Positions 1 through 64,000 of a stretch of 64,000 nt of DNA are shown piece after piece. Position 1 is the stretch's first letter. Every line of letters starts with the position of its first letter. The translations under genes and the position numbers were made by a program. The notes under the pieces were generated by a model, which did no database searches, was not told where the DNA came from, and saw nothing but the letters and a program-made list of their open reading frames with translations. This DNA comes from Janthinobacterium sp. GW456P (GTDB lineage Bacteria > Pseudomonadota > Gammaproteobacteria > Burkholderiales > Burkholderiaceae_D). The stretch spans positions 23,132-87,131 of the forward strand of contig NZ_NEHB01000021.1 in assembly GCF_002127655.1 (NCBI RefSeq). The letters are read 5' to 3'.

Positions 1-1
1 T

Positions 2-181
2 AAAATATTTTTGGAGATTGATTATTGGCAAAGCGTCGTCACTCAAAATGTTCTGGCAATTCGCACTGCGCTTGATATTCCAGCTGGGAAAAGATTGGTT
101 GTCCGTATGGCCTTCAACGACCGAGATTGTTGTTTCTATGAGGCCACGCGTGCAATCCGAATCGGTGGGTTCGCCTCCTGA
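2..181 (+). CDS. C-terminal end of an unrecognised protein (partial)
   Basis: The frame is open from the window edge to a TGA at 179-181 and gives 59 residues. The composition looks protein-like (for example DIPAGKRLVVRMAFNDRD), whereas the overlapping frame from about 18 to 251 reads poorly. I recognise no family. The gene ends 62 bases before the next start on the same strand, so the two could be co-transcribed. Its base composition is lower in GC than the housekeeping genes further right, in keeping with an accessory origin. Confidence 0.4.
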   Translation, partial: KIFLEIDYWQSVVTQNVLAIRTALDIPAGKRLVVRMAFNDRDCCFYEATRAIRIGGFAS

Positions 182-243
182 CGGCCCGCACCTGAAGTTT
201 GCATGTTTGCGTTCTCGCCCTCCTTTTAAAAAATTATACGATT

Positions 244-954
244 ATGAATAGAGATGAACTAATCGCCTCCGATTTTTTGAATTCTCTGAATGTAGGTATA
301 GTTGAGTCAGAGCCCGATGGTAACGTTACTCCGGATTTTTTAATTGATAAAACCATTGCTGTTGAGGTCAGACGATTGAATATGAACTATGTTCTTTCGG
401 ATGATAAAATGGAAGGTTTTGAGAAAATTGTCACTGGTGCATGGAAACGCATGGATAGAATTTTAAAGACGCTAGGGCCATCGATTGCGGGAGAGTCATG
501 GAACGTTGTTATGCAGTTCCGTAGACCTCTTGATTGGAAGAGTCTTGAACCTGTATTGATCGCTCAACTAAATCAGTTCAAGGTCACCGATCCTCGCGAT
601 GCAATCACTTTAAAATTCAGTGAAAAATTTGAGCTTGACCTCGTGCGCACACGTAGGAAGTCGGACCATTTTTTTACCTTAATGGGAAGTTCTAATATGG
701 ATGCCGGCGGTGCCGTCATGGAGTTAGTTGAACAGAATCTACGGCTTTGTGTGAAAGAAAAGGAGCGAAAGATTGCTTCGCATAGGCGCAAATACAGGGA
801 ATGGTGGCTCGTTCTAATCAACCGTGTTGATCTTCACATGGAGGCCGAGGACTATTGCAAATTTGGCTGCGGCTTGAATCCACCGATTGAGCATAGTTTT
901 GAGAGAGTCATCCTTGTCGACCCGCGAGACTTGGAAAATTGGTTTGAACTGTAG
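244..954 (+). CDS. hypothetical protein, possible PD-(D/E)xK nuclease-like fold
   Basis: This 236-residue protein has no family I recognise. The start at 244 (MNRDELIASDF) is chosen over an upstream ATG at 199 because the extra 15 residues are hydrophobic and lie in poor sequence. Near residues 30-50 it reads PDFLIDKTIAVEVRRLN. The spacing of Asp and Glu-Val-Arg resembles the core of PD-(D/E)xK nucleases (P-D ... E-x-K), with Arg in place of Lys. The C-terminal half is rich in Trp and Arg. AT content is higher than in the core genes and an integrase remnant follows, which suggests an accessory segment, possibly defence-related. The nuclease reading is inference only. Confidence 0.6.
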   Translation: MNRDELIASDFLNSLNVGIVESEPDGNVTPDFLIDKTIAVEVRRLNMNYVLSDDKMEGFEKIVTGAWKRMDRILKTLGPSIAGESWNVVMQFRRPLDWKSLEPVLIAQLNQFKVTDPRDAITLKFSEKFELDLVRTRRKSDHFFTLMGSSNMDAGGAVMELVEQNLRLCVKEKERKIASHRRKYREWWLVLINRVDLHMEAEDYCKFGCGLNPPIEHSFERVILVDPRDLENWFEL

Positions 955-1125
955 GGACCAGTCCAGTGGCTCGCAGGCGTTGATGAACAGCCGCTTAAAG
1001 GCGTATGCCTCTGTTTGCGTCATTTGTTGAATAATGAGTCCCGGACAGAAAGACATCGTCCGGGCTGGGATGATAGTAGGGCTCCATTTCGAGATGGGTG
1101 TGAGTGACCAGCCGAAAGAGATTGC

Positions 1126-1632
1126 TCACTCGGTAGCGCCAGCTTTTTTTATTTTCCTACGGTAATAGTGCTTGTGCGTGGTGCTTGGGTTCGCATGAGC
1201 AGCAAAATCATACGCGTCGACGTTGCGTTGGTCGAACTTGGCCGTGATGGCGGCCGGCCGGATATCCTGCAGTGAAAAATACTGTGCGTGGTCTGCCAGC
1301 CTGTAGTCGGCCTCGTACTTCGCCACTTTCAGCCCCTTCTTGTACGCCAGAATGTATTCCAGCTCGGCGGCCCGCTTGCGAGCGAGTGCCGCCGCCTATG
1401 CATCGAACGACGCGATCCACTCGAACATGGCATCCTGCCATACTGACCCCATCCCCGACCGCGTATAGGTCTGGCCTTTTGAATTGGAGGACAGGAACTG
1501 GCGTGGCACCGAGTGCGTCTGCTCGGCAATGATGAATTTGGTGAGGTCGTTCAAGCGCCAGTCCGCGTTGGCAATGATGGTGCTGAACTGGTGTTCCTGG
1601 ACGTTCTCAAGCTCGATAGTTTCCATTTCCAT
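1126..1632 (-). pseudogene. phage-type tyrosine recombinase remnant (in-frame TAG)
   Basis: Two open stretches in the same frame (1632-1399 and 1395-1126) are separated only by a TAG at 1396-1398. Together they give about 168 residues that match the C-terminal catalytic half of a phage integrase: RSGMGSVWQDAMFEWI, then DIRPAAITAKFDQ, then AHANPSTTHKHYYRR with the likely nucleophilic Tyr. The N-terminal arm and core-binding domains are missing. It lies beyond the 3' end of tRNA-His on the same strand, a usual position for an integrase that used the tRNA as attachment site, so it is probably the last trace of an eroded element. An alternative is a sequencing error at the TAG, but the missing N-terminus argues for decay. 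Confidence 0.75.
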
Positions 1633-1907
1633 TTGCTCGCGTACGGCATTGGGGGCGATAGGTTGGAGCGCTGAGCTTGTGGCGGATCAGCGGCCTGGAC
1701 GAGTGCTGGTGCCACTTGATGGGGAAACAGAGGTTTCAGTGATTACCACTCAAGCGGATCTGGAAAAAGCGGTCGCGGCCCATACTGGCCCTGCGCAGTG
1801 GAAGCGCCGAAATTTGATCGCATTGGAAAATAAGAAAACCCGTTGGAAAATGCAAAAAAGAGTTACAAGCCGAAACATGTAACCCTTTAATTTTCCTACG
1901 CATTCTG
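1633..1907. other. intergenic, possible gene fragment
   Basis: No supported gene. On the plus strand a frame ending at 1882 gives a protein-like tail (VLVPLDGETEVSVITTQADL) but has no convincing start or homologue that I recognise, so it may be the remnant of a lost gene of the element next to tRNA-His. Confidence 0.35.
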
Positions 1908-1984
1908 TGGGGTGGCTGATGGGGCTCGAACCCACGACAACAGGAATCACAATCCTGGACTCTACCAACTGAGCTACAGCCACC
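1908..1984 (-). tRNA. tRNA-His (GTG)
   Basis: Read on the minus strand it begins GGTGGCTG, with the extra 5' G expected of tRNA-His. It has a D-arm (AGCTCAGTTGGTAGAG), the anticodon stem-loop CAGGA-TTGTGAT-TCCTG with anticodon GTG, the T-arm GTGGG-TTCGAGC-CCCAT, and an encoded CCA. The acceptor stem GTGGCTG/CAGCCAC is fully paired. A strong sigma70-type promoter sits about 46 bases upstream. Confidence 0.97.
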
Positions 1985-2029
1985 ACTGTCTTACTTGCCT
2001 GTTTAGCTGTTTTGCTGAACAGGTGCCGA

Positions 2030-2058
2030 ATTATACAAAGAACTCGGCAAAGTGGCAA
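2030..2058 (-). promoter_or_regulatory. sigma70-type promoter of tRNA-His
   Basis: On the minus strand TTGCCA and TATAAT are separated by exactly 17 bases, upstream of tRNA-His in the right orientation. This is close to the consensus and consistent with a stable RNA gene. Confidence 0.8.
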
Positions 2059-2125
2059 ATCTAAATGCAGTCTTTTTTAAAGAATCGAAAGATTGCATGA
2101 AAACGCCCGCTTTTGCTCGCACGGC

Positions 2126-2971
2126 TCACACGGACAGGTGCGCGACGGGCGGCTGCAAGTCCAGCAAACCGGCGAAGGCTTGCGCCAGGGATTCGACCTT
2201 GGCCGTCGTGTAACCTTGCAGCTGCGGCGCATCGTTGCCGGTGCGGCGCAGGCTGGCAGCGTCGAGCAGGCGGGCCAGCTGGCGCGCCACGGCGTCGCCC
2301 GTGTCGACCAGGGTAATCGTTTCCTGCGTATGTGCGCGTACCGTGCGTACGATGGCGTCCTGCACGAACGGGTAGTGGGTGCAGCCGAGCACGAGGGTAT
2401 CGGCGCCCTGTTCCAGCATGGGCGCAATGTAGCGATCGAGCATGGCACTGGTGGCGTCCAGCGGATCGTTGCCCAGCTCGCACTGTTCGATGCGGTCGGC
2501 CAGGCCGATGCAGGGCTGCAAGATGAACGTGGCGCCCGTGGCGGCGCTCACCTGTTCGCGCAGGGCCAGCAGTTTGTCGCCGCGCAAGGCGCGTTCCGTG
2601 GCCAGCACGGCGATCTTGCCGTTGTGGCTGATGGCGGCTGCCGGTTTCAGGCCCGGCTCGACGCCGACGATGGGCAAGTCCGGATAGCGCGCGCGCAGCG
2701 CCTTGATGGCGGCGATGGTGGCCGTGTTGCACGCCACCACCAGTGCTTTCGCGCCTTGCTGCAATAAAAACGCGGTGATCGCCAGCGAACGGTCGATCAC
2801 TTGCTGTTCCGTCTTGTCGCCATATGGGGCGTAGGCGGAATCGGCGAAGTAAATCAAATCTTCCTGCGGCAGCTGCGCGCGGATATGGCGCAGCACCGAC
2901 AGGCCGCCCACGCCGGAGTCAAAAATGCCGATGGGTGCGTCTGGGCGGGCAGTGCTTGCAATAGAAGTCAT
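2126..2971 (-). CDS. murI: glutamate racemase
   Basis: Converts L- to D-glutamate in the cytoplasm for peptidoglycan precursors, without a cofactor. The 281-residue protein has the N-terminal signature IGIFDSGVGGLSV (residues 14-26). Both catalytic cysteines are present, in VACNTAT (C81) and GCTHYP (C197). Length is normal for the family. The start at 2971 has only a weak ribosome site; the following in-frame Met codons would cut into the conserved signature. The gene follows fumarase on the same strand, but a strong hairpin terminator separates them, so it is probably transcribed on its own. Confidence 0.95.
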   Translation of the reverse strand: MTSIASTARPDAPIGIFDSGVGGLSVLRHIRAQLPQEDLIYFADSAYAPYGDKTEQQVIDRSLAITAFLLQQGAKALVVACNTATIAAIKALRARYPDLPIVGVEPGLKPAAAISHNGKIAVLATERALRGDKLLALREQVSAATGATFILQPCIGLADRIEQCELGNDPLDATSAMLDRYIAPMLEQGADTLVLGCTHYPFVQDAIVRTVRAHTQETITLVDTGDAVARQLARLLDAASLRRTGNDAPQLQGYTTAKVESLAQAFAGLLDLQPPVAHLSV

Positions 2972-2987
2972 ATAAAACCGAAGAAGA

Positions 2988-3021
2988 TAAAAAAACGCCG
3001 CGCTGTGTGCCGCGCGGCGTT
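2988..3021 (-). terminator. Rho-independent terminator of the fumarase gene
   Basis: A ten-base stem AACGCCGCGC / GCGCGGCGTT with an eight-base loop is followed, in minus-strand reading, by a run of T. It lies 16 bases past the fumarase stop codon. Confidence 0.85.
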
Positions 3022-3036
3022 CATGGTAGAGCTTGT

Positions 3037-4578
3037 TTAAGCAACCGTCACGGGAATCTTGCTGACGCTATTGAGTTGCTCGATCTTCGCCTGCCACTCT
3101 TTCGGGCCCGTGTTGTGCACCGACGTACCCTTCGCATCGACGGCCACCGTCACCGGCATGTCGACGACGTCGAATTCGTAGATCGCTTCCATGCCCATGT
3201 CGGCAAAGCCCAGCACCTTGGCGTGCTTGATGGCTTTCGATACCAGGTAGGCGGCGCCGCCCACGGCCATCAAATAGGCTGACTGGTGCTTCTGGATCGA
3301 TTCGATGGCGACCGGGCCGCGTTCGGCCTTGCCGATCATGGCGATCAGGCCCGTCTTTTCCAGCATCATGTCGGTGAACTTGTCCATGCGCGTGGCGGTC
3401 GTCGGACCGGCCGGGCCGACGGCTTCGTCGCGCACAGGGTCGACGGGGCCGACGTAATAGATCACGCGGTTTTTAAAATCGACCGGCAACTCTTCGCCAC
3501 GTGCCAGCATGTCCTGGATGCGTTTATGCGCGGCATCGCGGCCCGTCAGCATCTTGCCGTTCAACAGCAAGGTCTGGCCCGGCGTCCACGAAGCGACTTC
3601 TTCTTTCGTCAGGGTGTTCAGGTCGACGCGCTTGGATTTTTCCGTGTCCGGCGTCCAGTGCACTTCCGGCCACGACGACAGCGATGGCGGCGTCATGTAG
3701 GCCGGGCCGGAGCCGTCCAGCACGAAGTGGCCGTGGCGCGTGGCGGCGCAGTTCGGGATCATGGCGACAGGCTTCGACGCGGCGTGCGTCGGGTGCATCA
3801 TGATTTTCACGTCGAGCACGGTCGTCAGGCCGCCCAGGCCTTGCGCGCCGATGCCCAGCGAGTTGATCTTGTCGCACAGTTCGATGCGCAGTTCTTCCAG
3901 CTTGTTTTGCGGGCCGCGCTGCTTCAGCTCAAACATGTCGATGTCTTCCATCAACACTTCTTTTGCCATCAGCATGGCTTTTTCGGCCGTGCCGCCGATG
4001 CCGATGCCCAGCATGCCGGGCGGGCACCAGCCGGCACCCATGGTCGGCACGGTCTTCATGACCCAGTCCACCAGCGAGTCGGATGGGTTCATCATGATCA
4101 TCTTCGATTTGTTTTCCGAGCCGCCGCCCTTGGCCGCGACTTTCACGTCGACGGTATTGCCTTCGACCAGTTCCATGTGCACGACGGCCGGCGTGTTGTC
4201 CTTGGTGTTCTTGCGGTCGAAGTGCGGGTCGGCCACGATGGAGGCGCGCAGCTTGTTATCGTCGAAGTTGTACGCGCGGCGCACGCCTTCGTTGACGGCG
4301 TCGGTGACGGTGCCGCTGAAGCCCTCGAAGCGCACGCCCATGCCGATTTTCAGGAAGACGTTGACGATACCCGTGTCCTGGCAGATAGGACGCTTGCCTT
4401 CCGCGCACATGCGCGAGTTGGTCAGGATTTGCGCGATCGCATCTTTTGCCGCCGGGCTTTGCTCGGCCGCGTAGGCGCGCGCCAGGTGCTCGATGTAATC
4501 AGCAGGGTGGTAGTAGCTAATGTACTGCAACGCTGCGGCGACGGATTCGATCAGGTCTTCTTGCTTTATGACAGTCAT
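3037..4578 (-). CDS. fumA: class I fumarate hydratase (4Fe-4S, single chain)
   Basis: Interconverts fumarate and malate in the TCA cycle. The 513-residue protein contains the N-terminal hydrolyase domain and the C-terminal beta-type domain in one chain. The likely cluster-ligating cysteines are in ICQDTG (C66), GWCPPGM (C185) and IPNCAATRHGHF (C277), with the conserved motifs GGGSENKSK and GPAGPTTATRMDKF. The start at 4578 is the only ATG that keeps the family N-terminus. It is followed by a terminator and then murI. The class I enzyme is oxygen-sensitive; no class II enzyme is seen in this window. FumA versus FumB naming is conventional only. Confidence 0.93.
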   Translation of the reverse strand: MTVIKQEDLIESVAAALQYISYYHPADYIEHLARAYAAEQSPAAKDAIAQILTNSRMCAEGKRPICQDTGIVNVFLKIGMGVRFEGFSGTVTDAVNEGVRRAYNFDDNKLRASIVADPHFDRKNTKDNTPAVVHMELVEGNTVDVKVAAKGGGSENKSKMIMMNPSDSLVDWVMKTVPTMGAGWCPPGMLGIGIGGTAEKAMLMAKEVLMEDIDMFELKQRGPQNKLEELRIELCDKINSLGIGAQGLGGLTTVLDVKIMMHPTHAASKPVAMIPNCAATRHGHFVLDGSGPAYMTPPSLSSWPEVHWTPDTEKSKRVDLNTLTKEEVASWTPGQTLLLNGKMLTGRDAAHKRIQDMLARGEELPVDFKNRVIYYVGPVDPVRDEAVGPAGPTTATRMDKFTDMMLEKTGLIAMIGKAERGPVAIESIQKHQSAYLMAVGGAAYLVSKAIKHAKVLGFADMGMEAIYEFDVVDMPVTVAVDAKGTSVHNTGPKEWQAKIEQLNSVSKIPVTVA

Positions 4579-4616
4579 GGTGTTCTCGCGGTGGATAAGA
4601 AGGGTAAGACTCTTGG

Positions 4617-4652
4617 TGAAAAGCCCATGGCGCCGCTGGCAGCCATGGGCTT
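4617..4652 (-). terminator. Rho-independent terminator after the YqhA-type gene
   Basis: The inverted repeat AAGCCCATGGC / GCCATGGGCTT (11 paired bases, ten-base loop) runs into TTTT on the minus strand, five bases beyond the stop at 4658 and before the fumarase start. Confidence 0.75.
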
Positions 4653-4657
4653 CTGGT

Positions 4658-5272
4658 TTAGTGCGGACGGGCCTGGTTCTGGGTCACCGTCATGATGCGG
4701 TCCGTGTAGGCAATCGCCATCGCCGACAGGATGAAGACCATATGGATCACCGTTTGCGCGATGATCACTTCGATCTTGTACGAGTTGGCGTTGATAAAGG
4801 TCTTCAGCAGGTGGATGGACGAGATACCGATGATGGCCATCGCCAATTTCGTCTTCAGCACGGACGCATTCACATGCGACAGCCATTCCGGCTGGTCTGG
4901 GTGGTCGTCGAGGTGCATGCGCGACACAAACGTTTCGTAGCCGCCGATAATCACCATGATCAGCAGGTTGGAAATCATGACCACGTCGATCAGGCCTAAT
5001 ACCACCAGCATGATGGTCGCTTCATTGAGCTTGGTCGGCAGGGCGCCGCCCGGTACGGCCACGGCCGTCAAGACGTGCTGCAGGGCCGCGTCATTGCCGA
5101 ACACGGCGCCGATCAGGTCGGACAGTTCCACCCAGAAATGGAAGACATACACGCATTGTGCGAGGATCAGGCCCAGATACAGCGGCAACTGCAGCCAGCG
5201 CGACATGAAGATGAAGGCGGATAGCGGATGCAGCTTGGTCTGTTCTTTGGACGGTGGTAGGTGGTCGATCAT
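4658..5272 (-). CDS. YqhA-family (UPF0114) inner membrane protein
   Basis: A 204-residue integral membrane protein of the UPF0114/YqhA family; its biochemical role is unknown. Four hydrophobic stretches can be seen: around YLGLILAQCVYVFHFWV, ATIMLVVLGLIDVVMISNLL, LAMAIIGISSIHLLKTFI and QTVIHMVFILSAMAIAYT. Between them lie the charged loop YETFVSRMHLDDHPDQPEWL and the family motif VNASVLKTKLA. The start is placed at the ATG at 5272 because the longer frame would begin with TTG, and AGGAAACC lies just upstream of the ATG. It is divergent from acs, with about 300 bases between. The name reflects recognition of the family, not known function. Confidence 0.85.
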   Translation of the reverse strand: MIDHLPPSKEQTKLHPLSAFIFMSRWLQLPLYLGLILAQCVYVFHFWVELSDLIGAVFGNDAALQHVLTAVAVPGGALPTKLNEATIMLVVLGLIDVVMISNLLIMVIIGGYETFVSRMHLDDHPDQPEWLSHVNASVLKTKLAMAIIGISSIHLLKTFINANSYKIEVIIAQTVIHMVFILSAMAIAYTDRIMTVTQNQARPH

Positions 5273-5379
5273 GTGGAGGTTTCCTGGGGGAGTAAATACC
5301 AATTTTTGGCATGCCCGATATTTTACACTTGCTACCGATCACTGCGCATGGCCTGGCTCTGGATTATTGCGTTTGATGA

Positions 5380-5395
5380 AATACCAAGTGGTATT
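5380..5395. promoter_or_regulatory. palindrome in the yqhA-acs divergent region
   Basis: AATACC-AAGT-GGTATT is a perfect inverted repeat in the intergenic region between two divergent genes. It could be an operator for either; no regulator is known from the sequence. Confidence 0.3.
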
Positions 5396-5569
5396 GAAGC
5401 TTCGGCGCAGCCTGCATTTTCCCAGTGAAAATACTGTACAGCGTCCCCTTGACGCCCATCGCCTGTGGCGATTATGGTTAGAATTGATCGAGGAAAGCGC
5501 CGACTGTAAGGCGTCCGTAAGACAGCAGGAATATTGTGTTAGCAAACAATTACTACACTGGAGACTAGC

Positions 5570-7576
5570 ATGGCCGGTACAGAGAACCAAGGGCAGGGCA
5601 CACAGCAGCAGGGACCAGAAGAGTCGCGCATATTTGAACCGTCGGCAGCGTTTGCCGCGCAGGCAACAATTTCCGGAATGGACGCCTACCGCGCCATGGT
5701 GGCTGATGCCGAACGCGACTACGAAGGCTTCTGGGCCAAGCTGGCGCGCGAGAATCTGAGCTGGAAAAAGCCGTTCACCCGCACCCTGAACGAAGACAAC
5801 GCCCCATTCTATAAATGGTTCGAGGACGGCCAGCTGAACGTGTCGTATAACTGCCTGGACCGCAACATCGAAAACGGCCTGGGCGACAAGACGGCCATCA
5901 TCTTCGAAGCGGACGACGGCACCGTCACCAAGGCAACGTATAAAGAACTGCACGAAAAAGTCTGCAAGTTCGCCAACGGCCTGAAATCCAAGGGTATCGC
6001 CAAGGGCGATCGCGTCATCATCTATATGTCGATGTCCGTCGAAGGTGTGGCCGCCATGCAAGCCTGCGCGCGCATCGGCGCCACCCACTCCGTGGTCTTC
6101 GGCGGCTTCTCGGCGAAATCGCTGCAGGAACGCATCATCGACGCGGGCGCCGTGGCCGTCATTACGGGCGACGAGCAATTGCGCGGCGGCAAGAAGCTGC
6201 CTTTGAAATCCATCGTCGACGAAGCGTTGGCGCTGGGCGGCTGCGACTCCGTCAAAAACGTTATCGTATATAAACGCACGGGGAGCGACTTGCCGATGGT
6301 GGCCGGCCGCGACACGTGGCTGCACGACCTGGTCGAAGGCCAGAGCGCGCAATGCGAACCGGAATGGGTCGATGCCGAGCATCCGTTGTTTATTCTGTAT
6401 ACCTCCGGCTCGACCGGCACACCGAAGGGCGTGCAGCATTCGAGCGGCGGCTACCTGCTGTGGGCCGCGCTGACGATGAAGTGGAGTTTCGACATCAAGC
6501 CCGACGACGTGTTCTGGTGCACGGCCGACATCGGCTGGGTGACGGGCCACAGCTACATCGCGTACGGCCCGATGGCCGTGGGCGCCACGCAAGTGGTTTT
6601 CGAAGGCATCCCGACCTACCCGAACGCGGGCCGCTTCTGGGAAACCATCAAGAAACACAACGTCAGCATCTTCTACACGGCGCCGACGGCCATCCGTTCG
6701 CTGATCAAGGCGGCCGACGTGGACCCGAAAGTCCATCCAAGCAACTACGACCTGAGCAGCTTGCGCCTGCTGGGCACGGTCGGCGAGCCGATCAATCCGG
6801 AAGCGTGGATGTGGTACTACAAGCACATCGGCGCCGAGAAATGCCCGATCGTCGATACCTTCTGGCAAACGGAAACAGGCGGCCACATGATTACGCCATT
6901 GCCTGGCGCGACGCCGATGGTACCCGGTTCCTGCACCCTGCCATTGCCTGGCATCATGGCCGCCATCGTCGACGAAGCGGGCCAGGACGTGCCGAATGGC
7001 CAGGGCGGCATTCTGGTGGTGAAGCGCCCATGGCCATCGATGATCCGCACGATCTGGAACAACCCCGAGCGTTTCAAGTCCAGCTACTTCCCGGAAGAAC
7101 TGGGCGGCAAGATGTACCTGGCAGGCGACGGCGCCATCCGCAACAAGGACACCGGCTACTTCACCATCACGGGCCGCATCGATGACGTCTTGAACGTGTC
7201 GGGCCACCGCATGGGCACGATGGAAATCGAATCGGCCCTGGTCGCCAACCCGCTGGTGGCCGAAGCCGCCGTGGTGGGGCGTCCGGACGACACGACAGGC
7301 GAGTCGATCTGCGCCTTCGTGGTGCTCAAGCAAGCGCGCCCGACAGGCGAGGAAGCGAAGAAGCTGGCCCTGGAGCTGCGCAACTGGGTCGGCAAGGAAA
7401 TCGGCCCGATCGCCAAACCGAAGGAAATCCGTTTCGGCGACAACCTGCCAAAAACCCGCTCCGGCAAAATCATGCGCCGCCTGCTGCGCGTGCTGGCCAA
7501 GGGCGAGACGATCACGCAAGACGTCTCGACCTTGGAAAACCCGGCCATCCTGGAGCAGCTGAAGGAAGCGTCGTAA
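5570..7576 (+). CDS. acs: acetyl-CoA synthetase (AMP-forming)
   Basis: Activates acetate to acetyl-CoA via acetyl-adenylate in the cytoplasm; with isocitrate lyase at 23.5-25.1 kb it supports growth on acetate. The 668-residue protein carries the ANL-family P-loop [15 protein letters not shown], the [11 protein letters not shown] adenylate motif, the hinge region [16 protein letters not shown], and the C-terminal [11 protein letters not shown] with the Lys that is commonly acetylated. Length is close to the family norm (about 650), with a slightly longer N-terminus rich in Gln. The start at 5570 follows GGAGACTAGC. No clear terminator is visible after it. Confidence 0.96.
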
Positions 7577-7693
7577 CAGCCCTGGGTGCATGGGGGAGTC
7601 CCGGTTAGGTTGGCAATGACGGTGCGTCGTCGTTGCCGAGGGCCTGCCCCCAGCCTTTGCCGGGGTTGCACTTTTACCCCACGGTAAATAACT

Positions 7694-7722
7694 TTGGCAG
7701 TCCGTAGAATCTTTGCTATAAT
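7694..7722 (+). promoter_or_regulatory. sigma70-type promoter of tRNA-Ser
   Basis: TTGGCA and TATAAT lie exactly 17 bases apart, about 60 bases upstream of tRNA-Ser and in the same direction. Confidence 0.8.
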
Positions 7723-7784
7723 CTGCGGCTTCGCGACAAGCGAGAAATAGTACGCAATGCGAGCAAGTAGACGCATTGCCTGCA

Positions 7785-7875
7785 GGAGAGGTGGATGAGT
7801 GGTTGAAGTCGCACGCCTGGAAAGCGTGTATAGGTTCATAGCCTATCGGGGGTTCGAATCCCCCTCTCTCCGCCA
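7785..7875 (+). tRNA. tRNA-Ser (GGA)
   Basis: A class II tRNA with long variable arm. The acceptor stem is GGAGAGG/CCTCTCC, the anticodon stem-loop CACGC-CTGGAAA-GCGTG has anticodon GGA, the T-arm contains GGTTCGAATCC, and CCA is encoded. Its last part is repeated at 18934-18949 and a P4-type integrase follows within 225 bases, so it is the likely attachment site of the island to the right. Confidence 0.97.
7853..7868 (+). repeat. attL-like core in the 3' end of tRNA-Ser
   Basis: TTCGAATCCCCCTCTC within the tRNA T-arm and acceptor is identical to 18934-18949. P4-type integrases commonly use such tRNA 3' ends. The two copies define an island of about 11.1 kb. Confidence 0.65.
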
Positions 7876-7918
7876 CAGATACAAATTGGCCAGTTCAAGC
7901 AAGTCCCAGAACGTCCAC

Positions 7919-7956
7919 AAAAAACCGTTTTAGCCCGTGCTAAAGCGGTTTTTTTG
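7919..7956 (+). terminator. hairpin terminator after tRNA-Ser
   Basis: AAAACCG-TTTTAGC / GCTAAAG-CGGTTTT pairs with a short CCGT loop and one bulge, followed by a T run. It lies 44 bases past the tRNA, on the island side of the proposed crossover. Confidence 0.75.
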
Positions 7957-8096
7957 TATTCTGGCGTCCAGTACTGTCCAGCTGCAGCCAGTCCAAATCA
8001 GGGCTGGATTACAGATGAGCTTACCCCATGTCTCGAACCAAGCCCTGATTCGCTGGTCTAAAGTGATTTCTGACGCATATGCTGAGGAGACCAGCC

Positions 8097-9386
8097 ATGG
8101 CCAAGATTATCCCTCCCCTGACCGAACTCCAGGTCAAGAATGCCAAGCCCAGGCAAAAGTCATACAAGCTGTTCGATGGTGGTGGCCTGTACGTTGAAGT
8201 GATGCCCAGCGGCTCGCGGATCTGGCGTATGAAATTCCGTCAATCGAATGGCAAGGAAAATACGCTGACCTTCGGACCTTATCCGGAAATTTCGATCATG
8301 GTGGCGCGTGAAAAGCGCACGGAGGCGCGCCGCTTGCAGCTGCAGGGTATCGACCCTGGCAAGTACCGCGATGACGCCAGGCGGCTCGCCGCCGAAAAAG
8401 CATCCAATACCTTCGAGAAAATCGCCCGCGAGTGGTACGCAAACAAGGTGCCGACATGGAGCGAGCGCACTTCCAGGAACATGCTGCAGCGCCTGGAAGC
8501 CGATATTTTTCCAAGCATCGGCGACCGGCCGATCACGGAAATCCGGCACCGCGAACTGATTGCCACGCTGCGCAAGATCGAGGCGCGCGGTGCGACCGAG
8601 ATTGCGCATCGCCTGAAAGCCGTCTGCTCGCAGATATTCAGCTACGCCATCCAGTGCGGCCTGGCCGACCGCAACCTGGTGGTGGACATGAAGGACGTCT
8701 TGAAGACCAAGCGCGCCTCGCACTACGCCGCCATCGACGCCGATGAATTGCCCGCCTTCCTGGACGCGCTGGCGCGCAACGAGGCGCGCATGTTCGAGCC
8801 GACGCGCATCGCGCTGCGCCTGATGCTCCTGGTTTTCGTGCGCACCAGCGAACTGATAGAAACGCCATGGAGCGAAGTCGATCTGGAGAAGGGCGAGTGG
8901 ATCATTCCCTGGCAACGCATGAAGCGCGGCAAGCTGACCGTCAACCCCGACACGACCAATCACCACGTCTGCCTGTCGCGCCAGGCGCTGGCCTTGCTGC
9001 GCCAGCTGCACACCATCACGGGCCGCGGCACGTACCTGTTTCCAAACCAGCGCGACCACGATAAGCCGCTGAGCAACAACACGCTGCTGGTGGCGCTGGC
9101 CCGCATGGGCTACAAGGGCCGCATGACGGGCCACGGCTTCCGGGCGCTGGCAATGAGCACCATCAAGGAGCGCCTGGGCTACCGCCATGAAGTGGTGGAC
9201 CGCCAGCTGGCGCACGCGCCCAAGGACAAGGTGGCCAGCGCCTACGACCGCGCCCAGTTCCTGTCGGAGCGCCGCAAGATGATGCAGGAGTGGGCCGACT
9301 ACCTGGAGGCCGTGGAGCGCGGTGATACGCCGCAGCCAGGCCATCATGGATCGTTGGAACTGGTTTGGCCAGCGCCGCGTCGTTAA
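8097..9386 (+). CDS. int: P4-type site-specific tyrosine recombinase (integrase)
   Basis: Catalyses integration and excision of the island at tRNA-Ser. The 429-residue protein has the N-terminal arm-binding domain (DUF4102; KLFDGGGLYVEVMPSGSRIWRMKF, about residues 24-47), a SAM-like core-binding region, and the catalytic domain with R249 (VRTSELIE), H346 and R349 (GHGFRA), H373 (LAHAPKD) and the nucleophile Y383 (SAYDR). All catalytic residues are intact, so it may be active. The start at 8097 (MAKIIPP) follows GAGGAGACC; the upstream in-frame codon is less likely. Its TAA stop is part of the ribosome site of the next gene. High-GC codon use matches the host. Confidence 0.95.
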   Translation: MAKIIPPLTELQVKNAKPRQKSYKLFDGGGLYVEVMPSGSRIWRMKFRQSNGKENTLTFGPYPEISIMVAREKRTEARRLQLQGIDPGKYRDDARRLAAEKASNTFEKIAREWYANKVPTWSERTSRNMLQRLEADIFPSIGDRPITEIRHRELIATLRKIEARGATEIAHRLKAVCSQIFSYAIQCGLADRNLVVDMKDVLKTKRASHYAAIDADELPAFLDALARNEARMFEPTRIALRLMLLVFVRTSELIETPWSEVDLEKGEWIIPWQRMKRGKLTVNPDTTNHHVCLSRQALALLRQLHTITGRGTYLFPNQRDHDKPLSNNTLLVALARMGYKGRMTGHGFRALAMSTIKERLGYRHEVVDRQLAHAPKDKVASAYDRAQFLSERRKMMQEWADYLEAVERGDTPQPGHHGSLELVWPAPRR

Positions 9387-9396
9387 GGAGACAGCC

Positions 9397-10020
9397 ATGC
9401 CAAGACGAATTGAACCTCTGACAGAGCAACAGCTGATACATGCGGAGCCTGGGGACAAACCATTCAGGTTATTCGACGGCTACGGCCTGTATGTTGAAGT
9501 CATGCCGACTGGCTCGAAGATCTGGCGCATGAAATTTCGGCAAAAGGACGGTAAGGAAAATGCCCTGACATTCGGCCACTACCCGGAGGTATCGCCAACG
9601 CTTGCTCGATGCCGCCGTGCAGTCGCACGCCAGATGCTGCATGACGGGCTGGACCCGCGTACAGAGTTCGACGCGGCCCACATGCGTTCACCGAAGCCCG
9701 TCAGGCGGCATTGCCTGCTTCCCGTTGCCATGGACGATAGAAAGGTGGAGCGCTGCGTAAGCCAGGTTGGCAGGCAAGCGCTGGAGCGGTTGCACGGCCT
9801 TGTATTCCCTGCGCTGAGCCGCGTCGAGGCCGATGAATCCGTGCGAAGCGACATGCAGGCGATGCTGGAGAAAATCCAGAAGGAGCGTAGCGTAGAGGTG
9901 ATTGATTTGTTGTACGACTACTGTGCCGACATCGTCTTTGGCTGCCTTGGATCGGGCATCGATGAAGATGATTTGATCGAGGCCATGAGGGATGCCAGGG
10001 TGGCGCAGCGGCGGAAGTAG
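9397..10020 (+). CDS. stand-alone integrase arm-type DNA-binding domain (DUF4102) protein
   Basis: This 207-residue protein repeats the N-terminal arm-binding domain of the preceding integrase (LFDGYGLYVEVMPTGSKIWRMKFRQ, residues 25-50, then TFGHYPEVSPTLAR). It has no core-binding or catalytic domain. Residues 100-207 are unrelated to recombinases and contain Cys and acidic stretches (IDLLYDYCADIVFGCL, IDEDDLIEAMRDARVAQRR). AAGGAG overlaps the TAA stop of the integrase gene, so translation is probably coupled. It may compete for arm sites and act as a directionality factor or repressor of integration; this is inference. It could instead be a decayed, truncated integrase duplicate, although the reading frame is clean. 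Confidence 0.8.
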   Translation: MPRRIEPLTEQQLIHAEPGDKPFRLFDGYGLYVEVMPTGSKIWRMKFRQKDGKENALTFGHYPEVSPTLARCRRAVARQMLHDGLDPRTEFDAAHMRSPKPVRRHCLLPVAMDDRKVERCVSQVGRQALERLHGLVFPALSRVEADESVRSDMQAMLEKIQKERSVEVIDLLYDYCADIVFGCLGSGIDEDDLIEAMRDARVAQRRK

Positions 10021-10057
10021 CCTACCTATCCGCAGGTGTCCTGCTATATTCTCGGGG

Positions 10058-10375
10058 TCATTTTGCTCCAGGTCCTTGGGTGCCTATGTGCCTGCTGGTT
10101 GATGAATTTTCGATTGCCGTGGATGCTGTGGTTGCTGGCCTGCTCGCCTCAATGCACGCTTGCATCCACCGTATCACTTCGCTTTTGAGCCAGGCGGAGG
10201 AGCGTCCCTGCAGCTTGACCGGGGCAGGGAAAGTGCCTTCCTTGATGCTCGCATAAACGCTGCTGCGCGACTTGCCGCAGGTTGCCAGCACTTCGCCCAA
10301 GCGGATGAAGCGCTCTTCGCCCATACGCGGTTCTACACGGTGCTTGTTCAGGTATTCGGCTGTCGCAGGTTTCAT
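10058..10375 (-). CDS. AlpA-family excisionase/regulator
   Basis: A 105-residue protein with a MerR-like winged helix-turn-helix of the AlpA family: FIRLGEVLATCGKSRSSVYASIKEGTFPAPVKLQGRSS, split over residues 23-60, followed by AWLKSEVIRWMQACIE. AlpA proteins of P4-like elements activate or direct excision of the integrase element. The start at 10375 follows a GGGGGG ribosome site; an internal ATG (MGEERF) is a possible alternative. It converges with the arm-domain protein gene, 37 bases away. The C-terminal tail is Ser/Thr rich and non-conserved. Confidence 0.85.
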   Translation of the reverse strand: MKPATAEYLNKHRVEPRMGEERFIRLGEVLATCGKSRSSVYASIKEGTFPAPVKLQGRSSAWLKSEVIRWMQACIEASRPATTASTAIENSSTSRHIGTQGPGAK

Positions 10376-10971
10376 GGCGTCCCCCCTTCGTAAACCAAAA
10401 ATGCCAGCGGCAACACCGGGGCGAATGGCATATGCGGCAGGCCTTGCCCTGCCACCGATTCGTCCTTCGCGGAAACGCGCTCGCAATCATTATTCCGAAA
10501 ATACGTGTCCAGTATCGAATGCCGTAATGGCTGGCGCAACAAGAATTGGCCTGCCATGCCACTTAGATCAAGCCTGCCGCGCACTATGCGTGAGATCAAG
10601 GCTGGACACAGGAGCCGGTTCGTGGAAGCTTTAGCAGCTAAAAATTGGGCAATCGAGGGCGCATCCTTCATGCGATAGATGCATTGCCATCGACTGGATT
10701 TCATTGGCCCCTTTTACCGTACAGCCGCAACATGCGCATGCGATTGCTTGCATCCCGTGTCATCAATACCTTCCAGCAATCGTTTCGAACGACCTCCAGG
10801 GAAGTTGTTTTTCTGTCCGTGCAGACAGGCGCGGCCATTGGACGAGAAACGCGTTATTGCCGTGTAGCACTCGTACAGCAGACTATAAAAATTTGTTGCT
10901 GACATTGATCAAGGTCGGTACAGATGCATGTCAAATGTTCCCACTTGGACGCTGCCTATTACCGCTGATCA
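10376..10971. other. gene-poor stretch upstream of alpA
   Basis: No protein-like frame stands out on either strand. The stretch should hold the alpA promoter. Its GC content drops toward the right, where a two-unit tandem repeat begins. Confidence 0.4.
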
Positions 10972-11207
10972 ACCGTGCTACTTTCGGCATACATTCCTGC
11001 TAAATCTGCTCTCGTACCTGCAAAAAAATGGTTCGACCGAGGTACTACCCGGTGATTTAAGGGTTTCAGTCGCTGTACAGGGCGGAACTACCGTGCTAGT
11101 TTCGGCATACATTCCTGCTAAATTTGCTTTCGTACCTGTAAAAAAATGGTTTGGTCGAAGTTGTGTCCGACGATTTTTGTGGATTAGTCGCTGCGCGAAG
11201 CGGGGCA
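10972..11207. repeat. two-copy tandem repeat, 118-bp period
   Basis: Two adjacent units start with ACCGTGCTA at 10972 and 11090. The first 67 bases are nearly identical (containing TTCGGCATACATTCCTGCTA and GTACCTGYAAAAAAATGG), and the remaining part is more diverged but alignable (AGTCGCTG...GCGG). The period is not a multiple of three and no protein frame is shared, so this is probably non-coding. Function is unknown; iterated protein-binding sites or a duplicated small-RNA gene are possible. Confidence 0.75.
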
Positions 11208-11215
11208 GGATAGGT

Positions 11216-11246
11216 GAAGTTAGCTAACCTGCGGTTAGCTAACTTC
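11216..11246. repeat. perfect 13-bp inverted repeat
   Basis: GAAGTTAGCTAAC and its exact complement flank CTGCG. Each arm also contains the self-complementary GTTAGCTAAC, so the site could be read as two operator copies as well as an RNA hairpin. There is no T run after it, so it is not a normal terminator. Confidence 0.7.
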
Positions 11247-11494
11247 CCACCTGCTTATTCGCACTTCGTGCTCAACGGTTAAACGGGGATGTCTTTGTAG
11301 TTGCAGGCAGGGTTTGTTTTACGGCGAGAGGAAGTATCAAAATGAAGCTTGGCTGTGCCATTTAACATCTACTTTTAGTGCTCTAAAAATGGGGAGATTC
11401 AAACACCTCTCCGTGGTGAACATGATCGCCTAAATCAGTGTCCGGGTACATTAAACCACTACAACTTGTATGAAATACTAACCAAGGAAAAAAC

Positions 11495-12223
11495 ATGAAG
11501 CACTTGGACTCGTTTGCAGATAATCGCCTGATCGTTGGCTGCATTTATTGCGGTGGCATGGCAGAAACGCGAGAGCATGTCCCTTCAAAAGTATTTTTAG
11601 ACGCCCCCTTGCCTGAGAATTTGCCTATCGTCGGTGCGTGCCGACCTTGTAATAACGGATTCTCGCTGGACGAAGAGTACGTTGCGTGTCTTGTAGAGGC
11701 AGTTATAGCAGGCTCAACTAGTCCAGATAAAATAAGACGCAGAAATATTGCTGATATTCTCAACCGCTCTCCAGCACTAAGGGCAAAACTGGATGCAGCC
11801 AAAACGATTAATAATGACCAAACCATATTTGCAATCGAACTGGCGCGCATCAATAGCGTGATTGTGAAGTTGGCGCGAGGGCATGCGGCATTTGAGTTGA
11901 GTCAGCCTTGCAGAGGTGATCCTACGTTGTTGTGGTGTCATCCGCTTGCAATGCTAAGCGATGAGCAAAGAGATGCGTTCGAGGAATGCGACATCGCTCC
12001 TTTATACGGTGAAATTGGATCTCGTGGCATGCAGCGCATGATGCTCTTGCAGTTCAATTGGTGTGAGATGGGAGAGCAACGAACCCAAGGTATGATGTTC
12101 AACGACTGGATTGAAGTGCAGGAGGATCGGTATCGCTACCACGCTGCAGATTATGGCGACATGGTTAGGATCAAACTGGTCCTCGGGGGGTACTTAGCGT
12201 GCCTTGCTGAGTGGAAAATGTAG
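11495..12223 (+). CDS. HNH-like zinc-knuckle endonuclease candidate
   Basis: A 242-residue protein. The N-terminus has two CxxC knuckles, C16-IY-C19 and C49-RP-C52, bracketing TREHVPSK (E27-H28). The following CNNGFSLDEEYV resembles the Asn-bearing helix of HNH/beta-beta-alpha-metal nucleases. The C-terminal region (about residues 85-242) has no family I recognise. Such HNH-type proteins are frequent cargo of islands and some belong to defence or competition systems. The start at 11495 follows AAGGAAAAAAC. It has its own, more AT-rich composition and no partner gene on its strand, so it probably works alone. Nuclease activity is an inference from motif layout. Confidence 0.7.
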   Translation: MKHLDSFADNRLIVGCIYCGGMAETREHVPSKVFLDAPLPENLPIVGACRPCNNGFSLDEEYVACLVEAVIAGSTSPDKIRRRNIADILNRSPALRAKLDAAKTINNDQTIFAIELARINSVIVKLARGHAAFELSQPCRGDPTLLWCHPLAMLSDEQRDAFEECDIAPLYGEIGSRGMQRMMLLQFNWCEMGEQRTQGMMFNDWIEVQEDRYRYHAADYGDMVRIKLVLGGYLACLAEWKM

Positions 12224-12509
12224 TCTGACGAAGTTCTTACTGATGAAGTGGCGCTTTACCATGCGTCGAAATCGGTTATCCATGCTTACTGCCACTTAAC
12301 ACCTGCACTCTAACCTAAACCCTCACCTAAAAAAATTAACGAAAATAATTCTTATTTAATGTGTAATTTCTCGCCAGCCAGAAAGCCCCGCCACTGCAAC
12401 AGAGGAGGTATCTAGCCAAAAACAATTTTGAAGAGATTTATGAGTGGATACGCTTTACGGGATTCGCTTCCGCTGAGGCGCTTGGCTGCAGGTCATTGCC
12501 GCTTCTGTT

Positions 12510-12588
12510 GTTCTAATCAGGTTTTCGACCGAGCATGCTTCTACTGCGCTCAATACCTTAGTCCGTTTCGAAATGGCGGACCTGATCC
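12510..12588. repeat. degenerate repeat related to 19113-19190, MITE-like right end
   Basis: GTTCTAATCAGGTTTTCGAC...GCTTCTACTGCGC... aligns with 19113-19190 for about 78 bases. It ends in AAATGGCGGACCTGATCC, a variant of the right terminus of the 168-bp elements nearby. It looks like the remnant of a related short element. Confidence 0.55.
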
Positions 12589-12602
12589 TCGTTCCCTTGT
12601 GA

Positions 12603-12779
<177 letters not shown>

Positions 12780-12789
12780 CTGAAAGGTC

Positions 12790-12957
12790 GGGGTCAGATC
12801 CGCCATTTGGACACGGGCTGATGCATTGAACACTGCAGAAGCCAGGTCAGTTAGAACAACGCACGCAGGTCCTCAGCACGCAATGCTGACGACAAAGACC
12901 TAAAGGCATCAACTGTAACCACAGCACCAATCCGTGTCCAAATGGCGGACCTGACCC
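12790..12957. mobile_element. MITE-like element, copy A
   Basis: A 168-base non-coding element with 26-27-base terminal inverted repeats: it begins GGGGTCAGATCCGCCATTTG GACACGG (written in two parts) and ends with the near-exact complement. Copies B (15424-15590) and C (20533-20701) are roughly 80-90 percent identical by eye. There is no transposase inside. Confidence 0.85.
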
Positions 12958-13072
12958 TTGCTCCCCTCTGTGGGGGGGGGGCGGAAGACCTACTGGCTTG
13001 GCTCTTCCAAAAATAACCAAATAATAATATGCATTATGGGTAAATACTTTTAAATTAATATTTTAATATTTA

Positions 13073-14131
13073 TTATGCGATATTATTTTTTGGAAATTCT
13101 ATTGTGAAACTATTTTTTGCATACTTTCTTTCTTCAAAAATAATAGCTTTTGATGAAGGTTGTGGTGCCCCGGCCTTAATATATATTTTTGCATTGTTTA
13201 GTTCTAAAAGTTGTCGAATCAATCCCATTCCCAAGCCCGATCCAGCCCCGCCAAAGATTTTAGCCTGTACTCCAGAGTACCCTTCCTCGAATAGCAGATC
13301 CAATTCATCTGGTGAGATATGAAGACTTGTCATTTCGAAGGAAATTTTGTATTTATCAACTTCTGAGACGAAGCCGATCATAATATCGGTGTCTGGTTCC
13401 GCGTATTTCGCAGCGTTATCTAAAATGTGATAAATTGCTACTTGAAATGAATCGTAGTCAAAATTCAATTTTTGATTGCTTGCTGATATGTATACCTTTA
13501 CATTTCTGTCTGCTAAGTCTTGAAAAAATAAAGTTACTACATTTAGAATAACCTTGTGAATTTCATGTTTTGCGACTCGCAAAACAGGGTTCGGATCATA
13601 TAGTTTTCTGTAGACTGAGAATTCGCTTTTTGCAGACATTTCATTCTTAAGTAGTCTCAATATCGTCTCAGCCGCCGCCGATGGATCTATTTCAAGATAC
13701 TCTTTAACTACCTTCTTTTGATTTCGAAAATTTTCTAAAAGTTTTTCTTGGGGGATTAGTGCATAAATTTCCTGTATTGAATGTCCGTTTAGTGATGTTA
13801 AATTGTGAAATAAGCGATTTACGCGTTCTGCTTCTTTCTTTGCAATTGCAGTTTTTACTTCATGAAAATGTGAAATCATTGACCTATATAGGTGTAAGGT
13901 TTTTTTGAAAACTTTTCCACTTTCAAGTAGGTTTAATTCATTGCTACATATGAAAATGCTACCATTAGTCGAAAGACTTAAACCTCTTCGTCTTTTTCCT
14001 TTTTCGCCACAAGAATTTGTTATTTCATTTTCAGAATTGCACAACTGTACACATGCACCACATTGAGGCGGCAAATTGGAAAATATTGTGTTGTTTTGAA
14101 TATCTTTTAATAAAATATGTAAATTTTCCAC
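13073..14131 (-). CDS. cytoplasmic Cys-rich sensor histidine kinase
   Basis: A 352-residue protein without membrane segments. The N-terminus has a Cys cluster C24-x2-C27-x3-C31-x9-C41 (PPQCGACVQLC), suited to zinc or an iron-sulfur cluster. A helical region follows with H109-N-L (RLFHNLTSLNGHSIQ) as the likely phospho-accepting His. The C-terminal HATPase domain has the N box HILDNAAKYA (N249) and the G box GAGSGLGMGLIRQLLELN (about 304-321). It starts five bases after the stop of the membrane-anchored receiver gene, so the two form an operon. Base composition is far more AT-rich than the neighbours, a sign of transfer. The input could be redox or metal; the output is unknown. Confidence 0.8.
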   Translation of the reverse strand: MENLHILLKDIQNNTIFSNLPPQCGACVQLCNSENEITNSCGEKGKRRRGLSLSTNGSIFICSNELNLLESGKVFKKTLHLYRSMISHFHEVKTAIAKKEAERVNRLFHNLTSLNGHSIQEIYALIPQEKLLENFRNQKKVVKEYLEIDPSAAAETILRLLKNEMSAKSEFSVYRKLYDPNPVLRVAKHEIHKVILNVVTLFFQDLADRNVKVYISASNQKLNFDYDSFQVAIYHILDNAAKYAEPDTDIMIGFVSEVDKYKISFEMTSLHISPDELDLLFEEGYSGVQAKIFGGAGSGLGMGLIRQLLELNNAKIYIKAGAPQPSSKAIIFEERKYAKNSFTIEFPKNNIA

Positions 14132-14135
14132 TCCA

Positions 14136-14735
14136 TCATCCTATTTCACACGAATACTCTTCGATTAGCCGTATAAATTCATATGGTTCTGAATTTTTTG
14201 GAAGCGAATAATCAACAGTTCTGAGAGCTTGATGAAAGCGTTCACCCGTTGTTTGTGCTGAGTAAATTATGACTTTCTTCATTGGGTATTTTTTCTTTAT
14301 AGCTAGCGCTAAGCCAAGCCCTTCATCGGAAAATCCCAAGGCTTTTCCAACACCTTGGATGTCTATGAAAAGAATGTTCGAATCGTTTACATCAAAGCAA
14401 TCTAATGCAGGAATGTCTTTTAATATCTTTGTGTTTTTCCAGCCTGCGGTTTTTAGTATACTTACAACCTGAAATTTTATGTCGTCGTCTATAAATAATA
14501 TCCTAGTATTTTTTTTAAATGGATTTTCATTTTCCAAATTTTCTGGTTGGCCTATTTTTTTTTCATTGTTTTTTTCTGGGGTGACGTTGTTAGAGATCGT
14601 ATTATTTATTGTGATTGGCGATGGCTCTATTTTTTCTTGTCTGGGTTTTTTAACAAATCCCCAAAGCGTAATCGCGATTGCCACGCCAAAACCGCTAAAG
14701 ATCCACTCAACATTTGTTTGTAGCCATGTAAACAT
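14136..14735 (-). CDS. membrane-anchored receiver-domain protein
   Basis: A 199-residue protein. Residues 10-28 (EWIFSGFGVAIAITLWGFV) form one N-terminal membrane helix. A low-complexity Asn-rich linker follows (about 35-75), then a receiver domain. The acidic pocket D83-D85 (ILFIDDDIKF), the phospho-acceptor D125 (ILFIDIQGVG), the Ser in IIYSAQ and K180 in SLPKNSEP are all in place. There is no DNA-binding output domain. It is the first gene of a two-gene AT-rich operon with the Cys-rich kinase. A receiver tethered to the membrane, with the kinase in the cytoplasm, reverses the usual topology, so the output probably acts at the membrane. The start at 14735 is the first ATG and fits the membrane helix. 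Confidence 0.8.
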   Translation of the reverse strand: MFTWLQTNVEWIFSGFGVAIAITLWGFVKKPRQEKIEPSPITINNTISNNVTPEKNNEKKIGQPENLENENPFKKNTRILFIDDDIKFQVVSILKTAGWKNTKILKDIPALDCFDVNDSNILFIDIQGVGKALGFSDEGLGLALAIKKKYPMKKVIIYSAQTTGERFHQALRTVDYSLPKNSEPYEFIRLIEEYSCEIG

Positions 14736-15144
14736 TTTTTCCTCTTGGACGTTGACATTGAAATCGTCAAATTATTAAAATGCTCATGGTACGGCAAAAA
14801 TTTCTGGAATGCAATTCAAGTTGATCAATTTGAAAGTAACGTGTAAGAATTTATGACCTCCCAGAAGCAGGTTTGGCTATGCCATGTGAGTACAACCTTA
14901 GCTATTTATCGAGTGCTTTTACCTAACAATACCTGCTCAATTTCATTTTCTGCTACGTTATTCAGATGCCGTTTTCGCATGAAACCTTGCCACTTTGAAT
15001 GATTGACCCGTCTCGCGGCCCGCTTCTGCGGACACGGACCTATCATACGAAATAACCCGTTCCCGCTCAAACCTTATCCCATCTCAATCCGCCACAGTTT
15101 TCCACATGTATCGTAAGCCTCTCCCGCCAATCCAGGAGGGTCCC
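14736..15144. other. intergenic region upstream of the receiver/kinase operon
   Basis: No gene is supported. The first 250 bases are AT-rich and should hold the promoter of the minus-strand operon; the rest leads into the amidase pseudogene, which keeps an AGGAGG ribosome site at 15134-15140. Confidence 0.4.
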
Positions 15145-15423
15145 ATGCCCTACACCTACGCCAAAGTCGCCGACCTGGAAAAAACCTCCATGGTTAGCAA
15201 TCATTAATGCGTTGCGCTGATCCGCCATTACGCGGGCGCCCCAGCCACATTTGCCTGGAAGCAGGGCGAGGCAGTGCTGGGTAACCGTTTGCTGCGCAAG
15301 GGCACGGCCATTGCCACGTTTATCAACGGGAAGTACGCGAATCATCAGCAAGGCAATCACGCGGCGTTGTATATGGGACAGACGCTGGACGGGATCATTG
15401 TCATGGATCATTGGTCGCAGGCC
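15145..15423 (+). pseudogene. BPSL0067-family amidase-like protein, broken
   Basis: The frame reads MPYTYAKVADLEKTSMVSNH, then TAA at 15205-15207, then continues in the same frame with CVALIRHYAGAP, AVLGNRLLRKGTAIATF and NHAALYMGQTLDGIIVMD. This is the N-terminal two thirds of the BPSL0067 family (NlpC/P60-like cysteine peptidase fold, with the Cys in CVAL and His in NHAAL), which includes T6SS-linked peptidoglycan hydrolases. The gene has an early stop and loses its C-terminus exactly where MITE copy B begins (15424). A good ribosome site is still present. It is therefore a double-hit pseudogene, probably once a secreted effector. Confidence 0.8.
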
Positions 15424-15590
15424 GGGGTCAGGTCCGCCATTTGGACAGGGGCTGATACATTGAGCACTGCAGAAGCCGGGTCAGTTAGAACAACGAACGC
15501 ACTTCCTCGGCACGCGATGCTGCCGACAAGGACCTAAGGGCTTTTACTGCAACCACAGCACCAATCCGTGTCCAAATGGCGGACTTGACC
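15424..15590. mobile_element. MITE-like element, copy B (inside the amidase pseudogene)
   Basis: Same element as copies A and C. The left end GGGGTCAGGTCCGCCATTTG directly abuts codon 93 of the amidase frame. The right end has lost the last bases of the terminal repeat (GGACTTGACC). The missing C-terminal part of the amidase gene is not found on the other side, so insertion was accompanied or followed by deletion. Confidence 0.85.
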
Positions 15591-15629
15591 TCACGCGCGT
15601 TGCGTGAAAGATGCTCCTTGGGTACCCCA

Positions 15630-15664
15630 GGGCGGAATCGAACCACCGACACAAGGATTTTCAA
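15630..15664 (-). repeat. tRNA-Phe-derived direct repeat, left copy
   Basis: A 35-base stretch (containing GGTGGTTCGATTCCGCC in minus-strand reading) is identical to 18761-18795. It corresponds to the tRNA-Phe T-arm up to the anticodon loop (TTGAAAA). In this copy the 5' side of the anticodon stem and the acceptor differ, so only the core is shared. The two copies flank a two-gene cassette. Confidence 0.8.
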
Positions 15665-15717
15665 GCCGGGACTTGTTGTTGCACCAAAATCATTCATCCC
15701 GCTGCGCCAAGACGCCG

Positions 15718-16767
15718 CTAGCGCAGAAAATAGATTGCGACAGGAGTTGCCATCACCCATATAGCCAGTAGAGCGGTGCGCATATTGAGGCGTGAGCGCA
15801 GGCTGGCGATTGATTGCTCAGCCTGCGAACCAGCTTGATTAGATGCGGTTCTAAGGTGTTCCAGCTCCTCTTGCTGTGCCGCGATGTGCTGCTGAAGGGC
15901 CTTGATTTCTTGCTGCCGCGATTGCGAAGACTGTTCCAAGTATTCCAGCAAGTTGGCAAAGGTGGTTTGTTGGGCATGCTGATCCTGGAGCCGTAGCTTC
16001 AATTCCTGGGTTTCTGCTAGAGTCCGAGAGTCCGCATGAACCAGCCCTTTGCCGAGCGCTTCGAGTTCGAGCTGCTGTGCAAGGGACTGTTTCTGAAGGC
16101 TCGACAGGTCTGCTTGCTGCCGCTCGGATTCTTGCTGTAATGTGCCGACCGTTTCGGCAAGAGTATGGTAAAGGTCTACCTGCTCTTTGACAGCCTGCCC
16201 TAGATCATCGGTCTGATCCAGCAAGAGGCTGATTTTGGTATCGTGCCCGCCGAGCGTTCTCCCCATCTGATCTTGCTTTCGGAGCAAATCCTCCTGCTCC
16301 TTCAATTGCTTGATGACGGATAGTACTTCAGTGCGTGCCAGCTCGGACAACTCCTCCTCAGAAGCGCTGCGCAGGCGCATTTCCAGTTCCCGCACCACGG
16401 TGCGGTTGGCGGCGATGTTGCTTACCCCCAAGGTAAAGAGATATTTGGTGACATCGGCAAGCCGTTTTTGCATTTCAAAAGACAGCTTCTGAGCCTTAGT
16501 GCCCGATGTGACTGCGTCAGCCAGTGCAATACCCGCCTGCTGAAGCCCCTCAATGGCGGCTTTTTTCTTGTCGGTAAAAAAACCTCGGTCTGCTGATTGC
16601 TCGCGTGCTTTTTTCGCACTGGTCTCGGCGAGTTCCGCATCGGCGAGCGCTTTTTTCACTCCCTCATCCAGTTCATTGAGTTTCCCGATCTGGGCCTGAA
16701 TGAGTTCAGGCAGCCTGTTGTCGTCGCGCTGTATTTCCGGATAAGCAGTCATATTAATTAGCCCCAT
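15718..16767 (-). CDS. coiled-coil protein with C-terminal membrane anchor
   Basis: A 349-residue protein of no family I can name. Residues 15-75 and about 130-320 are rich in Glu, Gln, Leu, Lys and Ala with heptad spacing (EEELSELARTEVLSVIKQLK; EQSSQSRQQEIKALQQHIAA), as in long coiled coils. The last 20 residues (RTALLAIWVMATPVAIYFLR) form one membrane helix, so this is a tail-anchored rod facing the cytoplasm. Its first ATG overlaps the stop of the upstream gene by 10 bases (ATGGGGCTAA); a second Met five codons on (16752) is an alternative start. It ends 54 bases before the left tRNA-Phe repeat. It probably forms a complex with the 500-residue protein. Confidence 0.8.
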   Translation of the reverse strand: MGLINMTAYPEIQRDDNRLPELIQAQIGKLNELDEGVKKALADAELAETSAKKAREQSADRGFFTDKKKAAIEGLQQAGIALADAVTSGTKAQKLSFEMQKRLADVTKYLFTLGVSNIAANRTVVRELEMRLRSASEEELSELARTEVLSVIKQLKEQEDLLRKQDQMGRTLGGHDTKISLLLDQTDDLGQAVKEQVDLYHTLAETVGTLQQESERQQADLSSLQKQSLAQQLELEALGKGLVHADSRTLAETQELKLRLQDQHAQQTTFANLLEYLEQSSQSRQQEIKALQQHIAAQQEELEHLRTASNQAGSQAEQSIASLRSRLNMRTALLAIWVMATPVAIYFLR

Positions 16768-18260
16768 TTAAGGAGCTGGTGAATGTCGTCAATAAGTCCA
16801 GGGTTGTTGGCTTCAATGCCGGTTCGCATCGTCCCGATCCGCTGCAGGGACGAGCGATTCTCTTTCCATGCACGTGCAAAGATGTCCATGGACTGGGACA
16901 TGATTTGTTCGGCCTCCCGTAGGCAGGTTTCGGTGTGCGTAGCGGTTTGCCACATGTCGGCCTGCAGATAGGCGACCTTGGCATTGGCCCAGTGCAGTTG
17001 CTGGCTCAGCACCGCGATGCGCTCATCACGTGCCCGGCTCCTTTGTGCGCCCATCGATACGTCGGAGTACACCGCGACCGTAAAGCGGCCAATCCCCACG
17101 AAGTTCACGCGCAGTAGCAGCTGTGCGCCAAATTGTCCCCAGTTGCCGCCAGATTTCAGTGCGGCGCGAATGGCCGCATCAGCAAGGTCCACGGCCGTAA
17201 AGGTACCGGTGGCGATAGTGAGCATCCGTGCGATGGTGCGATTTTTCCAAGGCAGCGTCTTTTTCCATTCGATGTCCTGGAACGATTTTTTGGCTTTTAC
17301 CTCCGTCACCAGGCGGCTAATGAAATAAAAGGCACGTACCAGCACTTCGTTGATCAACACAGGCACTGCCTGGCGTTTTACTTCGTGCAAGACGGCCAAT
17401 TCAGCGCGCAGATCGAATCGCTCGTTTACAAAAATCTCCTTAAGTTTTTTTGGCAGGCCCGTCTTGTCCAAGCTTGGAATGGTTGAGAGCTCCTTGAGCA
17501 AAGACACCATAGGTCCGGGGATGCCCATGCCTGCGCCGGCCGTCTTGTTGCTGCCAGACATATCGCTGACAAGGTGAAAAAACCAGTTGACTGTGCCGCA
17601 AAAGATCTTCGAGGGAATGTCAGAGCCGATCAGTTTCAACCCATTTTCATCAATGTCGATGGGCAGGAAGGTGCCCTCACTATTTTGGAAATATCCTGTC
17701 TTGGTAAACTGTGTCAGGATAGAAAAGAACAGGCCGATTGGCGTCGGATGGTGAGCCAAGTCATCAAGGTGATGACTTCTGGCCGAGATTTTTGCGTTTT
17801 GGTTTTTCCAGATGTTGTCGGTTGGGAGCGGAAACTTCTTTTCCAAGAATTCGATGGCGCCATCCAGGCGTTCGCCTTTGTAGCCTTGCGCCTTGGCACT
17901 CTTCATGACGAAGTCGTTAACCGCATGATTACTCCAGGCTTTGCCACGCTCGAAGCTGAATTCGCCTACCCAAAACACATCTATCAGTCCCGCCAGCAAG
18001 CCGCTTCCAACGGCCACCCTGTTATCAATGTGGTCTGCATGGTTGGTCAGGCGGTCAATCTGCTGGTCCAGCTCATCGATCCGATCTTGTGTGGACTGCA
18101 TCTCACGTTGAACGTGGTTCAAGCCAGCGAGAATGTCGTCGGATGCTGATCGCCCAGAAGACGGCGCGGTCGCGCAGAAATCGAATACGACCTCAATGCT
18201 GTCATCAACGACCTTGAAGGCGGGAAGATCCAGTCGGAGTTCGTTCGATTCGTGAAGCAT
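16758..18260 (-). CDS. large uncharacterised protein of a two-gene cassette
   Basis: A 500-residue protein. A coiled-coil stretch (about 45-80: VQREMQSTQDRIDELDQQID) precedes a Gly-rich hydrophobic segment (about 82-100: VAVGSGLLAGLIDVFWVGEF). Then come ERGKAWSNHAVNDF, KAQGYKGERLDGAIEFLEKKF, and a striking motif HHLDDLAHHPTPIGLFFSIL (about 168-188). Another possible membrane-associated segment is FCGTVNWFFHLVSDMSG, followed by the Gly/Pro loop AGAGMGIPGP. From memory, proteins with this HHPTPxGL layout occur in many gut and soil bacteria as hypotheticals; I know no tested function. It is the first gene of a two-gene operon overlapping the tail-anchored coiled-coil gene, inside a cassette flanked by tRNA-Phe repeats. 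Confidence 0.8.
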   Translation of the reverse strand: MLHESNELRLDLPAFKVVDDSIEVVFDFCATAPSSGRSASDDILAGLNHVQREMQSTQDRIDELDQQIDRLTNHADHIDNRVAVGSGLLAGLIDVFWVGEFSFERGKAWSNHAVNDFVMKSAKAQGYKGERLDGAIEFLEKKFPLPTDNIWKNQNAKISARSHHLDDLAHHPTPIGLFFSILTQFTKTGYFQNSEGTFLPIDIDENGLKLIGSDIPSKIFCGTVNWFFHLVSDMSGSNKTAGAGMGIPGPMVSLLKELSTIPSLDKTGLPKKLKEIFVNERFDLRAELAVLHEVKRQAVPVLINEVLVRAFYFISRLVTEVKAKKSFQDIEWKKTLPWKNRTIARMLTIATGTFTAVDLADAAIRAALKSGGNWGQFGAQLLLRVNFVGIGRFTVAVYSDVSMGAQRSRARDERIAVLSQQLHWANAKVAYLQADMWQTATHTETCLREAEQIMSQSMDIFARAWKENRSSLQRIGTMRTGIEANNPGLIDDIHQLLKWG

Positions 18261-18708
18261 GCGGCACCTGTGTTGTTGAGCGTAGGCTTTTCGTTTGCGC
18301 TACCGCCCGCGATGCCGTTCTACCTGGAAATACAATTGTATTGCATCAACATCCGGAGCAGAGAATATACTTTTGCAGCCACAAAACTTTTGCAGCCACC
18401 AAACGTTCCGATGGCCTGCGTCTGCGTGCGTATTCCGCTGAAACTGGACAGCTGTTAAAGGCCAAGCTGGACACTTGGGACGTGGCGGCGCGGGGGAATG
18501 GTGTGGTCTTACACCTGAGGGGATTGTCAAACTGGTCAACGCAGAACAAATGGATGCATGGGCATCTCGGTCATTTGTGGGCAGCACGATGACGAGGCGC
18601 TGGACACTCCGGACGATTGGATGATTCTGGCGGTTTCGCGGAGGGGAGTGTGGTGGGACGCTGGTCGGAAATAGACCGGACGCAAGGACTTTCTACTCTA
18701 CAAACAAA
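18261..18708. other. intergenic region upstream of the two-gene cassette operon
   Basis: No gene is supported. The region should hold the promoter of the minus-strand operon. Short frames here overlap on both strands and none reads like a protein. Confidence 0.4.
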
Positions 18709-18734
18709 AACGCCAACCGGTGATGGTTGGCGTT
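18709..18734 (-). terminator. hairpin terminator beyond the tRNA-Phe fragment
   Basis: A perfect ten-base stem AACGCCAACC / GGTTGGCGTT with a six-base loop and, in minus-strand reading, a following TTTTG. It sits 17 bases past the CCA of the tRNA-Phe fragment, as a terminator of a tRNA gene would. Confidence 0.7.
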
Positions 18735-18750
18735 TCGTGAGGCATATTCT

Positions 18751-18805
18751 TGGTGGTCCGGGGCGGAATCGAACCACCGACACAAGGATTTTCAATCCTT
18801 AGCTC
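18751..18805 (-). pseudogene. 3' fragment of tRNA-Phe (GAA)
   Basis: In minus-strand reading GAGCT-AAGGATTGAAAATCCTT gives a complete anticodon stem-loop with anticodon GAA. A variable loop, the T-arm GGTGG-TTCGATT-CCGCC, the acceptor strand CCGGACC and ACCA follow. The D-arm and 5' acceptor strand are missing, so it is not a functional tRNA. Positions 18761-18795 are the right copy of the 35-base direct repeat (left copy 15630-15664). It fits an attachment site created by integration at the anticodon-loop/T-arm region. Confidence 0.8.
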
Positions 18806-18933
18806 GAATGGATATTTTTTGTTGCATTAATTCGTGGTGTAGGTAGGAAACTTTTTGGTAAGGGCATCGTTGGGGGTATTCTTTAATCTACCATCTGTCG
18901 AAATCAGCAGTCCATGCGCTTTGCCAGATATGA

Positions 18934-18949
18934 TTCGAATCCCCCTCTC
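18934..18949 (+). repeat. attR-like copy of the tRNA-Ser 3' end
   Basis: TTCGAATCCCCCTCTC is identical to 7853-7868. It is followed by CCACC-TTCG-GGTGG and T-rich sequence (18957-18985), a hairpin terminator in the same direction, as expected for the original downstream context of tRNA-Ser. This marks the likely right end of the island. Confidence 0.65.
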
Positions 18950-19112
18950 GCAAAAAACCACCTTCGGGTGGCCTTTTGCTTTTGTGCGTGGCGAAGAGAA
19001 GCAGGGCGCCTGCGTGCCCTGCGCGGGGATTTGAAGGGCCGGGCCTACCGGGTCCGGCCGTTTCCGAAACCAACTGCGCGGCAGCTTCGCGCGCCTGCGG
19101 CGCGCGTTCGTG

Positions 19113-19190
19113 GTTCTAATCAGGTTTCGACTGAGTAAGCTTCTACAGCGCCCGATGCATCAGTCCATGTCCAAATGGCTGAGCTGACTC
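19113..19190. repeat. degenerate repeat related to 12510-12588
   Basis: GTTCTAATCAGGTTTCGACT...GCTTCTACAGCGC... aligns with the copy at 12510 and ends in TGTCCAAATGGCTGAGCTGA, a decayed form of the MITE-like right terminus. The rest of 18950-19287 holds no supported gene. Confidence 0.5.
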
Positions 19191-19287
19191 TGGCGCCCCT
19201 GTTAAAACTCCTGAAGCACCAGTGCGTGCCGACCCTGACCCCAGCGCCCAGCCGACCCCAGCGCCTCTGGGGAGTATGTGTATGCGC

Positions 19288-19848
19288 TCAATCAGTCAGC
19301 AGGCTTTTTCGGAGGCGCTTCAATGTCTCCGTAAAGACATCCGTTCGGTCAAAAGCACGGGCCAAAACCAAGGCACCCTGGATACTGCCAACCACTTCTT
19401 CGGCGAGAGCTTGGGCTTCTTGTGGCTTGCGTCCAGTCCGTTCCAGCGCAGCTGCAAGCGCGTCGATCCAGGCAGCGAAGTAATCGCGGATTCTGTCGGC
19501 AAAGCGATCGCGCTCATTTCCAAGTGCGAATACGCCAACGAGACAGACACGGCGGCCAGAGAGGAAGTAACGACCCACATCGTCGAACATGGCCGTGATG
19601 CCTTCTACGGCATCTGAACGTTCATTCAGCGATTCGAAGACATTCCGCTTGAACCAGTCATCAACATGAGCAAGCACGGCCTCAGCCATTTCCTCTTTGC
19701 CGCCCGGGAAAAAGTGATAGATGCTACTCTTCCCTAGTTTCGTACCTTCGGTAATACGAGCCAGGCTCGCTCCTTCGAAACCATAGGTGCGGAACACTTC
19801 CGCCAGCATCGGGATGACATCTTCCCGCTCCGCAATTACTCTAGCCAT
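19288..19848 (-). CDS. TetR/AcrR-family regulator
   Basis: A 186-residue regulator. The N-terminal helix-turn-helix is visible in MLAEVFRTYGFEGASLARIT and KLGKSSIYHFFPGGKEEM (residues 14-52), with the typical GKSSIYHFF recognition helix. The C-terminal ligand domain (GRRVCLVGVFALGNERDRF) is of the TetR_C type seen in regulators of the LmrA/YxaF group. It follows the DUF1348 gene by nine bases on the same strand. A palindrome upstream of that gene is the likely autoregulatory operator. Start at 19848. Confidence 0.88.
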   Translation of the reverse strand: MARVIAEREDVIPMLAEVFRTYGFEGASLARITEGTKLGKSSIYHFFPGGKEEMAEAVLAHVDDWFKRNVFESLNERSDAVEGITAMFDDVGRYFLSGRRVCLVGVFALGNERDRFADRIRDYFAAWIDALAAALERTGRKPQEAQALAEEVVGSIQGALVLARAFDRTDVFTETLKRLRKSLLTD

Positions 19849-19857
19849 TAATCTTCC

Positions 19858-20328
19858 TTAGAACCCGAAATCGCTCAGGCTTGCATAGTCAGCCGGGCGT
19901 GGGCCACTATTGTCCCACAGGAACTTGCGCTCCTCAGGCTTGATCGGATGTTCATTGATGCAAGCATGACGGTGATGCATCAGACCATGTTCATCGAACT
20001 CCCAGTTTTCGTTGCCATAGGCACGATACCACTGACCAGAATCATCATGGTATTCATAGGCGAAACGTACGCCGATACGTGCACCATCGAAGGCCCACAA
20101 CTCTTTGATCAGACGGTAGTCCAACTCGCGCGTCCACTTGCGCTTCAGCAGCGCGATGATGGCTTCGCGGCCTTGAACGAACTCGGCGCGATTGCGCCAC
20201 CAGCTATCTTCGGTGTAGGCGAGGGCGACTTTCTCTGCATCGCGAGTATTCCAGCCATTTTCGGCAAGGCGGACTTTCTCAATTGCTGTTTCGCGGGTGA
20301 AAGGTGGCAGTGGTGGACGGATAGACAT
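19858..20328 (-). CDS. DUF1348 (NTF2/SnoaL-like fold) protein
   Basis: A 156-residue protein. [40 protein letters not shown] and [20 protein letters not shown] are hallmarks of the DUF1348 nuclear-transport-factor-2-like family. Its catalytic role is unknown; such proteins are often induced with TetR partners and may act on small reactive molecules. The start at 20328 follows AAAGGA; a longer frame upstream would run through the operator and is rejected. First gene of a two-gene operon with tetR. Confidence 0.88.
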
Positions 20329-20346
20329 GGTAATTTTTCCTTTAGT

Positions 20347-20380
20347 GTACTGATCGGAACACAATGTACCGATCAGTACA
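20347..20380. promoter_or_regulatory. palindromic operator of the DUF1348-tetR operon
   Basis: GTACTGATCGG and its exact complement CCGATCAGTAC are 11 bases apart; the right arm also forms TGTACCGATCAGTACA. The spacing and position, 19 bases before the DUF1348 start, are typical of TetR-family operators. Confidence 0.75.
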
Positions 20381-20532
20381 GAGACTTTAGTCCAGTCCCC
20401 CGCACATTGCAAGCGATTTTTTAGGGAAAAGTGGGGCTTACACCGGCCACTACAGGCGATCGTGTTTTTGGCCATGTTGGCAAGAGAAACCTTGCATGTT
20501 CCTCTGCGGTGGTGTGTTTGCTTGCGAGGGCG

Positions 20533-20701
20533 GGGGTCAGGTCCGCCATTTGGACACGGGCTGATACATTGAACACTGCAGAGGCCGGCTCAGTTAGAGC
20601 TACGAACGCACGTCCTCGGCGCGCGATGCCGGCGACAGAAACCTAAAGGCTTTTACGGCACCCCAAGCACCAATCCGTGTCCAAATGACGGATCTGACCC
20701 C
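20533..20701. mobile_element. MITE-like element, copy C
   Basis: Third copy, 169 bases, with both terminal inverted repeats present (27 bases, two mismatches between left and right ends). It lies outside the tRNA-Ser island, between the TetR operon and the DHA2 exporter gene, so the element is not confined to the island. The rest of 20381-20769 holds no supported gene. Confidence 0.85.
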
Positions 20702-20769
20702 GCGTCTGGTATCTGACCCCGGCCCCGATTCCGACCTCCAAGTTCAGGCTGCCGCCAAGGAATTCCTCG

Positions 20770-22209
20770 CTACTCTGGTGTTGCGGGCGCCTGCTTCAGC
20801 ATTAACGATGCAACTGCCGAGACAACGCTGACGATGCCTGCTATCAAGAATGCGAACCGGTAACCTGCAAGTTCGGCCGCCTGGGGGAGTTGCCCGGTGG
20901 CCAGTTGCGTTGCCATTACCGAATGGGCGACTGCACCTAGCACTGCTATGCCCACCGCGCCGCCTAACTGGCGTGCAGTGTTCTGTAGTCCTGCTGCGAG
21001 TCCCGAGTCTTTCCGTGGAACGCCTGCAAGAACTGCTTGCGTGGCACTCATCATCACCAAGCCGTTGCCAGCGCCGACCAGCAATGTAGGCAGCAGAAAT
21101 TCGCTGACCTGCAATGGATGAACAGGTAGCCAATTGAGCCAGATCAGGCCTGCTGCCGACACGAGGCTGCCAATAAAGGGCAACTGTTTAAAGCCAGCGT
21201 CCCGCAAATGGCGTGATGCGATCGATGCGATAGCCAGCGCCGAAGCCATTGGTAGTAAAGCCAGTCCGGTGTCGAGCGGACTGCGCCCGTCAATCCGCTG
21301 CAGCGCCTGCGACAGAAAGAACATAGATACCGTGAGCACCGCGCCGAGGCTCAACACCATAGCCATTCCGACCGTTACGTTTCGCAGGCGAAATATTTCG
21401 AAATTGATCAGGGGCTGAGCCGAACGGCGTTCAGCCGCGATGAAGGCGACGAACATGATCAGCGCGGTAGCCAGGGCACTGAGCACGGTACTGGATATCC
21501 AACCGGCATGTGCCGATTCTGAGATCGCATAGAGAAACGAGGCCAACGCCAGCGTGACAGTGGACGCTCCCAGAACATCCAGCTTCGCCCGGGCGTCGCC
21601 TGTGAGCTGTGGGCGCAGACAGCCGGCAACAACCGCGGCCAAGACGATACCGACAGGTATGTTGACGAACATCACCCAGCGCCAGCTGGCTAGGCTCGTC
21701 AGCAAGCCGCCAATGACCACGCCAAAGGCGGAGCCCATCGCGGCGCAGGCCGCCCACAGGCCGATCGCTCGTTCCTGACTCGCCCCCTTGGGGTGGGCGG
21801 CGACGATGACTGCCAGCGGTGAGGTCGCCAGTATCGACGCGCCCAAACCCTGCACTGCGCGCGATGCCAGCAGCATGCTCCCGGAAGTCGCAAAGCCACC
21901 TGCCAGGCTGGCTCCAGTGAACAGCGTCAGACCCCACAGCAGAAGGCGCCGGCGCCCATAGATGTCGCTGGCGCGTGCAGCGAGCAACATGAAGCCACCC
22001 AGCAACAGCAGGTAGATGTCGACTACCCACTGCAATTGGACAGGTGACAGACCCAGGTCATCGCGCATCGCCGGTAGCGCGACGTTCACGATGGCACCGT
22101 CCACCACGACCATGAAGGCACACACGCAGGCGACGAAGGTAGCGATCCAGGTCGATACGCCACTGCGCAGCAGCGGTGGCGGCATCGCCGGTACGGAAGA
22201 TATAGACAT
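20770..22209 (-). CDS. DHA2-family (EmrB/QacA-type) MFS drug exporter
   Basis: A 479-residue inner-membrane proton antiporter with about 14 hydrophobic segments. The DHA2 hallmarks are FMVVVDGAIVNVALPAM (TM1), the loop ARASDIYGRRRLLLWG between TM2 and TM3, and the antiporter motif C region GSAFGVVIGGLLTSLASWRW in TM5. The start at 22209 (MSISSVP) is chosen because GAGAGGT lies seven bases upstream, whereas the longer frame begins with GTG. The gene is divergent from an AraC regulator 118 bases away, which probably controls it. Substrate cannot be told; toxic organic compounds are likely. Confidence 0.92.
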   Translation of the reverse strand: MSISSVPAMPPPLLRSGVSTWIATFVACVCAFMVVVDGAIVNVALPAMRDDLGLSPVQLQWVVDIYLLLLGGFMLLAARASDIYGRRRLLLWGLTLFTGASLAGGFATSGSMLLASRAVQGLGASILATSPLAVIVAAHPKGASQERAIGLWAACAAMGSAFGVVIGGLLTSLASWRWVMFVNIPVGIVLAAVVAGCLRPQLTGDARAKLDVLGASTVTLALASFLYAISESAHAGWISSTVLSALATALIMFVAFIAAERRSAQPLINFEIFRLRNVTVGMAMVLSLGAVLTVSMFFLSQALQRIDGRSPLDTGLALLPMASALAIASIASRHLRDAGFKQLPFIGSLVSAAGLIWLNWLPVHPLQVSEFLLPTLLVGAGNGLVMMSATQAVLAGVPRKDSGLAAGLQNTARQLGGAVGIAVLGAVAHSVMATQLATGQLPQAAELAGYRFAFLIAGIVSVVSAVASLMLKQAPATPE

Positions 22210-22327
22210 TTGTTGACCTCTCAGCACGATGGCGGCGGCGACTGCCGCCTAAAAGTTTGGTAGGAGCCAAGTATGCTGAACAGTATGAAAAGTCATATAA
22301 CGGTAAATGGACTTAAAATGGTGATAA

Positions 22328-23158
22328 ATGGCCAAACTGAATCCTGAGCATGAGCAACCGGAAGACGACTTCAGCGAGTGGTCGGATGGCCCTCGTCTGA
22401 TCGCGTTGTTGGGGAATGACGATCAGGCCAGCGAGTACCGCCTCGGAACACGCGAGTACGGTTTGCATCATCATCATCGAGGGCAGGTGTTCTGCGTAGA
22501 CGCCGGGCTCATCCATGTGCGGACAGCTCAAGGATCGTGGTTGCTGCCGCCGAACCGCGCCGGCTGGATGCCGCCAGGGGTACCGCATCAAGTACGTGTC
22601 AGCGGTGCTCTTGCCGGCTGGAGCGTGTTCATCACCCCGAAATCTAGTGCGTGCTTGCCGAACCAGCCTTGCGTGATCGGCATCACGGAGGTGTTGCGCG
22701 CATTGGTGCGCCGGGCAGCCGAATGGGACAAGTCCGCTCAGCTGGCACCAGACCAAGAGCACGTCGTTACCGTAATCCTTGACGAAATCCGTCGTGCGCC
22801 GCATGAGTCGCTGCACTTGCCGATGCCGACAAATGCTCGGCTGGAGCGCATCGCTCGGGCGATCCTGGACGATCCAGGTTCGATGCGAACGTTGGAAGCT
22901 TGGGCAGATTGGGGCGCGATGTCGGCTCGAACGCTGCGCCGTCAGATGCAGGCTGAAACAGGCCTGAGCTTTGCTCAATGGCGCCAGCAGGCACAACTCA
23001 CGCACGCCCTGGAAATGCTTGCGCGAGGAGAGTCGGTCACGCATGTTGCCGACACGCTGGGCTATGCCTCACCGAGCAACTTCATCGCCATGTTTCGCCG
23101 TTCCTTCGGCGACTCCCCGGCACGATACTTTGCGGCGCGTTCTGTTGGCGGCAGTTGA
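22328..23158 (+). CDS. AraC-family regulator with cupin sensor
   Basis: A 276-residue activator. The N-terminal cupin part has HHHHRGQVFCVDAGLIHVR and LLPPNRAGWMPPGVPHQV (residues 47-93), and the C-terminal two-helix AraC domain has SARTLRRQMQAETGLSFAQW and VTHVADTLGYASPSNFIAMF, then FRRSFGDSPARYF. This arrangement is shared with NimR-type regulators of drug exporters. It is divergent from the DHA2 gene and probably regulates it. Start at 22328 (ATGGCCAAACTG); no strong ribosome site. Confidence 0.9.
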   Translation: MAKLNPEHEQPEDDFSEWSDGPRLIALLGNDDQASEYRLGTREYGLHHHHRGQVFCVDAGLIHVRTAQGSWLLPPNRAGWMPPGVPHQVRVSGALAGWSVFITPKSSACLPNQPCVIGITEVLRALVRRAAEWDKSAQLAPDQEHVVTVILDEIRRAPHESLHLPMPTNARLERIARAILDDPGSMRTLEAWADWGAMSARTLRRQMQAETGLSFAQWRQQAQLTHALEMLARGESVTHVADTLGYASPSNFIAMFRRSFGDSPARYFAARSVGGS

Positions 23159-23494
23159 AGCATTGGCATCAATCGGCTGCCTCCCATCATTGAGATCGGG
23201 CAGGCACGCGCTTGGACGATGCGTACACGCTGGCAGCATCTTTAAAAACGACAACGGGGATATACATGGCCGCTCCCTGTGATTGAATTGAGTGTGTATT
23301 TCAGCATAATCGCTGCGATACCAGGGTTCAAAATGCAGAAAAAGCTCGAGTTCAAAATGCAGAAAAAGCTCGAGGAAGCGGGCTGTTTGCACGCAACAAG
23401 CAATCCAGCAATCAGGGGCTTGCGCCTGCGCATGTCGGCTTACGCGTTCCGCTAAGCCGACCTACGAAATTGCCGCTTGTCCGCAGCGCAGACG
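23159..23494. other. intergenic region between araC-type gene and aceA
   Basis: No gene is supported. It contains a 24-base tandem duplication at 23327-23374. Confidence 0.5.
23327..23374. repeat. 24-bp perfect tandem duplication
   Basis: TTCAAAATGCAGAAAAAGCT plus CGAG occurs twice in immediate succession in non-coding sequence. It is probably a recent slippage or duplication product. Confidence 0.9.
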
Positions 23495-23525
23495 CAAAAA
23501 AAACCCGCCGAAGCGGGTTTTTTTA
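23495..23525. terminator. bidirectional hairpin terminator after aceA
   Basis: AAACCCGC-CGAA-GCGGGTTT with A and T tracts on both sides, 22 bases beyond the aceA stop codon. It can serve both strands. Confidence 0.85.
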
Positions 23526-23546
23526 TTCCATGAGCAAGCCAAACGC

Positions 23547-25127
23547 TCAGAACTGGTTCATGGTGTTGTCTTTGCCAGCCGCTTTCAGCGCCGCTTCGCC
23601 GCTAAAGTAATCCTTGTGGTCGTCGCCGATGTCCGAGCCGGACATGTTTTGATGTTTCACGCAGGCGATGCCCTGGCGGATTTCCTTGCGCTGGACGCCG
23701 GCCACGTAGCCCAGCATGCCCTGGTCGCCGAAGTATTCCTTGGCCAGGTTGTCGGTCGACAAGGCTGCCGTATGGTAGGTCGGCAGCGTGATCAGGTGAT
23801 GGAAGATGCCGGCTTCGCGGGCCGCGTCGGCCTGGAAGGTGCGGATCTTTTCGTCGGCCGCGATCGCCAGTTCCGTCTGGTCGTATTCCACGCTCATCAG
23901 CTGGCTGCGCTCGTAGGCGGACACGTCCTTGCCATCGGCCTTCATCGCGTCATACACCTGCTGGCGGAAGTTCAGGGTCCAGTTGAACGATGGGCTGTTG
24001 TTGTACACCAGCTTGGCGTTCGGGATGACCTTGCGGATTTCGCTGACCATGCCGCCGATTTGCGCGATATGCGGTTTTTCCGTTTCGATCCACAGCAGGT
24101 CGGCGCCGTTTTGCAGCGAGGTGATGCAGTCGAGCACACAGCGCTCTTCGCCCGTGCCGGCACGGAACTGGAACAGGTTGCTTGGCAGGCGTTTTGGACG
24201 CAGCAGCTTGCCTTCGCGCTTGATGATGACGTCGCCATTGCCCAGCGCGTCGGCCGACACTTCTTCGCAGTCGAGGAAGGCGTTGTACTGGTCGCCCAGG
24301 TCGCCTGGTTCATTCGTCACGGCGATCTGCTTGGTCAGGCCGGCGCCCAGCGAATCGGTGCGGGCGACGATGATGCCGTCGTCCACGCCCAGTTCCAGGA
24401 AGGCGTAGCGGATGGCGCGGATCTTGGCCAGGAAGTCTTCGTGCGGCACCGTGACTTTACCGTCCTGATGGCCGCATTGTTTCTCGTCGGACACCTGGTT
24501 TTCGATCTGGATGCAGCAGGCGCCCGCTTCGATGAACTGTTTTGCCAGCAGATAGGTCGCTTCGGCATTGCCGAAACCGGCGTCGATGTCAGCGATGATG
24601 GGCACGACGTGGGTGACGTGGCCGTCGATCTTGGCCTGGATCGCTTGCTTTTCAGCACCTTGGGCCGCGTCCAGCTGGCGGAAGAGGCCGCCCAGTTCGC
24701 GGGCATCGGCCTGGCGCAGGAAGGTGTAGAGTTCCTTGATCAGTGCCGAGACGGCGGTTTTTTCATGCATGGACTGGTCTGGCAGCGGGCCGAACTCGGA
24801 GCGCAGGGCAGCGACCATCCAGCCGGACAGGTAGAGGTAGCGGCGGTCGGTGCTGTTGAAGTGCTTTTTGATCGAGATCATCTTCTGTTGACCGATGAAA
24901 CCGTGCCAGCAACCGAGCGACTGGGTGTACTTGGATGGGTCCGCATCGTAGGCGGCCATGTCGTTGCGCATGATCTTGGCCGTGTACTTGGCGATGTCCA
25001 GGCCGGTCTTGAATTTGTTCTGGGCGCGCATGCGGGCGGCGGACTCGGGATTGATGGCGTTCCATGCGCTGCCTTGTTGGTCTTTCAAACCGGCAACAGC
25101 CTTGATGTCGTCTTGATATTGGGACAT
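23547..25127 (-). CDS. aceA: isocitrate lyase
   Basis: Cleaves isocitrate into glyoxylate and succinate, the first step of the glyoxylate bypass. The 526-residue protein has HVVPIIADIDAGFGNAEATY (metal and substrate loop) and the catalytic-loop Cys in EKQCGHQDGK (C218). It carries WIETEKPHIAQI, YNNSPSFNWTLNF and a long C-terminal part with FHLITLPTYHTAAL-like sequence (HHLITLPTYHTAA). The KQCGHQ loop and the length mark the longer ICL subfamily found in Pseudomonas-type bacteria rather than the 434-residue E. coli form. The start follows TTAGGAGATTCAC. A perfect palindrome lies about 125 bases upstream. Malate synthase is not in the window. Confidence 0.95.
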   Translation of the reverse strand: MSQYQDDIKAVAGLKDQQGSAWNAINPESAARMRAQNKFKTGLDIAKYTAKIMRNDMAAYDADPSKYTQSLGCWHGFIGQQKMISIKKHFNSTDRRYLYLSGWMVAALRSEFGPLPDQSMHEKTAVSALIKELYTFLRQADARELGGLFRQLDAAQGAEKQAIQAKIDGHVTHVVPIIADIDAGFGNAEATYLLAKQFIEAGACCIQIENQVSDEKQCGHQDGKVTVPHEDFLAKIRAIRYAFLELGVDDGIIVARTDSLGAGLTKQIAVTNEPGDLGDQYNAFLDCEEVSADALGNGDVIIKREGKLLRPKRLPSNLFQFRAGTGEERCVLDCITSLQNGADLLWIETEKPHIAQIGGMVSEIRKVIPNAKLVYNNSPSFNWTLNFRQQVYDAMKADGKDVSAYERSQLMSVEYDQTELAIAADEKIRTFQADAAREAGIFHHLITLPTYHTAALSTDNLAKEYFGDQGMLGYVAGVQRKEIRQGIACVKHQNMSGSDIGDDHKDYFSGEAALKAAGKDNTMNQF

Positions 25128-25430
25128 GTGAATCTCCTAAAAAGAAAAGCTATGTTTGAGAAATATGGAAGTGCGTCGCCGAGTGCGCCAGCTCGTTTGT
25201 CGAAGCAAACTGCATGACTAAATAGTAGGCCGATTTGCGCTGATCTTCAAGTCTTATATAAGACATATAACTTAAATTAAGTCTTTGTTTTTTAATGGTT
25301 TAATTATGGTTTTTCAGGATGTGAAATGAATTTTCAAAAAGTGAGAGGATTCATGGCTGAGTTTGCTGCTTGAGATTTTGCGATGTGAAACGTCTTTTCA
25401 GAATTTGGTGCAGCGCGACAAATCGGGGCG
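25128..25430. other. aceA upstream regulatory region
   Basis: About 300 bases without a gene, AT-rich at 25220-25330, with a 14-base palindrome at 25251-25264 and near-palindromic CTTAAATTAAG just after it. It should contain the aceA promoter and control sites. Confidence 0.5.
25251..25264. promoter_or_regulatory. perfect palindrome upstream of aceA
   Basis: GTCTTATATAAGAC is fully self-complementary and sits in the aceA promoter region. It is a plausible operator; the regulator is not identifiable here. Confidence 0.45.
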
Positions 25431-25454
25431 AAAAAAAAGCCACCCGAAGGTGGC
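25431..25454 (-). terminator. hairpin terminator after the MHS transporter gene
   Basis: GCCACC-TTCG-GGTGGC followed by a run of T in minus-strand reading, about 20 bases past the stop at 25475. Confidence 0.85.
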
Positions 25455-25474
25455 CTTGGCCGCTGGTGGCTGAT

Positions 25475-26779
25475 TTAGCGGCCCACGGTCTGCCGCTGAT
25501 CCTTGATGAACAGGGCCGTCAGCATGCCGATCACGCACACGCCGATCACGTAATAGGCGGGGCCCAGCACGTTGTTCTTCAGCATCAGGGTCACGACCAC
25601 GGGCGTCAGGCCGCCGAATATCGCGTACGACAAGTTGTAGGAAAACGACAGTCCCGAGAAACGCACCTGGGCCGGAAACGCCTGCACCAGCACGTAGGGT
25701 ACGGCGCCGACGACGCCGACAAATAAACCCGTCATCGCGTACAGGGGCAGCAGCAGGTCGGGACGGCTGCCGACGGTGGTGTAGAAGAGATAGGTACTGA
25801 TGGCCAGCAGCACGGAACCGGTGAAGATCACGCGCTTGCCGCCCAGGCGGTCGGCCAGCATGCCGGCGATGATGCAGCCGAAGGCCAGGCACAGGGTGGC
25901 CACGGTATTGGCGACCAAGGTGGTGCGCGGCGCGATGTGGTGGATCTTTTGCAGCAGGGCTGGCGTCATCAAAATGACGACGACGATGCCGGCCGACAGC
26001 ATCCAGGTCAGCAGCATCGAGACGACGACGGCGCCGCGATGGCTGCGCAGCACGGATTTCAGGGGCATTTCCGTAGCCAGCGCCTTGCGCTGCTGCATTT
26101 CCGCAAAAACAGGGGTTTCATGCAGCCAGCGGCGCAGATACATGGCGCCGAAGCCGAAGATGCCGCCCAGCAGGAAGGGATAGCGCCAGGCGCCATCGGC
26201 GATCTCCGCCGGCGTATAGACGGTGTTGAGGCCCGTCGCGACGAGCGAGCCGAGCAGGATGCCGACCGTCAGGCCGGCCGTCAGCACGCCGCAGGCAAAG
26301 CCCGTGAAACGGCTCGGCACGTGTTCGGACACAAACACCCACGCGCCCGGCACTTCGCCGCCCACGGCCGCGCCCTGGAAGATGCGCATCAACAGCAGCA
26401 GCAGCGGGGCGGCCAGGCCGATGGCGGCGTAGGTCGGCAGCAGGCCGATCAGCAAGGTCGGCACGGCCATCATCAGGATGGAGAGGGTAAACATGCGCTT
26501 GCGGCCCAGCAAGTCGCCGAAGTGGGCCATGACGATGCCGCCCAGCGGACGCACGACGTAGCCGGCGGCGAAGATGCCGAAGGTTTGCAGCAGACGCAGC
26601 CATTCCGGCATTTCCGGCGGGAAGAACAATTGGCCGATGGCGTTGGCGAAGAAGACGAAGATGATGAAATCGTAGAACTCCAGCGCGCCGCCCAAGGCGG
26701 CCAGCGACAGGGTTTTATAGTCTTGCTGGGTGAGGGGACGGCTTGCGGCGTGGATGGCGGCGGTGTTGGATGTAGGCAT
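25475..26779 (-). CDS. MHS-family (metabolite:proton symporter) MFS transporter
   Basis: A 434-residue inner-membrane symporter with about 12 hydrophobic segments. MHS signatures are present: ALGGALEFYDFIIFVFFA in TM1, VRPLGGIVMAHFGDLLGRKR between TM2 and TM3, and LLLLMRIFQGAAVGGEVPGA in TM4. The family imports carboxylates and zwitterions (citrate, alpha-ketoglutarate, proline betaine, shikimate). The subtype cannot be decided here; a carboxylate would suit the neighbouring aceA. It has its own terminator and a start at 26779 after GAACGAGAC. It is divergent from the SDR gene. Confidence 0.9.
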   Translation of the reverse strand: MPTSNTAAIHAASRPLTQQDYKTLSLAALGGALEFYDFIIFVFFANAIGQLFFPPEMPEWLRLLQTFGIFAAGYVVRPLGGIVMAHFGDLLGRKRMFTLSILMMAVPTLLIGLLPTYAAIGLAAPLLLLLMRIFQGAAVGGEVPGAWVFVSEHVPSRFTGFACGVLTAGLTVGILLGSLVATGLNTVYTPAEIADGAWRYPFLLGGIFGFGAMYLRRWLHETPVFAEMQQRKALATEMPLKSVLRSHRGAVVVSMLLTWMLSAGIVVVILMTPALLQKIHHIAPRTTLVANTVATLCLAFGCIIAGMLADRLGGKRVIFTGSVLLAISTYLFYTTVGSRPDLLLPLYAMTGLFVGVVGAVPYVLVQAFPAQVRFSGLSFSYNLSYAIFGGLTPVVVTLMLKNNVLGPAYYVIGVCVIGMLTALFIKDQRQTVGR

Positions 26780-26931
26780 GTGTCTCGTTCTTGTATGTTA
26801 TCGGAGATTGCCAGATCTAGCATACGCATTTCCGCCGCGTGAGTAAACGCGGCGCGCATGGGCAGCCGCCTCAGCTGTGCTTAATACAACGCCGCTATCA
26901 TCAGCGTTGACTTCATTGCAAAGGACACAGT

Positions 26932-27648
26932 ATGCATATCATGATCGTGGGCGCCAGCCGGGGCCTCGGGCGCGCGCTGGTGGACGGTTTGCTCGCTGAC
27001 GGCCATGCCGTCATCGGCGTATCGCGCCAGCCACCCGCCGACTTGCCTGCCGGCCAGGGCGCGCAGCTGCAATGGATCGCGGCGGACCTGGCCGCACCCG
27101 CCGAGGCCGTCGAACGCATCGCCCACGAAGCACCAGCCGTACTGGACGCGGTGATCTACAACCTGGGCGTATGGGAAGAGAAGGCCTTCAGCGACGACTA
27201 TGCGTTTCTCGGCGATGCGGACGACGCCATTGTCGACATGGTCAATACGAATATTACGGCGACGATATTGCTGCTCAAGCGCCTGGTGCCGCGCTTGCTG
27301 GCGAGTAAGAAGCCGCAGTTGATACTCACGGGCTCGACATCGGGCCTGCGCCAGAGCGGCCGCCCGGAAGTGACGTTCAGTGCCTCGAAATTCGCCCTGA
27401 ACGGCATCGCCGACGCCTTGCGCGAAGGGTTCCGCGCACAGGGGCTGGCCGTGACGGCGTTGCAGCTGGGCTACCTGAATACCTACGACGGCTTGTCGGT
27501 GCCGCTGGCGGACGCCGCCGCGCGGGGCGAAGGCGAGCTGATTCCCGTGCATGACGTCGTTGCCGTCGTGCGCATGCTGCTGAGCCTGTCGAATGCCTCG
27601 TTCGTGCGCGAACTGGTACTGCCGGCGCTGCGCGACGAGCGTTTCTAG
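26932..27648 (+). CDS. short-chain dehydrogenase/reductase-like protein lacking the catalytic Tyr
   Basis: A 238-residue Rossmann-fold protein. The cofactor motif is MIVGASRGLGRAL (residues 4-16), with VIGVSRQP after beta-2. The NNAG-like position reads YNLGVW. The catalytic Ser is in LTGSTSG, but the usual YxxxK is FSASKFA, so Tyr is replaced by Phe while Lys is kept. Full oxidoreductase activity is therefore doubtful; it may be a regulatory or divergent member. The start follows AAAGGACACAGT. It converges with the 27.6-kb gene, 13 bases apart. Confidence 0.85.
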   Translation: MHIMIVGASRGLGRALVDGLLADGHAVIGVSRQPPADLPAGQGAQLQWIAADLAAPAEAVERIAHEAPAVLDAVIYNLGVWEEKAFSDDYAFLGDADDAIVDMVNTNITATILLLKRLVPRLLASKKPQLILTGSTSGLRQSGRPEVTFSASKFALNGIADALREGFRAQGLAVTALQLGYLNTYDGLSVPLADAAARGEGELIPVHDVVAVVRMLLSLSNASFVRELVLPALRDERF

Positions 27649-27661
27649 CTTACTTCAAGCT

Positions 27662-28180
27662 TTACGCGTCTTTACCGTAGACCTCGGACCAGCCGAGACG
27701 CTCTTCCAGCCACTCGTCCGCTTCGGACGAGTCCATGTGCAGCAGCAGGGCGCCCAGGCGCAAGCTGCCCTTGGCCAGGGCCAGCACGGCGAACACGGAT
27801 TCCAGCATGACGGGGTCCAGCTGGCCCTGCAGGTCGCGCGCGGCGATGGCGGGCAGCTGCGCCCAGGCAGCCTGGTAGCTGGCGGCCAGCCAGTCCGGCA
27901 GCGGCGGATTGTGCGGGCGGTGGCGCTCCAGCTCGATAAGGGCGATGAGCGCATAGAAATCTTCCTCGCGCGACGGTGCGTTGCCCAGCAGGTGGACGAG
28001 CTGGGGCACGGCCGCATACGAGGCGACGCCCACGTCGCCCTGGTGGTGCAGCTCCTCCCATAGTTCATGCCAGACATCTTCGCCCGCCTGCATGGCCTTG
28101 AGCGGCTCGCTGGCGTCATACGGGATGCGGTAGCCGCCTTCCAGTGTGGGCCAGAGGGGATCGTCGAGTGATAGCAGCAT
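27662..28180 (-). CDS. hypothetical helical protein
   Basis: A 172-residue protein of no family I can name. It is rich in Leu, Ala and Trp with repeated helical stretches (VASYAAVPQLVHLLG, FYALIALIELERH, VMLESVFAVLALAKGSLRLG), which suggests a HEAT-like helical-repeat fold. Similar small acidic proteins serve as immunity or interaction proteins in beta-proteobacteria, but nothing here proves it. The start at 28180 follows AAGGAAACCC; an upstream in-frame start is less likely. It is the last of four minus-strand genes (30015 to 27662) that may form one operon. Confidence 0.75.
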   Translation of the reverse strand: MLLSLDDPLWPTLEGGYRIPYDASEPLKAMQAGEDVWHELWEELHHQGDVGVASYAAVPQLVHLLGNAPSREEDFYALIALIELERHRPHNPPLPDWLAASYQAAWAQLPAIAARDLQGQLDPVMLESVFAVLALAKGSLRLGALLLHMDSSEADEWLEERLGWSEVYGKDA

Positions 28181-28231
28181 GGGTTTCCTTGATGAAGCAG
28201 CTCGCTTGAGCAAACGCGCACTATACAAGCA

Positions 28232-28984
28232 CTAAGCAAGCACCCGGCGTACGCAGCGCGCGTAGCCGTCGAACTCGCGCAAAGTCTGATAGGCAACGCC
28301 CGTGTCGAAATCCTTGCACCAGGCTTCGTCCTCGATGTCGCCCGGCTCGCTTGACCAGTGCCAGTTGGGCCGGAATGCTTCTTTCAAGATCGCATACAGC
28401 AAGGTCTGCTCGCGCCGTCCCGGCAAGCTGTGGCCCAGGCTGGCGGCCCAGGCTGTCGCGGCGTGCCACGACAGGTACTCCAGCTCGGGCTCGTCCGGCG
28501 GCAGCAGCAGATGGTGGTCGGGCGCGCCATCGCGGCCGAGGATCAGGCCGGCATAGCGCTCGCCCTGCTGCAAGGGGACGGGCGAGGCGGCCGATGGCGT
28601 CAAGTCGGCCCGGCGCACGGCGCAGGCACGGCCTGAATAAGTCTTGCGGAAGTTGTATTGGGTGCCGTTATCGAAATCGTGGCTCCAGGCCAGGCGCGGC
28701 AGGATGGCGTCCGCTTCCGACGACCAGTACCAGGCATCGGGGAAAGCATGGCCCAGGTTGGCGTGCAGCAAGGCCAGCTCGCTGCGCGTGGGCAGGCAGG
28801 CGTTGCGCGCCGCTGCCCAGTCTAGCGCCGCTTGCCACGGCAGGTCGCCGGCCTCGCCGGGTAGCAGGAACAGCTGGTAGCCGGCGGCGCCGTCGCGGCC
28901 AGGCATGATGCCCGCGTAGCGCTCGCCGGCAACGGCGCCCTGGTCGTTATGCCTGGCGTGCATAGGCAAACATATGTTGTACAT
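28232..28984 (-). CDS. tandem DUF1566/Lcl-type domain protein
   Basis: A 250-residue protein with two copies of one domain (about residues 18-125 and 135-248). Each copy has GERYAG(I/L)(M/I)xGRDG, a WxAAxxWAA helix, an LP-x-R-x-E/Q-x-x-LL segment and WYWSSE / WHWSSE, then DFDNG / DFDTG and a terminal RACAVRR / YARCVRR. This is the DUF1566 (Lcl C-terminal) type seen in phage-tail-like and surface proteins. No signal peptide is evident. The start at 28984 has AAGG seven bases upstream and overlaps the DUF1993 gene by 38 bases; an internal ATG at 28963 is possible. Confidence 0.8.
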   Translation of the reverse strand: MYNICLPMHARHNDQGAVAGERYAGIMPGRDGAAGYQLFLLPGEAGDLPWQAALDWAAARNACLPTRSELALLHANLGHAFPDAWYWSSEADAILPRLAWSHDFDNGTQYNFRKTYSGRACAVRRADLTPSAASPVPLQQGERYAGLILGRDGAPDHHLLLPPDEPELEYLSWHAATAWAASLGHSLPGRREQTLLYAILKEAFRPNWHWSSEPGDIEDEAWCKDFDTGVAYQTLREFDGYARCVRRVLA

Positions 28985-29468
28985 ACTCGGCCTTGCCGAG
29001 CGGCACGCCGTTATGGCGCAGGATGTTGTACGCCGTCACCAGGTGAAAATAGAACTGCGGCGTGGCCCAGTTGAGCGCATATTCCAGGCCCGTCATGTCG
29101 AAGCTCAAGCCGCCAGCCAGCGTGATCGACACTGGCCGCTCTGCGCCGGCATCGACCGCTGCGCGGTCCGCCGAAGCGAGCAGCGCCAGGGTGTCCTCGA
29201 TCAGCGCCTTCGCTTGCGGCAAGTTGGCTGGTGTGGCGAGCTGCGGCAGCGCCTGCCGCGTCAGCCGGCACACGGCTTCCTGCGCTTGCGTGCACGTAAA
29301 TTCCACCTGGCGTGCCAGGGTGTGCATGTCGGGCGCCAGGCGCGCATCGAGCAGGTTTTTCGGATCGAAACCCAGTGTCTGGGCGCGTTCTTCGCCTTTA
29401 TTTAACAGCGTCGTCAGGGAGCGCAGCATCTGTGCAAAACAGGGGATGGTGATGGCGTAGACCGACAT
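28947..29468 (-). CDS. DUF1993 family protein
   Basis: A 173-residue protein with the DUF1993 pattern: MLRSLTTLLNKGEERAQTLG, LLDARLAPDMHTLARQVEF, a central TLALL segment, and the C-terminal TPQFYFHLVTAYNILRHNGV, LGKAEYV. The fold is predicted to be a DinB-like helical bundle; its function is unknown. The start follows TTGAGGAATATC. A palindrome lies just upstream of the ribosome site. It overlaps the next gene by 38 bases, so the two are probably translated together. Confidence 0.88.
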   Translation of the reverse strand: MSVYAITIPCFAQMLRSLTTLLNKGEERAQTLGFDPKNLLDARLAPDMHTLARQVEFTCTQAQEAVCRLTRQALPQLATPANLPQAKALIEDTLALLASADRAAVDAGAERPVSITLAGGLSFDMTGLEYALNWATPQFYFHLVTAYNILRHNGVPLGKAEYVQHMFAYARQA

Positions 29469-29478
29469 TGATATTCCT

Positions 29479-29492
29479 CAAGTAGTTACTTG
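29479..29492. promoter_or_regulatory. palindrome upstream of the DUF1993 gene
   Basis: CAAGTA-GT-TACTTG overlaps the 5' leader of the DUF1993 gene. Its minus-strand reading shares the ten bases GTAACTACTT with 30631-30640, upstream of the MarR-GNAT gene. It may be a common operator. Confidence 0.4.
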
Positions 29493-29520
29493 GACAGGGA
29501 GTGGGGAAGGCAGGCGGCCC

Positions 29521-30015
29521 CTACGGATGTCCCAGCACGCCCGGGCAATGCTCGAACCAGCCGTCGTCTTCTTCTTCGGCGATAAAGGCCGCGATCAGCG
29601 CTTGCTGCTTGGGCGGCGCGGCGGCCAGCAGGGTGTTGAAGCAGGCGATGACTGGGGCGTGGGCGGTACCGGCGCCATTGGCGATACCGACGAGAAAGTC
29701 GCCGGCCCAGTCTGGCAAGGTGGCGATCAAACGCGGCAGTTCATGCAGCAGGGCAGCGCAATACGCCGTCTCGCCGAAGCGCCAGGCGGCGCGGCTGGCC
29801 GTCTGGTAGGCGCCGTAATCGTGTTCGGCTTGCACGGACTGAAAAATGGCCAGTGCGTAGCGCGCGCCCTCATTACCCGTCAGCGCGTCGAGCATGGCGC
29901 AGTAACGCTGGAAGCGCCGCTGGGCTTCCTCGGGCGGCGTGACGGTGTCGTCATCCTGGATGATGTTGCCCAAAATTAAAAGTTCGGTTTTCCAGTGTTC
30001 GAACGATGTCGGCAT
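29521..30015 (-). CDS. hypothetical acidic protein
   Basis: A 164-residue protein that I do not recognise. It is helical in appearance (EEAQRRFQRYCAMLDALTG; TAYCAALLHELPRLIATLPD) and ends in an acidic tail (EEEDDGWFEHCP). No signal peptide or membrane segment. It starts at 30015 and ends 52 bases before the DUF1993 start, so it may head a four-gene minus-strand operon. It is divergent from the 30.1-kb gene. Confidence 0.7.
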   Translation of the reverse strand: MPTSFEHWKTELLILGNIIQDDDTVTPPEEAQRRFQRYCAMLDALTGNEGARYALAIFQSVQAEHDYGAYQTASRAAWRFGETAYCAALLHELPRLIATLPDWAGDFLVGIANGAGTAHAPVIACFNTLLAAAPPKQQALIAAFIAEEEDDGWFEHCPGVLGHP

Positions 30016-30143
30016 GGCTGTGGCTGGCGAGAGTGGCGTCGGCCATGATTATGCCCCGTTCATTGGTATTTCAGCGTGCCGATTGAACATGCTACAGTCC
30101 GCCTCTGCCGCCAGCCTGGCGCGGCCTTGCCTGGATCAAGTTG

Positions 30144-30575
30144 ATGCCCACCTGGACTTCCCCGCCCCAACTCGTCGCCCTTGCCGCCTTTTATGCGCGG
30201 GCGCAAGCCCATCCTGAAACGATCAGTGACGCTGTCTTCCTGGAACACGTGAAAAATGCCCACTGGCCCACCAATTGCTGGAGTTATGTGGAAGCGTCGT
30301 TCGCCATCATCGCCCCAGCCTGCCTGCTGCGTCCGCATCTGACCGCCGAACTGATCGCCTTGCCCTTCGACGCCATGATCGCCGGCGGCCTCGACGATGC
30401 CGGGCAAGTCATCGCGCTCGGCCTGGCTTGCGCCACGCGCGAGGCGCCGTATGTGGAAGTGAGCGAGGAGGGCAGACGCTGGCTGACGCAGGTGTGGCCG
30501 GGCCTGGATGAACTGGTCGAGACCGTGTTCCAGGCCAGGCTGCAAGCGGCGCTGGCCGATGACGATGAGGAATAA
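30144..30575 (+). CDS. hypothetical protein
   Basis: A 143-residue protein of unknown family. WTSPPQLVALAAFYARAQAH, FLEHVKNAHWPTNCWSYVEA and an acidic C-terminus (ALADDDEE) suggest a small soluble helical protein. The ATG at 30144 is preferred to the TTG directly before it; the ribosome site is weak. It stands alone between a divergent gene and the MarR-GNAT gene 82 bases downstream. Confidence 0.7.
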   Translation: MPTWTSPPQLVALAAFYARAQAHPETISDAVFLEHVKNAHWPTNCWSYVEASFAIIAPACLLRPHLTAELIALPFDAMIAGGLDDAGQVIALGLACATREAPYVEVSEEGRRWLTQVWPGLDELVETVFQARLQAALADDDEE

Positions 30576-30657
30576 ACGATCAACAAGCGCTGGCGCTTGA
30601 CGCCGAAAGCACGTTTACGTTAGGGTATACGTAACTACTTACATATATCTGCCAAAA

Positions 30658-31614
30658 ATGTCCTCCAATCTGCAAACCTACGGCTCGCTGATGCTGGCCA
30701 GCCGCCTGCGCCGTCTTTCCGATCAACTATATGCGGGCGTCGATACCAGCTACCTGGCCGCCGGTGTCGAGCTGACGTCGCGTTGTTTCCCCTTGTTATT
30801 GCTGCTGCGCGACAACGGTCCCACGGCGATCACGGCCCTGGCTGCGCAGATCGGGCAGACGCATCCGGTCGTGGTGCAGCTGGGGCGCAAGCTGCTCGAC
30901 GCCGGCGTGGTGGCGGAGCTGCCGGATGCCAGGGACGAGCGCCGTCGCCTGCTGGCGCTGTCCGACGCGGGGCAAGCCTTGCTGCGTAACATGGCGCCCC
31001 TGTGGGATGACGTGCGCGCCGCCGTCGATGCAGTGTTCGAACAGGGCACGCCGCAACTGATGGCCAGCCTGGACCGGGCCGAAGCGCGCTTGCAGGCGCA
31101 AGGCTTTGGCGAGATGATCGCCGCCTGCCGGCGCCAGCGCGAGCGGGCGGCCGTGGAAATTATCGACTACGCCGCCCAGTACGCGGCGGACTTCAAGCGC
31201 CTGAATATCGCCTGGCTGGAACGATACTTTTATGTCGAGGCGCTCGACGACAAGGTGCTGTCCGATCCGCAACGCTCGATCCTCGACGATGGCGGGCAGA
31301 TTTTCCTCGCGCGTTTGGACGGCAAGATCGTCGGCACCTGCGCCCTGATCCGCGCCGGCGGAGACAGCATCGAGCTGTCGAAGATGGCCGTCACGCCGGA
31401 ATGCCAGGGTCTGGGCATCGCGCGCCGGCTGATCGAACGGGCCTTCGACGCCTTCGAGGCCAGCGACGCCAAGCTGCTGTTCCTGGAGTCGAACAGCAAG
31501 CTGGCGCCTGCCATCCGGCTATACGAAAGCAGCGGTTTTACCCATGTGGCGCGGCCTGCCGGCGACACCCATTACCAGCGCGCCGACGTCTATATGGAGT
31601 GGCAGGGCAGGTAG
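30658..31614 (+). CDS. MarR-type regulator fused to a GNAT acetyltransferase
   Basis: A 318-residue bifunctional protein. Residues about 1-150 form a MarR winged helix (AITALAAQIGQTHPVVVQLG, then PDARDERRRLLALSDAGQAL). Residues about 165-318 form a GNAT domain with IFLARLDGKIVGTCALIRAG, ELSKMAVTPECQGLGIARRL (acetyl-CoA-binding Q-x-x-G-x-G/A) and LESNSKLAPAIRLYESSGF. The fusion is a known architecture; substrate and target genes are unknown. The promoter region has GTAACTACTT (30631-30640), also found upstream of the DUF1993 gene, so it may regulate itself and that operon. Confidence 0.88.
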   Translation: MSSNLQTYGSLMLASRLRRLSDQLYAGVDTSYLAAGVELTSRCFPLLLLLRDNGPTAITALAAQIGQTHPVVVQLGRKLLDAGVVAELPDARDERRRLLALSDAGQALLRNMAPLWDDVRAAVDAVFEQGTPQLMASLDRAEARLQAQGFGEMIAACRRQRERAAVEIIDYAAQYAADFKRLNIAWLERYFYVEALDDKVLSDPQRSILDDGGQIFLARLDGKIVGTCALIRAGGDSIELSKMAVTPECQGLGIARRLIERAFDAFEASDAKLLFLESNSKLAPAIRLYESSGFTHVARPAGDTHYQRADVYMEWQGR

Positions 31615-31683
31615 CGCACGCCAGGGCGCCACGCGGCGCTCCCCATCGGCCGTCTCCCGCGTTACAATACGCGCTCCCATAAC

Positions 31684-31697
31684 GGAACCCTAGTTCC
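31684..31697. promoter_or_regulatory. candidate TetR operator 1 (GGAAY-N4-RTTCC)
   Basis: GGAAC-CCTA-GTTCC, a palindrome 24 bases before the tetR start. The same pattern recurs at 32386-32399 before the hydrolase gene. Confidence 0.5.
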
Positions 31698-31720
31698 ACT
31701 ATTCGAGACGCCGACGCCGC

Positions 31721-32359
31721 ATGCCTTCCTTCCCGATGCCCTTCCCGCAGATGATCGTTCCCCCGGAACCTACCCAGACGCGCAGCAAGCAGGCGTTCGA
31801 GCGCCTGCTGCAGGTAGGGGAACAGTTGCTGGCGGAAAACCGTTTCGATGAAATCGGCGTGGCCGACCTGGCCCGGCTGGCGGAAACCTCGGTGGGCACG
31901 TTTTACCGTTTATTGGGCGACAAGGACACCCTGAGCCGCTTGCTGCTGCAGCGCTTTTTTTCCGACATGGTGGAAAAGGTCGAGACCCTGACGGAGCTGC
32001 GCCAGTGGGAAGGACGCAGCCTGGAAGACTTCATCCGCGCCATGGTGGCCATGTTCGTGGCCGTGAATGGCGGGCGCAGCGGCGTCTTGCGGGCCTTGAT
32101 CACGCGCGCGTCGCAGGATGCGCAATTTCGCGACAGGGTGCACCAGATCAATCATCTGATCTCGCAACGCACGGTGGCCGTGCTGGCCAGCAAGTCCTCC
32201 AGCATCCGCCACCCGAACCCCACGCAGGCGATGATGGTCGTGCCGCCCGTGCTGCTGGGCATCCTGAACCAGCATACCTTGACGGGTTCGCTGTCCTTTT
32301 TGTCGGGCGCGGCACTGGAAGATGAACTGGTGCGTGTTGCTTTAAATTACCTGACTTGA
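31721..32359 (+). CDS. TetR-family regulator
   Basis: A 212-residue regulator. The helix-turn-helix is in LLQVGEQLLAENRFDEIGVA and DLARLAETSVGTFYRLLGDK (residues 30-68), with the FYRLLGDKDTL motif. The C-terminal domain is long and unremarkable. The start at 31721 is the first of three possible ATG codons (also 31736 and 31751); all give the same domain. Palindromes of one pattern lie before this gene and before the alpha/beta-hydrolase gene 116 bases downstream, which suggests it represses both. Confidence 0.85.
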   Translation: MPSFPMPFPQMIVPPEPTQTRSKQAFERLLQVGEQLLAENRFDEIGVADLARLAETSVGTFYRLLGDKDTLSRLLLQRFFSDMVEKVETLTELRQWEGRSLEDFIRAMVAMFVAVNGGRSGVLRALITRASQDAQFRDRVHQINHLISQRTVAVLASKSSSIRHPNPTQAMMVVPPVLLGILNQHTLTGSLSFLSGAALEDELVRVALNYLT

Positions 32360-32385
32360 ACTATTTAGCGATTTAACTTGAAATC

Positions 32386-32399
32386 GGAATTCGGATTCC
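32386..32399. promoter_or_regulatory. candidate TetR operator 2 (GGAAY-N4-RTTCC)
   Basis: GGAAT-TCGG-ATTCC inside the wider palindrome CGGAATTCGGATTCCG, upstream of the hydrolase gene. It matches the pattern at 31684-31697. Confidence 0.55.
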
Positions 32400-32475
32400 G
32401 TATTATGTTTTCTAACAGCAGGAAAACATATTCCTGCACCTGAACACAAAGCATGTTCAACAGCAAGGAGACAGA

Positions 32476-33270
32476 ATGCGGCGTCACACGACATCCGATG
32501 TTCCATTGCATTACCTCGACCTGGGCAAGGCCGCCGGCGATCCCGTGTTTTTATTGCACGGCCTCGGTTCCTGCGCCGCGGACTGGCGCCCGCAGATCGA
32601 CGCCCTCGGCAGCAGCTATCGCCTGATCGTGCCCGATATGCGCGGCCATGGCGCCAGCCCCGCGCCCAACGGCGACTGGCAGATCGGCGACTTCGCCAAC
32701 GACCTCTTCAATCTGATGGACCAGCTCGACGTGCCGCGCGCGCACATCGTCGGCTTTTCGCTGGGCGGCATGGTGGGCCTGGAAATGGCCAACCGCGCGC
32801 CGGGCCGGGTGGCCAGTTTGTGCCTGATCAACTCGCAACCGTTCCAGGGCAGCAAACCCGCGTCCTTGCTGTTTGCCTACTGGCTGCGCCGCACGGTGAT
32901 CGCCACTTTCGGCCTGAAAGCCATGGGCAAGATCATCGGCAAGAAACTGTTTCCCGATCCGCCACAGCAACCTCTGGTCGAGCGCTTCGCCACGCAGATG
33001 GCGGGCATGGACAAGCGCGCCTACCTGGCCGCGCTCGACGCCATCTTTCACTGGGATATCGACATCCATTTCCAGGCCCTGGCCATGCCCGTCTTCATCA
33101 TGGCGGCCGACCAGGACTACACGCCCGTCGCCAGCAAGCGGGCCTTTGCCGCACAGTTTCAGCAGTGCGAGATCGAGATCATCGCGAACTCGCGCCATGC
33201 CACGCCCCTGGACCAGGCGCAGCGTGTGAATACCTTGTTGCAGTCCTTCCTCGCCACACATTCAAAATAA
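32476..33270 (+). CDS. alpha/beta-hydrolase
   Basis: A 264-residue cytoplasmic hydrolase. It has the oxyanion region LLHGLGSCAADW, the nucleophile elbow GFSLGGMVG (Ser), the acid in MAADQDYTP and the catalytic His in NSRHATPLDQ. It resembles carboxyl-esterase, lactonase and epoxide-hydrolase-like members; the substrate is unknown. The start follows AAGGAGACAGA. It lies directly after the tetR gene and shares its palindromic site, so it is probably induced by a ligand of that regulator. Confidence 0.9.
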   Translation: MRRHTTSDVPLHYLDLGKAAGDPVFLLHGLGSCAADWRPQIDALGSSYRLIVPDMRGHGASPAPNGDWQIGDFANDLFNLMDQLDVPRAHIVGFSLGGMVGLEMANRAPGRVASLCLINSQPFQGSKPASLLFAYWLRRTVIATFGLKAMGKIIGKKLFPDPPQQPLVERFATQMAGMDKRAYLAALDAIFHWDIDIHFQALAMPVFIMAADQDYTPVASKRAFAAQFQQCEIEIIANSRHATPLDQAQRVNTLLQSFLATHSK

Positions 33271-33417
33271 ACAGGCCACTCGCCGCACGGGCAGGGGCCG
33301 GGAGCCAGTCATCGCAGGGCAGGTGCACGCTTCACGCGCGCGGGTACCGTTACGTCTTGTGATCCTGATATCCGGCCGTCTTTCCTGGTGGTGTGCAAGC
33401 CTGACATTGGAGACGCT

Positions 33418-35628
33418 ATGAAACTTGCTTTGAAATTAATGCCCGCCGCCCTCGCTCTTGCCGGTGCCTTCAGCTTTTCCACCCAGGCCCTGGCGCAGGA
33501 AGCCGCCACGTCTGCCGCCGCCAGCGCCCAGGACACCAGCGATGCGAAAGAACGCATGGAAACCGTGACCGTCTCGGCCCGCCGCCGCGACGAACGGCTG
33601 CAGGACGTGCCGCTGGCCGTCACGGCGTTTTCCGCCAAGGCCCTGGAACGGGCGAATATCCAGAACCTGGCCGACTTGCAGGAGCGCGTGCCGAACCTGA
33701 CCGTGTACGCTTCGCGCGGCACGAACACCACCTTGACGGCCTTTATCCGCGGCGTGGGCCAGGCCGACCCCGTCTGGGGCGTGGACCCGGGCGTGGGCAT
33801 ATATTTTGACGACGTCTACATGGCCCGTCCGCAAGGCGCCTTGCTCGACGTGTTCGACGTGCAGCGCATCGAAGTGCTGCGTGGCCCGCAAGGCACTCTG
33901 TACGGCAAGAACACCATCGGCGGCGCCATCAAGTATATTTCGCGTCCGCTGGCGAAGGAAAACGGCGCCTCGGCCGAAGTGGGCCTGGGTAACTACAATC
34001 AGCGCAACTTCAAGGCCGCCTTCAATGTCGCCAACGAGAGCGGCACGTGGCGCGCGCGCCTGGCGGCGGCCAAGCTGGACCGCGACGGTTTCGGCCGCAA
34101 CACGTTTAACGGCGAACAGGTCAGCGACCAGGACAGCACGGCCGCGCGCCTGTCGATCGGCTACTTCCCGCAGGATATCCCCCTCACCGTCGTGCTGAGC
34201 CTGGACGCCACCGACGACAAGTCGGGCGTGCGCGGTTTCCAGCGCATGGGCGTGAGCGCCTTCGACCCGCTCAAGCGGCCCGCCAGCACGGATGCGTACG
34301 ACATACAGAGCGGCATGCCTGGGCACAATTTTACGCATAACCGGGGCGGCTCGCTGGTGGCCAACTACACCTTGTCGAGCGACTGGTCCGTGAAAGTCGT
34401 CGGCGCCAAGCGGCGCAGCACGTCCGAGCAAACCATCGACTTTGACGGCTTGCCGCTGCCGATTGCCGACGTCTTCGGCGATTCGCGCGATGAGCAGAAA
34501 AGCCTGGAATTGCAGGCCTCGTACAGCGGCGATTATGGCGCCGGGGTGATCGGCCTGTACCGCTTCGAAGGCACGGCTGGCGGCGGCATCTACAACAATT
34601 TCCTGGGACGCCAGTTCACGACGGCCGTCAGCACGGTGGAGACGGACAGCACGGCGCTGTACACGGACTGGACCTGGCCGCTGGGCAAGGCGTGGAGCAT
34701 CAATGCGGGCTTGCGCCACACGCGCGAGGAAAAGCGCGCGATCGTGCTCAACCGTGCCTTTGCTGACGTGGGCTTCACGCGGCCCATCCAGACGGCGGCC
34801 GACTTCGACAAGTCGCTCTCGGTGAGCAATACCTCGCCGAAACTGTCCGTGCGCTATGAGTCATCGAAGACGACGAATTTCTACGGCAACCTGTCGCGCG
34901 GCTTCAAGTCGGGCGGCTACAATGTGCGCGCCAACAACCTGGTGGTGCCCGATTCCGCGCGCCCCTACAAGGATGAAAAACTCGACGCGCTGGAAGTGGG
35001 CATGAAGTATGCGGCGCCGGACGACACCTTTGATGCCAACGTGGCCCTGTTCTACAACCGTTACAAGGATATTCAGTTGTCCGTCTTCACCAGCTATGTG
35101 CAGCCGGGCGGCGTGCCGGGCTTCTATGGCGACTTCACGAATGCGGGCAAGGGCACGGTGAAAGGGGCCGAGTTCGAATTCTCGTGGCGGCCGAACCGCC
35201 AGTGGGAAGTTAACGGCTTCCTGGCCTTGCTCAATGCCGGCTATGACGAGTTCATGAGCGGCGGCAAGAACATCGCGGATACGCAAAAGTTCAGCAATAC
35301 GCCAGCCCGGCAAGTGGGCCTGAACCTGACGCGCACGGACCGCGGCGTGTTTGGCGGCGCCTTGCGCAGCATGGTCGGCTACGGCTACCGCAGCAAGGTC
35401 TACCCGACGACGGACTTGAGCGAGACGCTGGCGCAGGGCGGCTACAGCATCTGGACGGCCGGCATCGTGTGGGAAGCGCCGAAGAACTGGACCTTCAGTC
35501 TGCATGGCAGCAACCTGGGCAATAAACGCTACCGCACGGACGGCTACAACATTCCCGCCGTGACCATTCTTGATGGCTTCTATGGACCGCCGCGCCAGAT
35601 CATCGCCAAGGCTGGCTACAAATTTTAA
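33418..35628 (+). CDS. TonB-dependent outer-membrane receptor
   Basis: A 736-residue outer-membrane transporter. The signal peptide ends at about TQALAQE (residues 22-28). A TonB-box-like METVTVSARRRDERLQDVPL is followed by the plug domain (ANIQNLADLQERVPNLTVYA; RIEVLRGPQGTLYGKNTIGG) and the beta-barrel, ending in AKAGYKF with a terminal Phe. This is the class that resembles siderophore and carbohydrate or xenobiotic receptors; the substrate is unknown. The start at 33418 follows TTGGAGACGCT. The gene follows the hydrolase by about 150 bases; the hydrolase could process the imported ligand. Confidence 0.93.
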   Translation: MKLALKLMPAALALAGAFSFSTQALAQEAATSAAASAQDTSDAKERMETVTVSARRRDERLQDVPLAVTAFSAKALERANIQNLADLQERVPNLTVYASRGTNTTLTAFIRGVGQADPVWGVDPGVGIYFDDVYMARPQGALLDVFDVQRIEVLRGPQGTLYGKNTIGGAIKYISRPLAKENGASAEVGLGNYNQRNFKAAFNVANESGTWRARLAAAKLDRDGFGRNTFNGEQVSDQDSTAARLSIGYFPQDIPLTVVLSLDATDDKSGVRGFQRMGVSAFDPLKRPASTDAYDIQSGMPGHNFTHNRGGSLVANYTLSSDWSVKVVGAKRRSTSEQTIDFDGLPLPIADVFGDSRDEQKSLELQASYSGDYGAGVIGLYRFEGTAGGGIYNNFLGRQFTTAVSTVETDSTALYTDWTWPLGKAWSINAGLRHTREEKRAIVLNRAFADVGFTRPIQTAADFDKSLSVSNTSPKLSVRYESSKTTNFYGNLSRGFKSGGYNVRANNLVVPDSARPYKDEKLDALEVGMKYAAPDDTFDANVALFYNRYKDIQLSVFTSYVQPGGVPGFYGDFTNAGKGTVKGAEFEFSWRPNRQWEVNGFLALLNAGYDEFMSGGKNIADTQKFSNTPARQVGLNLTRTDRGVFGGALRSMVGYGYRSKVYPTTDLSETLAQGGYSIWTAGIVWEAPKNWTFSLHGSNLGNKRYRTDGYNIPAVTILDGFYGPPRQIIAKAGYKF

Positions 35629-35767
35629 AGTTCTTCACTGCCGGGGCTGGACCCGTTGGGTCCGGCCTCGCCGGTCGGAAGCGCCGGCTTGATGTATATC
35701 GATTGATGTGTATCACGCCGGTTTGTTGTCGCTGTTTTCGTCGTCAATAACAATCATGGAGACTGGC

Positions 35768-36757
35768 ATGGCATATACAAAACTGCGTCACCTGTTATCT
35801 GTACTCATCGCCGCCTGCGGCTTGCTGGCCGCGCTGCCGGCTGCCGCCGGGCAGTGGGACTTCGGCCTGTACGCGAGCCTGTGGGGCTCGCGCGAATACC
35901 AGGTCTGGCTGCCGAGCAATTACAATCCGAATACGCCGCTGCCCGTGGTACTGATGCTGCACGGCTGCGGTTCCGAGCCCAACAGCATGGCCGCCGTCAG
36001 CCGCTACAACGAGATGGCCGACCGCGAGAATTTCATCGTCGTCTACCCGCGCCAGAACGTCACGGCCAACCCCATGCGCTGCTGGAATTTCATGCTGCCG
36101 CTGAACCAGGAAAGGGGCACGGGCGAGCCGGCCGTATTCATGGGCATCTTGAACAAGGTCAAGAATAAATATGCGGTTGACGACCGCCGCATCTATGTGA
36201 CGGGCATCTCGGCCGGCGGCGCCATGGCGTCCATCATGGCCGCCTGTTATTCCGACGTGTTCGCCGCCGTGATGGTGCATTCGGGCGGCATGTACAAGGG
36301 CGCCACCGGTCTGGTCACAGCCGCCGATTCGCTGTTCAACGGCAGCTCGTTCGACCCGAAAGTGCGGGGCAAGGATGCCTGGCGCTGCTCCGGTTCGCCG
36401 CGCCGGCTGATGCCGACGATGGTGTTCCACGGCACGTCCGACATCGTCGTCAATCCCGTCAACGGCGAGCAAACCATCGAGCAATTCCTGCAAACGAGCG
36501 ATTATGGTGACGATGGCCTCGACAATGACAGCGTGCGCTACCGCGCCGACAGCATCGTGCGTCAGACGGTGCCCTACGGCCGCAGCTACTCCATCGACAC
36601 GTATCTGCACAACGGCGCCGTCATCGCGCAAAAGTACACGGTCGAAGGCATGAACCACGCGTGGAGTGGCGGTCCTCCCGGCTGGCCATTCAGCGACGAG
36701 CTGGGTCCGGACGCCACCGCGATCAGCTGGAATTTCTTCAAGAATTACCAGCGCTGA
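35768..36757 (+). CDS. secreted esterase of the PHB-depolymerase (LpqC/feruloyl esterase) family
   Basis: A 329-residue protein with signal peptide (LLSVLIAACGLLAALPAAAG). The family markers are VWLPSNYNPNTPLPVVLMLH, HGCGSEPN, the nucleophile elbow TGISAGGAMAS, and the acid and His in FHGTSDIVV and MNHAWSGG. Such enzymes act on short-chain polyhydroxyalkanoates, feruloyl or acetyl esters; the exact substrate is unclear. The start at 35768 follows GGAGACTGGC; a longer frame begins in non-conserved sequence. A strong terminator follows. Confidence 0.88.
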   Translation: MAYTKLRHLLSVLIAACGLLAALPAAAGQWDFGLYASLWGSREYQVWLPSNYNPNTPLPVVLMLHGCGSEPNSMAAVSRYNEMADRENFIVVYPRQNVTANPMRCWNFMLPLNQERGTGEPAVFMGILNKVKNKYAVDDRRIYVTGISAGGAMASIMAACYSDVFAAVMVHSGGMYKGATGLVTAADSLFNGSSFDPKVRGKDAWRCSGSPRRLMPTMVFHGTSDIVVNPVNGEQTIEQFLQTSDYGDDGLDNDSVRYRADSIVRQTVPYGRSYSIDTYLHNGAVIAQKYTVEGMNHAWSGGPPGWPFSDELGPDATAISWNFFKNYQR

Positions 36758-36788
36758 TGGCATAAGGGAATTTTTCAGCTTGTACAAT

Positions 36789-36815
36789 GGGGCGCAGCGA
36801 TTGCGCCCCGTTTTT
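36789..36815 (+). terminator. Rho-independent terminator after the esterase gene
   Basis: GGGGCGCA-GCGAT-TGCGCCCC, then GTTTTT. It lies 32 bases past the esterase stop and before the lipoprotein start. Confidence 0.9.
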
Positions 36816-36833
36816 ATGCCCGCGAAAGATTCC

Positions 36834-37709
36834 ATGCCTGCTTGCCGTTTGCTGTCCTTTCTTGCCGCTTTGCTGTCCGCTGTATTGTTGTCCGCCTGTG
36901 CCGGCGTCAGCCCGCCCGCCCCATCGGCCGCCTATGCGCAAGCGTTCGAGCGCGCCGCCGGGCAAGACAGCATGCGCAGCGAGTGCGACTGGAACGTGCG
37001 CTATGCGCCCGTCGCCCCGGCGGACGCCAGCGTGGCGCAATTGCAGGCCATCGCCACGGCGCGCCTGGCGGCGCTGCAACTGGCGCCGGCCTGGACCTTG
37101 TCCATGCCCGGCGGCGAGGCGCACGCTTTCACGGACTCGGCGCAGGACCGTGCCGGGCTGCAATTGCTTCTCAGCATCGTCCTGCCCACCATGGAACGCT
37201 ACCCGGCCGGCGTCTTCGCGCGCACGGGCTTGCGCCACGTCGTGCTGGTCAAGGATTTGAGCGTGGACGGCCAGCGCCGCCTGGCCATGCCGGCGCCGGA
37301 CATCGACAGCGTGGTCTATGCCGACAATATGCTGGCCGCCCTGTGTCCGTCCGGCATGGAGTTGCGCGTGCACCATGAGTATTACCACTTCATCGAATAC
37401 CGGCTGTTCAACGATTTCTATTACCGTGACCCCGCCTGGCTTGCCCTGAACCCGTCCGGCACCACCTATGGCCAGGGGGGCGCCACGGCCTACGGCAAGG
37501 GTTTCCAGAACCTGGGCCACCCGCAGCCCGGCCTCGTCAGCCTGTATGCCGCCTACGGCCCCGAGGAAGACAAGGCGGAAGTGTTCGGCTGGATGATGAC
37601 GCCGGCGTATGCGTTGCGGCTGGAGCAATGGACGGCGTTTGATCCCGTCTTATTGGCGAAGCGGCAATTGTTGATGGAAGTAATGGGTACCTTGTCTGGT
37701 TCTTATTAA
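36834..37709 (+). CDS. lipoprotein with HHEYYH metal-binding-like motif
   Basis: A 291-residue lipoprotein: the N-terminus MPACRLLSFLAALLSAVLLS-A-C has the lipobox LSAC. The mature part contains LRVHHEYYHFIEYRLFNDF, in which HEYYH has the HExxH spacing of zinc peptidases. EEDKAEVFGWMM further on supplies a possible third ligand Glu, as in gluzincin-type putative zinc peptidases. I infer a secreted or anchored metallopeptidase-like protein. Start 36834 is chosen because the upstream sequence is a terminator; ATG at 36816 is an alternative. The gene ends 81 bases before vgrG. Confidence 0.75.
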   Translation: MPACRLLSFLAALLSAVLLSACAGVSPPAPSAAYAQAFERAAGQDSMRSECDWNVRYAPVAPADASVAQLQAIATARLAALQLAPAWTLSMPGGEAHAFTDSAQDRAGLQLLLSIVLPTMERYPAGVFARTGLRHVVLVKDLSVDGQRRLAMPAPDIDSVVYADNMLAALCPSGMELRVHHEYYHFIEYRLFNDFYYRDPAWLALNPSGTTYGQGGATAYGKGFQNLGHPQPGLVSLYAAYGPEEDKAEVFGWMMTPAYALRLEQWTAFDPVLLAKRQLLMEVMGTLSGSY

Positions 37710-37790
37710 ATATCAAGTATTTCCCTGTCATCCCATGGCATTGTCGGTTCTCCTACTTGATTAAATGCAAGTGTGAATGAGGAGAGCGCC

Positions 37791-40586
37791 ATGGATGGAG
37801 ACGAGGCGATATCGGGTACCCAGCGTCCCTTGCGTTTGCGCCTGGGTGTCTCGCCCAAGGTGCCTGTCGGTGTGCTGATACCGCAGCGTATCGCCGGAAG
37901 CGAAGCCATCTGCGGTGGCATCGAGTACCGCGTGCTGTGCATTTCGACGCATGCGGACTTGCCGCTCAGTAGTTTGATTGCCTTGCCTGCCGCTATCGAT
38001 ATCGTCACCGACCAGGGCCAGCTGCGCAGCATCTGCGGCATCGTCACGCAAGCCAGTGCCGGTGACAGCGACGGCGCGTTGGCCAGCTATCAGCTGGTGC
38101 TGACGGATGCCTTCGCCATCATGGAAAAGCGCTGCAATACGCGCGTCTTTCGGCGTTTGACGGATATCGACATCGTCAAGACTCTGCTCGATGAGTGGAT
38201 ACGCAGCAATACCGTGCTGGCGCATGCCTTCCAGTACGTGTTTGCCGATTTCTTCGAGGCGCAAACGTATCCGCAGCGCGAGTTCGTCATGCAGCACAAT
38301 GAGTCCGATGCAGCCTTCGTGCGGCGCCTGCTCAAGCGCAGCGGCGTCGCCTGGTTTTTTCGTGCGGAAGGCAATGCGGACGCGCACGCCGAACCGGCGC
38401 ATACCTTGGTGCTGTTCAATCATGCCGATGGCTTGCGGAAAAACGTGGCCGATACCGTGCGCTATCACGCGGACCGCGCGACGGAACAGCGCGATACCCT
38501 GACGTCGTGGAATGAAGTGCGCAAGTTGCAGGCGGGCAAGGTGACGCGCCATAGCTGGAATGAGGAACATCCACGCGCACGGCCGTTCATGACTGCCGGC
38601 GCCATGGGGCAGGGCAGGCAAGGCATGCATGGCAACGCCATCGCGGCGAGCCTCGACGATTATCGCGTGCTGCCGCCGCGTGCGGGGAGCGACCACGAGG
38701 CGCTATGCCAGCTGGGTGCACTGGCCATGCAGCAGCATGACTACGAGAGCCATTGCTTTCATGCCGAGGGTAGCGTGCGCGACCTGTATCCGGGCGAGTA
38801 CTTTAGTCTGGCCGAGCATCCCGATATCGACGCATTGCCAGCGGCCGAGCGCGATTTTGTCGTGACGGCGCTGCAGGTGGTGGCGCAGAATAATTTACCC
38901 AAGGAACTGGCCGCCAGGGTGGCGCGTTTGTTCGCGCGCAACCGCTGGCTGGCCGATGGCACGGCCTTGCAACAGCGCGAATTGGCGGCGGCCGTGGACA
39001 ATGGCCTCTTGCGCATGCATATCGAGCTGAGCGCCGTGCGGCGCGGCGTGGCCATCGTGCCCGCCTATGACACGCGCATCGACCTGCCGCCGGTTTCCAT
39101 GCAAAGCGCCGTGGTGGTGGGGCCTGCCAACGAGGAAGTTCATTGCGACGCCATGGGCCGGGTCAAGGTGCGTTTTCCCGCCACGCGCAAGCTGGACCAC
39201 GAGCACGCCGGCGGTACAGGTGCTTCCGACACGGATGCCGATTCGGCCTGGGTCAGAGTCGCGTCGAGCTGGGCGGGCAACGGACCTGGCAGCATGCAGC
39301 AATGCGGCTACCTGGGCTTGCCGCGCGTGGGCAGCGAAGTCTTGCTGGCTTTCCTTGGCGGCGACCCGGACCGTCCCATCATCGTTGGCCAGTTGTACAA
39401 CCACAGCGCGCAGCCTCCTGCCTTGAGCAAGGCGGGCGACTTGCCGGGCAACCGTTATTTGTCCGGCATCAAGAGCCGCGAGATCAAGGGCACGCGTGGC
39501 AACCAGCTGCGCTTTGACGATGGGCATGGGAAAATTAATGCCCAGCTTGCCAGTGACCATGGTTCCACCCAGCTCAACCTGGGCTGGTTGACGCAGGACC
39601 GGCGCAACGGCCAGGCTGTGGCGCGCGGCGAGGGTGCCGAGTTGCGCACCGATGAGCAACTGGCCATGCGGGCGAGCAAGGGCATGCTGATCTCGGCCTG
39701 GAAGCGCCTGAACGGCGATGGCGCTCACATGGCCCGCAGCGAATATCTGGGCTTGATGGAAAACTGCCTGGAGCTGTTTCGCTCGCTGGGCAGCTATGCG
39801 GCCACGCATCAGGCGCTGGAGCAGGAAGACCAGGCGCAGCAAGCATTGCAGCACAGCTTGAAAGGCTGGGAAGGCGGCAGCAATACCGAACCACGTGCCG
39901 AACTGGGCGGTGCTTCGGCGATTGCCATCACGGCACCAGCCGGCATCAGCTTTGCCAGTTCGAAGGCCATCGTCAGCTATGCCGTCAGCAATATCGATAC
40001 GGTGGCGCAGCAGCATCTGCAGGCGGTGGCGGGCCAGCGCTACAGCGTGAATGCGGGCAAGGGCATCTCGCTGTTTGCCCACGCGGATGGCATCCGCGCC
40101 ATCGCCCATCACGGCAAGCTTCTGTTGCAAAGCCAGCATGACGACACGGACATCAATGCGGGGAAAAACCTGAAGCTGACGGCCAGCGAGGGCAAGCTGA
40201 CGGGCATGGCCGATGAAATTGTTCTCATTTCCAAGCATGGCGCTTTCATCCGCATCGCCGACGGCATCACCTTTGGCAGCCAGTCGCCGCTGAACTTCAA
40301 TGCGCCCAACTTCGTCTTCAATGATCCGCAAAGCATGGAGGTGCAATTGCCAGGCTTTGCCGAGGGCAAGGCCGATCAGCAATTCATTTTTCAGTATGAG
40401 GGCGACGACAGTCCCGTCGATGGCGTGCCGCCAGCCCCCCAGTTGGCGCCGCAAGCCCAGTTTGCCGTGAAGCTGGGCGATGGTTCGTCGACTGATGGCC
40501 GCAGTGACGGGGACGGCAAGACGGAGGTGCTGGAGCGCGCCGCGATGCACCTGGCCGCCATCGAAGTGTTCAACAACAAGGATTGA
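37791..40586 (+). CDS. vgrG: T6SS spike protein VgrG (with DUF2345)
   Basis: A 931-residue spike protein. The gp27-like N-terminal part includes YRVLCISTHADLPLSSLIAL and HNESDAAFVRRLLKRSGVAW. The gp5-like OB region has the hallmark DAMGRVKVRFPATRKLDHEH and RVASSWAGNGPG. From about residue 650 comes the DUF2345 extension (MRASKGMLISAWKRLNGDG; LFAHADGIRAIAHHGKLLLQ). The C-terminus (about 870-931) is variable and may bind cargo. The start at 37791 follows GAGGAGAGCGCC. It heads a vgrG-lipase-DUF2875-PAAR module on the same strand, with 18 bases to the lipase gene. Confidence 0.95.
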   Translation: MDGDEAISGTQRPLRLRLGVSPKVPVGVLIPQRIAGSEAICGGIEYRVLCISTHADLPLSSLIALPAAIDIVTDQGQLRSICGIVTQASAGDSDGALASYQLVLTDAFAIMEKRCNTRVFRRLTDIDIVKTLLDEWIRSNTVLAHAFQYVFADFFEAQTYPQREFVMQHNESDAAFVRRLLKRSGVAWFFRAEGNADAHAEPAHTLVLFNHADGLRKNVADTVRYHADRATEQRDTLTSWNEVRKLQAGKVTRHSWNEEHPRARPFMTAGAMGQGRQGMHGNAIAASLDDYRVLPPRAGSDHEALCQLGALAMQQHDYESHCFHAEGSVRDLYPGEYFSLAEHPDIDALPAAERDFVVTALQVVAQNNLPKELAARVARLFARNRWLADGTALQQRELAAAVDNGLLRMHIELSAVRRGVAIVPAYDTRIDLPPVSMQSAVVVGPANEEVHCDAMGRVKVRFPATRKLDHEHAGGTGASDTDADSAWVRVASSWAGNGPGSMQQCGYLGLPRVGSEVLLAFLGGDPDRPIIVGQLYNHSAQPPALSKAGDLPGNRYLSGIKSREIKGTRGNQLRFDDGHGKINAQLASDHGSTQLNLGWLTQDRRNGQAVARGEGAELRTDEQLAMRASKGMLISAWKRLNGDGAHMARSEYLGLMENCLELFRSLGSYAATHQALEQEDQAQQALQHSLKGWEGGSNTEPRAELGGASAIAITAPAGISFASSKAIVSYAVSNIDTVAQQHLQAVAGQRYSVNAGKGISLFAHADGIRAIAHHGKLLLQSQHDDTDINAGKNLKLTASEGKLTGMADEIVLISKHGAFIRIADGITFGSQSPLNFNAPNFVFNDPQSMEVQLPGFAEGKADQQFIFQYEGDDSPVDGVPPAPQLAPQAQFAVKLGDGSSTDGRSDGDGKTEVLERAAMHLAAIEVFNNKD

Positions 40587-40604
40587 TGACGCCGGGAGAG
40601 TGCG

Positions 40605-42884
40605 ATGGGCAGCTATCCGAAAGTGCCGTACGTGGTGGGCGAAGACGTGACGCTCCTGCATTGTGAACGCAGCGTCTGCAAGAAGGTCAAGATACGCCGC
40701 AACTTGCCAGGCAATATCATCGTCATTCATGGCGTCAACGATGTGGGCGTCAGCTACAAGGCGGTGGAACATGGCTTGTGTGAGGGCTTGGCGCAAAGGC
40801 TGGGGCGCGGCTTTACGCCGGCTTCTTACCGCATGCCTGTGGCGGCGGACAAGGACAAGCTGGAAGACGATCCCGACGCCGTCTTCTTCAAGCGCACGAT
40901 GGCCAAGGATACCAACAGCCCCGTGATTCCGTTTTACTGGGGCTACCGTGAAGTGGGCGAGAAATGCCGCACTAAAAACGGCCAGTTTATTGACCGTTAC
41001 GGTAACCGCCTGGACAAGGACCTGTCGAAGGAAGGCGGGCCGTTTGGCAATGCCACCAGCAATTTGCCCGATATGTGGCGTCCGGGTATCTATGCGCCAG
41101 TTGACCCGATGGGCGATGCTTTGCGTCCATTGAGGACGGCTCCTGGCCGCATGTACATGGTGCTGGCCGCGCAGCGTCTGGCCGCGCTCATTGCCATGAT
41201 CCGCGATTACGATGCGGATGATACCGTCAGCATCGTCGCGCACAGCCAGGGTTGCCTGCTGTCGCTGCTGGCGCAAGCCATGTTGATGGAAAAGGGGCTG
41301 GCGCCGGCCGACAATCTGATCCTCACGCATCCGCCCTACAGTCTGGTGGACAGCCTGCCTCTGCTGATGCGCGGCGCGGCCTGGTTCGACGGCGGCGAGG
41401 ATGCGGTGATGAAGCCCTATTACCATTTGCTCAGTGGTGCACAGACCATGGGGGCACGCCTGAAGACCTTGGTGAATATTGTGGCTGGTGTGGCGAGGGG
41501 CAGCGGCAAGGCCTGCACGCCGCCGTTCGGCGACTTGAAGAAGGACGAACATCGCGGCATGGTGGGCAGTCAATGGCAGAGCGCCGAGGACCGTGACAAC
41601 CGCCGCAAAGTGTATCTGTATTTTTGCCCTGAAGATATGACGGTGGCGCTCGATAATATCCAGGGCATGGGATGGGATGGCGTGCCCGATTATGCATCGG
41701 GAAGCGAGTTGGTAGAAGAGGAGGAGACATTCAGCGTTGATGGACTTAGCGTTGCCTCCGGAAATACCAAGATGGTGGAACGCTTGCAGGTACGCGGCGC
41801 ATTGGCGGAACTGGGCGGCAGATTCTATCAGCGGGTATTCAGCAACAAGAGCAGGCTGGATACGGCCACGGGAAAGACCACGGTATCGTTGGTAGGCAAG
41901 CCGCCTCCTTTTGATTTTCCACTAAGGCTCACGGCAGAAAACGAGCAGTCGCATGTGGAGGTTTCTTTGCGTAGTCATCGTGCACAACACAAGGCGTTGG
42001 CGTGGCCTATTGATACCAGATTGAGCAAAACCGAGCAGCGCAATGGCATACGCACCATTACAGGCGAAGCATTGAAACAGCCGGTGCAGGCCGATTTGCG
42101 CGGCACTTCGCAAATCGAAGCGGCGAGTATCCCCGCAACGTCCATGATGAGAAACCGTCCTGTTACCGATCAGGGACCCGTTGAGGAAGTTGATCCTTGT
42201 GATGCTTCGGTCGCGCTGACGAGCGCGACTGGCATGCTGCTACGCAGCGAGTATCGCCCCGATCCGGGGGGCTATCAAAAGTTTCCCGAAAGGGAAGAAT
42301 ACCTCAGCCCACGAGAGTTGGCATTGATGACGGCAAGCTATAACAAGGAAAAAGGACTGGACGTGAAAGACAAGCTTGATCAACGCGAAATCGTATCGGC
42401 GAAACGCTACCCTGATAGCAAGGTCGTCGCGCAAGTTCAGGAAAGCCCGAACGAGGCGCGCTTGCGCTGGCAGCGCGAAGTCAGTGCCAAATCTTTCCAC
42501 AGTTCCATTATCGGTAGCGCGAAGAATCATAGCCAAGTGACGGCGTATGACGTGGCGATTGGCAGCGGCAAGGCTAGCTCAGATCCGCAGTTCTACGCGT
42601 ATCTATGTGCGGTGGCGGATTGGCGGGTGAAGGATCTAAAGTACAGCGATAGAGGGCGTAAGGGAATACGCATAAAAGAAAAGTTCATATTGGAGTTCGC
42701 GCCATACTTATCCGTAGAACCCGGATGGAGAAGTGCTGCGATCAATGGCAGCATTGACTATTACAACACCGGAATCTTGCCTTTAGGATTGCCCTTGCTA
42801 TCAGGGCCGTTGTGGAAAATTGTAATGTCACAGACCAAAAATATAAAGGTAGTGAGTGGTGAGCGAAAAAAGCAAAATAAATGA
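40605..42884 (+). CDS. tle3: Tle3-type T6SS phospholipase effector (DUF3274)
   Basis: A 759-residue effector. Residues about 36-220 form an alpha/beta-hydrolase core: IIVIHGVNDVGVSYKAVEHG, then the nucleophile elbow VAHSQGCLLS (S214). The central part has VYLYFCPEDMTVALDNIQGM and GRFYQRVF, as in the DUF3274/Tle3 family. The family consists of T6SS lipases that act in the periplasm of target cells and need a Tla3 adaptor; the next gene is the matching DUF2875 protein. From about 41.7 kb the coding sequence is less GC-rich than the first half, which suggests a recombined C-terminus. Enzyme specificity cannot be read from the sequence. Confidence 0.85.
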   Translation: MGSYPKVPYVVGEDVTLLHCERSVCKKVKIRRNLPGNIIVIHGVNDVGVSYKAVEHGLCEGLAQRLGRGFTPASYRMPVAADKDKLEDDPDAVFFKRTMAKDTNSPVIPFYWGYREVGEKCRTKNGQFIDRYGNRLDKDLSKEGGPFGNATSNLPDMWRPGIYAPVDPMGDALRPLRTAPGRMYMVLAAQRLAALIAMIRDYDADDTVSIVAHSQGCLLSLLAQAMLMEKGLAPADNLILTHPPYSLVDSLPLLMRGAAWFDGGEDAVMKPYYHLLSGAQTMGARLKTLVNIVAGVARGSGKACTPPFGDLKKDEHRGMVGSQWQSAEDRDNRRKVYLYFCPEDMTVALDNIQGMGWDGVPDYASGSELVEEEETFSVDGLSVASGNTKMVERLQVRGALAELGGRFYQRVFSNKSRLDTATGKTTVSLVGKPPPFDFPLRLTAENEQSHVEVSLRSHRAQHKALAWPIDTRLSKTEQRNGIRTITGEALKQPVQADLRGTSQIEAASIPATSMMRNRPVTDQGPVEEVDPCDASVALTSATGMLLRSEYRPDPGGYQKFPEREEYLSPRELALMTASYNKEKGLDVKDKLDQREIVSAKRYPDSKVVAQVQESPNEARLRWQREVSAKSFHSSIIGSAKNHSQVTAYDVAIGSGKASSDPQFYAYLCAVADWRVKDLKYSDRGRKGIRIKEKFILEFAPYLSVEPGWRSAAINGSIDYYNTGILPLGLPLLSGPLWKIVMSQTKNIKVVSGERKKQNK

Positions 42885-42963
42885 ATTGTCGAAGTCTGGT
42901 CGGTAACAGTTTGCTTTGACTGCTTATCGTTTTCTCCATGATTGCAGGCCAAAAGGTGTAGCT

Positions 42964-44580
42964 ATGATGACGCTTCGTTGGTTGGGAATATCGATGGTTC
43001 TTGTAATCTTATTTTTTGGTTGGTTATGGCTAGGTGCTGTATCTAAGAGTCAGGCACGTGAAATTGCGTCACAACTGCAGGCGCAACAGCCCAAGAAGCC
43101 AGTGGAGCCAAAGCAAGAGTACGTGCTGGAAGTGATCGGACTCGGTGTGACACTGGATAAATACCGTCAGGGAAAATTGTGGAAAGCCTTGCAAAAAGGA
43201 AGTGCGTACACCAGCATACGCGAACAAGATCCGAAGAAATACCCATGGACGGGCGATGATAAGGACGGGGAAGGCGGCAGCAGGGCATATGACGCGCTGG
43301 AAAATGGCGTCAATTTTACCCCGCTGTATTGGGGTTTGCCTTCATTTTATGCGGGTACGCCCATTCTCGACCCGGCTGCGCAGCCGAGCTTGATAGAGCC
43401 GATGGCGGGACTTGTGGCTGGCGCAGGCACGTCGGGCATGGCTTGGCATCTATTTTCGATTGCGTCCTGGAAACTAGACGAACGCCCTGACCAATTGCTT
43501 GTTGAAGTATTTGATTTTTTCGATAAGCATCCTGACGTACCTTATGTCGTTTTGCACTCCGAGGACAGCGTTGGCACGCGGGATGGCAATCGCAAGCCAG
43601 GCACGGCCAGAAAGTTGATCAATGGATATTTCATTCCAGATATGCCTGATGCCACGGCAGTATTTATCCTGGCGCGGCGCGAACGTATAGAACCGTTACG
43701 CCCTTTTGTATGGGATGACCCGGAGAATAATTTCGTCCAAGAAAAATTGCGTGGCATGTATTACAACGTCATGCAATCGCTTCCTTCGCGCGCGAAACAG
43801 CAACGACCTGAGGCTTTCAGCGAGCGCCAACCCACCGTCGCCGAATGGCTCACCGCCGCCGCCGCCTTCGCGCAGCGGCCCGATATCCGTGGCGTCGGCT
43901 TGCACGCTTTCGGCCAGATCAATCCCTGGGAAAATCGTCCGCCGCGCGACTGGAAACCGACGCCGTGGTTTCCCATTCCGTGGAACCGGGAGCAGATGGA
44001 AACCTTCGACCGCCTGCCCTCGTTCGGTTTCGTGCACCGGCCCGTGTTCGTCAAGTTCGCGGATGAGGAGGGTAAGCCCGTCACACGGAGCGATGCGCGC
44101 CAGAATATTTTCAATGCAGGCTGGCGGCAGGCGCTGCAGACCTTGCCGGAAGCCGAACGTGGCAAGGGGCCGGCGCGTATCGTGGCCGGCACGGGAAATC
44201 AGCCGGAGCAGCTGCTGATGTTGGAAAGCATGCTGCACGACTATGCGGCGCAGGGCGGGCCGGAAATCGACAGCGGCAAGAGCGCGCAGTTCATCAATAC
44301 CGATCTTCGCCTGGGCAACACGGGGGCGGCTACGTGGTTCATGCAAATGGCCATCGGGGTGATGGGCAGCTATCGCGATGGCGGCGCCAGTGCGGCGATC
44401 AATTTGCGTGACCGTGACGAGGCCAGTATTATCTTCGTCACGCCGCCGTCGGACGCCAAACGCCGGCAGCAGGATGCCAATGGCGATATCTTCCGCAGCC
44501 GCATCATCCCGGCGGTCGATCCGGCCAACTATGCCGCGCCATCGGTGGAATCCATCCTGGAAAGCTCGGTGGGCAAGTAG
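42964..44580 (+). CDS. tla3: Tla3-type adaptor protein (DUF2875)
   Basis: A 538-residue protein with an N-terminal membrane segment (LGISMVLVILFFGWLWLGAV) and DUF2875 features: YVLEVIGLGVTLDKYRQGKL, NGVNFTPLYWGLPSFYAGTP, FDFFDKHPDVPYVVLHSED. In Pseudomonas aeruginosa the DUF2875 protein Tla3 helps load the Tle3 lipase onto VgrG; here the same partners adjoin. The anchor suggests it works at the inner membrane. The first half is more AT-rich than the second (switch near 43.8 kb). The start at 42964 has AAAGGTG upstream. Confidence 0.85.
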   Translation: MMTLRWLGISMVLVILFFGWLWLGAVSKSQAREIASQLQAQQPKKPVEPKQEYVLEVIGLGVTLDKYRQGKLWKALQKGSAYTSIREQDPKKYPWTGDDKDGEGGSRAYDALENGVNFTPLYWGLPSFYAGTPILDPAAQPSLIEPMAGLVAGAGTSGMAWHLFSIASWKLDERPDQLLVEVFDFFDKHPDVPYVVLHSEDSVGTRDGNRKPGTARKLINGYFIPDMPDATAVFILARRERIEPLRPFVWDDPENNFVQEKLRGMYYNVMQSLPSRAKQQRPEAFSERQPTVAEWLTAAAAFAQRPDIRGVGLHAFGQINPWENRPPRDWKPTPWFPIPWNREQMETFDRLPSFGFVHRPVFVKFADEEGKPVTRSDARQNIFNAGWRQALQTLPEAERGKGPARIVAGTGNQPEQLLMLESMLHDYAAQGGPEIDSGKSAQFINTDLRLGNTGAATWFMQMAIGVMGSYRDGGASAAINLRDRDEASIIFVTPPSDAKRRQQDANGDIFRSRIIPAVDPANYAAPSVESILESSVGK

Positions 44581-44593
44581 AACGGGAGACAGC

Positions 44594-44860
44594 ATGCGCA
44601 AAGTCATCCGGTTGGGCGACGCCACGTCGCACGGCGGCAAGGTGATCAGTTGTGCCGCCACGCATTTCACGGTCAATGGCATTGCCGTCGCCTGCGTCGG
44701 GGATGTGTGCAGTTGCCCCGTCAAAGGACACCAGGGCTGCAAGATTGCCAGCGGCTCGTCCCGGCACAGCATCAACGGCGTCGCCATCGCCTTCGAAGGC
44801 GACAGCACCACCTGCGGCGCCAAGCTGCTCGCTGGTGGCGTCAACCTCCGGACGTCCTGA
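44594..44860 (+). CDS. PAAR-domain spike tip protein
   Basis: An 88-residue PAAR protein that would sharpen the VgrG spike. Visible features are MRKVIRLGDATSHGGKVISC, the middle VGDVCSCPVKGHQGCKIASG, and the C-terminal AFEGDSTTCGAKLLAG. The His and Cys residues fit zinc binding at the tip. It starts 13 bases after the Tla3 stop, with GGGAGAC as ribosome site, and has no fused effector domain. Confidence 0.9.
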   Translation: MRKVIRLGDATSHGGKVISCAATHFTVNGIAVACVGDVCSCPVKGHQGCKIASGSSRHSINGVAIAFEGDSTTCGAKLLAGGVNLRTS

Positions 44861-44945
44861 CGCCGTACGCTCCTGGTATTTCCTGGTAACTATATAATCT
44901 GCGCTTGGGCGATATCCGCCCCCGAACGTCGATTGAAGGAATGCC

Positions 44946-45605
44946 ATGCCAGGATATTTTATGCGCTCTGTAGCGCTCTTTACCGTATTGGCCGTGTGCA
45001 TCTCTGCCAGTGCCGCCGAGGCGGTGGTGGATGCGCAGCAGCGCGCGTCCTTGCTGGCATTTTATGCGCAGCAGTATCCGGACGAGCCCGCTGCGCGCAC
45101 CGTGTTCGAGAGCGTGCCCGTGGTCGGTGGCCGCGGCAGCGAAGTGGTGGGCAGCGTGGAAACGCCGCCGTATCGTGGCCATGGCGCTCTGTGCCGGACG
45201 CAGCGCACCAAGTTCGTGTTGCACGGCGAGGGCAAGCAGGCGCGTTGGCAAGAGGCGGGCATGGAATACTACGCCTGGCTCGATCGCGGCACATGCCGCG
45301 CGGTGGCCGAACCCGTGCGCATGCTGCAGCGCGTCCCCGATGCGGAGCTTGAAGGCGTGTTGCTGTACCAGAAACCGCTGCTGGAGCGGGCGCGATTATT
45401 GATGGCAGGTAATACGGCCTGCGCCCCGTTGCGGGCCTTGAAATTTGCGCTGGCGGCCGTCGACGTGGGCGCTGCCGCCCCGCGTGCCGAAGAGCGCTAT
45501 GCGCTGGTGTTCAAGAGCGACCGCGACAGCTACGTCCGCGTCTGGCTGCGCAAGAGCGGCGCCCAGTATGACGCCTGGAACGTGACTTGCCCGCCAGTGC
45601 TGTAG
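44946..45605 (+). CDS. periplasmic protein, candidate immunity to the Tle3-like lipase
   Basis: A 219-residue exported protein: signal peptide SVALFTVLAVCISASAAEA, then a soluble domain with four Cys (TCRAV, TACAPLRALKF, NVTCPPVL) and no known motif. It follows PAAR by 85 bases, with a TATAAT at 44893-44898 and AAGGAATGCC as ribosome site. Tle3 lipases act in the periplasm and are neutralised by periplasmic immunity proteins encoded beside them. This is the only exported candidate here, so I infer immunity (Tli3 role) without sequence proof. Confidence 0.65.
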   Translation: MPGYFMRSVALFTVLAVCISASAAEAVVDAQQRASLLAFYAQQYPDEPAARTVFESVPVVGGRGSEVVGSVETPPYRGHGALCRTQRTKFVLHGEGKQARWQEAGMEYYAWLDRGTCRAVAEPVRMLQRVPDAELEGVLLYQKPLLERARLLMAGNTACAPLRALKFALAAVDVGAAAPRAEERYALVFKSDRDSYVRVWLRKSGAQYDAWNVTCPPVL

Positions 45606-45647
45606 ACTGCTCGCCCTTTGCCTGATTCTTTTTTGACTGTTGCAACC

Positions 45648-46082
45648 ATGAACGAAAATTCCACTTCCGCCCGCAGCTGGGGCACCATCGTCACGCATAG
45701 CGACGAGATGGCCATCATCTACCGCTATGTCGACGCCTTCCATGACGACTGGGACCTGTCGTCGCAGCCGGACCGCATCATCATCGCCTGGCGCTACGAA
45801 GACGAAACGGGCATGCCCGCACCGAACGAGCGCGAGCATATGGAAGAGCTGGAAGCGGCGCTGGCGCCCGTGGTGGAAGAAGACGGCTTTGCCACCCTGG
45901 CGCTGGTGTCGACGGGGGAAAACCTGCGCGAATGGATTTATTACACGCAGTCGGGCGAGGAATTCTTCAATCGCCTGAACACGGCGCTGGCGCCGCGTCC
46001 GAAATTCCCGATCGAAATTCGCAGCGCGGCGGACCCGGCCTGGTCGACCTACGCCGGTTTCATGGCCGCCTTGTCGAAGTAA
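45648..46082 (+). CDS. DUF695-family protein
   Basis: A 144-residue acidic cytoplasmic protein. WGTIVTHSDEMAIIYRYVDA, WDLSSQPDRIIIAWRYEDET and ENLREWIYYTQSGEEFFNRL match the DUF695 family, whose function is unknown. The ATG at 45648 is preferred to an upstream TTG. It converges with the beta-lactamase gene with no base between the stop codons. Confidence 0.85.
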   Translation: MNENSTSARSWGTIVTHSDEMAIIYRYVDAFHDDWDLSSQPDRIIIAWRYEDETGMPAPNEREHMEELEAALAPVVEEDGFATLALVSTGENLREWIYYTQSGEEFFNRLNTALAPRPKFPIEIRSAADPAWSTYAGFMAALSK

Positions 46083-46976
46083 TTACACCAGCGCGGCGGC
46101 CACGATGCGTGTCGCGGCCGTAATGATGTCCTGGTTGTTGTCCGCATTTTTCAGTTCGCGCGTGTAATATACGGCGATCACCAGCGGGGCGCCGACGGGC
46201 GGATAGGCCACGCCGATATCGTTGATGCTGCCGTAGGCGCCCGAGCCTGTCTTGTCGGCTACCTTCCAGCCGTCTGGCAGGGCCGGGCGGATGCGCTTGT
46301 CGCCCGTCGTGTTGCCGCGCATCCAGGTATCGAGCTGCTGGCGCTGCGGCGCCGGCAAGCCATCGCCCAGCAGCAACTGCTCCATGCTGCGTGCCATCGA
46401 TGCGGGACTGGCCGTGTCGCGCACTTCGCCGGGGATGGCGCTATTCAATTCCGTTTCCCAGCGTTCGAGCTGGAACTCCTTGTTGCCGATGCTGCGCGCA
46501 TACGCCGTCACGGCTTGCGGCCCGCCCAATATTTTCATCAGGAAATTGGCAGCGCTATTGTCGCTGTACTGCAAGGTGGCGGCGCACAGCTCGGCCACCG
46601 TCATGCCGTCGGCCAGATGCTTTTCCGTGATGGGCGAATACGTGACCAGATCTTTTTTCTCGTAACGCACGCGCTGTGCCAGCAAGCCCGCTTCGCTGGC
46701 GCTGTGGGCCAGCACGGCGGCCGCCAGCATCGCCTTGAAAGTGCTGCACAGGGGAAAGCGTTCGTCGGCACGGTGGGCAATGCGCAGCTCGCCGCCCTGG
46801 CGCCAGGCGGAAACGCCCAGGCGTCCGCCCGCGGCCTGTTCCAGCGCGGCCAGTTGCGTGTGGGCGCTGGCGATGCTGGTGGCTGGTGCGGCAAACAGCA
46901 GCGGAGCCGGGCACAGCAGGGCGGCGCCGCCGGCCAGCAGGAGGTGGCGGCGCAGATGGTTCGTCGATTCAGTCAT
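46083..46976 (-). CDS. bla: class A beta-lactamase
   Basis: A 297-residue periplasmic serine beta-lactamase. The signal region has twin Arg (HLRRHLLLAGGAALL). The catalytic Ser is in LCSTFK (S78), SDN in LQYSDN (138-140), the general base Glu in RWETELN (E174) and KTG in DKTGSG (242-244). The Cys before the catalytic Ser is present, but the KTG region has no Cys to pair with it, unlike KPC or GES enzymes. Spectrum cannot be deduced. Its ATG overlaps the end of the hybrid kinase gene (ATGACTGA), so expression is coupled to that kinase; no AmpR/BlaI-type regulator adjoins. Confidence 0.95.
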   Translation of the reverse strand: MTESTNHLRRHLLLAGGAALLCPAPLLFAAPATSIASAHTQLAALEQAAGGRLGVSAWRQGGELRIAHRADERFPLCSTFKAMLAAAVLAHSASEAGLLAQRVRYEKKDLVTYSPITEKHLADGMTVAELCAATLQYSDNSAANFLMKILGGPQAVTAYARSIGNKEFQLERWETELNSAIPGEVRDTASPASMARSMEQLLLGDGLPAPQRQQLDTWMRGNTTGDKRIRPALPDGWKVADKTGSGAYGSINDIGVAYPPVGAPLVIAVYYTRELKNADNNQDIITAATRIVAAALV

Positions 46977-49644
46977 GGTCTGTAGGTATTTTAGGAGTGG
47001 AAAGGGTGGCCAGCAGTTCGCCGATGGCGAGCAGGTTGGCCGGTTTGGTCAGATGGTGGTCGAAGCCGGCCGCGCTCGATTGACTGCGGTCGTTTTCCGC
47101 GCCCCAGCCCGTCAATGCAACGAGCACAACGCTGGCGCCGGCCGGTATCCGGCGCAGCGCGCGCGCCACTTCATAGCCGTTCATGCCGGGCAGCCCGATA
47201 TCGAGGAAGATGACGTCTGGCAAAAATTGCGGCGCTATGGCCAGGGCCTGCGCGCCATCGTGGGCGACTTGCGTGGCATGGCCCATCATGTCCAGCACGG
47301 CGGCCAGGGTATCGGCCGCATCGACGTTGTCGTCGACCACCAGCACGCGGAAATGGCGGGCGCTGGCGGCGGGTGCGGGCGCGTCCGGTGCGGCGGGGGC
47401 GTTGGCTTCCTCCTTCAGCAGCGGCAAGCGCACGGTAAATATGCTGCCCAGGCCGGTGCCGGGACTGAGCACCGTGGCGCTGCCGCCATGCAACTCGGCC
47501 AGGCGCCGCACCAGTGACAGGCCGATGCCCAGGCCGCCCTGAGCGCGGCCCATGTTCTGTCCCACCTGCGTAAACATGTCGAACACGGTCGTGATCGATT
47601 CGGCGGGGATGCCCACGCCGCTGTCTTCCACCTCGATCAGCGCCTCATTGCCGTCGCGTACCGCGCGCAAGGCGATATGGCCGCCGGCGGGCGTGTACTT
47701 GGCGGCGTTGTTGAGCAAATTGCCCAGCACTTGTGCCAGCCGCGTGGGGTCGGCCTCAAGCGGCAGTGCCTGCTCGTCGAGCGTCACCTGCAACTGGTGA
47801 TGGTTCGCTTCGATCAGCGGCATGCTCGTTTCCACGGCGCTGGCGATGATGGTTTTCAAGTCCGTGCGTTCGAGCTTGAGTTCGATCTGGCCCCGCGTGA
47901 TGCGCGCCACGTCCAGTAAGTCGTTGACCAAGTGCACCATCTGATTGACTTGCCGCTCCATCACGTCGCGCACACGCGCCACGGTGGCGGGCTTGTCGGC
48001 GGCCAGGCGCATGATTTGCAGGCCGTTGCGGATGGGCGCCAGCGGGTTGCGCAGTTCGTGCGCCAGGGTGGCCAGGAATTCTGTCTTGCGCCTGTCCATC
48101 TCGGACAGGTTGTCCGCCAGCTGGCGCAATTGCTGTTCCGAGCGCTTGCGTTCGCTGATGTCGCTGAACAGCACCGTCAGCAGGCGGCTGCCGGGGCCGC
48201 CCAGGCGCGCGGCGAAGACTTCGAACCAGCGCTCCATGGCCACGGCTTCGTTTTCATAGCGCACGGGCTCGCCCGTCTTGACGACCTGGTCGTACAGGTC
48301 GAACCAGTGCTGGTCGTGGTCGGGCACGATGCTGCGGATGGTCTTGCCGATGGCATTGTCCAGGCCCGACTGCTTGACGAAAGAAGGGTTCGCTTCCAGG
48401 TAGCGGAAATCCACCGGGCGGCCTTGCTCGTCGTACAGCATTTCAATGACGCAAAAAGCCTGGTCCATCAGTTCGATCAGGGTGCGATACCGTTCCTCGC
48501 TGCTGCGCAGCGCATCTTCCACCTGTTTCTGGCGCGTGACGTCGAGCAGCACGCCGGGCAATTGCAAGGGCGTGCCATCGGGCGCGTATTCCACGCGTCC
48601 CCGCGCGATGACCGAGCGGTACTGGCCATCGCCAGGGCCGATGCGGTAGCTGGCCTCGAACGGCGTGTGCGCGTGCAGCGCCTCGGCGATCTGCGCGCTG
48701 ACTTGCTCGCGGTCATCCGGATGGATGATGTCCAGGTAGCGCGCCAGCGGCGCCGCCGTGGCCGCATCGGCATTCACGGGGAACAGGCGCGCCATATTGC
48801 TGTCGGCCGTGACCCGGTCGGCCACGATGTCCCAGTTCCAAGTGGCCACTTCGCCCGCCGCCAGGGTCAGGCGCAAGGTTTCCTCGTTCTGCTTGCTGGC
48901 CGTCAGGTCGAGCGAGATGCCGGACAGGGCGATCACCTTGCCGCTCCCATCGCTGGCGCAGGTGCCGCGCATATGCGCCCAGTGCAGCGAGCCGTCGGGC
49001 CAGCGCACGCGGATGTCGATTTCGAAATCGCTGGCGCTGGCGATGGCCGCGTGCACCACCGTCTGCCAGTGCTGCAGGTCGCCGTCGAGCATGGCGCCCG
49101 TCAGCTGCGCGTAATCGATGTGGCTGGCTGGCGGCAAGCCCAGATTGGCCTTGAATGCGTCGGAACACGCCATGCTGCCGCTGCCCAGGTCGATTTCCCA
49201 CGTGCCCATGCGGCCGCCCTGCATGGCCAGGCGCAGCCGCTGTTCCGTCTGCCGCTGCTCGGTCACGTCGCAATGCGAGCCCAGCCATTCAACGATGCTG
49301 CCGTCGGGCGCCAGCACGGGCAGCATGCGCACGAGCATATTGCGGTAGGCGCCGCTGACGTGGCGCAGCCGGTATTCCGCCTCGAACACGGTCGTCAGGT
49401 ACGACGGCATGACGTAAGGCAAGTTGCGGTCGTCCGGATGCAGGGCATTGAGCCAGCCGCGGCCCCGCAGTTCGGCCTCCGTCTGGCCCGTGAAGGCGCG
49501 CCAGGACGGCTGGTCGGCATCGAACTGGCCGAAGGTTTTCGTGCTCCAGACGATGTCGCAATGGGCGCTCAGCAGCATGTGCGCGGCCTGGGCGGCGGCG
49601 GGGGAAGGCGGGGGCTCGTGGCTGTGCTGGCTCGGTTCTGGCAT
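46969..49644 (-). CDS. hybrid multi-PAS sensor histidine kinase with C-terminal receiver
   Basis: An 891-residue cytoplasmic kinase. Four PAS/PAC units can be seen in the first 480 residues: FTGQTEAELRGRGWLNALHP with HCDVTEQRQTEQRLRLAMQG; ISLDLTASKQNEETLRLTLA; LLDVTRQKQVEDALRSSEER; LFSDISERKRSEQQLRQLAD. HisKA follows (ATLAHELRNPLAPIRNGLQI, phospho-His), then HATPase (GNLLNNAAKYTPAGGHIALR; GIGLSLVRRLAELHGG), then a receiver (RVLVVDDNVDAADTLAAVLD; IFLDIGLPGMNGYEVARAL). There is no membrane segment. Start 49644 is chosen because the longer frame starts with TTG. Coupled to bla by an eight-base overlap. Confidence 0.92.
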   Translation of the reverse strand: MPEPSQHSHEPPPSPAAAQAAHMLLSAHCDIVWSTKTFGQFDADQPSWRAFTGQTEAELRGRGWLNALHPDDRNLPYVMPSYLTTVFEAEYRLRHVSGAYRNMLVRMLPVLAPDGSIVEWLGSHCDVTEQRQTEQRLRLAMQGGRMGTWEIDLGSGSMACSDAFKANLGLPPASHIDYAQLTGAMLDGDLQHWQTVVHAAIASASDFEIDIRVRWPDGSLHWAHMRGTCASDGSGKVIALSGISLDLTASKQNEETLRLTLAAGEVATWNWDIVADRVTADSNMARLFPVNADAATAAPLARYLDIIHPDDREQVSAQIAEALHAHTPFEASYRIGPGDGQYRSVIARGRVEYAPDGTPLQLPGVLLDVTRQKQVEDALRSSEERYRTLIELMDQAFCVIEMLYDEQGRPVDFRYLEANPSFVKQSGLDNAIGKTIRSIVPDHDQHWFDLYDQVVKTGEPVRYENEAVAMERWFEVFAARLGGPGSRLLTVLFSDISERKRSEQQLRQLADNLSEMDRRKTEFLATLAHELRNPLAPIRNGLQIMRLAADKPATVARVRDVMERQVNQMVHLVNDLLDVARITRGQIELKLERTDLKTIIASAVETSMPLIEANHHQLQVTLDEQALPLEADPTRLAQVLGNLLNNAAKYTPAGGHIALRAVRDGNEALIEVEDSGVGIPAESITTVFDMFTQVGQNMGRAQGGLGIGLSLVRRLAELHGGSATVLSPGTGLGSIFTVRLPLLKEEANAPAAPDAPAPAASARHFRVLVVDDNVDAADTLAAVLDMMGHATQVAHDGAQALAIAPQFLPDVIFLDIGLPGMNGYEVARALRRIPAGASVVLVALTGWGAENDRSQSSAAGFDHHLTKPANLLAIGELLATLSTPKIPTDHD

Positions 49645-50159
49645 GGGTAGGATAAATAATGGTGCGGCGCGCCGCCGCTGCACTGGGATGGGGCAGCGCG
49701 GCAAGCTCAGGTATGGCGATATTACAGTCAAATACCGGCCTGGGCCTGTCCTTCAGGCGCTTTTGCGCCGCATTGCCGCAATTACGTCGCCAGGGCGGGA
49801 CAATGGCAAAACAGCAAGCCGATCGGCGTATTGTGGCTGAATAACCACTAGTCGGCCTTGAATAGTGGTGAATAAATATTTTACATAACAATATTCTTGC
49901 AGCGCATCAGCCGCTTGAATTAAATTGGCGCCTTACTTAAAAGTTGGTGTTCATCAGACATCCCAGAGATGCGGCCGGAACCGCTGTCAACTTGAGTGAC
50001 AGCCAGGGCAGAGCCAGTGACGCCGAGAGCGGGGGAACATCCGCTCGCGCTGTTGCACCGTGATGGTGCAAACGATCGTCCAGCGCCGTATATAACCCGG
50101 AGACAGGTTGCTAGAAAGACAGATTTCGCAATTCTTTTTTTAAACTTCTGGGAAACCAC
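49645..50159. other. divergent promoter region of the hybrid kinase and TonB receptor
   Basis: About 515 bases without a gene. It contains a seven-base-arm hairpin at 50053-50071 and AT-rich sequence (49860-49925). Confidence 0.45.
50053..50071. promoter_or_regulatory. inverted repeat upstream of the TonB receptor
   Basis: TTGCACC-GTGAT-GGTGCAA, a perfect seven-base inverted repeat about 90 bases before the receptor start. It is a possible operator or leader hairpin. Confidence 0.35.
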
Positions 50160-52391
50160 ATGATCAAGATGTCCAAGATGCACAAGCGTTTGTGCGCCAA
50201 AAGCGCTGCAATGCTGGCACTGTCCGCTGCCCTGCCTATCGGCTCGGCCTATGCTGATGAAGTCGCTGCTGATACGGCCCCTGCCGCCAGCCAGCTGGAA
50301 ACCGTGACCGTGACGGCACAGCGCCGCAAGGAAAATATCCGCGACGTACCCGTCTCCGTGTCGCTGCTGCGCGACGAGAAGCTCGACGTGCTGGTGTCCG
50401 GCGGACAAGACATTCGCGTGCTGGCCGGCAAAGTGCCGAGCCTGAACGTGGAATCGTCGAACGGCCGCACCTTCCCCCGCTTCTACATCCGCGGCTACGG
50501 CAATACCGACTTCAACATCTTCGCATCGCAACCTGTTTCCCTGATTTACGACGATGTCGTGCAAGAAAATCCTATCCTCAAGGGGTATCCGATTTTCGAC
50601 GTGGCTGGCGTGGAAGTGCTGCGCGGCCCGCAAGGCACCTTGTTTGGCCGCAATACGCCGGCCGGCGTGGTCAAGTTCGAATCCGTCAAGCCGAAGCTGG
50701 ACAAGGTTGAAGGCTATTACAACGTTTCCGCCGCCACGCACAACACGACCAACTTCGACGGCGCCGTCAACGTGCCGCTGAGCAAGGAATGGGCGCTGCG
50801 CTTCTCGACCCTGCGCCAGCACCGCGACGATTACGTCGACAACACCTTTACGGGCCAGAAAAACGCGCTGGATGGCTACAACGAACATGCTGAACGCGTG
50901 CAATTGATGTATGCGCCGAACGCCACGTTCAACGCCCTGTTCAATGTGCACCAGCGCAACACCACGGGCAGCGCGCGCGTCTTCTACGCCAACCTGATCA
51001 AGCAGGGCACGAACGATATCGTCGACGGTTTCGACCCGAACAAGTCGTTTACCAATGCACCGAACTTCCAGCGCCTGCGCACCAACGGCGCCAGCGCCCG
51101 CCTGAGCTGGGACCTGGACGGTATCAAACTGTACTCGATCACCGGCTTCGAGCAGGTCGGCAGTTACGTGTCGCATGGCGACATCGACGGCGGTACGCCG
51201 ACGGGTCCCGGCTTCATCCCTTTCCAGGTTGAAACGGCCGGCGGCATCAGCAGCGTGAAACAATACTCGCAGGAGTTCCGCGCTGAATCGAAAAATGCCG
51301 GTCCCCTGAACTGGCAGGCAGGCGTGTACTACTTCAACGAAGATGCCAACGGTTTCACCGACAACTTCGATACCAACACGCACGTGCTGACCACGCACCT
51401 GGCCAGCCGCCAGAAAAACTCGGCCTGGGCCACGTTTGGTTCCGTCAACTACGCCGTTAACGATGACTTCATGCTGCGCGCCGGTTTGCGCTACACCAAG
51501 GACAAGAAGGATTTCAACACGGTGGAAGCGACCAACATCGTGCAGGTCAACCCGACCAGCGCCGATGTCAGCAAAGCCAAGGTCAATTGGGACTTGAGCG
51601 GCACCTATAAATACAACAAGGACGTGAACTTCTACGCCCGTATCGCCACCGGTTTCCGCGCGCCAAGTATCGCCCCTGCCAGCGACAAGGTGGCCGTGAC
51701 AGTTGCCGATGCGGAAACCATTACCTCGTACGAAGCGGGCATCAAGGCCGACTTGTTCAACCGCCGCGCCCGCGTCGCGTTCAGCGTGTATGACTACCAG
51801 GTGAAAAACCAGCAATTGACGGTGGTGGGCGGCACGTCGAACGTCACGCGCCTGATCAATGCCGCCAAGACGAACGGCCGCGGCGCCGAGCTGGAACTGG
51901 AAGGCTTTGTCACGCCGAGCCTGAAGATGTCGCTGGGCGGCAGCTACAACTTCACGGAAATCAAGGACCCGAGCCTGTCGATCGCCACCTGCGCCCAAAC
52001 GCGTTGCACCGTGACCGATCCGATCAACGCTGCGAACCGCGCCGTCATCGACGGCAATCCATTGCCGCAAGCGCCGAAGTGGACGATCACCGCCACGGGC
52101 CGCTACTCGATCCCGATGGAAAACGGCGAATTCTTCGTCTTCACGGACTGGGCTTACCGCAGCAAGATCAACTTCTTCCTGTATGAAGCAACCGAGTTCA
52201 CCGGCAAGCCGATGGTCGAAGGCGGCTTGCGCGTGGGTTACACCTGGGATGCCGGCAAGTATGAAGTGGCCGCCTTTGGCCGCAACATCACCGACACCCA
52301 GCGTATCACGGGCGCCATCGACTTCAACAACCGCACGGGCTTCATCAATGAGCCGCGCCAGTTCGGCGTGCAGTTCAAGGGCAATTTCTAA
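50160..52391 (+). CDS. TonB-dependent outer-membrane receptor
   Basis: A 743-residue receptor. The signal peptide (MLALSAALPIGSAYA-DE) is followed by LETVTVTAQRRKENIRDVPV, the plug domain (FPRFYIRGYGNTDFNIFASQ; GVEVLRGPQGTLFGRNTPAG) and a beta-barrel ending in FGVQFKGNF with terminal Phe. It belongs to the same broad class as the receptor at 33.4 kb, but the two are clearly different proteins. Substrate unknown. It ends before a strong terminator. Confidence 0.93.
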   Translation: MIKMSKMHKRLCAKSAAMLALSAALPIGSAYADEVAADTAPAASQLETVTVTAQRRKENIRDVPVSVSLLRDEKLDVLVSGGQDIRVLAGKVPSLNVESSNGRTFPRFYIRGYGNTDFNIFASQPVSLIYDDVVQENPILKGYPIFDVAGVEVLRGPQGTLFGRNTPAGVVKFESVKPKLDKVEGYYNVSAATHNTTNFDGAVNVPLSKEWALRFSTLRQHRDDYVDNTFTGQKNALDGYNEHAERVQLMYAPNATFNALFNVHQRNTTGSARVFYANLIKQGTNDIVDGFDPNKSFTNAPNFQRLRTNGASARLSWDLDGIKLYSITGFEQVGSYVSHGDIDGGTPTGPGFIPFQVETAGGISSVKQYSQEFRAESKNAGPLNWQAGVYYFNEDANGFTDNFDTNTHVLTTHLASRQKNSAWATFGSVNYAVNDDFMLRAGLRYTKDKKDFNTVEATNIVQVNPTSADVSKAKVNWDLSGTYKYNKDVNFYARIATGFRAPSIAPASDKVAVTVADAETITSYEAGIKADLFNRRARVAFSVYDYQVKNQQLTVVGGTSNVTRLINAAKTNGRGAELELEGFVTPSLKMSLGGSYNFTEIKDPSLSIATCAQTRCTVTDPINAANRAVIDGNPLPQAPKWTITATGRYSIPMENGEFFVFTDWAYRSKINFFLYEATEFTGKPMVEGGLRVGYTWDAGKYEVAAFGRNITDTQRITGAIDFNNRTGFINEPRQFGVQFKGNF

Positions 52392-52434
52392 GCCTGTACA
52401 CCGGCGCCAGTCCTGACGGCTGGCGCTCGATGCG

Positions 52435-52470
52435 AACCCGCTGCCGCCTTGCGCCGCAGCGGGTTTTTTT
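52435..52470 (+). terminator. hairpin terminator after the TonB receptor
   Basis: AACCCGCTGC and GCAGCGGGTT pair across an 11-base loop and are followed by TTTTT. It overlaps the very end of gluQ on the other strand and could serve both genes. Confidence 0.85.
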
Positions 52471-53395
52471 ATGGCGTGGCGGGCAGGCGCGACAACAGTT
52501 GCGCCCAGGCGGGAATGGCTTGCCGCCAGAAATCGTCCACCTTGTCGGCGCGCACGTCGAGCCCCAGGAAGCGGGCGGCGGGCACGAGCGCCGTGGTCAG
52601 CAGGGCGGCCGGGTCCGTGCCCGTATCGAAGGCAAGGGCGCCCGTCTGTTTCGACAGTTTTTCGCCGCTGTCATTGGTGACGACAGGCACGTGCATGAAA
52701 CGCGGATGCGGCAAGCCCAGTACATCTTGCAGGTACAACTGGCGCGGGGTGGAATCGAGCAAGTCCGCGCCGCGCACCACTTGCGTGATGCCCTGCGCGC
52801 CATCGTCGACCACCACCGCCAGTTGATAAGCCCAAAAGCCGTCGCCGCGCAGCACGATGAAGTCGCCCACCTCGCTGGCCAGATCCTGCCGCTGCGCGCC
52901 ATGCCAGCGGTCGGCAAACGCGTACACGGCTTGCGGCCCTTGCGGCACGCGCAGCCGCCAAGCCCGCGCCGCCTTGCCCGGCGCCAGGCCGTGGCGGCAA
53001 GTGCCCGGGTACACCGTCGCGCCATGTTTCGCCGCCCCTGCCTGCAGCAGAGAATCCTGGATCTCCTTGCGCGAACAGCCGCACGCGTACACGAGGCCAT
53101 CGTTCTGCAAGCGCTTGAGCGCCGCCTCGTACAGCGGCAGCCGCCGGCTCTGCCATGTCGCCTCGCCATCCCAGTGCATGCCGCAGCGCTGCAGGCTGGC
53201 CAGGATGCCCATGTCGGCACCCTCGACATTGCGGTCATAGTCCAGATCCTCGATGCGCAGCAGCCACGTGCCGTGATGCACCTTGGCATCGAGATAACTG
53301 GCCATGGCGGCAACAAGCGAGCCCATATGCAGGGGACCGGAGGGGGAGGGGGCGAAGCGGCCGATGTAGGGAGGGTTTCCGTGTAAGGATATCAT
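52469..53395 (-). CDS. gluQ: glutamyl-Q tRNA(Asp) synthetase
   Basis: Attaches glutamate to queuosine in the anticodon of tRNA-Asp. The 308-residue protein has the class I synthetase motifs RFAPSPSGPLHMGSL (HIGH-type) and GEKLSKQTGAL (KMSKS-type). The four zinc-binding residues appear in YACGCSRKEI and PGTCRHGLA. It lacks the C-terminal anticodon-binding domain of GluRS, as the family should. The start at 53395 lies next to the AT-rich region of the rhs tip. Confidence 0.93.
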   Translation of the reverse strand: MISLHGNPPYIGRFAPSPSGPLHMGSLVAAMASYLDAKVHHGTWLLRIEDLDYDRNVEGADMGILASLQRCGMHWDGEATWQSRRLPLYEAALKRLQNDGLVYACGCSRKEIQDSLLQAGAAKHGATVYPGTCRHGLAPGKAARAWRLRVPQGPQAVYAFADRWHGAQRQDLASEVGDFIVLRGDGFWAYQLAVVVDDGAQGITQVVRGADLLDSTPRQLYLQDVLGLPHPRFMHVPVVTNDSGEKLSKQTGALAFDTGTDPAALLTTALVPAARFLGLDVRADKVDDFWRQAIPAWAQLLSRLPATP

Positions 53396-53587
53396 TCAGG
53401 AAAAATAGAATCAGAAAAATAGTAAAACACACAAAATTAATGCTTCCGTATTAAGTATCGCTGATGAAATGGTTCAAGTCAAACTTGCTGGAGTGTGTTG
53501 TGCTGATGCATTACTGCAGTCGAGCGTATTTAAATTGAAAATGTTTTCAAGTTGGCGAATTGTGAAATATTGTCGGAATTGTTATTT

Positions 53588-54220
53588 TTATTTCATGGAG
53601 ATTTTCATGATTGATAATACGTAATTTAATATTTCCTGAGTTTTTTTATTTCCAATGTTGGATTTTATCTTTTTTTCAATAAAAGATAGCGTTTCGGAAT
53701 TTGTGCAGCTTGATATGTGCATATCTATTGCATCTGAAATATTGTGATCTATTTCTTCATCCTCTAGAATTTTTAGAAGTATTTCAATTGCTTTGTGATT
53801 GTTTTTCTTGTATAGATAGTATTCTGACGCTATTAATTTTAGTACGTTAGATTTGCTTGACGTCAGTTTGTGAATTATTTTCTTAAAATTTTCATTATTT
53901 GATTTTAGTAATGCATATGCTATCGCATGGCGTAGTTCATTTGAGATAATTTGATTTCCTTCAAAGGTATAAATTTCTTGCATTTTTTGTTTTGCAATAT
54001 TGAGTATTTTTTCTATTGGGTCTATTTCAAAAAGCAAACTCCAGACAATTTCTTTGTCTTTTTTGGAATTGCCAATTTTTTTTAAAATTTCAATTTGTTC
54101 TTTTGTTAATTTGTTTTCGGTTTCCTTTTGTTTGAGTATTTTTAGTATGTTTTTAACATCTAAGTTATCCATGTTTTCTGAGTTTGATACTGTATTTTTT
54201 ATTGAGGTATTTTTTATCAT
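53588..54220 (-). CDS. probable immunity protein of the Rhs toxin
   Basis: A 210-residue protein, extremely rich in Lys, Ile, Asn and Glu and very AT-rich at the DNA level, unlike its neighbours. Repeated helical stretches (EIVWSLLFEIDPIEKILNIA; ELRHAIAYALLKSNNENFKK; KAIEILLKILEDEEIDHNIS) suggest a HEAT/ARM-like helical repeat. The ATG overlaps the rhs stop by four bases (ATGA), so toxin and this protein are translationally coupled, the usual layout for a cognate immunity protein. No signal peptide is seen, so the toxin probably acts in the cytoplasm. Confidence 0.8.
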   Translation of the reverse strand: MIKNTSIKNTVSNSENMDNLDVKNILKILKQKETENKLTKEQIEILKKIGNSKKDKEIVWSLLFEIDPIEKILNIAKQKMQEIYTFEGNQIISNELRHAIAYALLKSNNENFKKIIHKLTSSKSNVLKLIASEYYLYKKNNHKAIEILLKILEDEEIDHNISDAIDMHISSCTNSETLSFIEKKIKSNIGNKKTQEILNYVLSIMKISMK

Positions 54221-57200
54221 TTTAATTTACCTTTTTTTATCTCAATATGCATTCCTTTAAAATCACCCTGCATCGCGATGTTTCCAGTATCGTCGCATAA
54301 GAGTGATCCGGAGAGCCTTGGAGGCCCATAATTTCCGTTTGATACGCTGGACGTAGGGACAATTTCTTTATGGGCGTGCGGTATTTCATCAGCACGTCCT
54401 AGTGGTGGTGAGCGACTTTCCGCTGGATCAATTCGCACTGATGCTGTATATCCGTCCGGCAGACTTTTTGTCCAGACTTGTCCTGCTGTATTTGATCCTG
54501 TTGCATTATTTCTGGAACCTACCATCGTGTATCCTCTGTTCCGTAAAATATTTCTGATCTTGCTGGGGAGCATATTGTGCAATGCGGGCAAATTTCTTAT
54601 TTCGTCCGCGGCACTGATGATGACTTTGCATTTTGCCAGCCCTAGCGGGTCGTTCCAGTGGATGGGGTTTGGTGCGTACGCATAACCATTCAGTCCGCCG
54701 GAAAGGCCGATCGGGTCTTGGCTGACATAACGCCCACAATTCGGTTCATAATACCGATTACGGTTGTAAAACAGCCCCGTTTCCCCATCCTCATACTGAC
54801 CCTGAAACCGCAGTGGCTGCTTGATTTCTCCCTCGACGTGCAGCAAGGGCCCCCATGCCTTGTAGCGCCCGCTCCAGACCACGTTCCCTTGCGCATCCGT
54901 CAGTTCGCGTGGCGTGCCCAGGTGGTCGCAGTGGTAGTAGGTGATGCGGTCGTGTGCTGCCGCACCGTCGGCTGCCGCCAGGGCATGCTGCCATGCGGAG
55001 ACATGCAGCGCTTCGGTGTCCGCCTGTTCTTGCGCAATGAGCGCCTGCAGTTCGGCGTCGTCCCGGGTGGCGCGTAAATCCCATTGCGCCACGCGTGGCA
55101 GGTGTACGGCGCTTGCCTGGCGGCAGGCTGGCGAAGCGATCCTGGCCAGCGGCACGAAACTGTCCGGTTCATACAGGTATGAGACCGTCTCTTCGTGTCC
55201 AAGTTCCTGCACCAGCGTGTCGCCGTCCCAGACGAAGAAGGTGGTGGCAGCGCTCGTGCGGGCGGGCTGGTCTGTGCTGATGTCTTGTTGCTTGTTCCAG
55301 CGTGCTTCTTCTACCCGCTTGGCGATGCGGCGACTGAAGGCGTCATAAAAGTAGCGGGCGCGGTGGCGCGACTGGCGCTCCATCCTGGTGGCGTGGCTGA
55401 GGCGGTTTTCGGCGTCGTAGTGCAGCTCCAGCTCACTCCAGGTCGACTCCCTGCCCGGCGGATGGAAGCGCTTGCCGGTGGCATTGCCTTGTTCGTCGTA
55501 ATCGTATTCGGTATCGCCATAGCGTTTCAGTACGTTGCCGGGCGCGGGCGCCTTGTCGAGCAGATTGCCGGCCGGATCGAAGGCAAAGCGTTCCGCCAGG
55601 CCCGGTTGCACGGCGGCCAGCAACTGACCGACGGGGTCGTAGGTATAGCTGAGTTTGCCGAGCGGGCCGGTAGCGGTGGCGCCTGTTTGAAAAATGGTGG
55701 TCAGATTGCCTTGCGCATCGTAGTCGAAGCGGCGTTCGCGCACGGGGACGGGCGCGTCGGCGCCACGCGCCAGGGTCAACCGTGTGAGCCGCGATTGCGG
55801 GTCGTACTGGCGCGTGGCGATCAGGCCGCTGTTGCCCAGGGTGCGCTGTTTTTCGCGGTGCAGCTTGTCGCGCTCGACGTCGACCACGGCCTGCCCCTGC
55901 CACAGCACGCCATGCCAGTGGCCGGAGCCGTAGCGCAGGGTGTCGATGCGGCGGCCGTTCGGCAAGACCGTCTGGATGCTGTTGCCCAGTTCGTCATAGG
56001 CGTGCGTCATGACGAAGCTGGCATCCGGCACGCGCGGGGCGTTGGGCAGCCTGCCGGCATCGGGAAGGGATCGCAGGAAATATGCGCTGCGCTCTTCGGT
56101 CAGCTGGCCCAGCGCATCGTGGACGAAACGCTGTTCCGCTTGCGGCGCGGACACGGCCGTCAGGCGTCCCAGCGCATCGTAGGCGTAGCGCAACACGCCG
56201 TCCGCCGTGGTCTTGACGGATAACAAACCGAGCGCGTCGCGCAGCAGCTGCGTGCGCTGGCCGCCGCACTCGGTGGTGATGAGGTTGCCGGCCTGGTCGT
56301 AGCTGTATTGCGTGCGCTTGCCGTCGAAGCCCGTTTCCGCGATCAGCCAGCCTTCCGCGTGATACGCGAGCCGGTAGCTTTCGCCCTTGGCGTTGATCAA
56401 TTCCGTCAGTTGCAGCGCGGCATCGTAGCGGTACTGCACCGTCTGGCCGATGGCGTCCGTGCGTTCCACGGGCAAGCCCTGGCCGTTGTAGCGGTAGCGC
56501 GTTTGCTGGCCGGCGCCATCCACGTGCAAGACCAGATTGCCATCCGCATCGTAGGCGTAGTGTTCCCGTGTTTTGTCTGGTGCGATGAGCCCGGTCAGGC
56601 GGCCGAGGCCATCGTACTCATAGCTGCTGACATGGCCCATGGCATCGCGTGCCGCCGTCAATCTTCCCTGCTGGTCGTAGCTGTATTCGCTGCTGTTGCC
56701 GGAACAGTCCGTGTAGCTGATCGGCAAGCCTTGGCGGTTGTACAGAAAATGCTTGCTGCCGCCCTTGGCGTCGATCAGTTCCACCAGCTGGCCGCGCTGG
56801 TCGTAGCGGTAGCGCGTGTCATGGCCCAGCGCATCCGTGATGCTGACGGGGCGGCCTGCCGCATCGTATTCGCGCAAGGTGGTGTTGCCCAGCGCATCCG
56901 TGAAGGCGACGGGCTGGTTCCGGTCATCGTATGCGATGCTGCTGCCATATCCCTTGGCATCGGTGCTGCGGATCAGGTTGCCGGCCGCATCATAGGCGTA
57001 GCGCGTGGCGGCGCCGTTGGCATCGATATCGGCCAGCAGCATGCCATCGCGGTCCCATTCGCGCCGGCCCAGCGAGGCGGCCTTGTCGCCATTTACGCGG
57101 CGCACCTCGGTGACCAGCCAGTTGGCGTCGAATGTATATTCGAGGACACCGCCGTTTTCCGCGACCCTGCTGGTGTCGTTGTCCACGTAATCGATGCGCG

Positions 57201-59175
57201 TGTGCTCGCTGCCATCTTGGGCGCGCGTGGCGATGGCGCGCGCCTGGTAACTGTTGGCCACGCTGACGGGATGGCGCTGCGCCAGCTCCGGTTCGCTCAA
57301 GGGGGAACCGCTCCAGCGGGCGCGCAGCGCGTCCAGGCTGATCCATTCCAATTCGTACGTAAAACCCCTGTAGCTGCTGCATGACGTGAGCAGGTGGTGG
57401 CGGTAGCTGTAGCGGCGCGTGTCACCCAGGGCATTCGACTGGCTGACCAGGTTGTGGCGCGGCGCGAACGGCGGCTGGGCATCGTTTGTCTCAGCTGCAT
57501 ACGCGTAGCGGACATGGCACAGGCGGCTGCCGTCGGGCAATACTTCGTCGATGCTGCCGATGTGGGTGGCTTTTTCCGACTCCCCGCGCAGGGCTTCGAG
57601 CACGCTGCCATCGTCGCTGCGCAGGCGCAGCAGCACTTCGCCCGGCTTGGCATGCATGAAGCGTTCGATGCTGATGCCGCGTCCATCGCGCCCTTCGCTG
57701 CGCACGAGCGCAAAGCGCTGCGTGGCGACGGGGGCGGACGGGGGCAGCATGGCGTTGACGCCGTCGTAGCCATGCGGCAGCCAGCCATCTTCCGCGCGCG
57801 CGTAGCGGTCGCTGCTGCCGTCGCGCCACAGCAAGCTAAAAGTGTCGGTGCCGTCGCGCGTCAGCGTAAAACCTTCCTTGCGGCTGTCGTGCCGCTGGCC
57901 CGTTACCAGGTGGGGCAGGCGCAGGGCGCGGCCGCTGTCGTCGTGCAGCACGATGCCGGCATCGCACAGCGACAGGCTACTGGTGTAGGGCGTGGACCAG
58001 CGCGCGCCCAGCAAGCCCCAGTCTTCGCATTCGGCGCCGGAGCGGTAGCAGCGCGTCCAGGCGATGGGGATGCTGCGCTCGAGCGCAAAATCCGTCTGGT
58101 AAAGGATTTCCTGGCCGGTGCCGAAATGCACGGGCTTGCGGCCCTTGACGGGCTTTTTGGCAGGGCCGCTATCCTTGGGGCAGCAGTCGGACGGCGGCTC
58201 CGATTTCGGTTCCTTCTTGCCGCGGCTTTTGCCGTCGTCACCGCCGTTTTTTGGGGGAGGTTTGTCGAGTTTGGGAGGTTCCTTGATATTCTTTTTTGCC
58301 GGCAGCTTGTCTGTCAGTTTTTTTATGTATGGCGCCAGTTTTTTCCCCAGTATTGAATTCAGTACTTTGCCAAAGGGAATTTTATTGAGTGCCAGTGCAT
58401 CAACCAAGGGATACGCGACGTCACGAATGACGCTACTTCCGAGTTCTCCCAAGCTTGGGAGATGGCCAGTGATCACATAGTCTGCAGTGTGATCCATGGC
58501 TGTTGCAGTGATATTGACTACACTGCCAACTGCCATGGCAAGGTTTCCACTGCCTACGGCGACGGGGGCTGCACGAATGGTGACAGGGGCAATTGGAGGC
58601 GCCACGACCGTTGCAGCAACCATTGCTCCGCCGCTCATCACAAGGTTGCCGCCAGTATTTACCAGGGCATCACTCTCTTGATGTAATTGCTCTGATATTT
58701 GATCCTGATAAATCTTTGCCGCAGGTTTGAGTTCCTCTCGCGCCCGCTTAACGGCCAAGGAAATCGAGTTGAGTGTCGGCTTCGCCGCCTCGCCGCCCCG
58801 CTCGTAAATCTTGCCCACGGTATTGCGCGAATTCATCCACACTTCGCGTCCCACCTGCACCAGCTTGGCGCCGTTGGCGCGGTGGATGGCGCTGGCGACC
58901 TTGGTGTCGACCTGCTTGCCGACGGTACCGCTCTTGACGCCGCCCGCCTTGCCGGCCGCGTCGCCCTTGACGGTGGGAATGGTGCTGCGCTGGTGCAGGA
59001 TGACGGGCTCGCTGTGCGACTTGACGTTGGGCGAGGCGTTTTGTGCTTCCGAGAATTCACCGATAATGCTGTAGGGAAGTGGAGGCGTGCTGGCGCCGAC
59101 AGGCGTCTTGCAAATGTCGGGGCTGACGCTGACGCAATAGAAGCGCCCCGACTTGGTGACGGTTTCGTTGGTCAT
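54217..59175 (-). CDS. rhs: Rhs-family T6SS effector with PAAR-like N-terminus and variable toxin tip
   Basis: A 1652-residue polymorphic toxin. The first 130 residues are of the PAAR-like DUF4150 type (VGASTPPLPYSIIGEFSEAQ; TVKGDAAGKAGGVKSGTVG). Residues about 175-300 hold Gly/Ala-rich hydrophobic stretches (NLVMSGGAMVAATVVAPPIA) that may cross the target membrane. A long run of YD repeats (about 480-1450) forms the Rhs shell, closed by ETGLFYNRNRYYEPNCGRYV and DPIGLSGGLNGYAYAPNPIH / WNDPLGLAKC. The toxin tip (about 1527-1652) includes GQVWTKSLPDGYTASVRIDP and EIPHAHKEIVP; its fold is not recognised. The AT-rich tip shows module exchange. The start overlaps the DUF2169 stop by four bases. 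Confidence 0.93.
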   Translation of the reverse strand: MTNETVTKSGRFYCVSVSPDICKTPVGASTPPLPYSIIGEFSEAQNASPNVKSHSEPVILHQRSTIPTVKGDAAGKAGGVKSGTVGKQVDTKVASAIHRANGAKLVQVGREVWMNSRNTVGKIYERGGEAAKPTLNSISLAVKRAREELKPAAKIYQDQISEQLHQESDALVNTGGNLVMSGGAMVAATVVAPPIAPVTIRAAPVAVGSGNLAMAVGSVVNITATAMDHTADYVITGHLPSLGELGSSVIRDVAYPLVDALALNKIPFGKVLNSILGKKLAPYIKKLTDKLPAKKNIKEPPKLDKPPPKNGGDDGKSRGKKEPKSEPPSDCCPKDSGPAKKPVKGRKPVHFGTGQEILYQTDFALERSIPIAWTRCYRSGAECEDWGLLGARWSTPYTSSLSLCDAGIVLHDDSGRALRLPHLVTGQRHDSRKEGFTLTRDGTDTFSLLWRDGSSDRYARAEDGWLPHGYDGVNAMLPPSAPVATQRFALVRSEGRDGRGISIERFMHAKPGEVLLRLRSDDGSVLEALRGESEKATHIGSIDEVLPDGSRLCHVRYAYAAETNDAQPPFAPRHNLVSQSNALGDTRRYSYRHHLLTSCSSYRGFTYELEWISLDALRARWSGSPLSEPELAQRHPVSVANSYQARAIATRAQDGSEHTRIDYVDNDTSRVAENGGVLEYTFDANWLVTEVRRVNGDKAASLGRREWDRDGMLLADIDANGAATRYAYDAAGNLIRSTDAKGYGSSIAYDDRNQPVAFTDALGNTTLREYDAAGRPVSITDALGHDTRYRYDQRGQLVELIDAKGGSKHFLYNRQGLPISYTDCSGNSSEYSYDQQGRLTAARDAMGHVSSYEYDGLGRLTGLIAPDKTREHYAYDADGNLVLHVDGAGQQTRYRYNGQGLPVERTDAIGQTVQYRYDAALQLTELINAKGESYRLAYHAEGWLIAETGFDGKRTQYSYDQAGNLITTECGGQRTQLLRDALGLLSVKTTADGVLRYAYDALGRLTAVSAPQAEQRFVHDALGQLTEERSAYFLRSLPDAGRLPNAPRVPDASFVMTHAYDELGNSIQTVLPNGRRIDTLRYGSGHWHGVLWQGQAVVDVERDKLHREKQRTLGNSGLIATRQYDPQSRLTRLTLARGADAPVPVRERRFDYDAQGNLTTIFQTGATATGPLGKLSYTYDPVGQLLAAVQPGLAERFAFDPAGNLLDKAPAPGNVLKRYGDTEYDYDEQGNATGKRFHPPGRESTWSELELHYDAENRLSHATRMERQSRHRARYFYDAFSRRIAKRVEEARWNKQQDISTDQPARTSAATTFFVWDGDTLVQELGHEETVSYLYEPDSFVPLARIASPACRQASAVHLPRVAQWDLRATRDDAELQALIAQEQADTEALHVSAWQHALAAADGAAAHDRITYYHCDHLGTPRELTDAQGNVVWSGRYKAWGPLLHVEGEIKQPLRFQGQYEDGETGLFYNRNRYYEPNCGRYVSQDPIGLSGGLNGYAYAPNPIHWNDPLGLAKCKVIISAADEIRNLPALHNMLPSKIRNILRNRGYTMVGSRNNATGSNTAGQVWTKSLPDGYTASVRIDPAESRSPPLGRADEIPHAHKEIVPTSSVSNGNYGPPRLSGSLLCDDTGNIAMQGDFKGMHIEIKKGKLK

Positions 59176-60467
59176 TTTTTACCTTGCCCGGCTGCTTCGC
59201 TGAGTGCTTCCTGCGCCTGCTCCAGCAGTTCGATGCGGGCGATCTGCGCCGGCTCCGTCAGGTGCAGCAGGCGCGAGGCGACCTGGCCTGCGTCGGCCGG
59301 CACGATGGCGCGCCACACCAGTTCCACGCTGGCCGCTTCAGGGTCGATCAGCACCGTATCGATGGCCAGGCGCCAGACGAGCAACTGGTCGTTCTTGTCC
59401 GCCAGCAGCAGGCACAGCACCTGTTGTGGCAGGGCGAAGCGCAGCACGGTGTTGCCGCGCGGGTCGATGCGGGCGGAGGGATGGTCGTGGCGGCACAGGT
59501 TGGTCAGCGTAAATTGTTCCCGTCCGGCCAGATACGGGCATTGCTGGTCCGGCGGCGTGCTGTTCCAGTACGCGAAATCAAAATCTTCCGGCAGGGTGGG
59601 GACTTCATCGGCACCCCATGTGTTTTTTTCCACGAAGTGGCCCGCCAGCGCGCGGCGGGGCAGCCAGCCGCGGCCGATAACGGCCAGCCCCGCCGGCGCA
59701 GGCAGCTCCTTGCCGCCCGCGCCTTGCCAGAACTGGGCGACCGTGCACGGCAGCGAAGGATGGGTAATGCGGGGCGCGGGCATCTCGTCGATATGTTTCG
59801 CATCCAGGTACCAGTGCCGTGCGAAACCCCGTCCCAGCGGATTGCCCTGGCAGGAGTCGTGCTTCGCCGCGTTGCAGTCATCGGCCTCGATGCGGCATTG
59901 GCCGCCATAGGCGTAGGCGTAGTGCAGCGGCAATTGCAGGAAAGGCTCAGGCGCTGATAGCTGCCACGGATTGGGCCGCAGCAAGCCCACGGTGGCGATG
60001 CGGGCGCAGCCTTGCGCCAGGCGCGTCAGGACGGCTTTCTTGCGGAAGGCGCGTTCGCCACACACCTGCAGGGTCTTGTCGATCAGGGTCTTCTTTTCCG
60101 ACCGTACCTGCAGGTTGACGAGAAACTGCGGCTGCGCCTGCCCGCGCGGCGCGTGCGCCACGCCATTGACGATCACGTCGCAGCGCGGTTTATAGGGCGC
60201 GAAGTCGCTTTCCTGCAGCGTGCCTGCCTGCGTGTCGCCGTCAAGGTGGCGGTCTTCGGTGGCCAGCGGCGATGGGCGCGCCAGGGGCAGCAGGCTGGCC
60301 AGGCCGTCTGCGCCGCACGGGCCCAGGGTGTAGCCCATGCGCGCCACCACCACGTGAAAGGCCTCGCCAAACTGGTCGATCATGTCGAACTGGCTGGCCG
60401 CGTGCGGCGTGCGGTTGTCGAAGAGCAGGTTAGGGATATTGAAATGGGCTGTGCCGGCGTCGTTCAT
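59172..60467 (-). CDS. DUF2169 T6SS adaptor/chaperone
   Basis: A 431-residue cytoplasmic protein with the DUF2169 features: FDMIDQFGEAFHVVVARMGY, DFAPYKPRCDVIVNGVAHAP, PLHYAYAYGGQCRIE, NPLGRGFARHWY and PRRALAGHFV. DUF2169 proteins serve as chaperones or adaptors that load effectors with PAAR-like tips onto VgrG. It lies between vgrG (gap of two bases) and rhs (four-base overlap), so it most probably loads the Rhs protein. Confidence 0.9.
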   Translation of the reverse strand: MNDAGTAHFNIPNLLFDNRTPHAASQFDMIDQFGEAFHVVVARMGYTLGPCGADGLASLLPLARPSPLATEDRHLDGDTQAGTLQESDFAPYKPRCDVIVNGVAHAPRGQAQPQFLVNLQVRSEKKTLIDKTLQVCGERAFRKKAVLTRLAQGCARIATVGLLRPNPWQLSAPEPFLQLPLHYAYAYGGQCRIEADDCNAAKHDSCQGNPLGRGFARHWYLDAKHIDEMPAPRITHPSLPCTVAQFWQGAGGKELPAPAGLAVIGRGWLPRRALAGHFVEKNTWGADEVPTLPEDFDFAYWNSTPPDQQCPYLAGREQFTLTNLCRHDHPSARIDPRGNTVLRFALPQQVLCLLLADKNDQLLVWRLAIDTVLIDPEAASVELVWRAIVPADAGQVASRLLHLTEPAQIARIELLEQAQEALSEAAGQGKK

Positions 60468-60469
60468 CG

Positions 60470-62626
60470 TCAGCCCGGATTGTTGTCGATGTCGTCGCCG
60501 TGGATCTGCACCTTGGATCTGCCGCGGATGATGATTTCATCGGCAACCAGTTCGATGCGTCCCGGCGTGATGGTGATGCTCGACGTGCCCACCGTCATCG
60601 TGTGCGAATCGGTGGCCGTAAGCGTGCTGTCGGCGCCGAGGATGACGCTTTTCGTCAGCCCGACCTGCTCCGCCTGCGCCAGCACCACGGTGGTATTCAT
60701 GGCGCCGATGACGGTGGTCTGGTAGGCGGCGCCGATGGTCAGCACCTTGGCCAGGCCGATCGATTCCTCCTTGGCCAGCATCACCCGTTCCGAGCGGTGG
60801 CCGTCGATCTGCACCTGCTCGTTGCCGCCCACGTGTTCGCGGCGGTTGTCGCCGATGTCGATGTGTTCGTCATAGTCCACGCGCTCCTTGCGGTTGTTAT
60901 GCACGGTGATGTCTTCATCGTGGTCCACCGTCTCCGTGCGGTCGCGCTTGACGTGCACGGTCTCGTCGCGGTCGACGGTTTTGCGGCGGTCGTTGCCGAC
61001 CCAGTGCGACTCGTCGTGCTCGACTTCGATGCGCTGGTCCTTTTCCGCATGCAGCCACAGTTCCTCGGCGTCCTTGCGGTCTTCGAAGCGCAGGGCGTTG
61101 GCGTGCGCGGCGGACCCTTTTTTCGACGAGCGGCTCAGCATGCCGCTTTGCGTCTTGTTGGCCGGTAACTCCCATGGCGGCATATTGCGCGCGTTGTAGA
61201 CGCAGCCGATGATGAGGGGCATGGCGACGTTGCCGTCGAGAAATTGCACGGCCACTTCCATGCCGATCCTTGGCAGGCTGATGTGGCCGAAATTCGGGCC
61301 GGCCCAGTTCGATATCACCCTTATCCACGGCGAACTTTTGTCGTCGAAGGTGCCCAGGCGGTCCCAGTGGAATTGCACCTTCACCCGTCCGTAACCGTCC
61401 GTATGGATTTCCTCGCCGGGCGGCCCGACTACGGTGGCTGTCTGCACGCCGTAGATCTTCGGTTCGCGGCTATGAAAATTGCGCCCCGGACGCCAGGGGA
61501 TGTCACGGGCGATGCAGGTAAATGTGTTGCTGTAGTGAGAGGTGGCGCCGTCTCCCTGCTGATAGTTGTTGCTGGCGTAGTGGTGCACGGACAGGATCAG
61601 GTATTCGCCGGCGCCCTTGCCGGAAGTTGCGCTGTCGAAATGCCCGCTCAGGGTGAACCAGCGCCCTGGCTGCGTCGTGCGGTCGTTGCCCTGCGCCTCG
61701 AACAGCTGGCCCTGGGCATCAAGCTCTTCCATGCGGCGCTGCGCCAGCTGCTCGCCATCGTCGATGTTTTTAAAACCGTAGCTGCCCGTGTTTTCATACA
61801 CTTCCAGGCTGGGGACGGCGCCTTGCCGGTTCAGCGAGTCGCGGCTGGCACGGGCGCTGCGCGGATTCTTGAAATTGAAACTGGCCACCGTCATCTGGCT
61901 TGGGGCCATACGCCGCACCGTGCTCCATTGATGCACGCCATCGTCTTCCAGGGACCCGGCCTGGTGCTGGAAGGGTATTTCGCTCAGATCGCCATCGATG
62001 GGCTGGCCGGTGGTGGAGTCGTCGGACAGCCACAGGGTGTGGCCGTCATGGCGGTGTTCGTAGCGGTAATGCCAGCCCAGCTGTTCCCAGTGGCGGTGCA
62101 GCAGGTTGTGGTCGCTCTCGTTGTGCTGGCAAGTGTAGGTGATGGCGGGATCGATGCCGCTGGCGGCCAGCCTGTAGTCGCGCATCAGGTAGTCATCGAA
62201 GACCTTGTCCGTCAGCGCCGCCACCGTCAAGCCGTGGAAGGCGACATTGTTTTGCCGCAAATGCAGGTGCGACAGCCACGGCTCCAGCACCATTTCATAG
62301 AAAGCGAAACCACCGTCCGTGCGCAGGGAGCGGAATTCGAACACGTAGCCATTGAAGTTGCGCAAGCTGCCGTCTTCGCGCACCAGTTCGATGGTCACCA
62401 TCTTGCCCATCACTTTGTCGAGGGCGATGGTGGCGTCGTCGGATAATACTTCCACCACGTAGGAAAAGTCGCGTGACAGGCTTTCGCTGGCGGCGAGGCT
62501 GTTGGCCAGGAACTGGATGCCGGCAGGGCCGTCGCTGTGCGGAAAGTGCAGGCGCAGCAAACGCTGGCCCTGCATGTCGCCCACGAATGCCGTCCATGCC
62601 GCCGTCATATCGGGAAACTGGCTCAT
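60470..62626 (-). CDS. vgrG: T6SS spike protein VgrG
   Basis: A 718-residue spike protein. The gp27-like part has LLRLHFPHSDGPAGIQFLAN and YTCQHNESDHNLLHRHWEQL. The OB-fold contains GEEIHTDGYGRVKVQFHWDR and RVISNWAGPNFGHISLPRIG. The C-terminal gp5-like needle is a run of short repeats of the form R-x-E-x-V-x-x-D-E (EVEHDESHWVGND, TVDHDEDITVHNNRKERVDY). It lacks the DUF2345 extension of the other VgrG and ends at SKVQIHGDDIDNNPG. The start at 62626 is chosen over an upstream TTG. It is followed by the DUF2169 and rhs genes, so it is the carrier of that effector. Confidence 0.95.
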   Translation of the reverse strand: MSQFPDMTAAWTAFVGDMQGQRLLRLHFPHSDGPAGIQFLANSLAASESLSRDFSYVVEVLSDDATIALDKVMGKMVTIELVREDGSLRNFNGYVFEFRSLRTDGGFAFYEMVLEPWLSHLHLRQNNVAFHGLTVAALTDKVFDDYLMRDYRLAASGIDPAITYTCQHNESDHNLLHRHWEQLGWHYRYEHRHDGHTLWLSDDSTTGQPIDGDLSEIPFQHQAGSLEDDGVHQWSTVRRMAPSQMTVASFNFKNPRSARASRDSLNRQGAVPSLEVYENTGSYGFKNIDDGEQLAQRRMEELDAQGQLFEAQGNDRTTQPGRWFTLSGHFDSATSGKGAGEYLILSVHHYASNNYQQGDGATSHYSNTFTCIARDIPWRPGRNFHSREPKIYGVQTATVVGPPGEEIHTDGYGRVKVQFHWDRLGTFDDKSSPWIRVISNWAGPNFGHISLPRIGMEVAVQFLDGNVAMPLIIGCVYNARNMPPWELPANKTQSGMLSRSSKKGSAAHANALRFEDRKDAEELWLHAEKDQRIEVEHDESHWVGNDRRKTVDRDETVHVKRDRTETVDHDEDITVHNNRKERVDYDEHIDIGDNRREHVGGNEQVQIDGHRSERVMLAKEESIGLAKVLTIGAAYQTTVIGAMNTTVVLAQAEQVGLTKSVILGADSTLTATDSHTMTVGTSSITITPGRIELVADEIIIRGRSKVQIHGDDIDNNPG

Positions 62627-62704
62627 CGCGCATCGCTTTACGGTAGGAATCGTTGGCCGACTGTAGCAATAGCGAACACAAGCGTTTTTGCGCGGCCGCA
62701 AGGT

Positions 62705-63745
62705 TTAATCGTTGAGTGAGGGCATCAATTGCATTTCGTAATGCATGTCATCGCGGTCGTGCGGCGTTGCTGTCTCGCCCAGGAAACTGTTGCGGCCGAG
62801 GCCAGCCTGCCCTGTGGCCGCCAACGTCGTCCCCCGCACATCGCTGGCGTGCAGCACCAGCACGATGTCGTAGCGCAGGAGCGGCTGGCGGAACAGCATC
62901 AGCATCTGCCGCAGCGCCTCGCTGGCCGGAGCGCGCGGCAGGAAGCTGGCGTGCTGCTCTGCCGTGAGCGGGCCGAGGCGCACGCGCACGGCCAGGTCAG
63001 GGCGGCGGCAGCGCTCGCCGACGGTGGCGCGCTGGCCCAGCACGGCGTTTGCCATGCCCAGCGCCGTTTGTTCGCGCGGCACCAGCACGTCCATGGCGCC
63101 TGTCGCTTCGTCGATATGGCAGGGCACGCCGAAGCGGTCGGCGAGGAGGCGCATCATGACGATGGACGAGATGTTGCGCTGCTGAAGCAAGCCGGCGTAC
63201 AGGCCGACCACCGCCTCATCCTGGAGCGGCGGGCATGCGGCCAGGGCCAGCAGGCGCGACAAGAATTCACTGCTGTGGTCGGCTAGCTCGATGCGGTATT
63301 TTTGCCAGGCCTGGTAAAACAGGGCCACGGCACGGCTGGAAATCAGGTCGAGAAACGCGCGCGGACTATTCTCGCGTTCGCTGTACTGATGCGCGGCAAT
63401 GCGCTCCGAATAGTGGCTGGGCAAACTGCCCTGGCAACCCAGCAGGCCCATGAAGGTGGGCGTGATGTGGATATGGTGTAAATGACCCGACAGCAGCGCT
63501 TGCAGCAAGGCATCCGCATCGGCGATGCCGTTTGTCGTGAGCGCCTCGACCTGGCTGGCCGGAAAGCGCAGCGAGACGCTATTGTCGAAGCGTATGATCT
63601 TCGCCAGCGCCGTGTGCTCATCGATACCGTGTTCGGCCAGCCACGCCTGCAGCAGGTGCAGCGCCTGGCAGCACTCGAAGCGCTGCGGCGCGTCGAGCAA
63701 TTGCTGGATCACGCTGGCGTGGCGTCGGCGCTGCGTTCCGGGCAT
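62705..63745 (-). CDS. tssG: T6SS baseplate protein TssG
   Basis: A 346-residue baseplate wedge component (VasB family). FECCQALHLLQAWLAEHG, IRFDNSVSLRFPASQVEAL, the conserved FMGLLGCQGSLPSHYSERIA, and FLDLISSRAVALFYQAWQKY with RIELA match TssG. It overlaps the end of tssF by 37 bases, as often seen for this pair. It precedes vgrG by 78 bases. The start at 63745 is the ATG closest to the family N-terminus. Confidence 0.93.
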   Translation of the reverse strand: MPGTQRRRHASVIQQLLDAPQRFECCQALHLLQAWLAEHGIDEHTALAKIIRFDNSVSLRFPASQVEALTTNGIADADALLQALLSGHLHHIHITPTFMGLLGCQGSLPSHYSERIAAHQYSERENSPRAFLDLISSRAVALFYQAWQKYRIELADHSSEFLSRLLALAACPPLQDEAVVGLYAGLLQQRNISSIVMMRLLADRFGVPCHIDEATGAMDVLVPREQTALGMANAVLGQRATVGERCRRPDLAVRVRLGPLTAEQHASFLPRAPASEALRQMLMLFRQPLLRYDIVLVLHASDVRGTTLAATGQAGLGRNSFLGETATPHDRDDMHYEMQLMPSLND

Positions 63746-64000
63746 CGTATCAGTTCCTCGCCGCTGCGCTGGGACAGCAGCGTCAGTTGGCTAAAGCAGT
63801 TGAGCTGGCTGTTCAGGGCGAAATAGCGCTGCAGCACCTGGGCAAAAATATACAGGCTGCAGCCGGCGAAGGCTTGCTCGTCGATGCCCACACGGATGGC
63901 GATGCCGGGCATCAGGGTGGGAAACGGCAAGGTTGGAATCCACGCGCGCGTGCTGCCGTGCTCAAGCGTGACGATGCCGCGGATCAGGCGTTGCGTGGTG
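63709..64000 (-). CDS. tssF: T6SS baseplate protein TssF, C-terminal part (partial)
   Basis: The last 96 codons of tssF; the gene continues beyond the right window edge. TTQRLIRGIVTLEHGSTRAW, GIAIRVGIDEQAFAGCSLYI and FAQVLQRYFALNSQLNCFSQ are typical of the TssF (VasA) C-terminus. The stop lies 37 bases inside tssG. It shows that the window ends within a T6SS structural cluster, with the rest of the machinery expected to the right. Confidence 0.9.
   Translation of the reverse strand, partial: TTQRLIRGIVTLEHGSTRAWIPTLPFPTLMPGIAIRVGIDEQAFAGCSLYIFAQVLQRYFALNSQLNCFSQLTLLSQRSGEELIRCPERSADATPA

Follow-up and report, generated by a model that had tools for sequence, protein, structure and literature searches.

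The window, that is, the whole 64,000-nucleotide stretch of DNA analysed here, contains a small cassette at the right end of a tRNA-Ser island of approximately 11 kb. The cassette is bounded by two direct repeats of the 3' half of tRNA-Phe and holds only two substantial genes, both on the minus strand and overlapping by 10 nt, which encode a 500-aa protein of the BnzB family and a 349-aa partner (Table 1). The first-pass annotation had described two overlapping minus-strand genes as the sole cargo, and this is what was found.

Table 1 Features of the cassette and of the island that encloses it.
Feature	Position	Strand	Basis
tRNA-Ser (GGA), attachment gene of the enclosing island	7785..7875	+	ARAGORN, Rfam
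Tyrosine integrase directly downstream of tRNA-Ser	8079..9386	+	Pfam Arm-DNA-bind_3 + Phage_int_M + Phage_integrase; PF00589
HATPase protein, PADLOC candidate PDC-M43B	13073..14131	-	PADLOC E 1.7e-113; HATPase_c
Partner protein, PADLOC candidate PDC-M43A	14136..14735	-	PADLOC E 2.4e-75
Left tRNA-Phe 3'-half repeat, left border of the cassette	15627..15667	-	35-nt identical core; homology to congener G402 stops here
349-aa partner with a conserved helical N-terminal part (~165 residues), a coiled coil that varies and a membrane-type helix at the C-terminus	15718..16767	-	ORF, alignment, model, hydropathy
500-aa BnzB-family protein	16758..18260	-	PADLOC BnzB match; alignment; structure model
Right tRNA-Phe 3'-half repeat	18758..18798	-	Belongs to the right-end block of seven genus genomes, own genome counted
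Exact 16-nt repeat of the tRNA-Ser 3' part, closing the ~11-kb island on the right	18934..18949	+	In the right-end block

The repeats are identical over 35 nt (15630-15664 and 18761-18795), as had been claimed for them, with one mismatch at each end, and in their extended form they match at 39 of 41 nt. About 3e-12 exact 35-mer repeats would be expected by chance in 64 kb. Read on the minus strand, both repeats correspond to the part of tRNA-Phe that runs from anticodon loop to acceptor end, so that the cassette is bordered on either side by a directly repeated tRNA 3' end. The left repeat is 95% identical over 42 nt to two intact copies of the tRNA-Phe gene on contig C36 of the genome. No integrase or transfer gene lies inside the cassette, neither of the two genes matching such families; the earlier statement that an integrase is lacking holds between the repeats, but there is one 6.2 kb away in the enclosing island.

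The features of a tRNA-Ser genomic island are all present: the tRNA gene, the adjacent integrase, of which a 97.5% identical copy occurs at the same tRNA in the congener G402, and the 3'-end repeat at the far side. The block that forms the right end, in which some 135 nt separate the tRNA-Phe 3' half from the tRNA-Ser 3' part, was seen in seven genomes of the genus. A second candidate defence module of the island, the PDC-M43 pair, accounts for two of the seven further window proteins scanned with PADLOC.

The cassette is sparsely distributed: of 40 genomes of the genus, only its own and that of G402 were found to carry it, and of 399 genomes of the order, only its own. Between the repeats, 3058 of 3090 positions are identical to G402 (99.0%). 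Just to the right of the repeats the figure is 118 of 135 (87.4%), and to their left there is no homology to G402, the match stopping no more than about one nucleotide from the repeat. For the non-coding parts the drop in identity at the borders has a Fisher p of 4e-7. Identity falls exactly at the repeats, bearing out the idea of a mobile cassette, and the cassette seems to have been transferred recently, as a single unit, between two species that are related; the evidence for this is historical and comes from one pair of genomes. The G402 island also holds a PDC-M62 pair and an OLD-type ATPase.

Other tRNA-Phe 3' fragments in the genus bound segments with no visible integrase, some of which carry defence genes. 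When nine left flanks of the fragments were compared in pairs, 35 of the 36 comparisons yielded no match at E ≤ 0.001, whereas the right-end block was retained. Five elements lie between a functional tRNA-Phe gene and a 3' fragment. Those of G412 and G417 hold defence-type genes according to PADLOC, and those of G419, G399 and G403 hold small ORFs that by eye resemble SnoaL-, ParA- and Sel1-type proteins; among the five, the PADLOC scan covered G412 and G417. Several further fragments lie in G409, G410, G404, G424, G434, G437 and G426 and, as a close pair, in G427. Scattered fragments are not unique to tRNA-Phe, as the tRNA-His control also has extra copies. They number 28 in 21 of 40 genomes for tRNA-Phe versus 10 in 9 of 40 for tRNA-His (p 0.01), assuming that each genome has two intact genes for tRNA-Phe and one for tRNA-His, and some of the extras may be intact genes.

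The cassette could instead have been swapped by ordinary homologous recombination between the tRNA-Phe-like repeats, which would then be relics and not sites of site-specific integration. Repeats of 41 nt could give the same pattern by recombination, tRNA-like sequence is scattered in the genome and there is no integrase between the repeats. We consider this explanation rather unlikely, since homology to G402 on the left ends so close to the repeat, since the left flanks of the fragments are unmatched where the right-end block is kept, and since functional tRNA-Phe genes have elements with no visible integrase directly beside them, together with a second copy of the same 3' half; the border, flank and duplication patterns are typical of integration at tRNA genes. 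A broader and more tentative proposal, which we place somewhat below an even chance, is that the tRNA-Ser islands of the genus keep, in their right end, a spare 3' half of tRNA-Phe in truncated form, where defence cassettes that lack an integrase dock, stack and swap between species as units. Such islands would be an integron-like defence stockpile with tRNA fragments for recombination sites, and the Bunzi-like pair with its new partner would be one such cassette.

The 500-aa protein matched the PADLOC BnzB model with an E-value of 1.3e-62 and 210.6 bits over model positions 144-487 of 504, compared with 504 and 591 bits for two canonical BnzBs that were scanned. It matched no other PADLOC family, M09B included, at E ≤ 1. 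Residues H163, H170, H229, S232, D233, D283, R285 and R309 are invariant in the alignment (Met1 numbering), and a GxGxP run is present. The Gly-rich hydrophobic segment reported in the first-pass annotation does exist but is weak, its best 19-residue Kyte-Doolittle mean being 1.52, where a mean of 1.6 was the cut-off for a membrane-type segment. Family and structure searches found no enzyme family or fold for the protein, and its core profile matched no solved structure at E ≤ 1.

No family matched the 349-aa partner at E ≤ 0.001. The C-terminal membrane helix previously proposed for it stands, as the helix passes the Kyte-Doolittle cut-off in all six aligned partners, that of the window being marginal at 1.63. 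The coiled coil differs in length, and five relatives span 352-477 aa. The structure model of the partner is poor (pLDDT 69.6, pTM 0.35), and its profile gave three weak matches to solved structures (E 0.019-0.095). PADLOC gave no M09A or BnzA match for it at E ≤ 1. A diverged BnzA and a diverged M09A were both rejected on hhalign probabilities of 0.2% (against the BnzA alignment) and 0.1%, in a comparison of low power in which M09A and BnzA, weakly linked in PADLOC (E 0.0014), reach only 9.2% with each other. A three-way alignment gave 21-24% identity, with a pairwise match that was not significant (E 0.066).

Six species from other genera have the same two genes side by side; they belong to the Pseudomonadota, the Bacillota and one Bacteroidota bin. 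The partner and the 500-aa protein share 77% and 55% amino-acid identity, respectively, with their Paraburkholderia counterparts, with dN/dS of 0.11 and 0.14. A seventh close sequence relative, from Paenibacillus (L080), is a fragment for which no partner was found. At the six loci (L023-L028), two of which are contigs of only 4.2-4.3 kb, no copy of the tRNA-Phe repeat and no tRNA gene was found, so that a cassette fixed to tRNA-Phe in all hosts was rejected. Neither single protein had relatives on viral contigs; an alignment scan found two. A plasmid search with the partner gave no match, and one for BnzB relatives gave 483 plasmid records, of which 432 are predicted to be conjugative, many of these relatives being distant (24% identity).

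Among the 80 genome loci of BnzB relatives that were kept, a PDC-M09A-like gene lies downstream in 65, the 349-aa type of partner downstream in six and BnzA upstream in three; one long ORF is present in four, and no partner was found in two. One long ORF (L029) has PADLOC matches to both BnzB and PDC-M09A, and L029, L030 and L042 match the M09A-like query; judged by these matches, the three are natural fusions of core and partner. Partner labels change four times on the core tree, which is the minimum, and the loci with the 349-aa type form one clade (support 100/99). On the basis of sequence, then, this pair adds a third type of partner to the Bunzi-like systems. Membrane-type segments occur in six of six partners of the 349-aa type, where the segment is the tail helix, in 24 of 25 M09A-like partners, which have a central Gly-rich hydrophobic region, and in six of six BnzA proteins. 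The BnzB-like protein is the component that these systems share, probably as the sensor or regulator, and the partner is the exchangeable part.

That the pair is a defence-type module, as was proposed earlier, is supported by the BnzB homology, by the PDC-M43 neighbour in its own island and by the GmrSD-, HNH- and WYL-type genes that adjoin the Paraburkholderia pair; in Aquabacterium, too, a WYL gene lies directly upstream. A defence function is likely. The pair might have a different role, in stress or in a toxin-antitoxin-like maintenance of plasmids or islands, given that BnzB relatives, many of them distant, occur on plasmids, where addiction functions also live. We regard this as improbable, as BnzB belongs to an anti-phage system listed in PADLOC and in reviews, and the islands contain other defence-type genes.

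We therefore favour, with somewhat more than even confidence, a non-autonomous cassette that carries a two-gene anti-phage module at a tRNA-Phe-derived attachment-like site and combines a BnzB-like sensor with an exchangeable, membrane-damaging partner. The BnzB-like protein would sense infection, or be modified by it, and would then release or cluster the tail-anchored coiled-coil partner; the partner would damage or depolarise the inner membrane, and the infected cell would be stopped before phage release. Defence activity, the sensing protein, membrane action, the abortive outcome and excision of the cassette by an integrase acting in trans are all what we infer. The sensor role is a guess, because Foldseek found no relative of the BnzB-family model among PDB and viral models at E ≤ 0.001. 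The roles could be reversed, with the BnzB-like protein as the effector, a His/Asp-site enzyme, and the coiled-coil partner as only a membrane anchor and sensor that keeps it close to phage entry sites. The invariant residues are polar and site-like, and in the partner it is the N-terminal helical domain that is conserved while the coiled coil varies in length, as a tether would. This arrangement seems doubtful, as the searches turned up no enzyme family or fold for the BnzB-like protein, and the partners of the other subtypes, with their Gly-rich hydrophobic stretches, are more like membrane effectors than tethers.

The BnzB family provides a common core with at least three partner types, whose sequences are related to each other weakly or not detectably and which each carry a membrane-type segment, so that what BnzB senses or does becomes testable by comparing partners. 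The locus also exemplifies a two-gene defence-type module that was transferred recently, as a unit and with exact borders, and it suggests tRNA-Phe 3' halves as places where small defence cassettes are swapped; this would help to explain the spread of short integrase-free defence modules.

Bunzi, which consists of BnzA and BnzB, was reportedly first described by Millman et al. 2022. Its mechanism is given as unknown in PMC12926258, and in Salmonella it is often found on plasmids, according to PMC11305592. Shango and TerB are treated in PMC10250203, and PDC is not mentioned in the passages of PMC9252829 consulted. Text searches of the literature found no papers on PDC-M09 or on integrase-free, tRNA-bounded defence cassettes, and a search with coverage of few subscription journals found no phage experiment on the pair or on a BnzB system without BnzA. 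The earlier view that no described system has this pair stands for the partner and for the combination, and is limited to these because the 500-aa protein matches the BnzB family.

The pair resembles Bunzi in its BnzB-family protein, two-gene operon, membrane-type segment in the partner and defence-type contexts. It differs in having no BnzA, in that the partner is downstream of the core where that of Bunzi is upstream, and in that the partner has no detectable similarity to BnzA. Pairs of BnzB-like and PDC-M09A-like genes, found mostly in the Bacillota and also on plasmids and in phage NatCom_3357, likewise have the BnzB-family gene first and a helical partner directly downstream, but the partners have no detectable sequence relation. 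Cis-mobilizable elements (CIMEs), which go together with accretion at gene 3' ends, are integrase-free segments of 1.2-13 kb with att-like flanking repeats, stacked with other elements, as described in PMC7563491; the cassette shares the lack of an integrase, the repeats and the stacking, but its stacking site is a tRNA-Phe in truncated form that lies within a tRNA-Ser island, at the right end, and several of the cargoes are of defence type. The enclosing island has the tRNA, integrase, variable cargo and far-end tRNA 3' copy of a tRNA-Ser island with a tyrosine integrase, and is distinct in that its right end also carries the tRNA-Phe 3' half.

The B-P pair lies between two repeats whose minus strand corresponds to tRNA-Phe from its anticodon loop to its acceptor end. 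The two genes overlap by 10 nt and are the only substantial genes between the repeats. Elsewhere in the genome, intact tRNA-Phe genes are found at two sites of contig C36, and contigs C34 and C1 hold additional tRNA-Phe 3' fragments. In comparison with Paraburkholderia, dN/dS was 0.11 for B and 0.14 for P (synonymous sites are near saturation in this comparison), which shows that both evolve as coding genes.

Features of the cassette and the surrounding tRNA-Ser island (positions in the window)
Feature	Position	Strand	Remark
tRNA-Ser	7785-7875		attachment gene of the island
Tyrosine integrase	8079-9386		after tRNA-Ser
ORF with Arm-DNA-bind_3	9322-10020		directly after integrase
PDC-M43 pair	13073-14735		PADLOC candidates PDC-M43B (HATPase) E 1.7e-113, PDC-M43A E 2.4e-75
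172-nt repeat, near-full copies	12785-12956, 15419-15590, 20528-20699		87-100% identical to 15419 copy
Cassette repeats	15630-15664, 18761-18795		35 nt identical
Cassette repeats, longer form	15627-15667, 18758-18798		39/41 nt match
P gene	15718-16767	minus	349 aa
B gene	16758-18260	minus	500 aa
Exact copy of tRNA-Ser 3' part	18934-18949	same as tRNA-Ser	16 nt
TetR, DUF1348 and MFS genes	18950-23546		island right end to isocitrate lyase

The same or a related integrase (78-98% identical) is present in nine of 10 other genomes inspected around this tRNA-Ser, G410 having none there. In G405 an extra 5.2 kb (L122, 695-5902) separates tRNA-Ser from the integrase, and the 3' part of the tRNA is repeated there; this reads as a tandem insertion at the same tRNA-Ser. 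The ORF directly after the integrase, also present in congeners, has Arm-DNA-bind_3 as its sole Pfam domain and looks like a duplicated integrase N-terminus. An isocitrate lyase gene lies past the cargo in six of the 10 stretches (G402, G408, G406, G410, G414 and G424), less than 0.3 kb from the island right end in G414 and G424; the TetR-DUF1348-MFS stretch of the window is probably a further insertion. The PDC-M43 pair, which gave the two PADLOC matches among seven further window proteins scanned, has a low GC content (about 34%); tblastn found no counterpart of it in the G402 island. Near-full copies of the 172-nt dispersed repeat are confined to this region, whereas contigs C4 and C25 hold partial ones. 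A gap of 36 nt separates one copy from the left tRNA-Phe repeat to its right.

Of 40 genomes examined in the genus, two carry the B-P pair: the window's own and G402. Between the repeats these are identical at 3058 of 3090 positions without a gap; identity is 118/135 right of the right repeat and 11/24 left of the left one, where blastn gave no match between the two genomes. The integrase gene region is identical at 848/886 positions and isocitrate lyase at 1074/1127 (24001-25127). Non-coding DNA inside the cassette (488/496) is more alike than that just outside (p 4e-7). High identity confined to the DNA between the repeats argues, for this one genome pair, that the B-P pair travelled recently with the tRNA-Phe repeats as its borders.

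Three tRNA-Phe fragments stand in a row in G402. Two genes matching PDC-M62A/B lie left of the first, a 394-aa protein without a match and an OLD-type ATPase between the first and second, and the B-P pair between the second and third; PADLOC matches were obtained for three of the six proteins scanned, and of the other three, two sit right of the third fragment. At L119 4279-10601 of this genome, a tRNA-Phe 3' fragment parts a PDC-M62-type ATPase and HNH pair from the OLD-type ATPase and 394-aa protein. The right-end block, a tRNA-Phe half followed about 135 nt further by the tRNA-Ser 3' part, occurs in seven genomes including the window's own, six with tRNA-Ser and integrase in the same stretch; in G415 neither was found in the 17 kb covered. 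Partial blocks occur in G403 and G437. The DNA left of the tRNA-Phe fragments differs, with one short match among 36 pairs of nine flanks. Cargo beside the block includes a type I M protein in G414 and TIR proteins in G415, one of which matches a solved protein named Tir (3.8e-80) and, weakly, ThsB. When two copies per genome are set aside, the 40 genomes hold 28 extra copies of the tRNA-Phe half, spread over 21 of them; for the tRNA-His control, with one per genome set aside, there are 10, in nine genomes.

Further segments bounded by tRNA-Phe fragments comprise 4.5 kb at a functional tRNA-Phe in G412 (Shedu SduA, E 8.7e-221, a type IV restriction enzyme and HEC-07), 7.1 kb in G417 (a methyltransferase, an LmuB-like ATPase and PDC-S21) and 3.0 kb in G421 (an McrB-like AAA protein plus an unmatched protein of 441 aa). 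Seven of the 10 proteins scanned from these match PADLOC, some to generic families alone; no integrase was seen by ORF reading, and the window-island integrase gave no match. The G421 segment (L147 12740-15785) is flanked by two tRNA-Phe 3' fragments 3 kb apart and has the AAA and 441-aa proteins as its sole retained ORFs of at least 100 aa; it is another cassette built in this way. Three more elements at tRNA-Phe genes (G419, G399 and G403) are not defence-like in appearance.

B matches the PADLOC profile BnzB over residues 61-413 (E 1.3e-62, 210.6 bits) and has no Pfam, NCBIfam or PHROGs match at E<=0.001. Bunzi, which has BnzB among its components, is listed among anti-phage systems (table in PMC10952713); BnzA and BnzB are named in PMC11206119, and PMC12926258 describes the mechanism of Bunzi as unknown. 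PMC10952713 assigns a TerB domain to Bunzi; two BnzA and two BnzB proteins gave no Pfam match at E<=0.01. In two alignments, one with 45 B proteins and the other with 40, residues D79, H163, H170, H229, S232, D233, D283, R285 and R309 (counted from Met1) and a GxGxP run are invariant. The AlphaFold2 model is good and largely helical (pLDDT 85.4, pTM 0.66), with nothing at E<=0.001 among PDB structures and viral models.

P has no named family at E<=0.001 in Pfam, NCBIfam, PHROGs or PADLOC. An alignment of the window protein with five relatives shows three parts: a conserved N-terminal region (about 165 residues), a coiled coil that differs in length and, in all six, a C-terminal hydrophobic helix. 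The structure model is helical and of low confidence. Profile comparison gave probabilities of 0.1% against M09A-like partners (25 rows) and 0.2% against BnzA (6 rows). Since M09A against BnzA scores 9.2% with the same tool, P may be very distantly related to either.

A scan of one genome per species (84,980 species) with two short peptide patterns, which is incomplete, found 178 loci encoding B relatives. Among the best 80, an M09A-like gene lies downstream in 65 (with unusual spacing in L031, L035 and L071), P downstream in six (gaps -9 to 93 nt), BnzA upstream in three and a single long ORF in four; no partner was found at L061 (contig end) and L080 (fragment). As L080, from Paenibacillus, is 77% identical to window B across a short stretch, P is the partner in six of the seven loci closest to window B, L080 being the exception. 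The P-type hosts are Paraburkholderia, Aquabacterium, Bacillus, Lederbergia, Novosphingobium (where B is split in two ORFs and the contig ends within P) and a Prevotellaceae bin, in which the contig is small and may be misassigned. The Paraburkholderia pair adjoins GmrSD-, HNH- and WYL-type genes; in Aquabacterium a WYL regulator gene lies immediately upstream of the pair, and a phage-type integrase is near by; the single protein scanned from the Bacillota flanks (L026) matches PDC-S03 weakly (E 0.0066). A BnzB-like and M09A-like pair is also seen in the genome record of phage NatCom_3357 (L018 3294-5847). BnzB-type ORFs of about 790-840 aa occur at L029, L030, L041 and L042; because the L029 ORF matches both BnzB and PDC-M09A in PADLOC, it is a natural fusion of core and partner.

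A tree was built from 45 of 88 collected B proteins (the G402 copy left out of the 88); partner labels fit it with the minimum of four changes. The P type (6 rows) forms a single clade (100/99), adjoined by the long-ORF group (5 rows including L031; 100/99), and the M09A type forms a single group (76/98); the BnzA type does not, since the long-branch rows L019 and L020 cluster together. A membrane-type segment is present in every partner type. B is thus a core that pairs with three or more kinds of partner, all of which carry such a segment.

Because the core is shared and each partner type has a membrane-type segment, B would most likely sense infection and P act at the membrane; the roles may be reversed, with B as enzyme and P as tether. 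No paper on the combination of B and P was found in searches covering few subscription journals. In working design the pair resembles Bunzi; tests for BnzA and for M09A found neither, so that it is not Bunzi and not PDC-M09. As a mobile unit, the cassette resembles the CIMEs described in PMC7563491.
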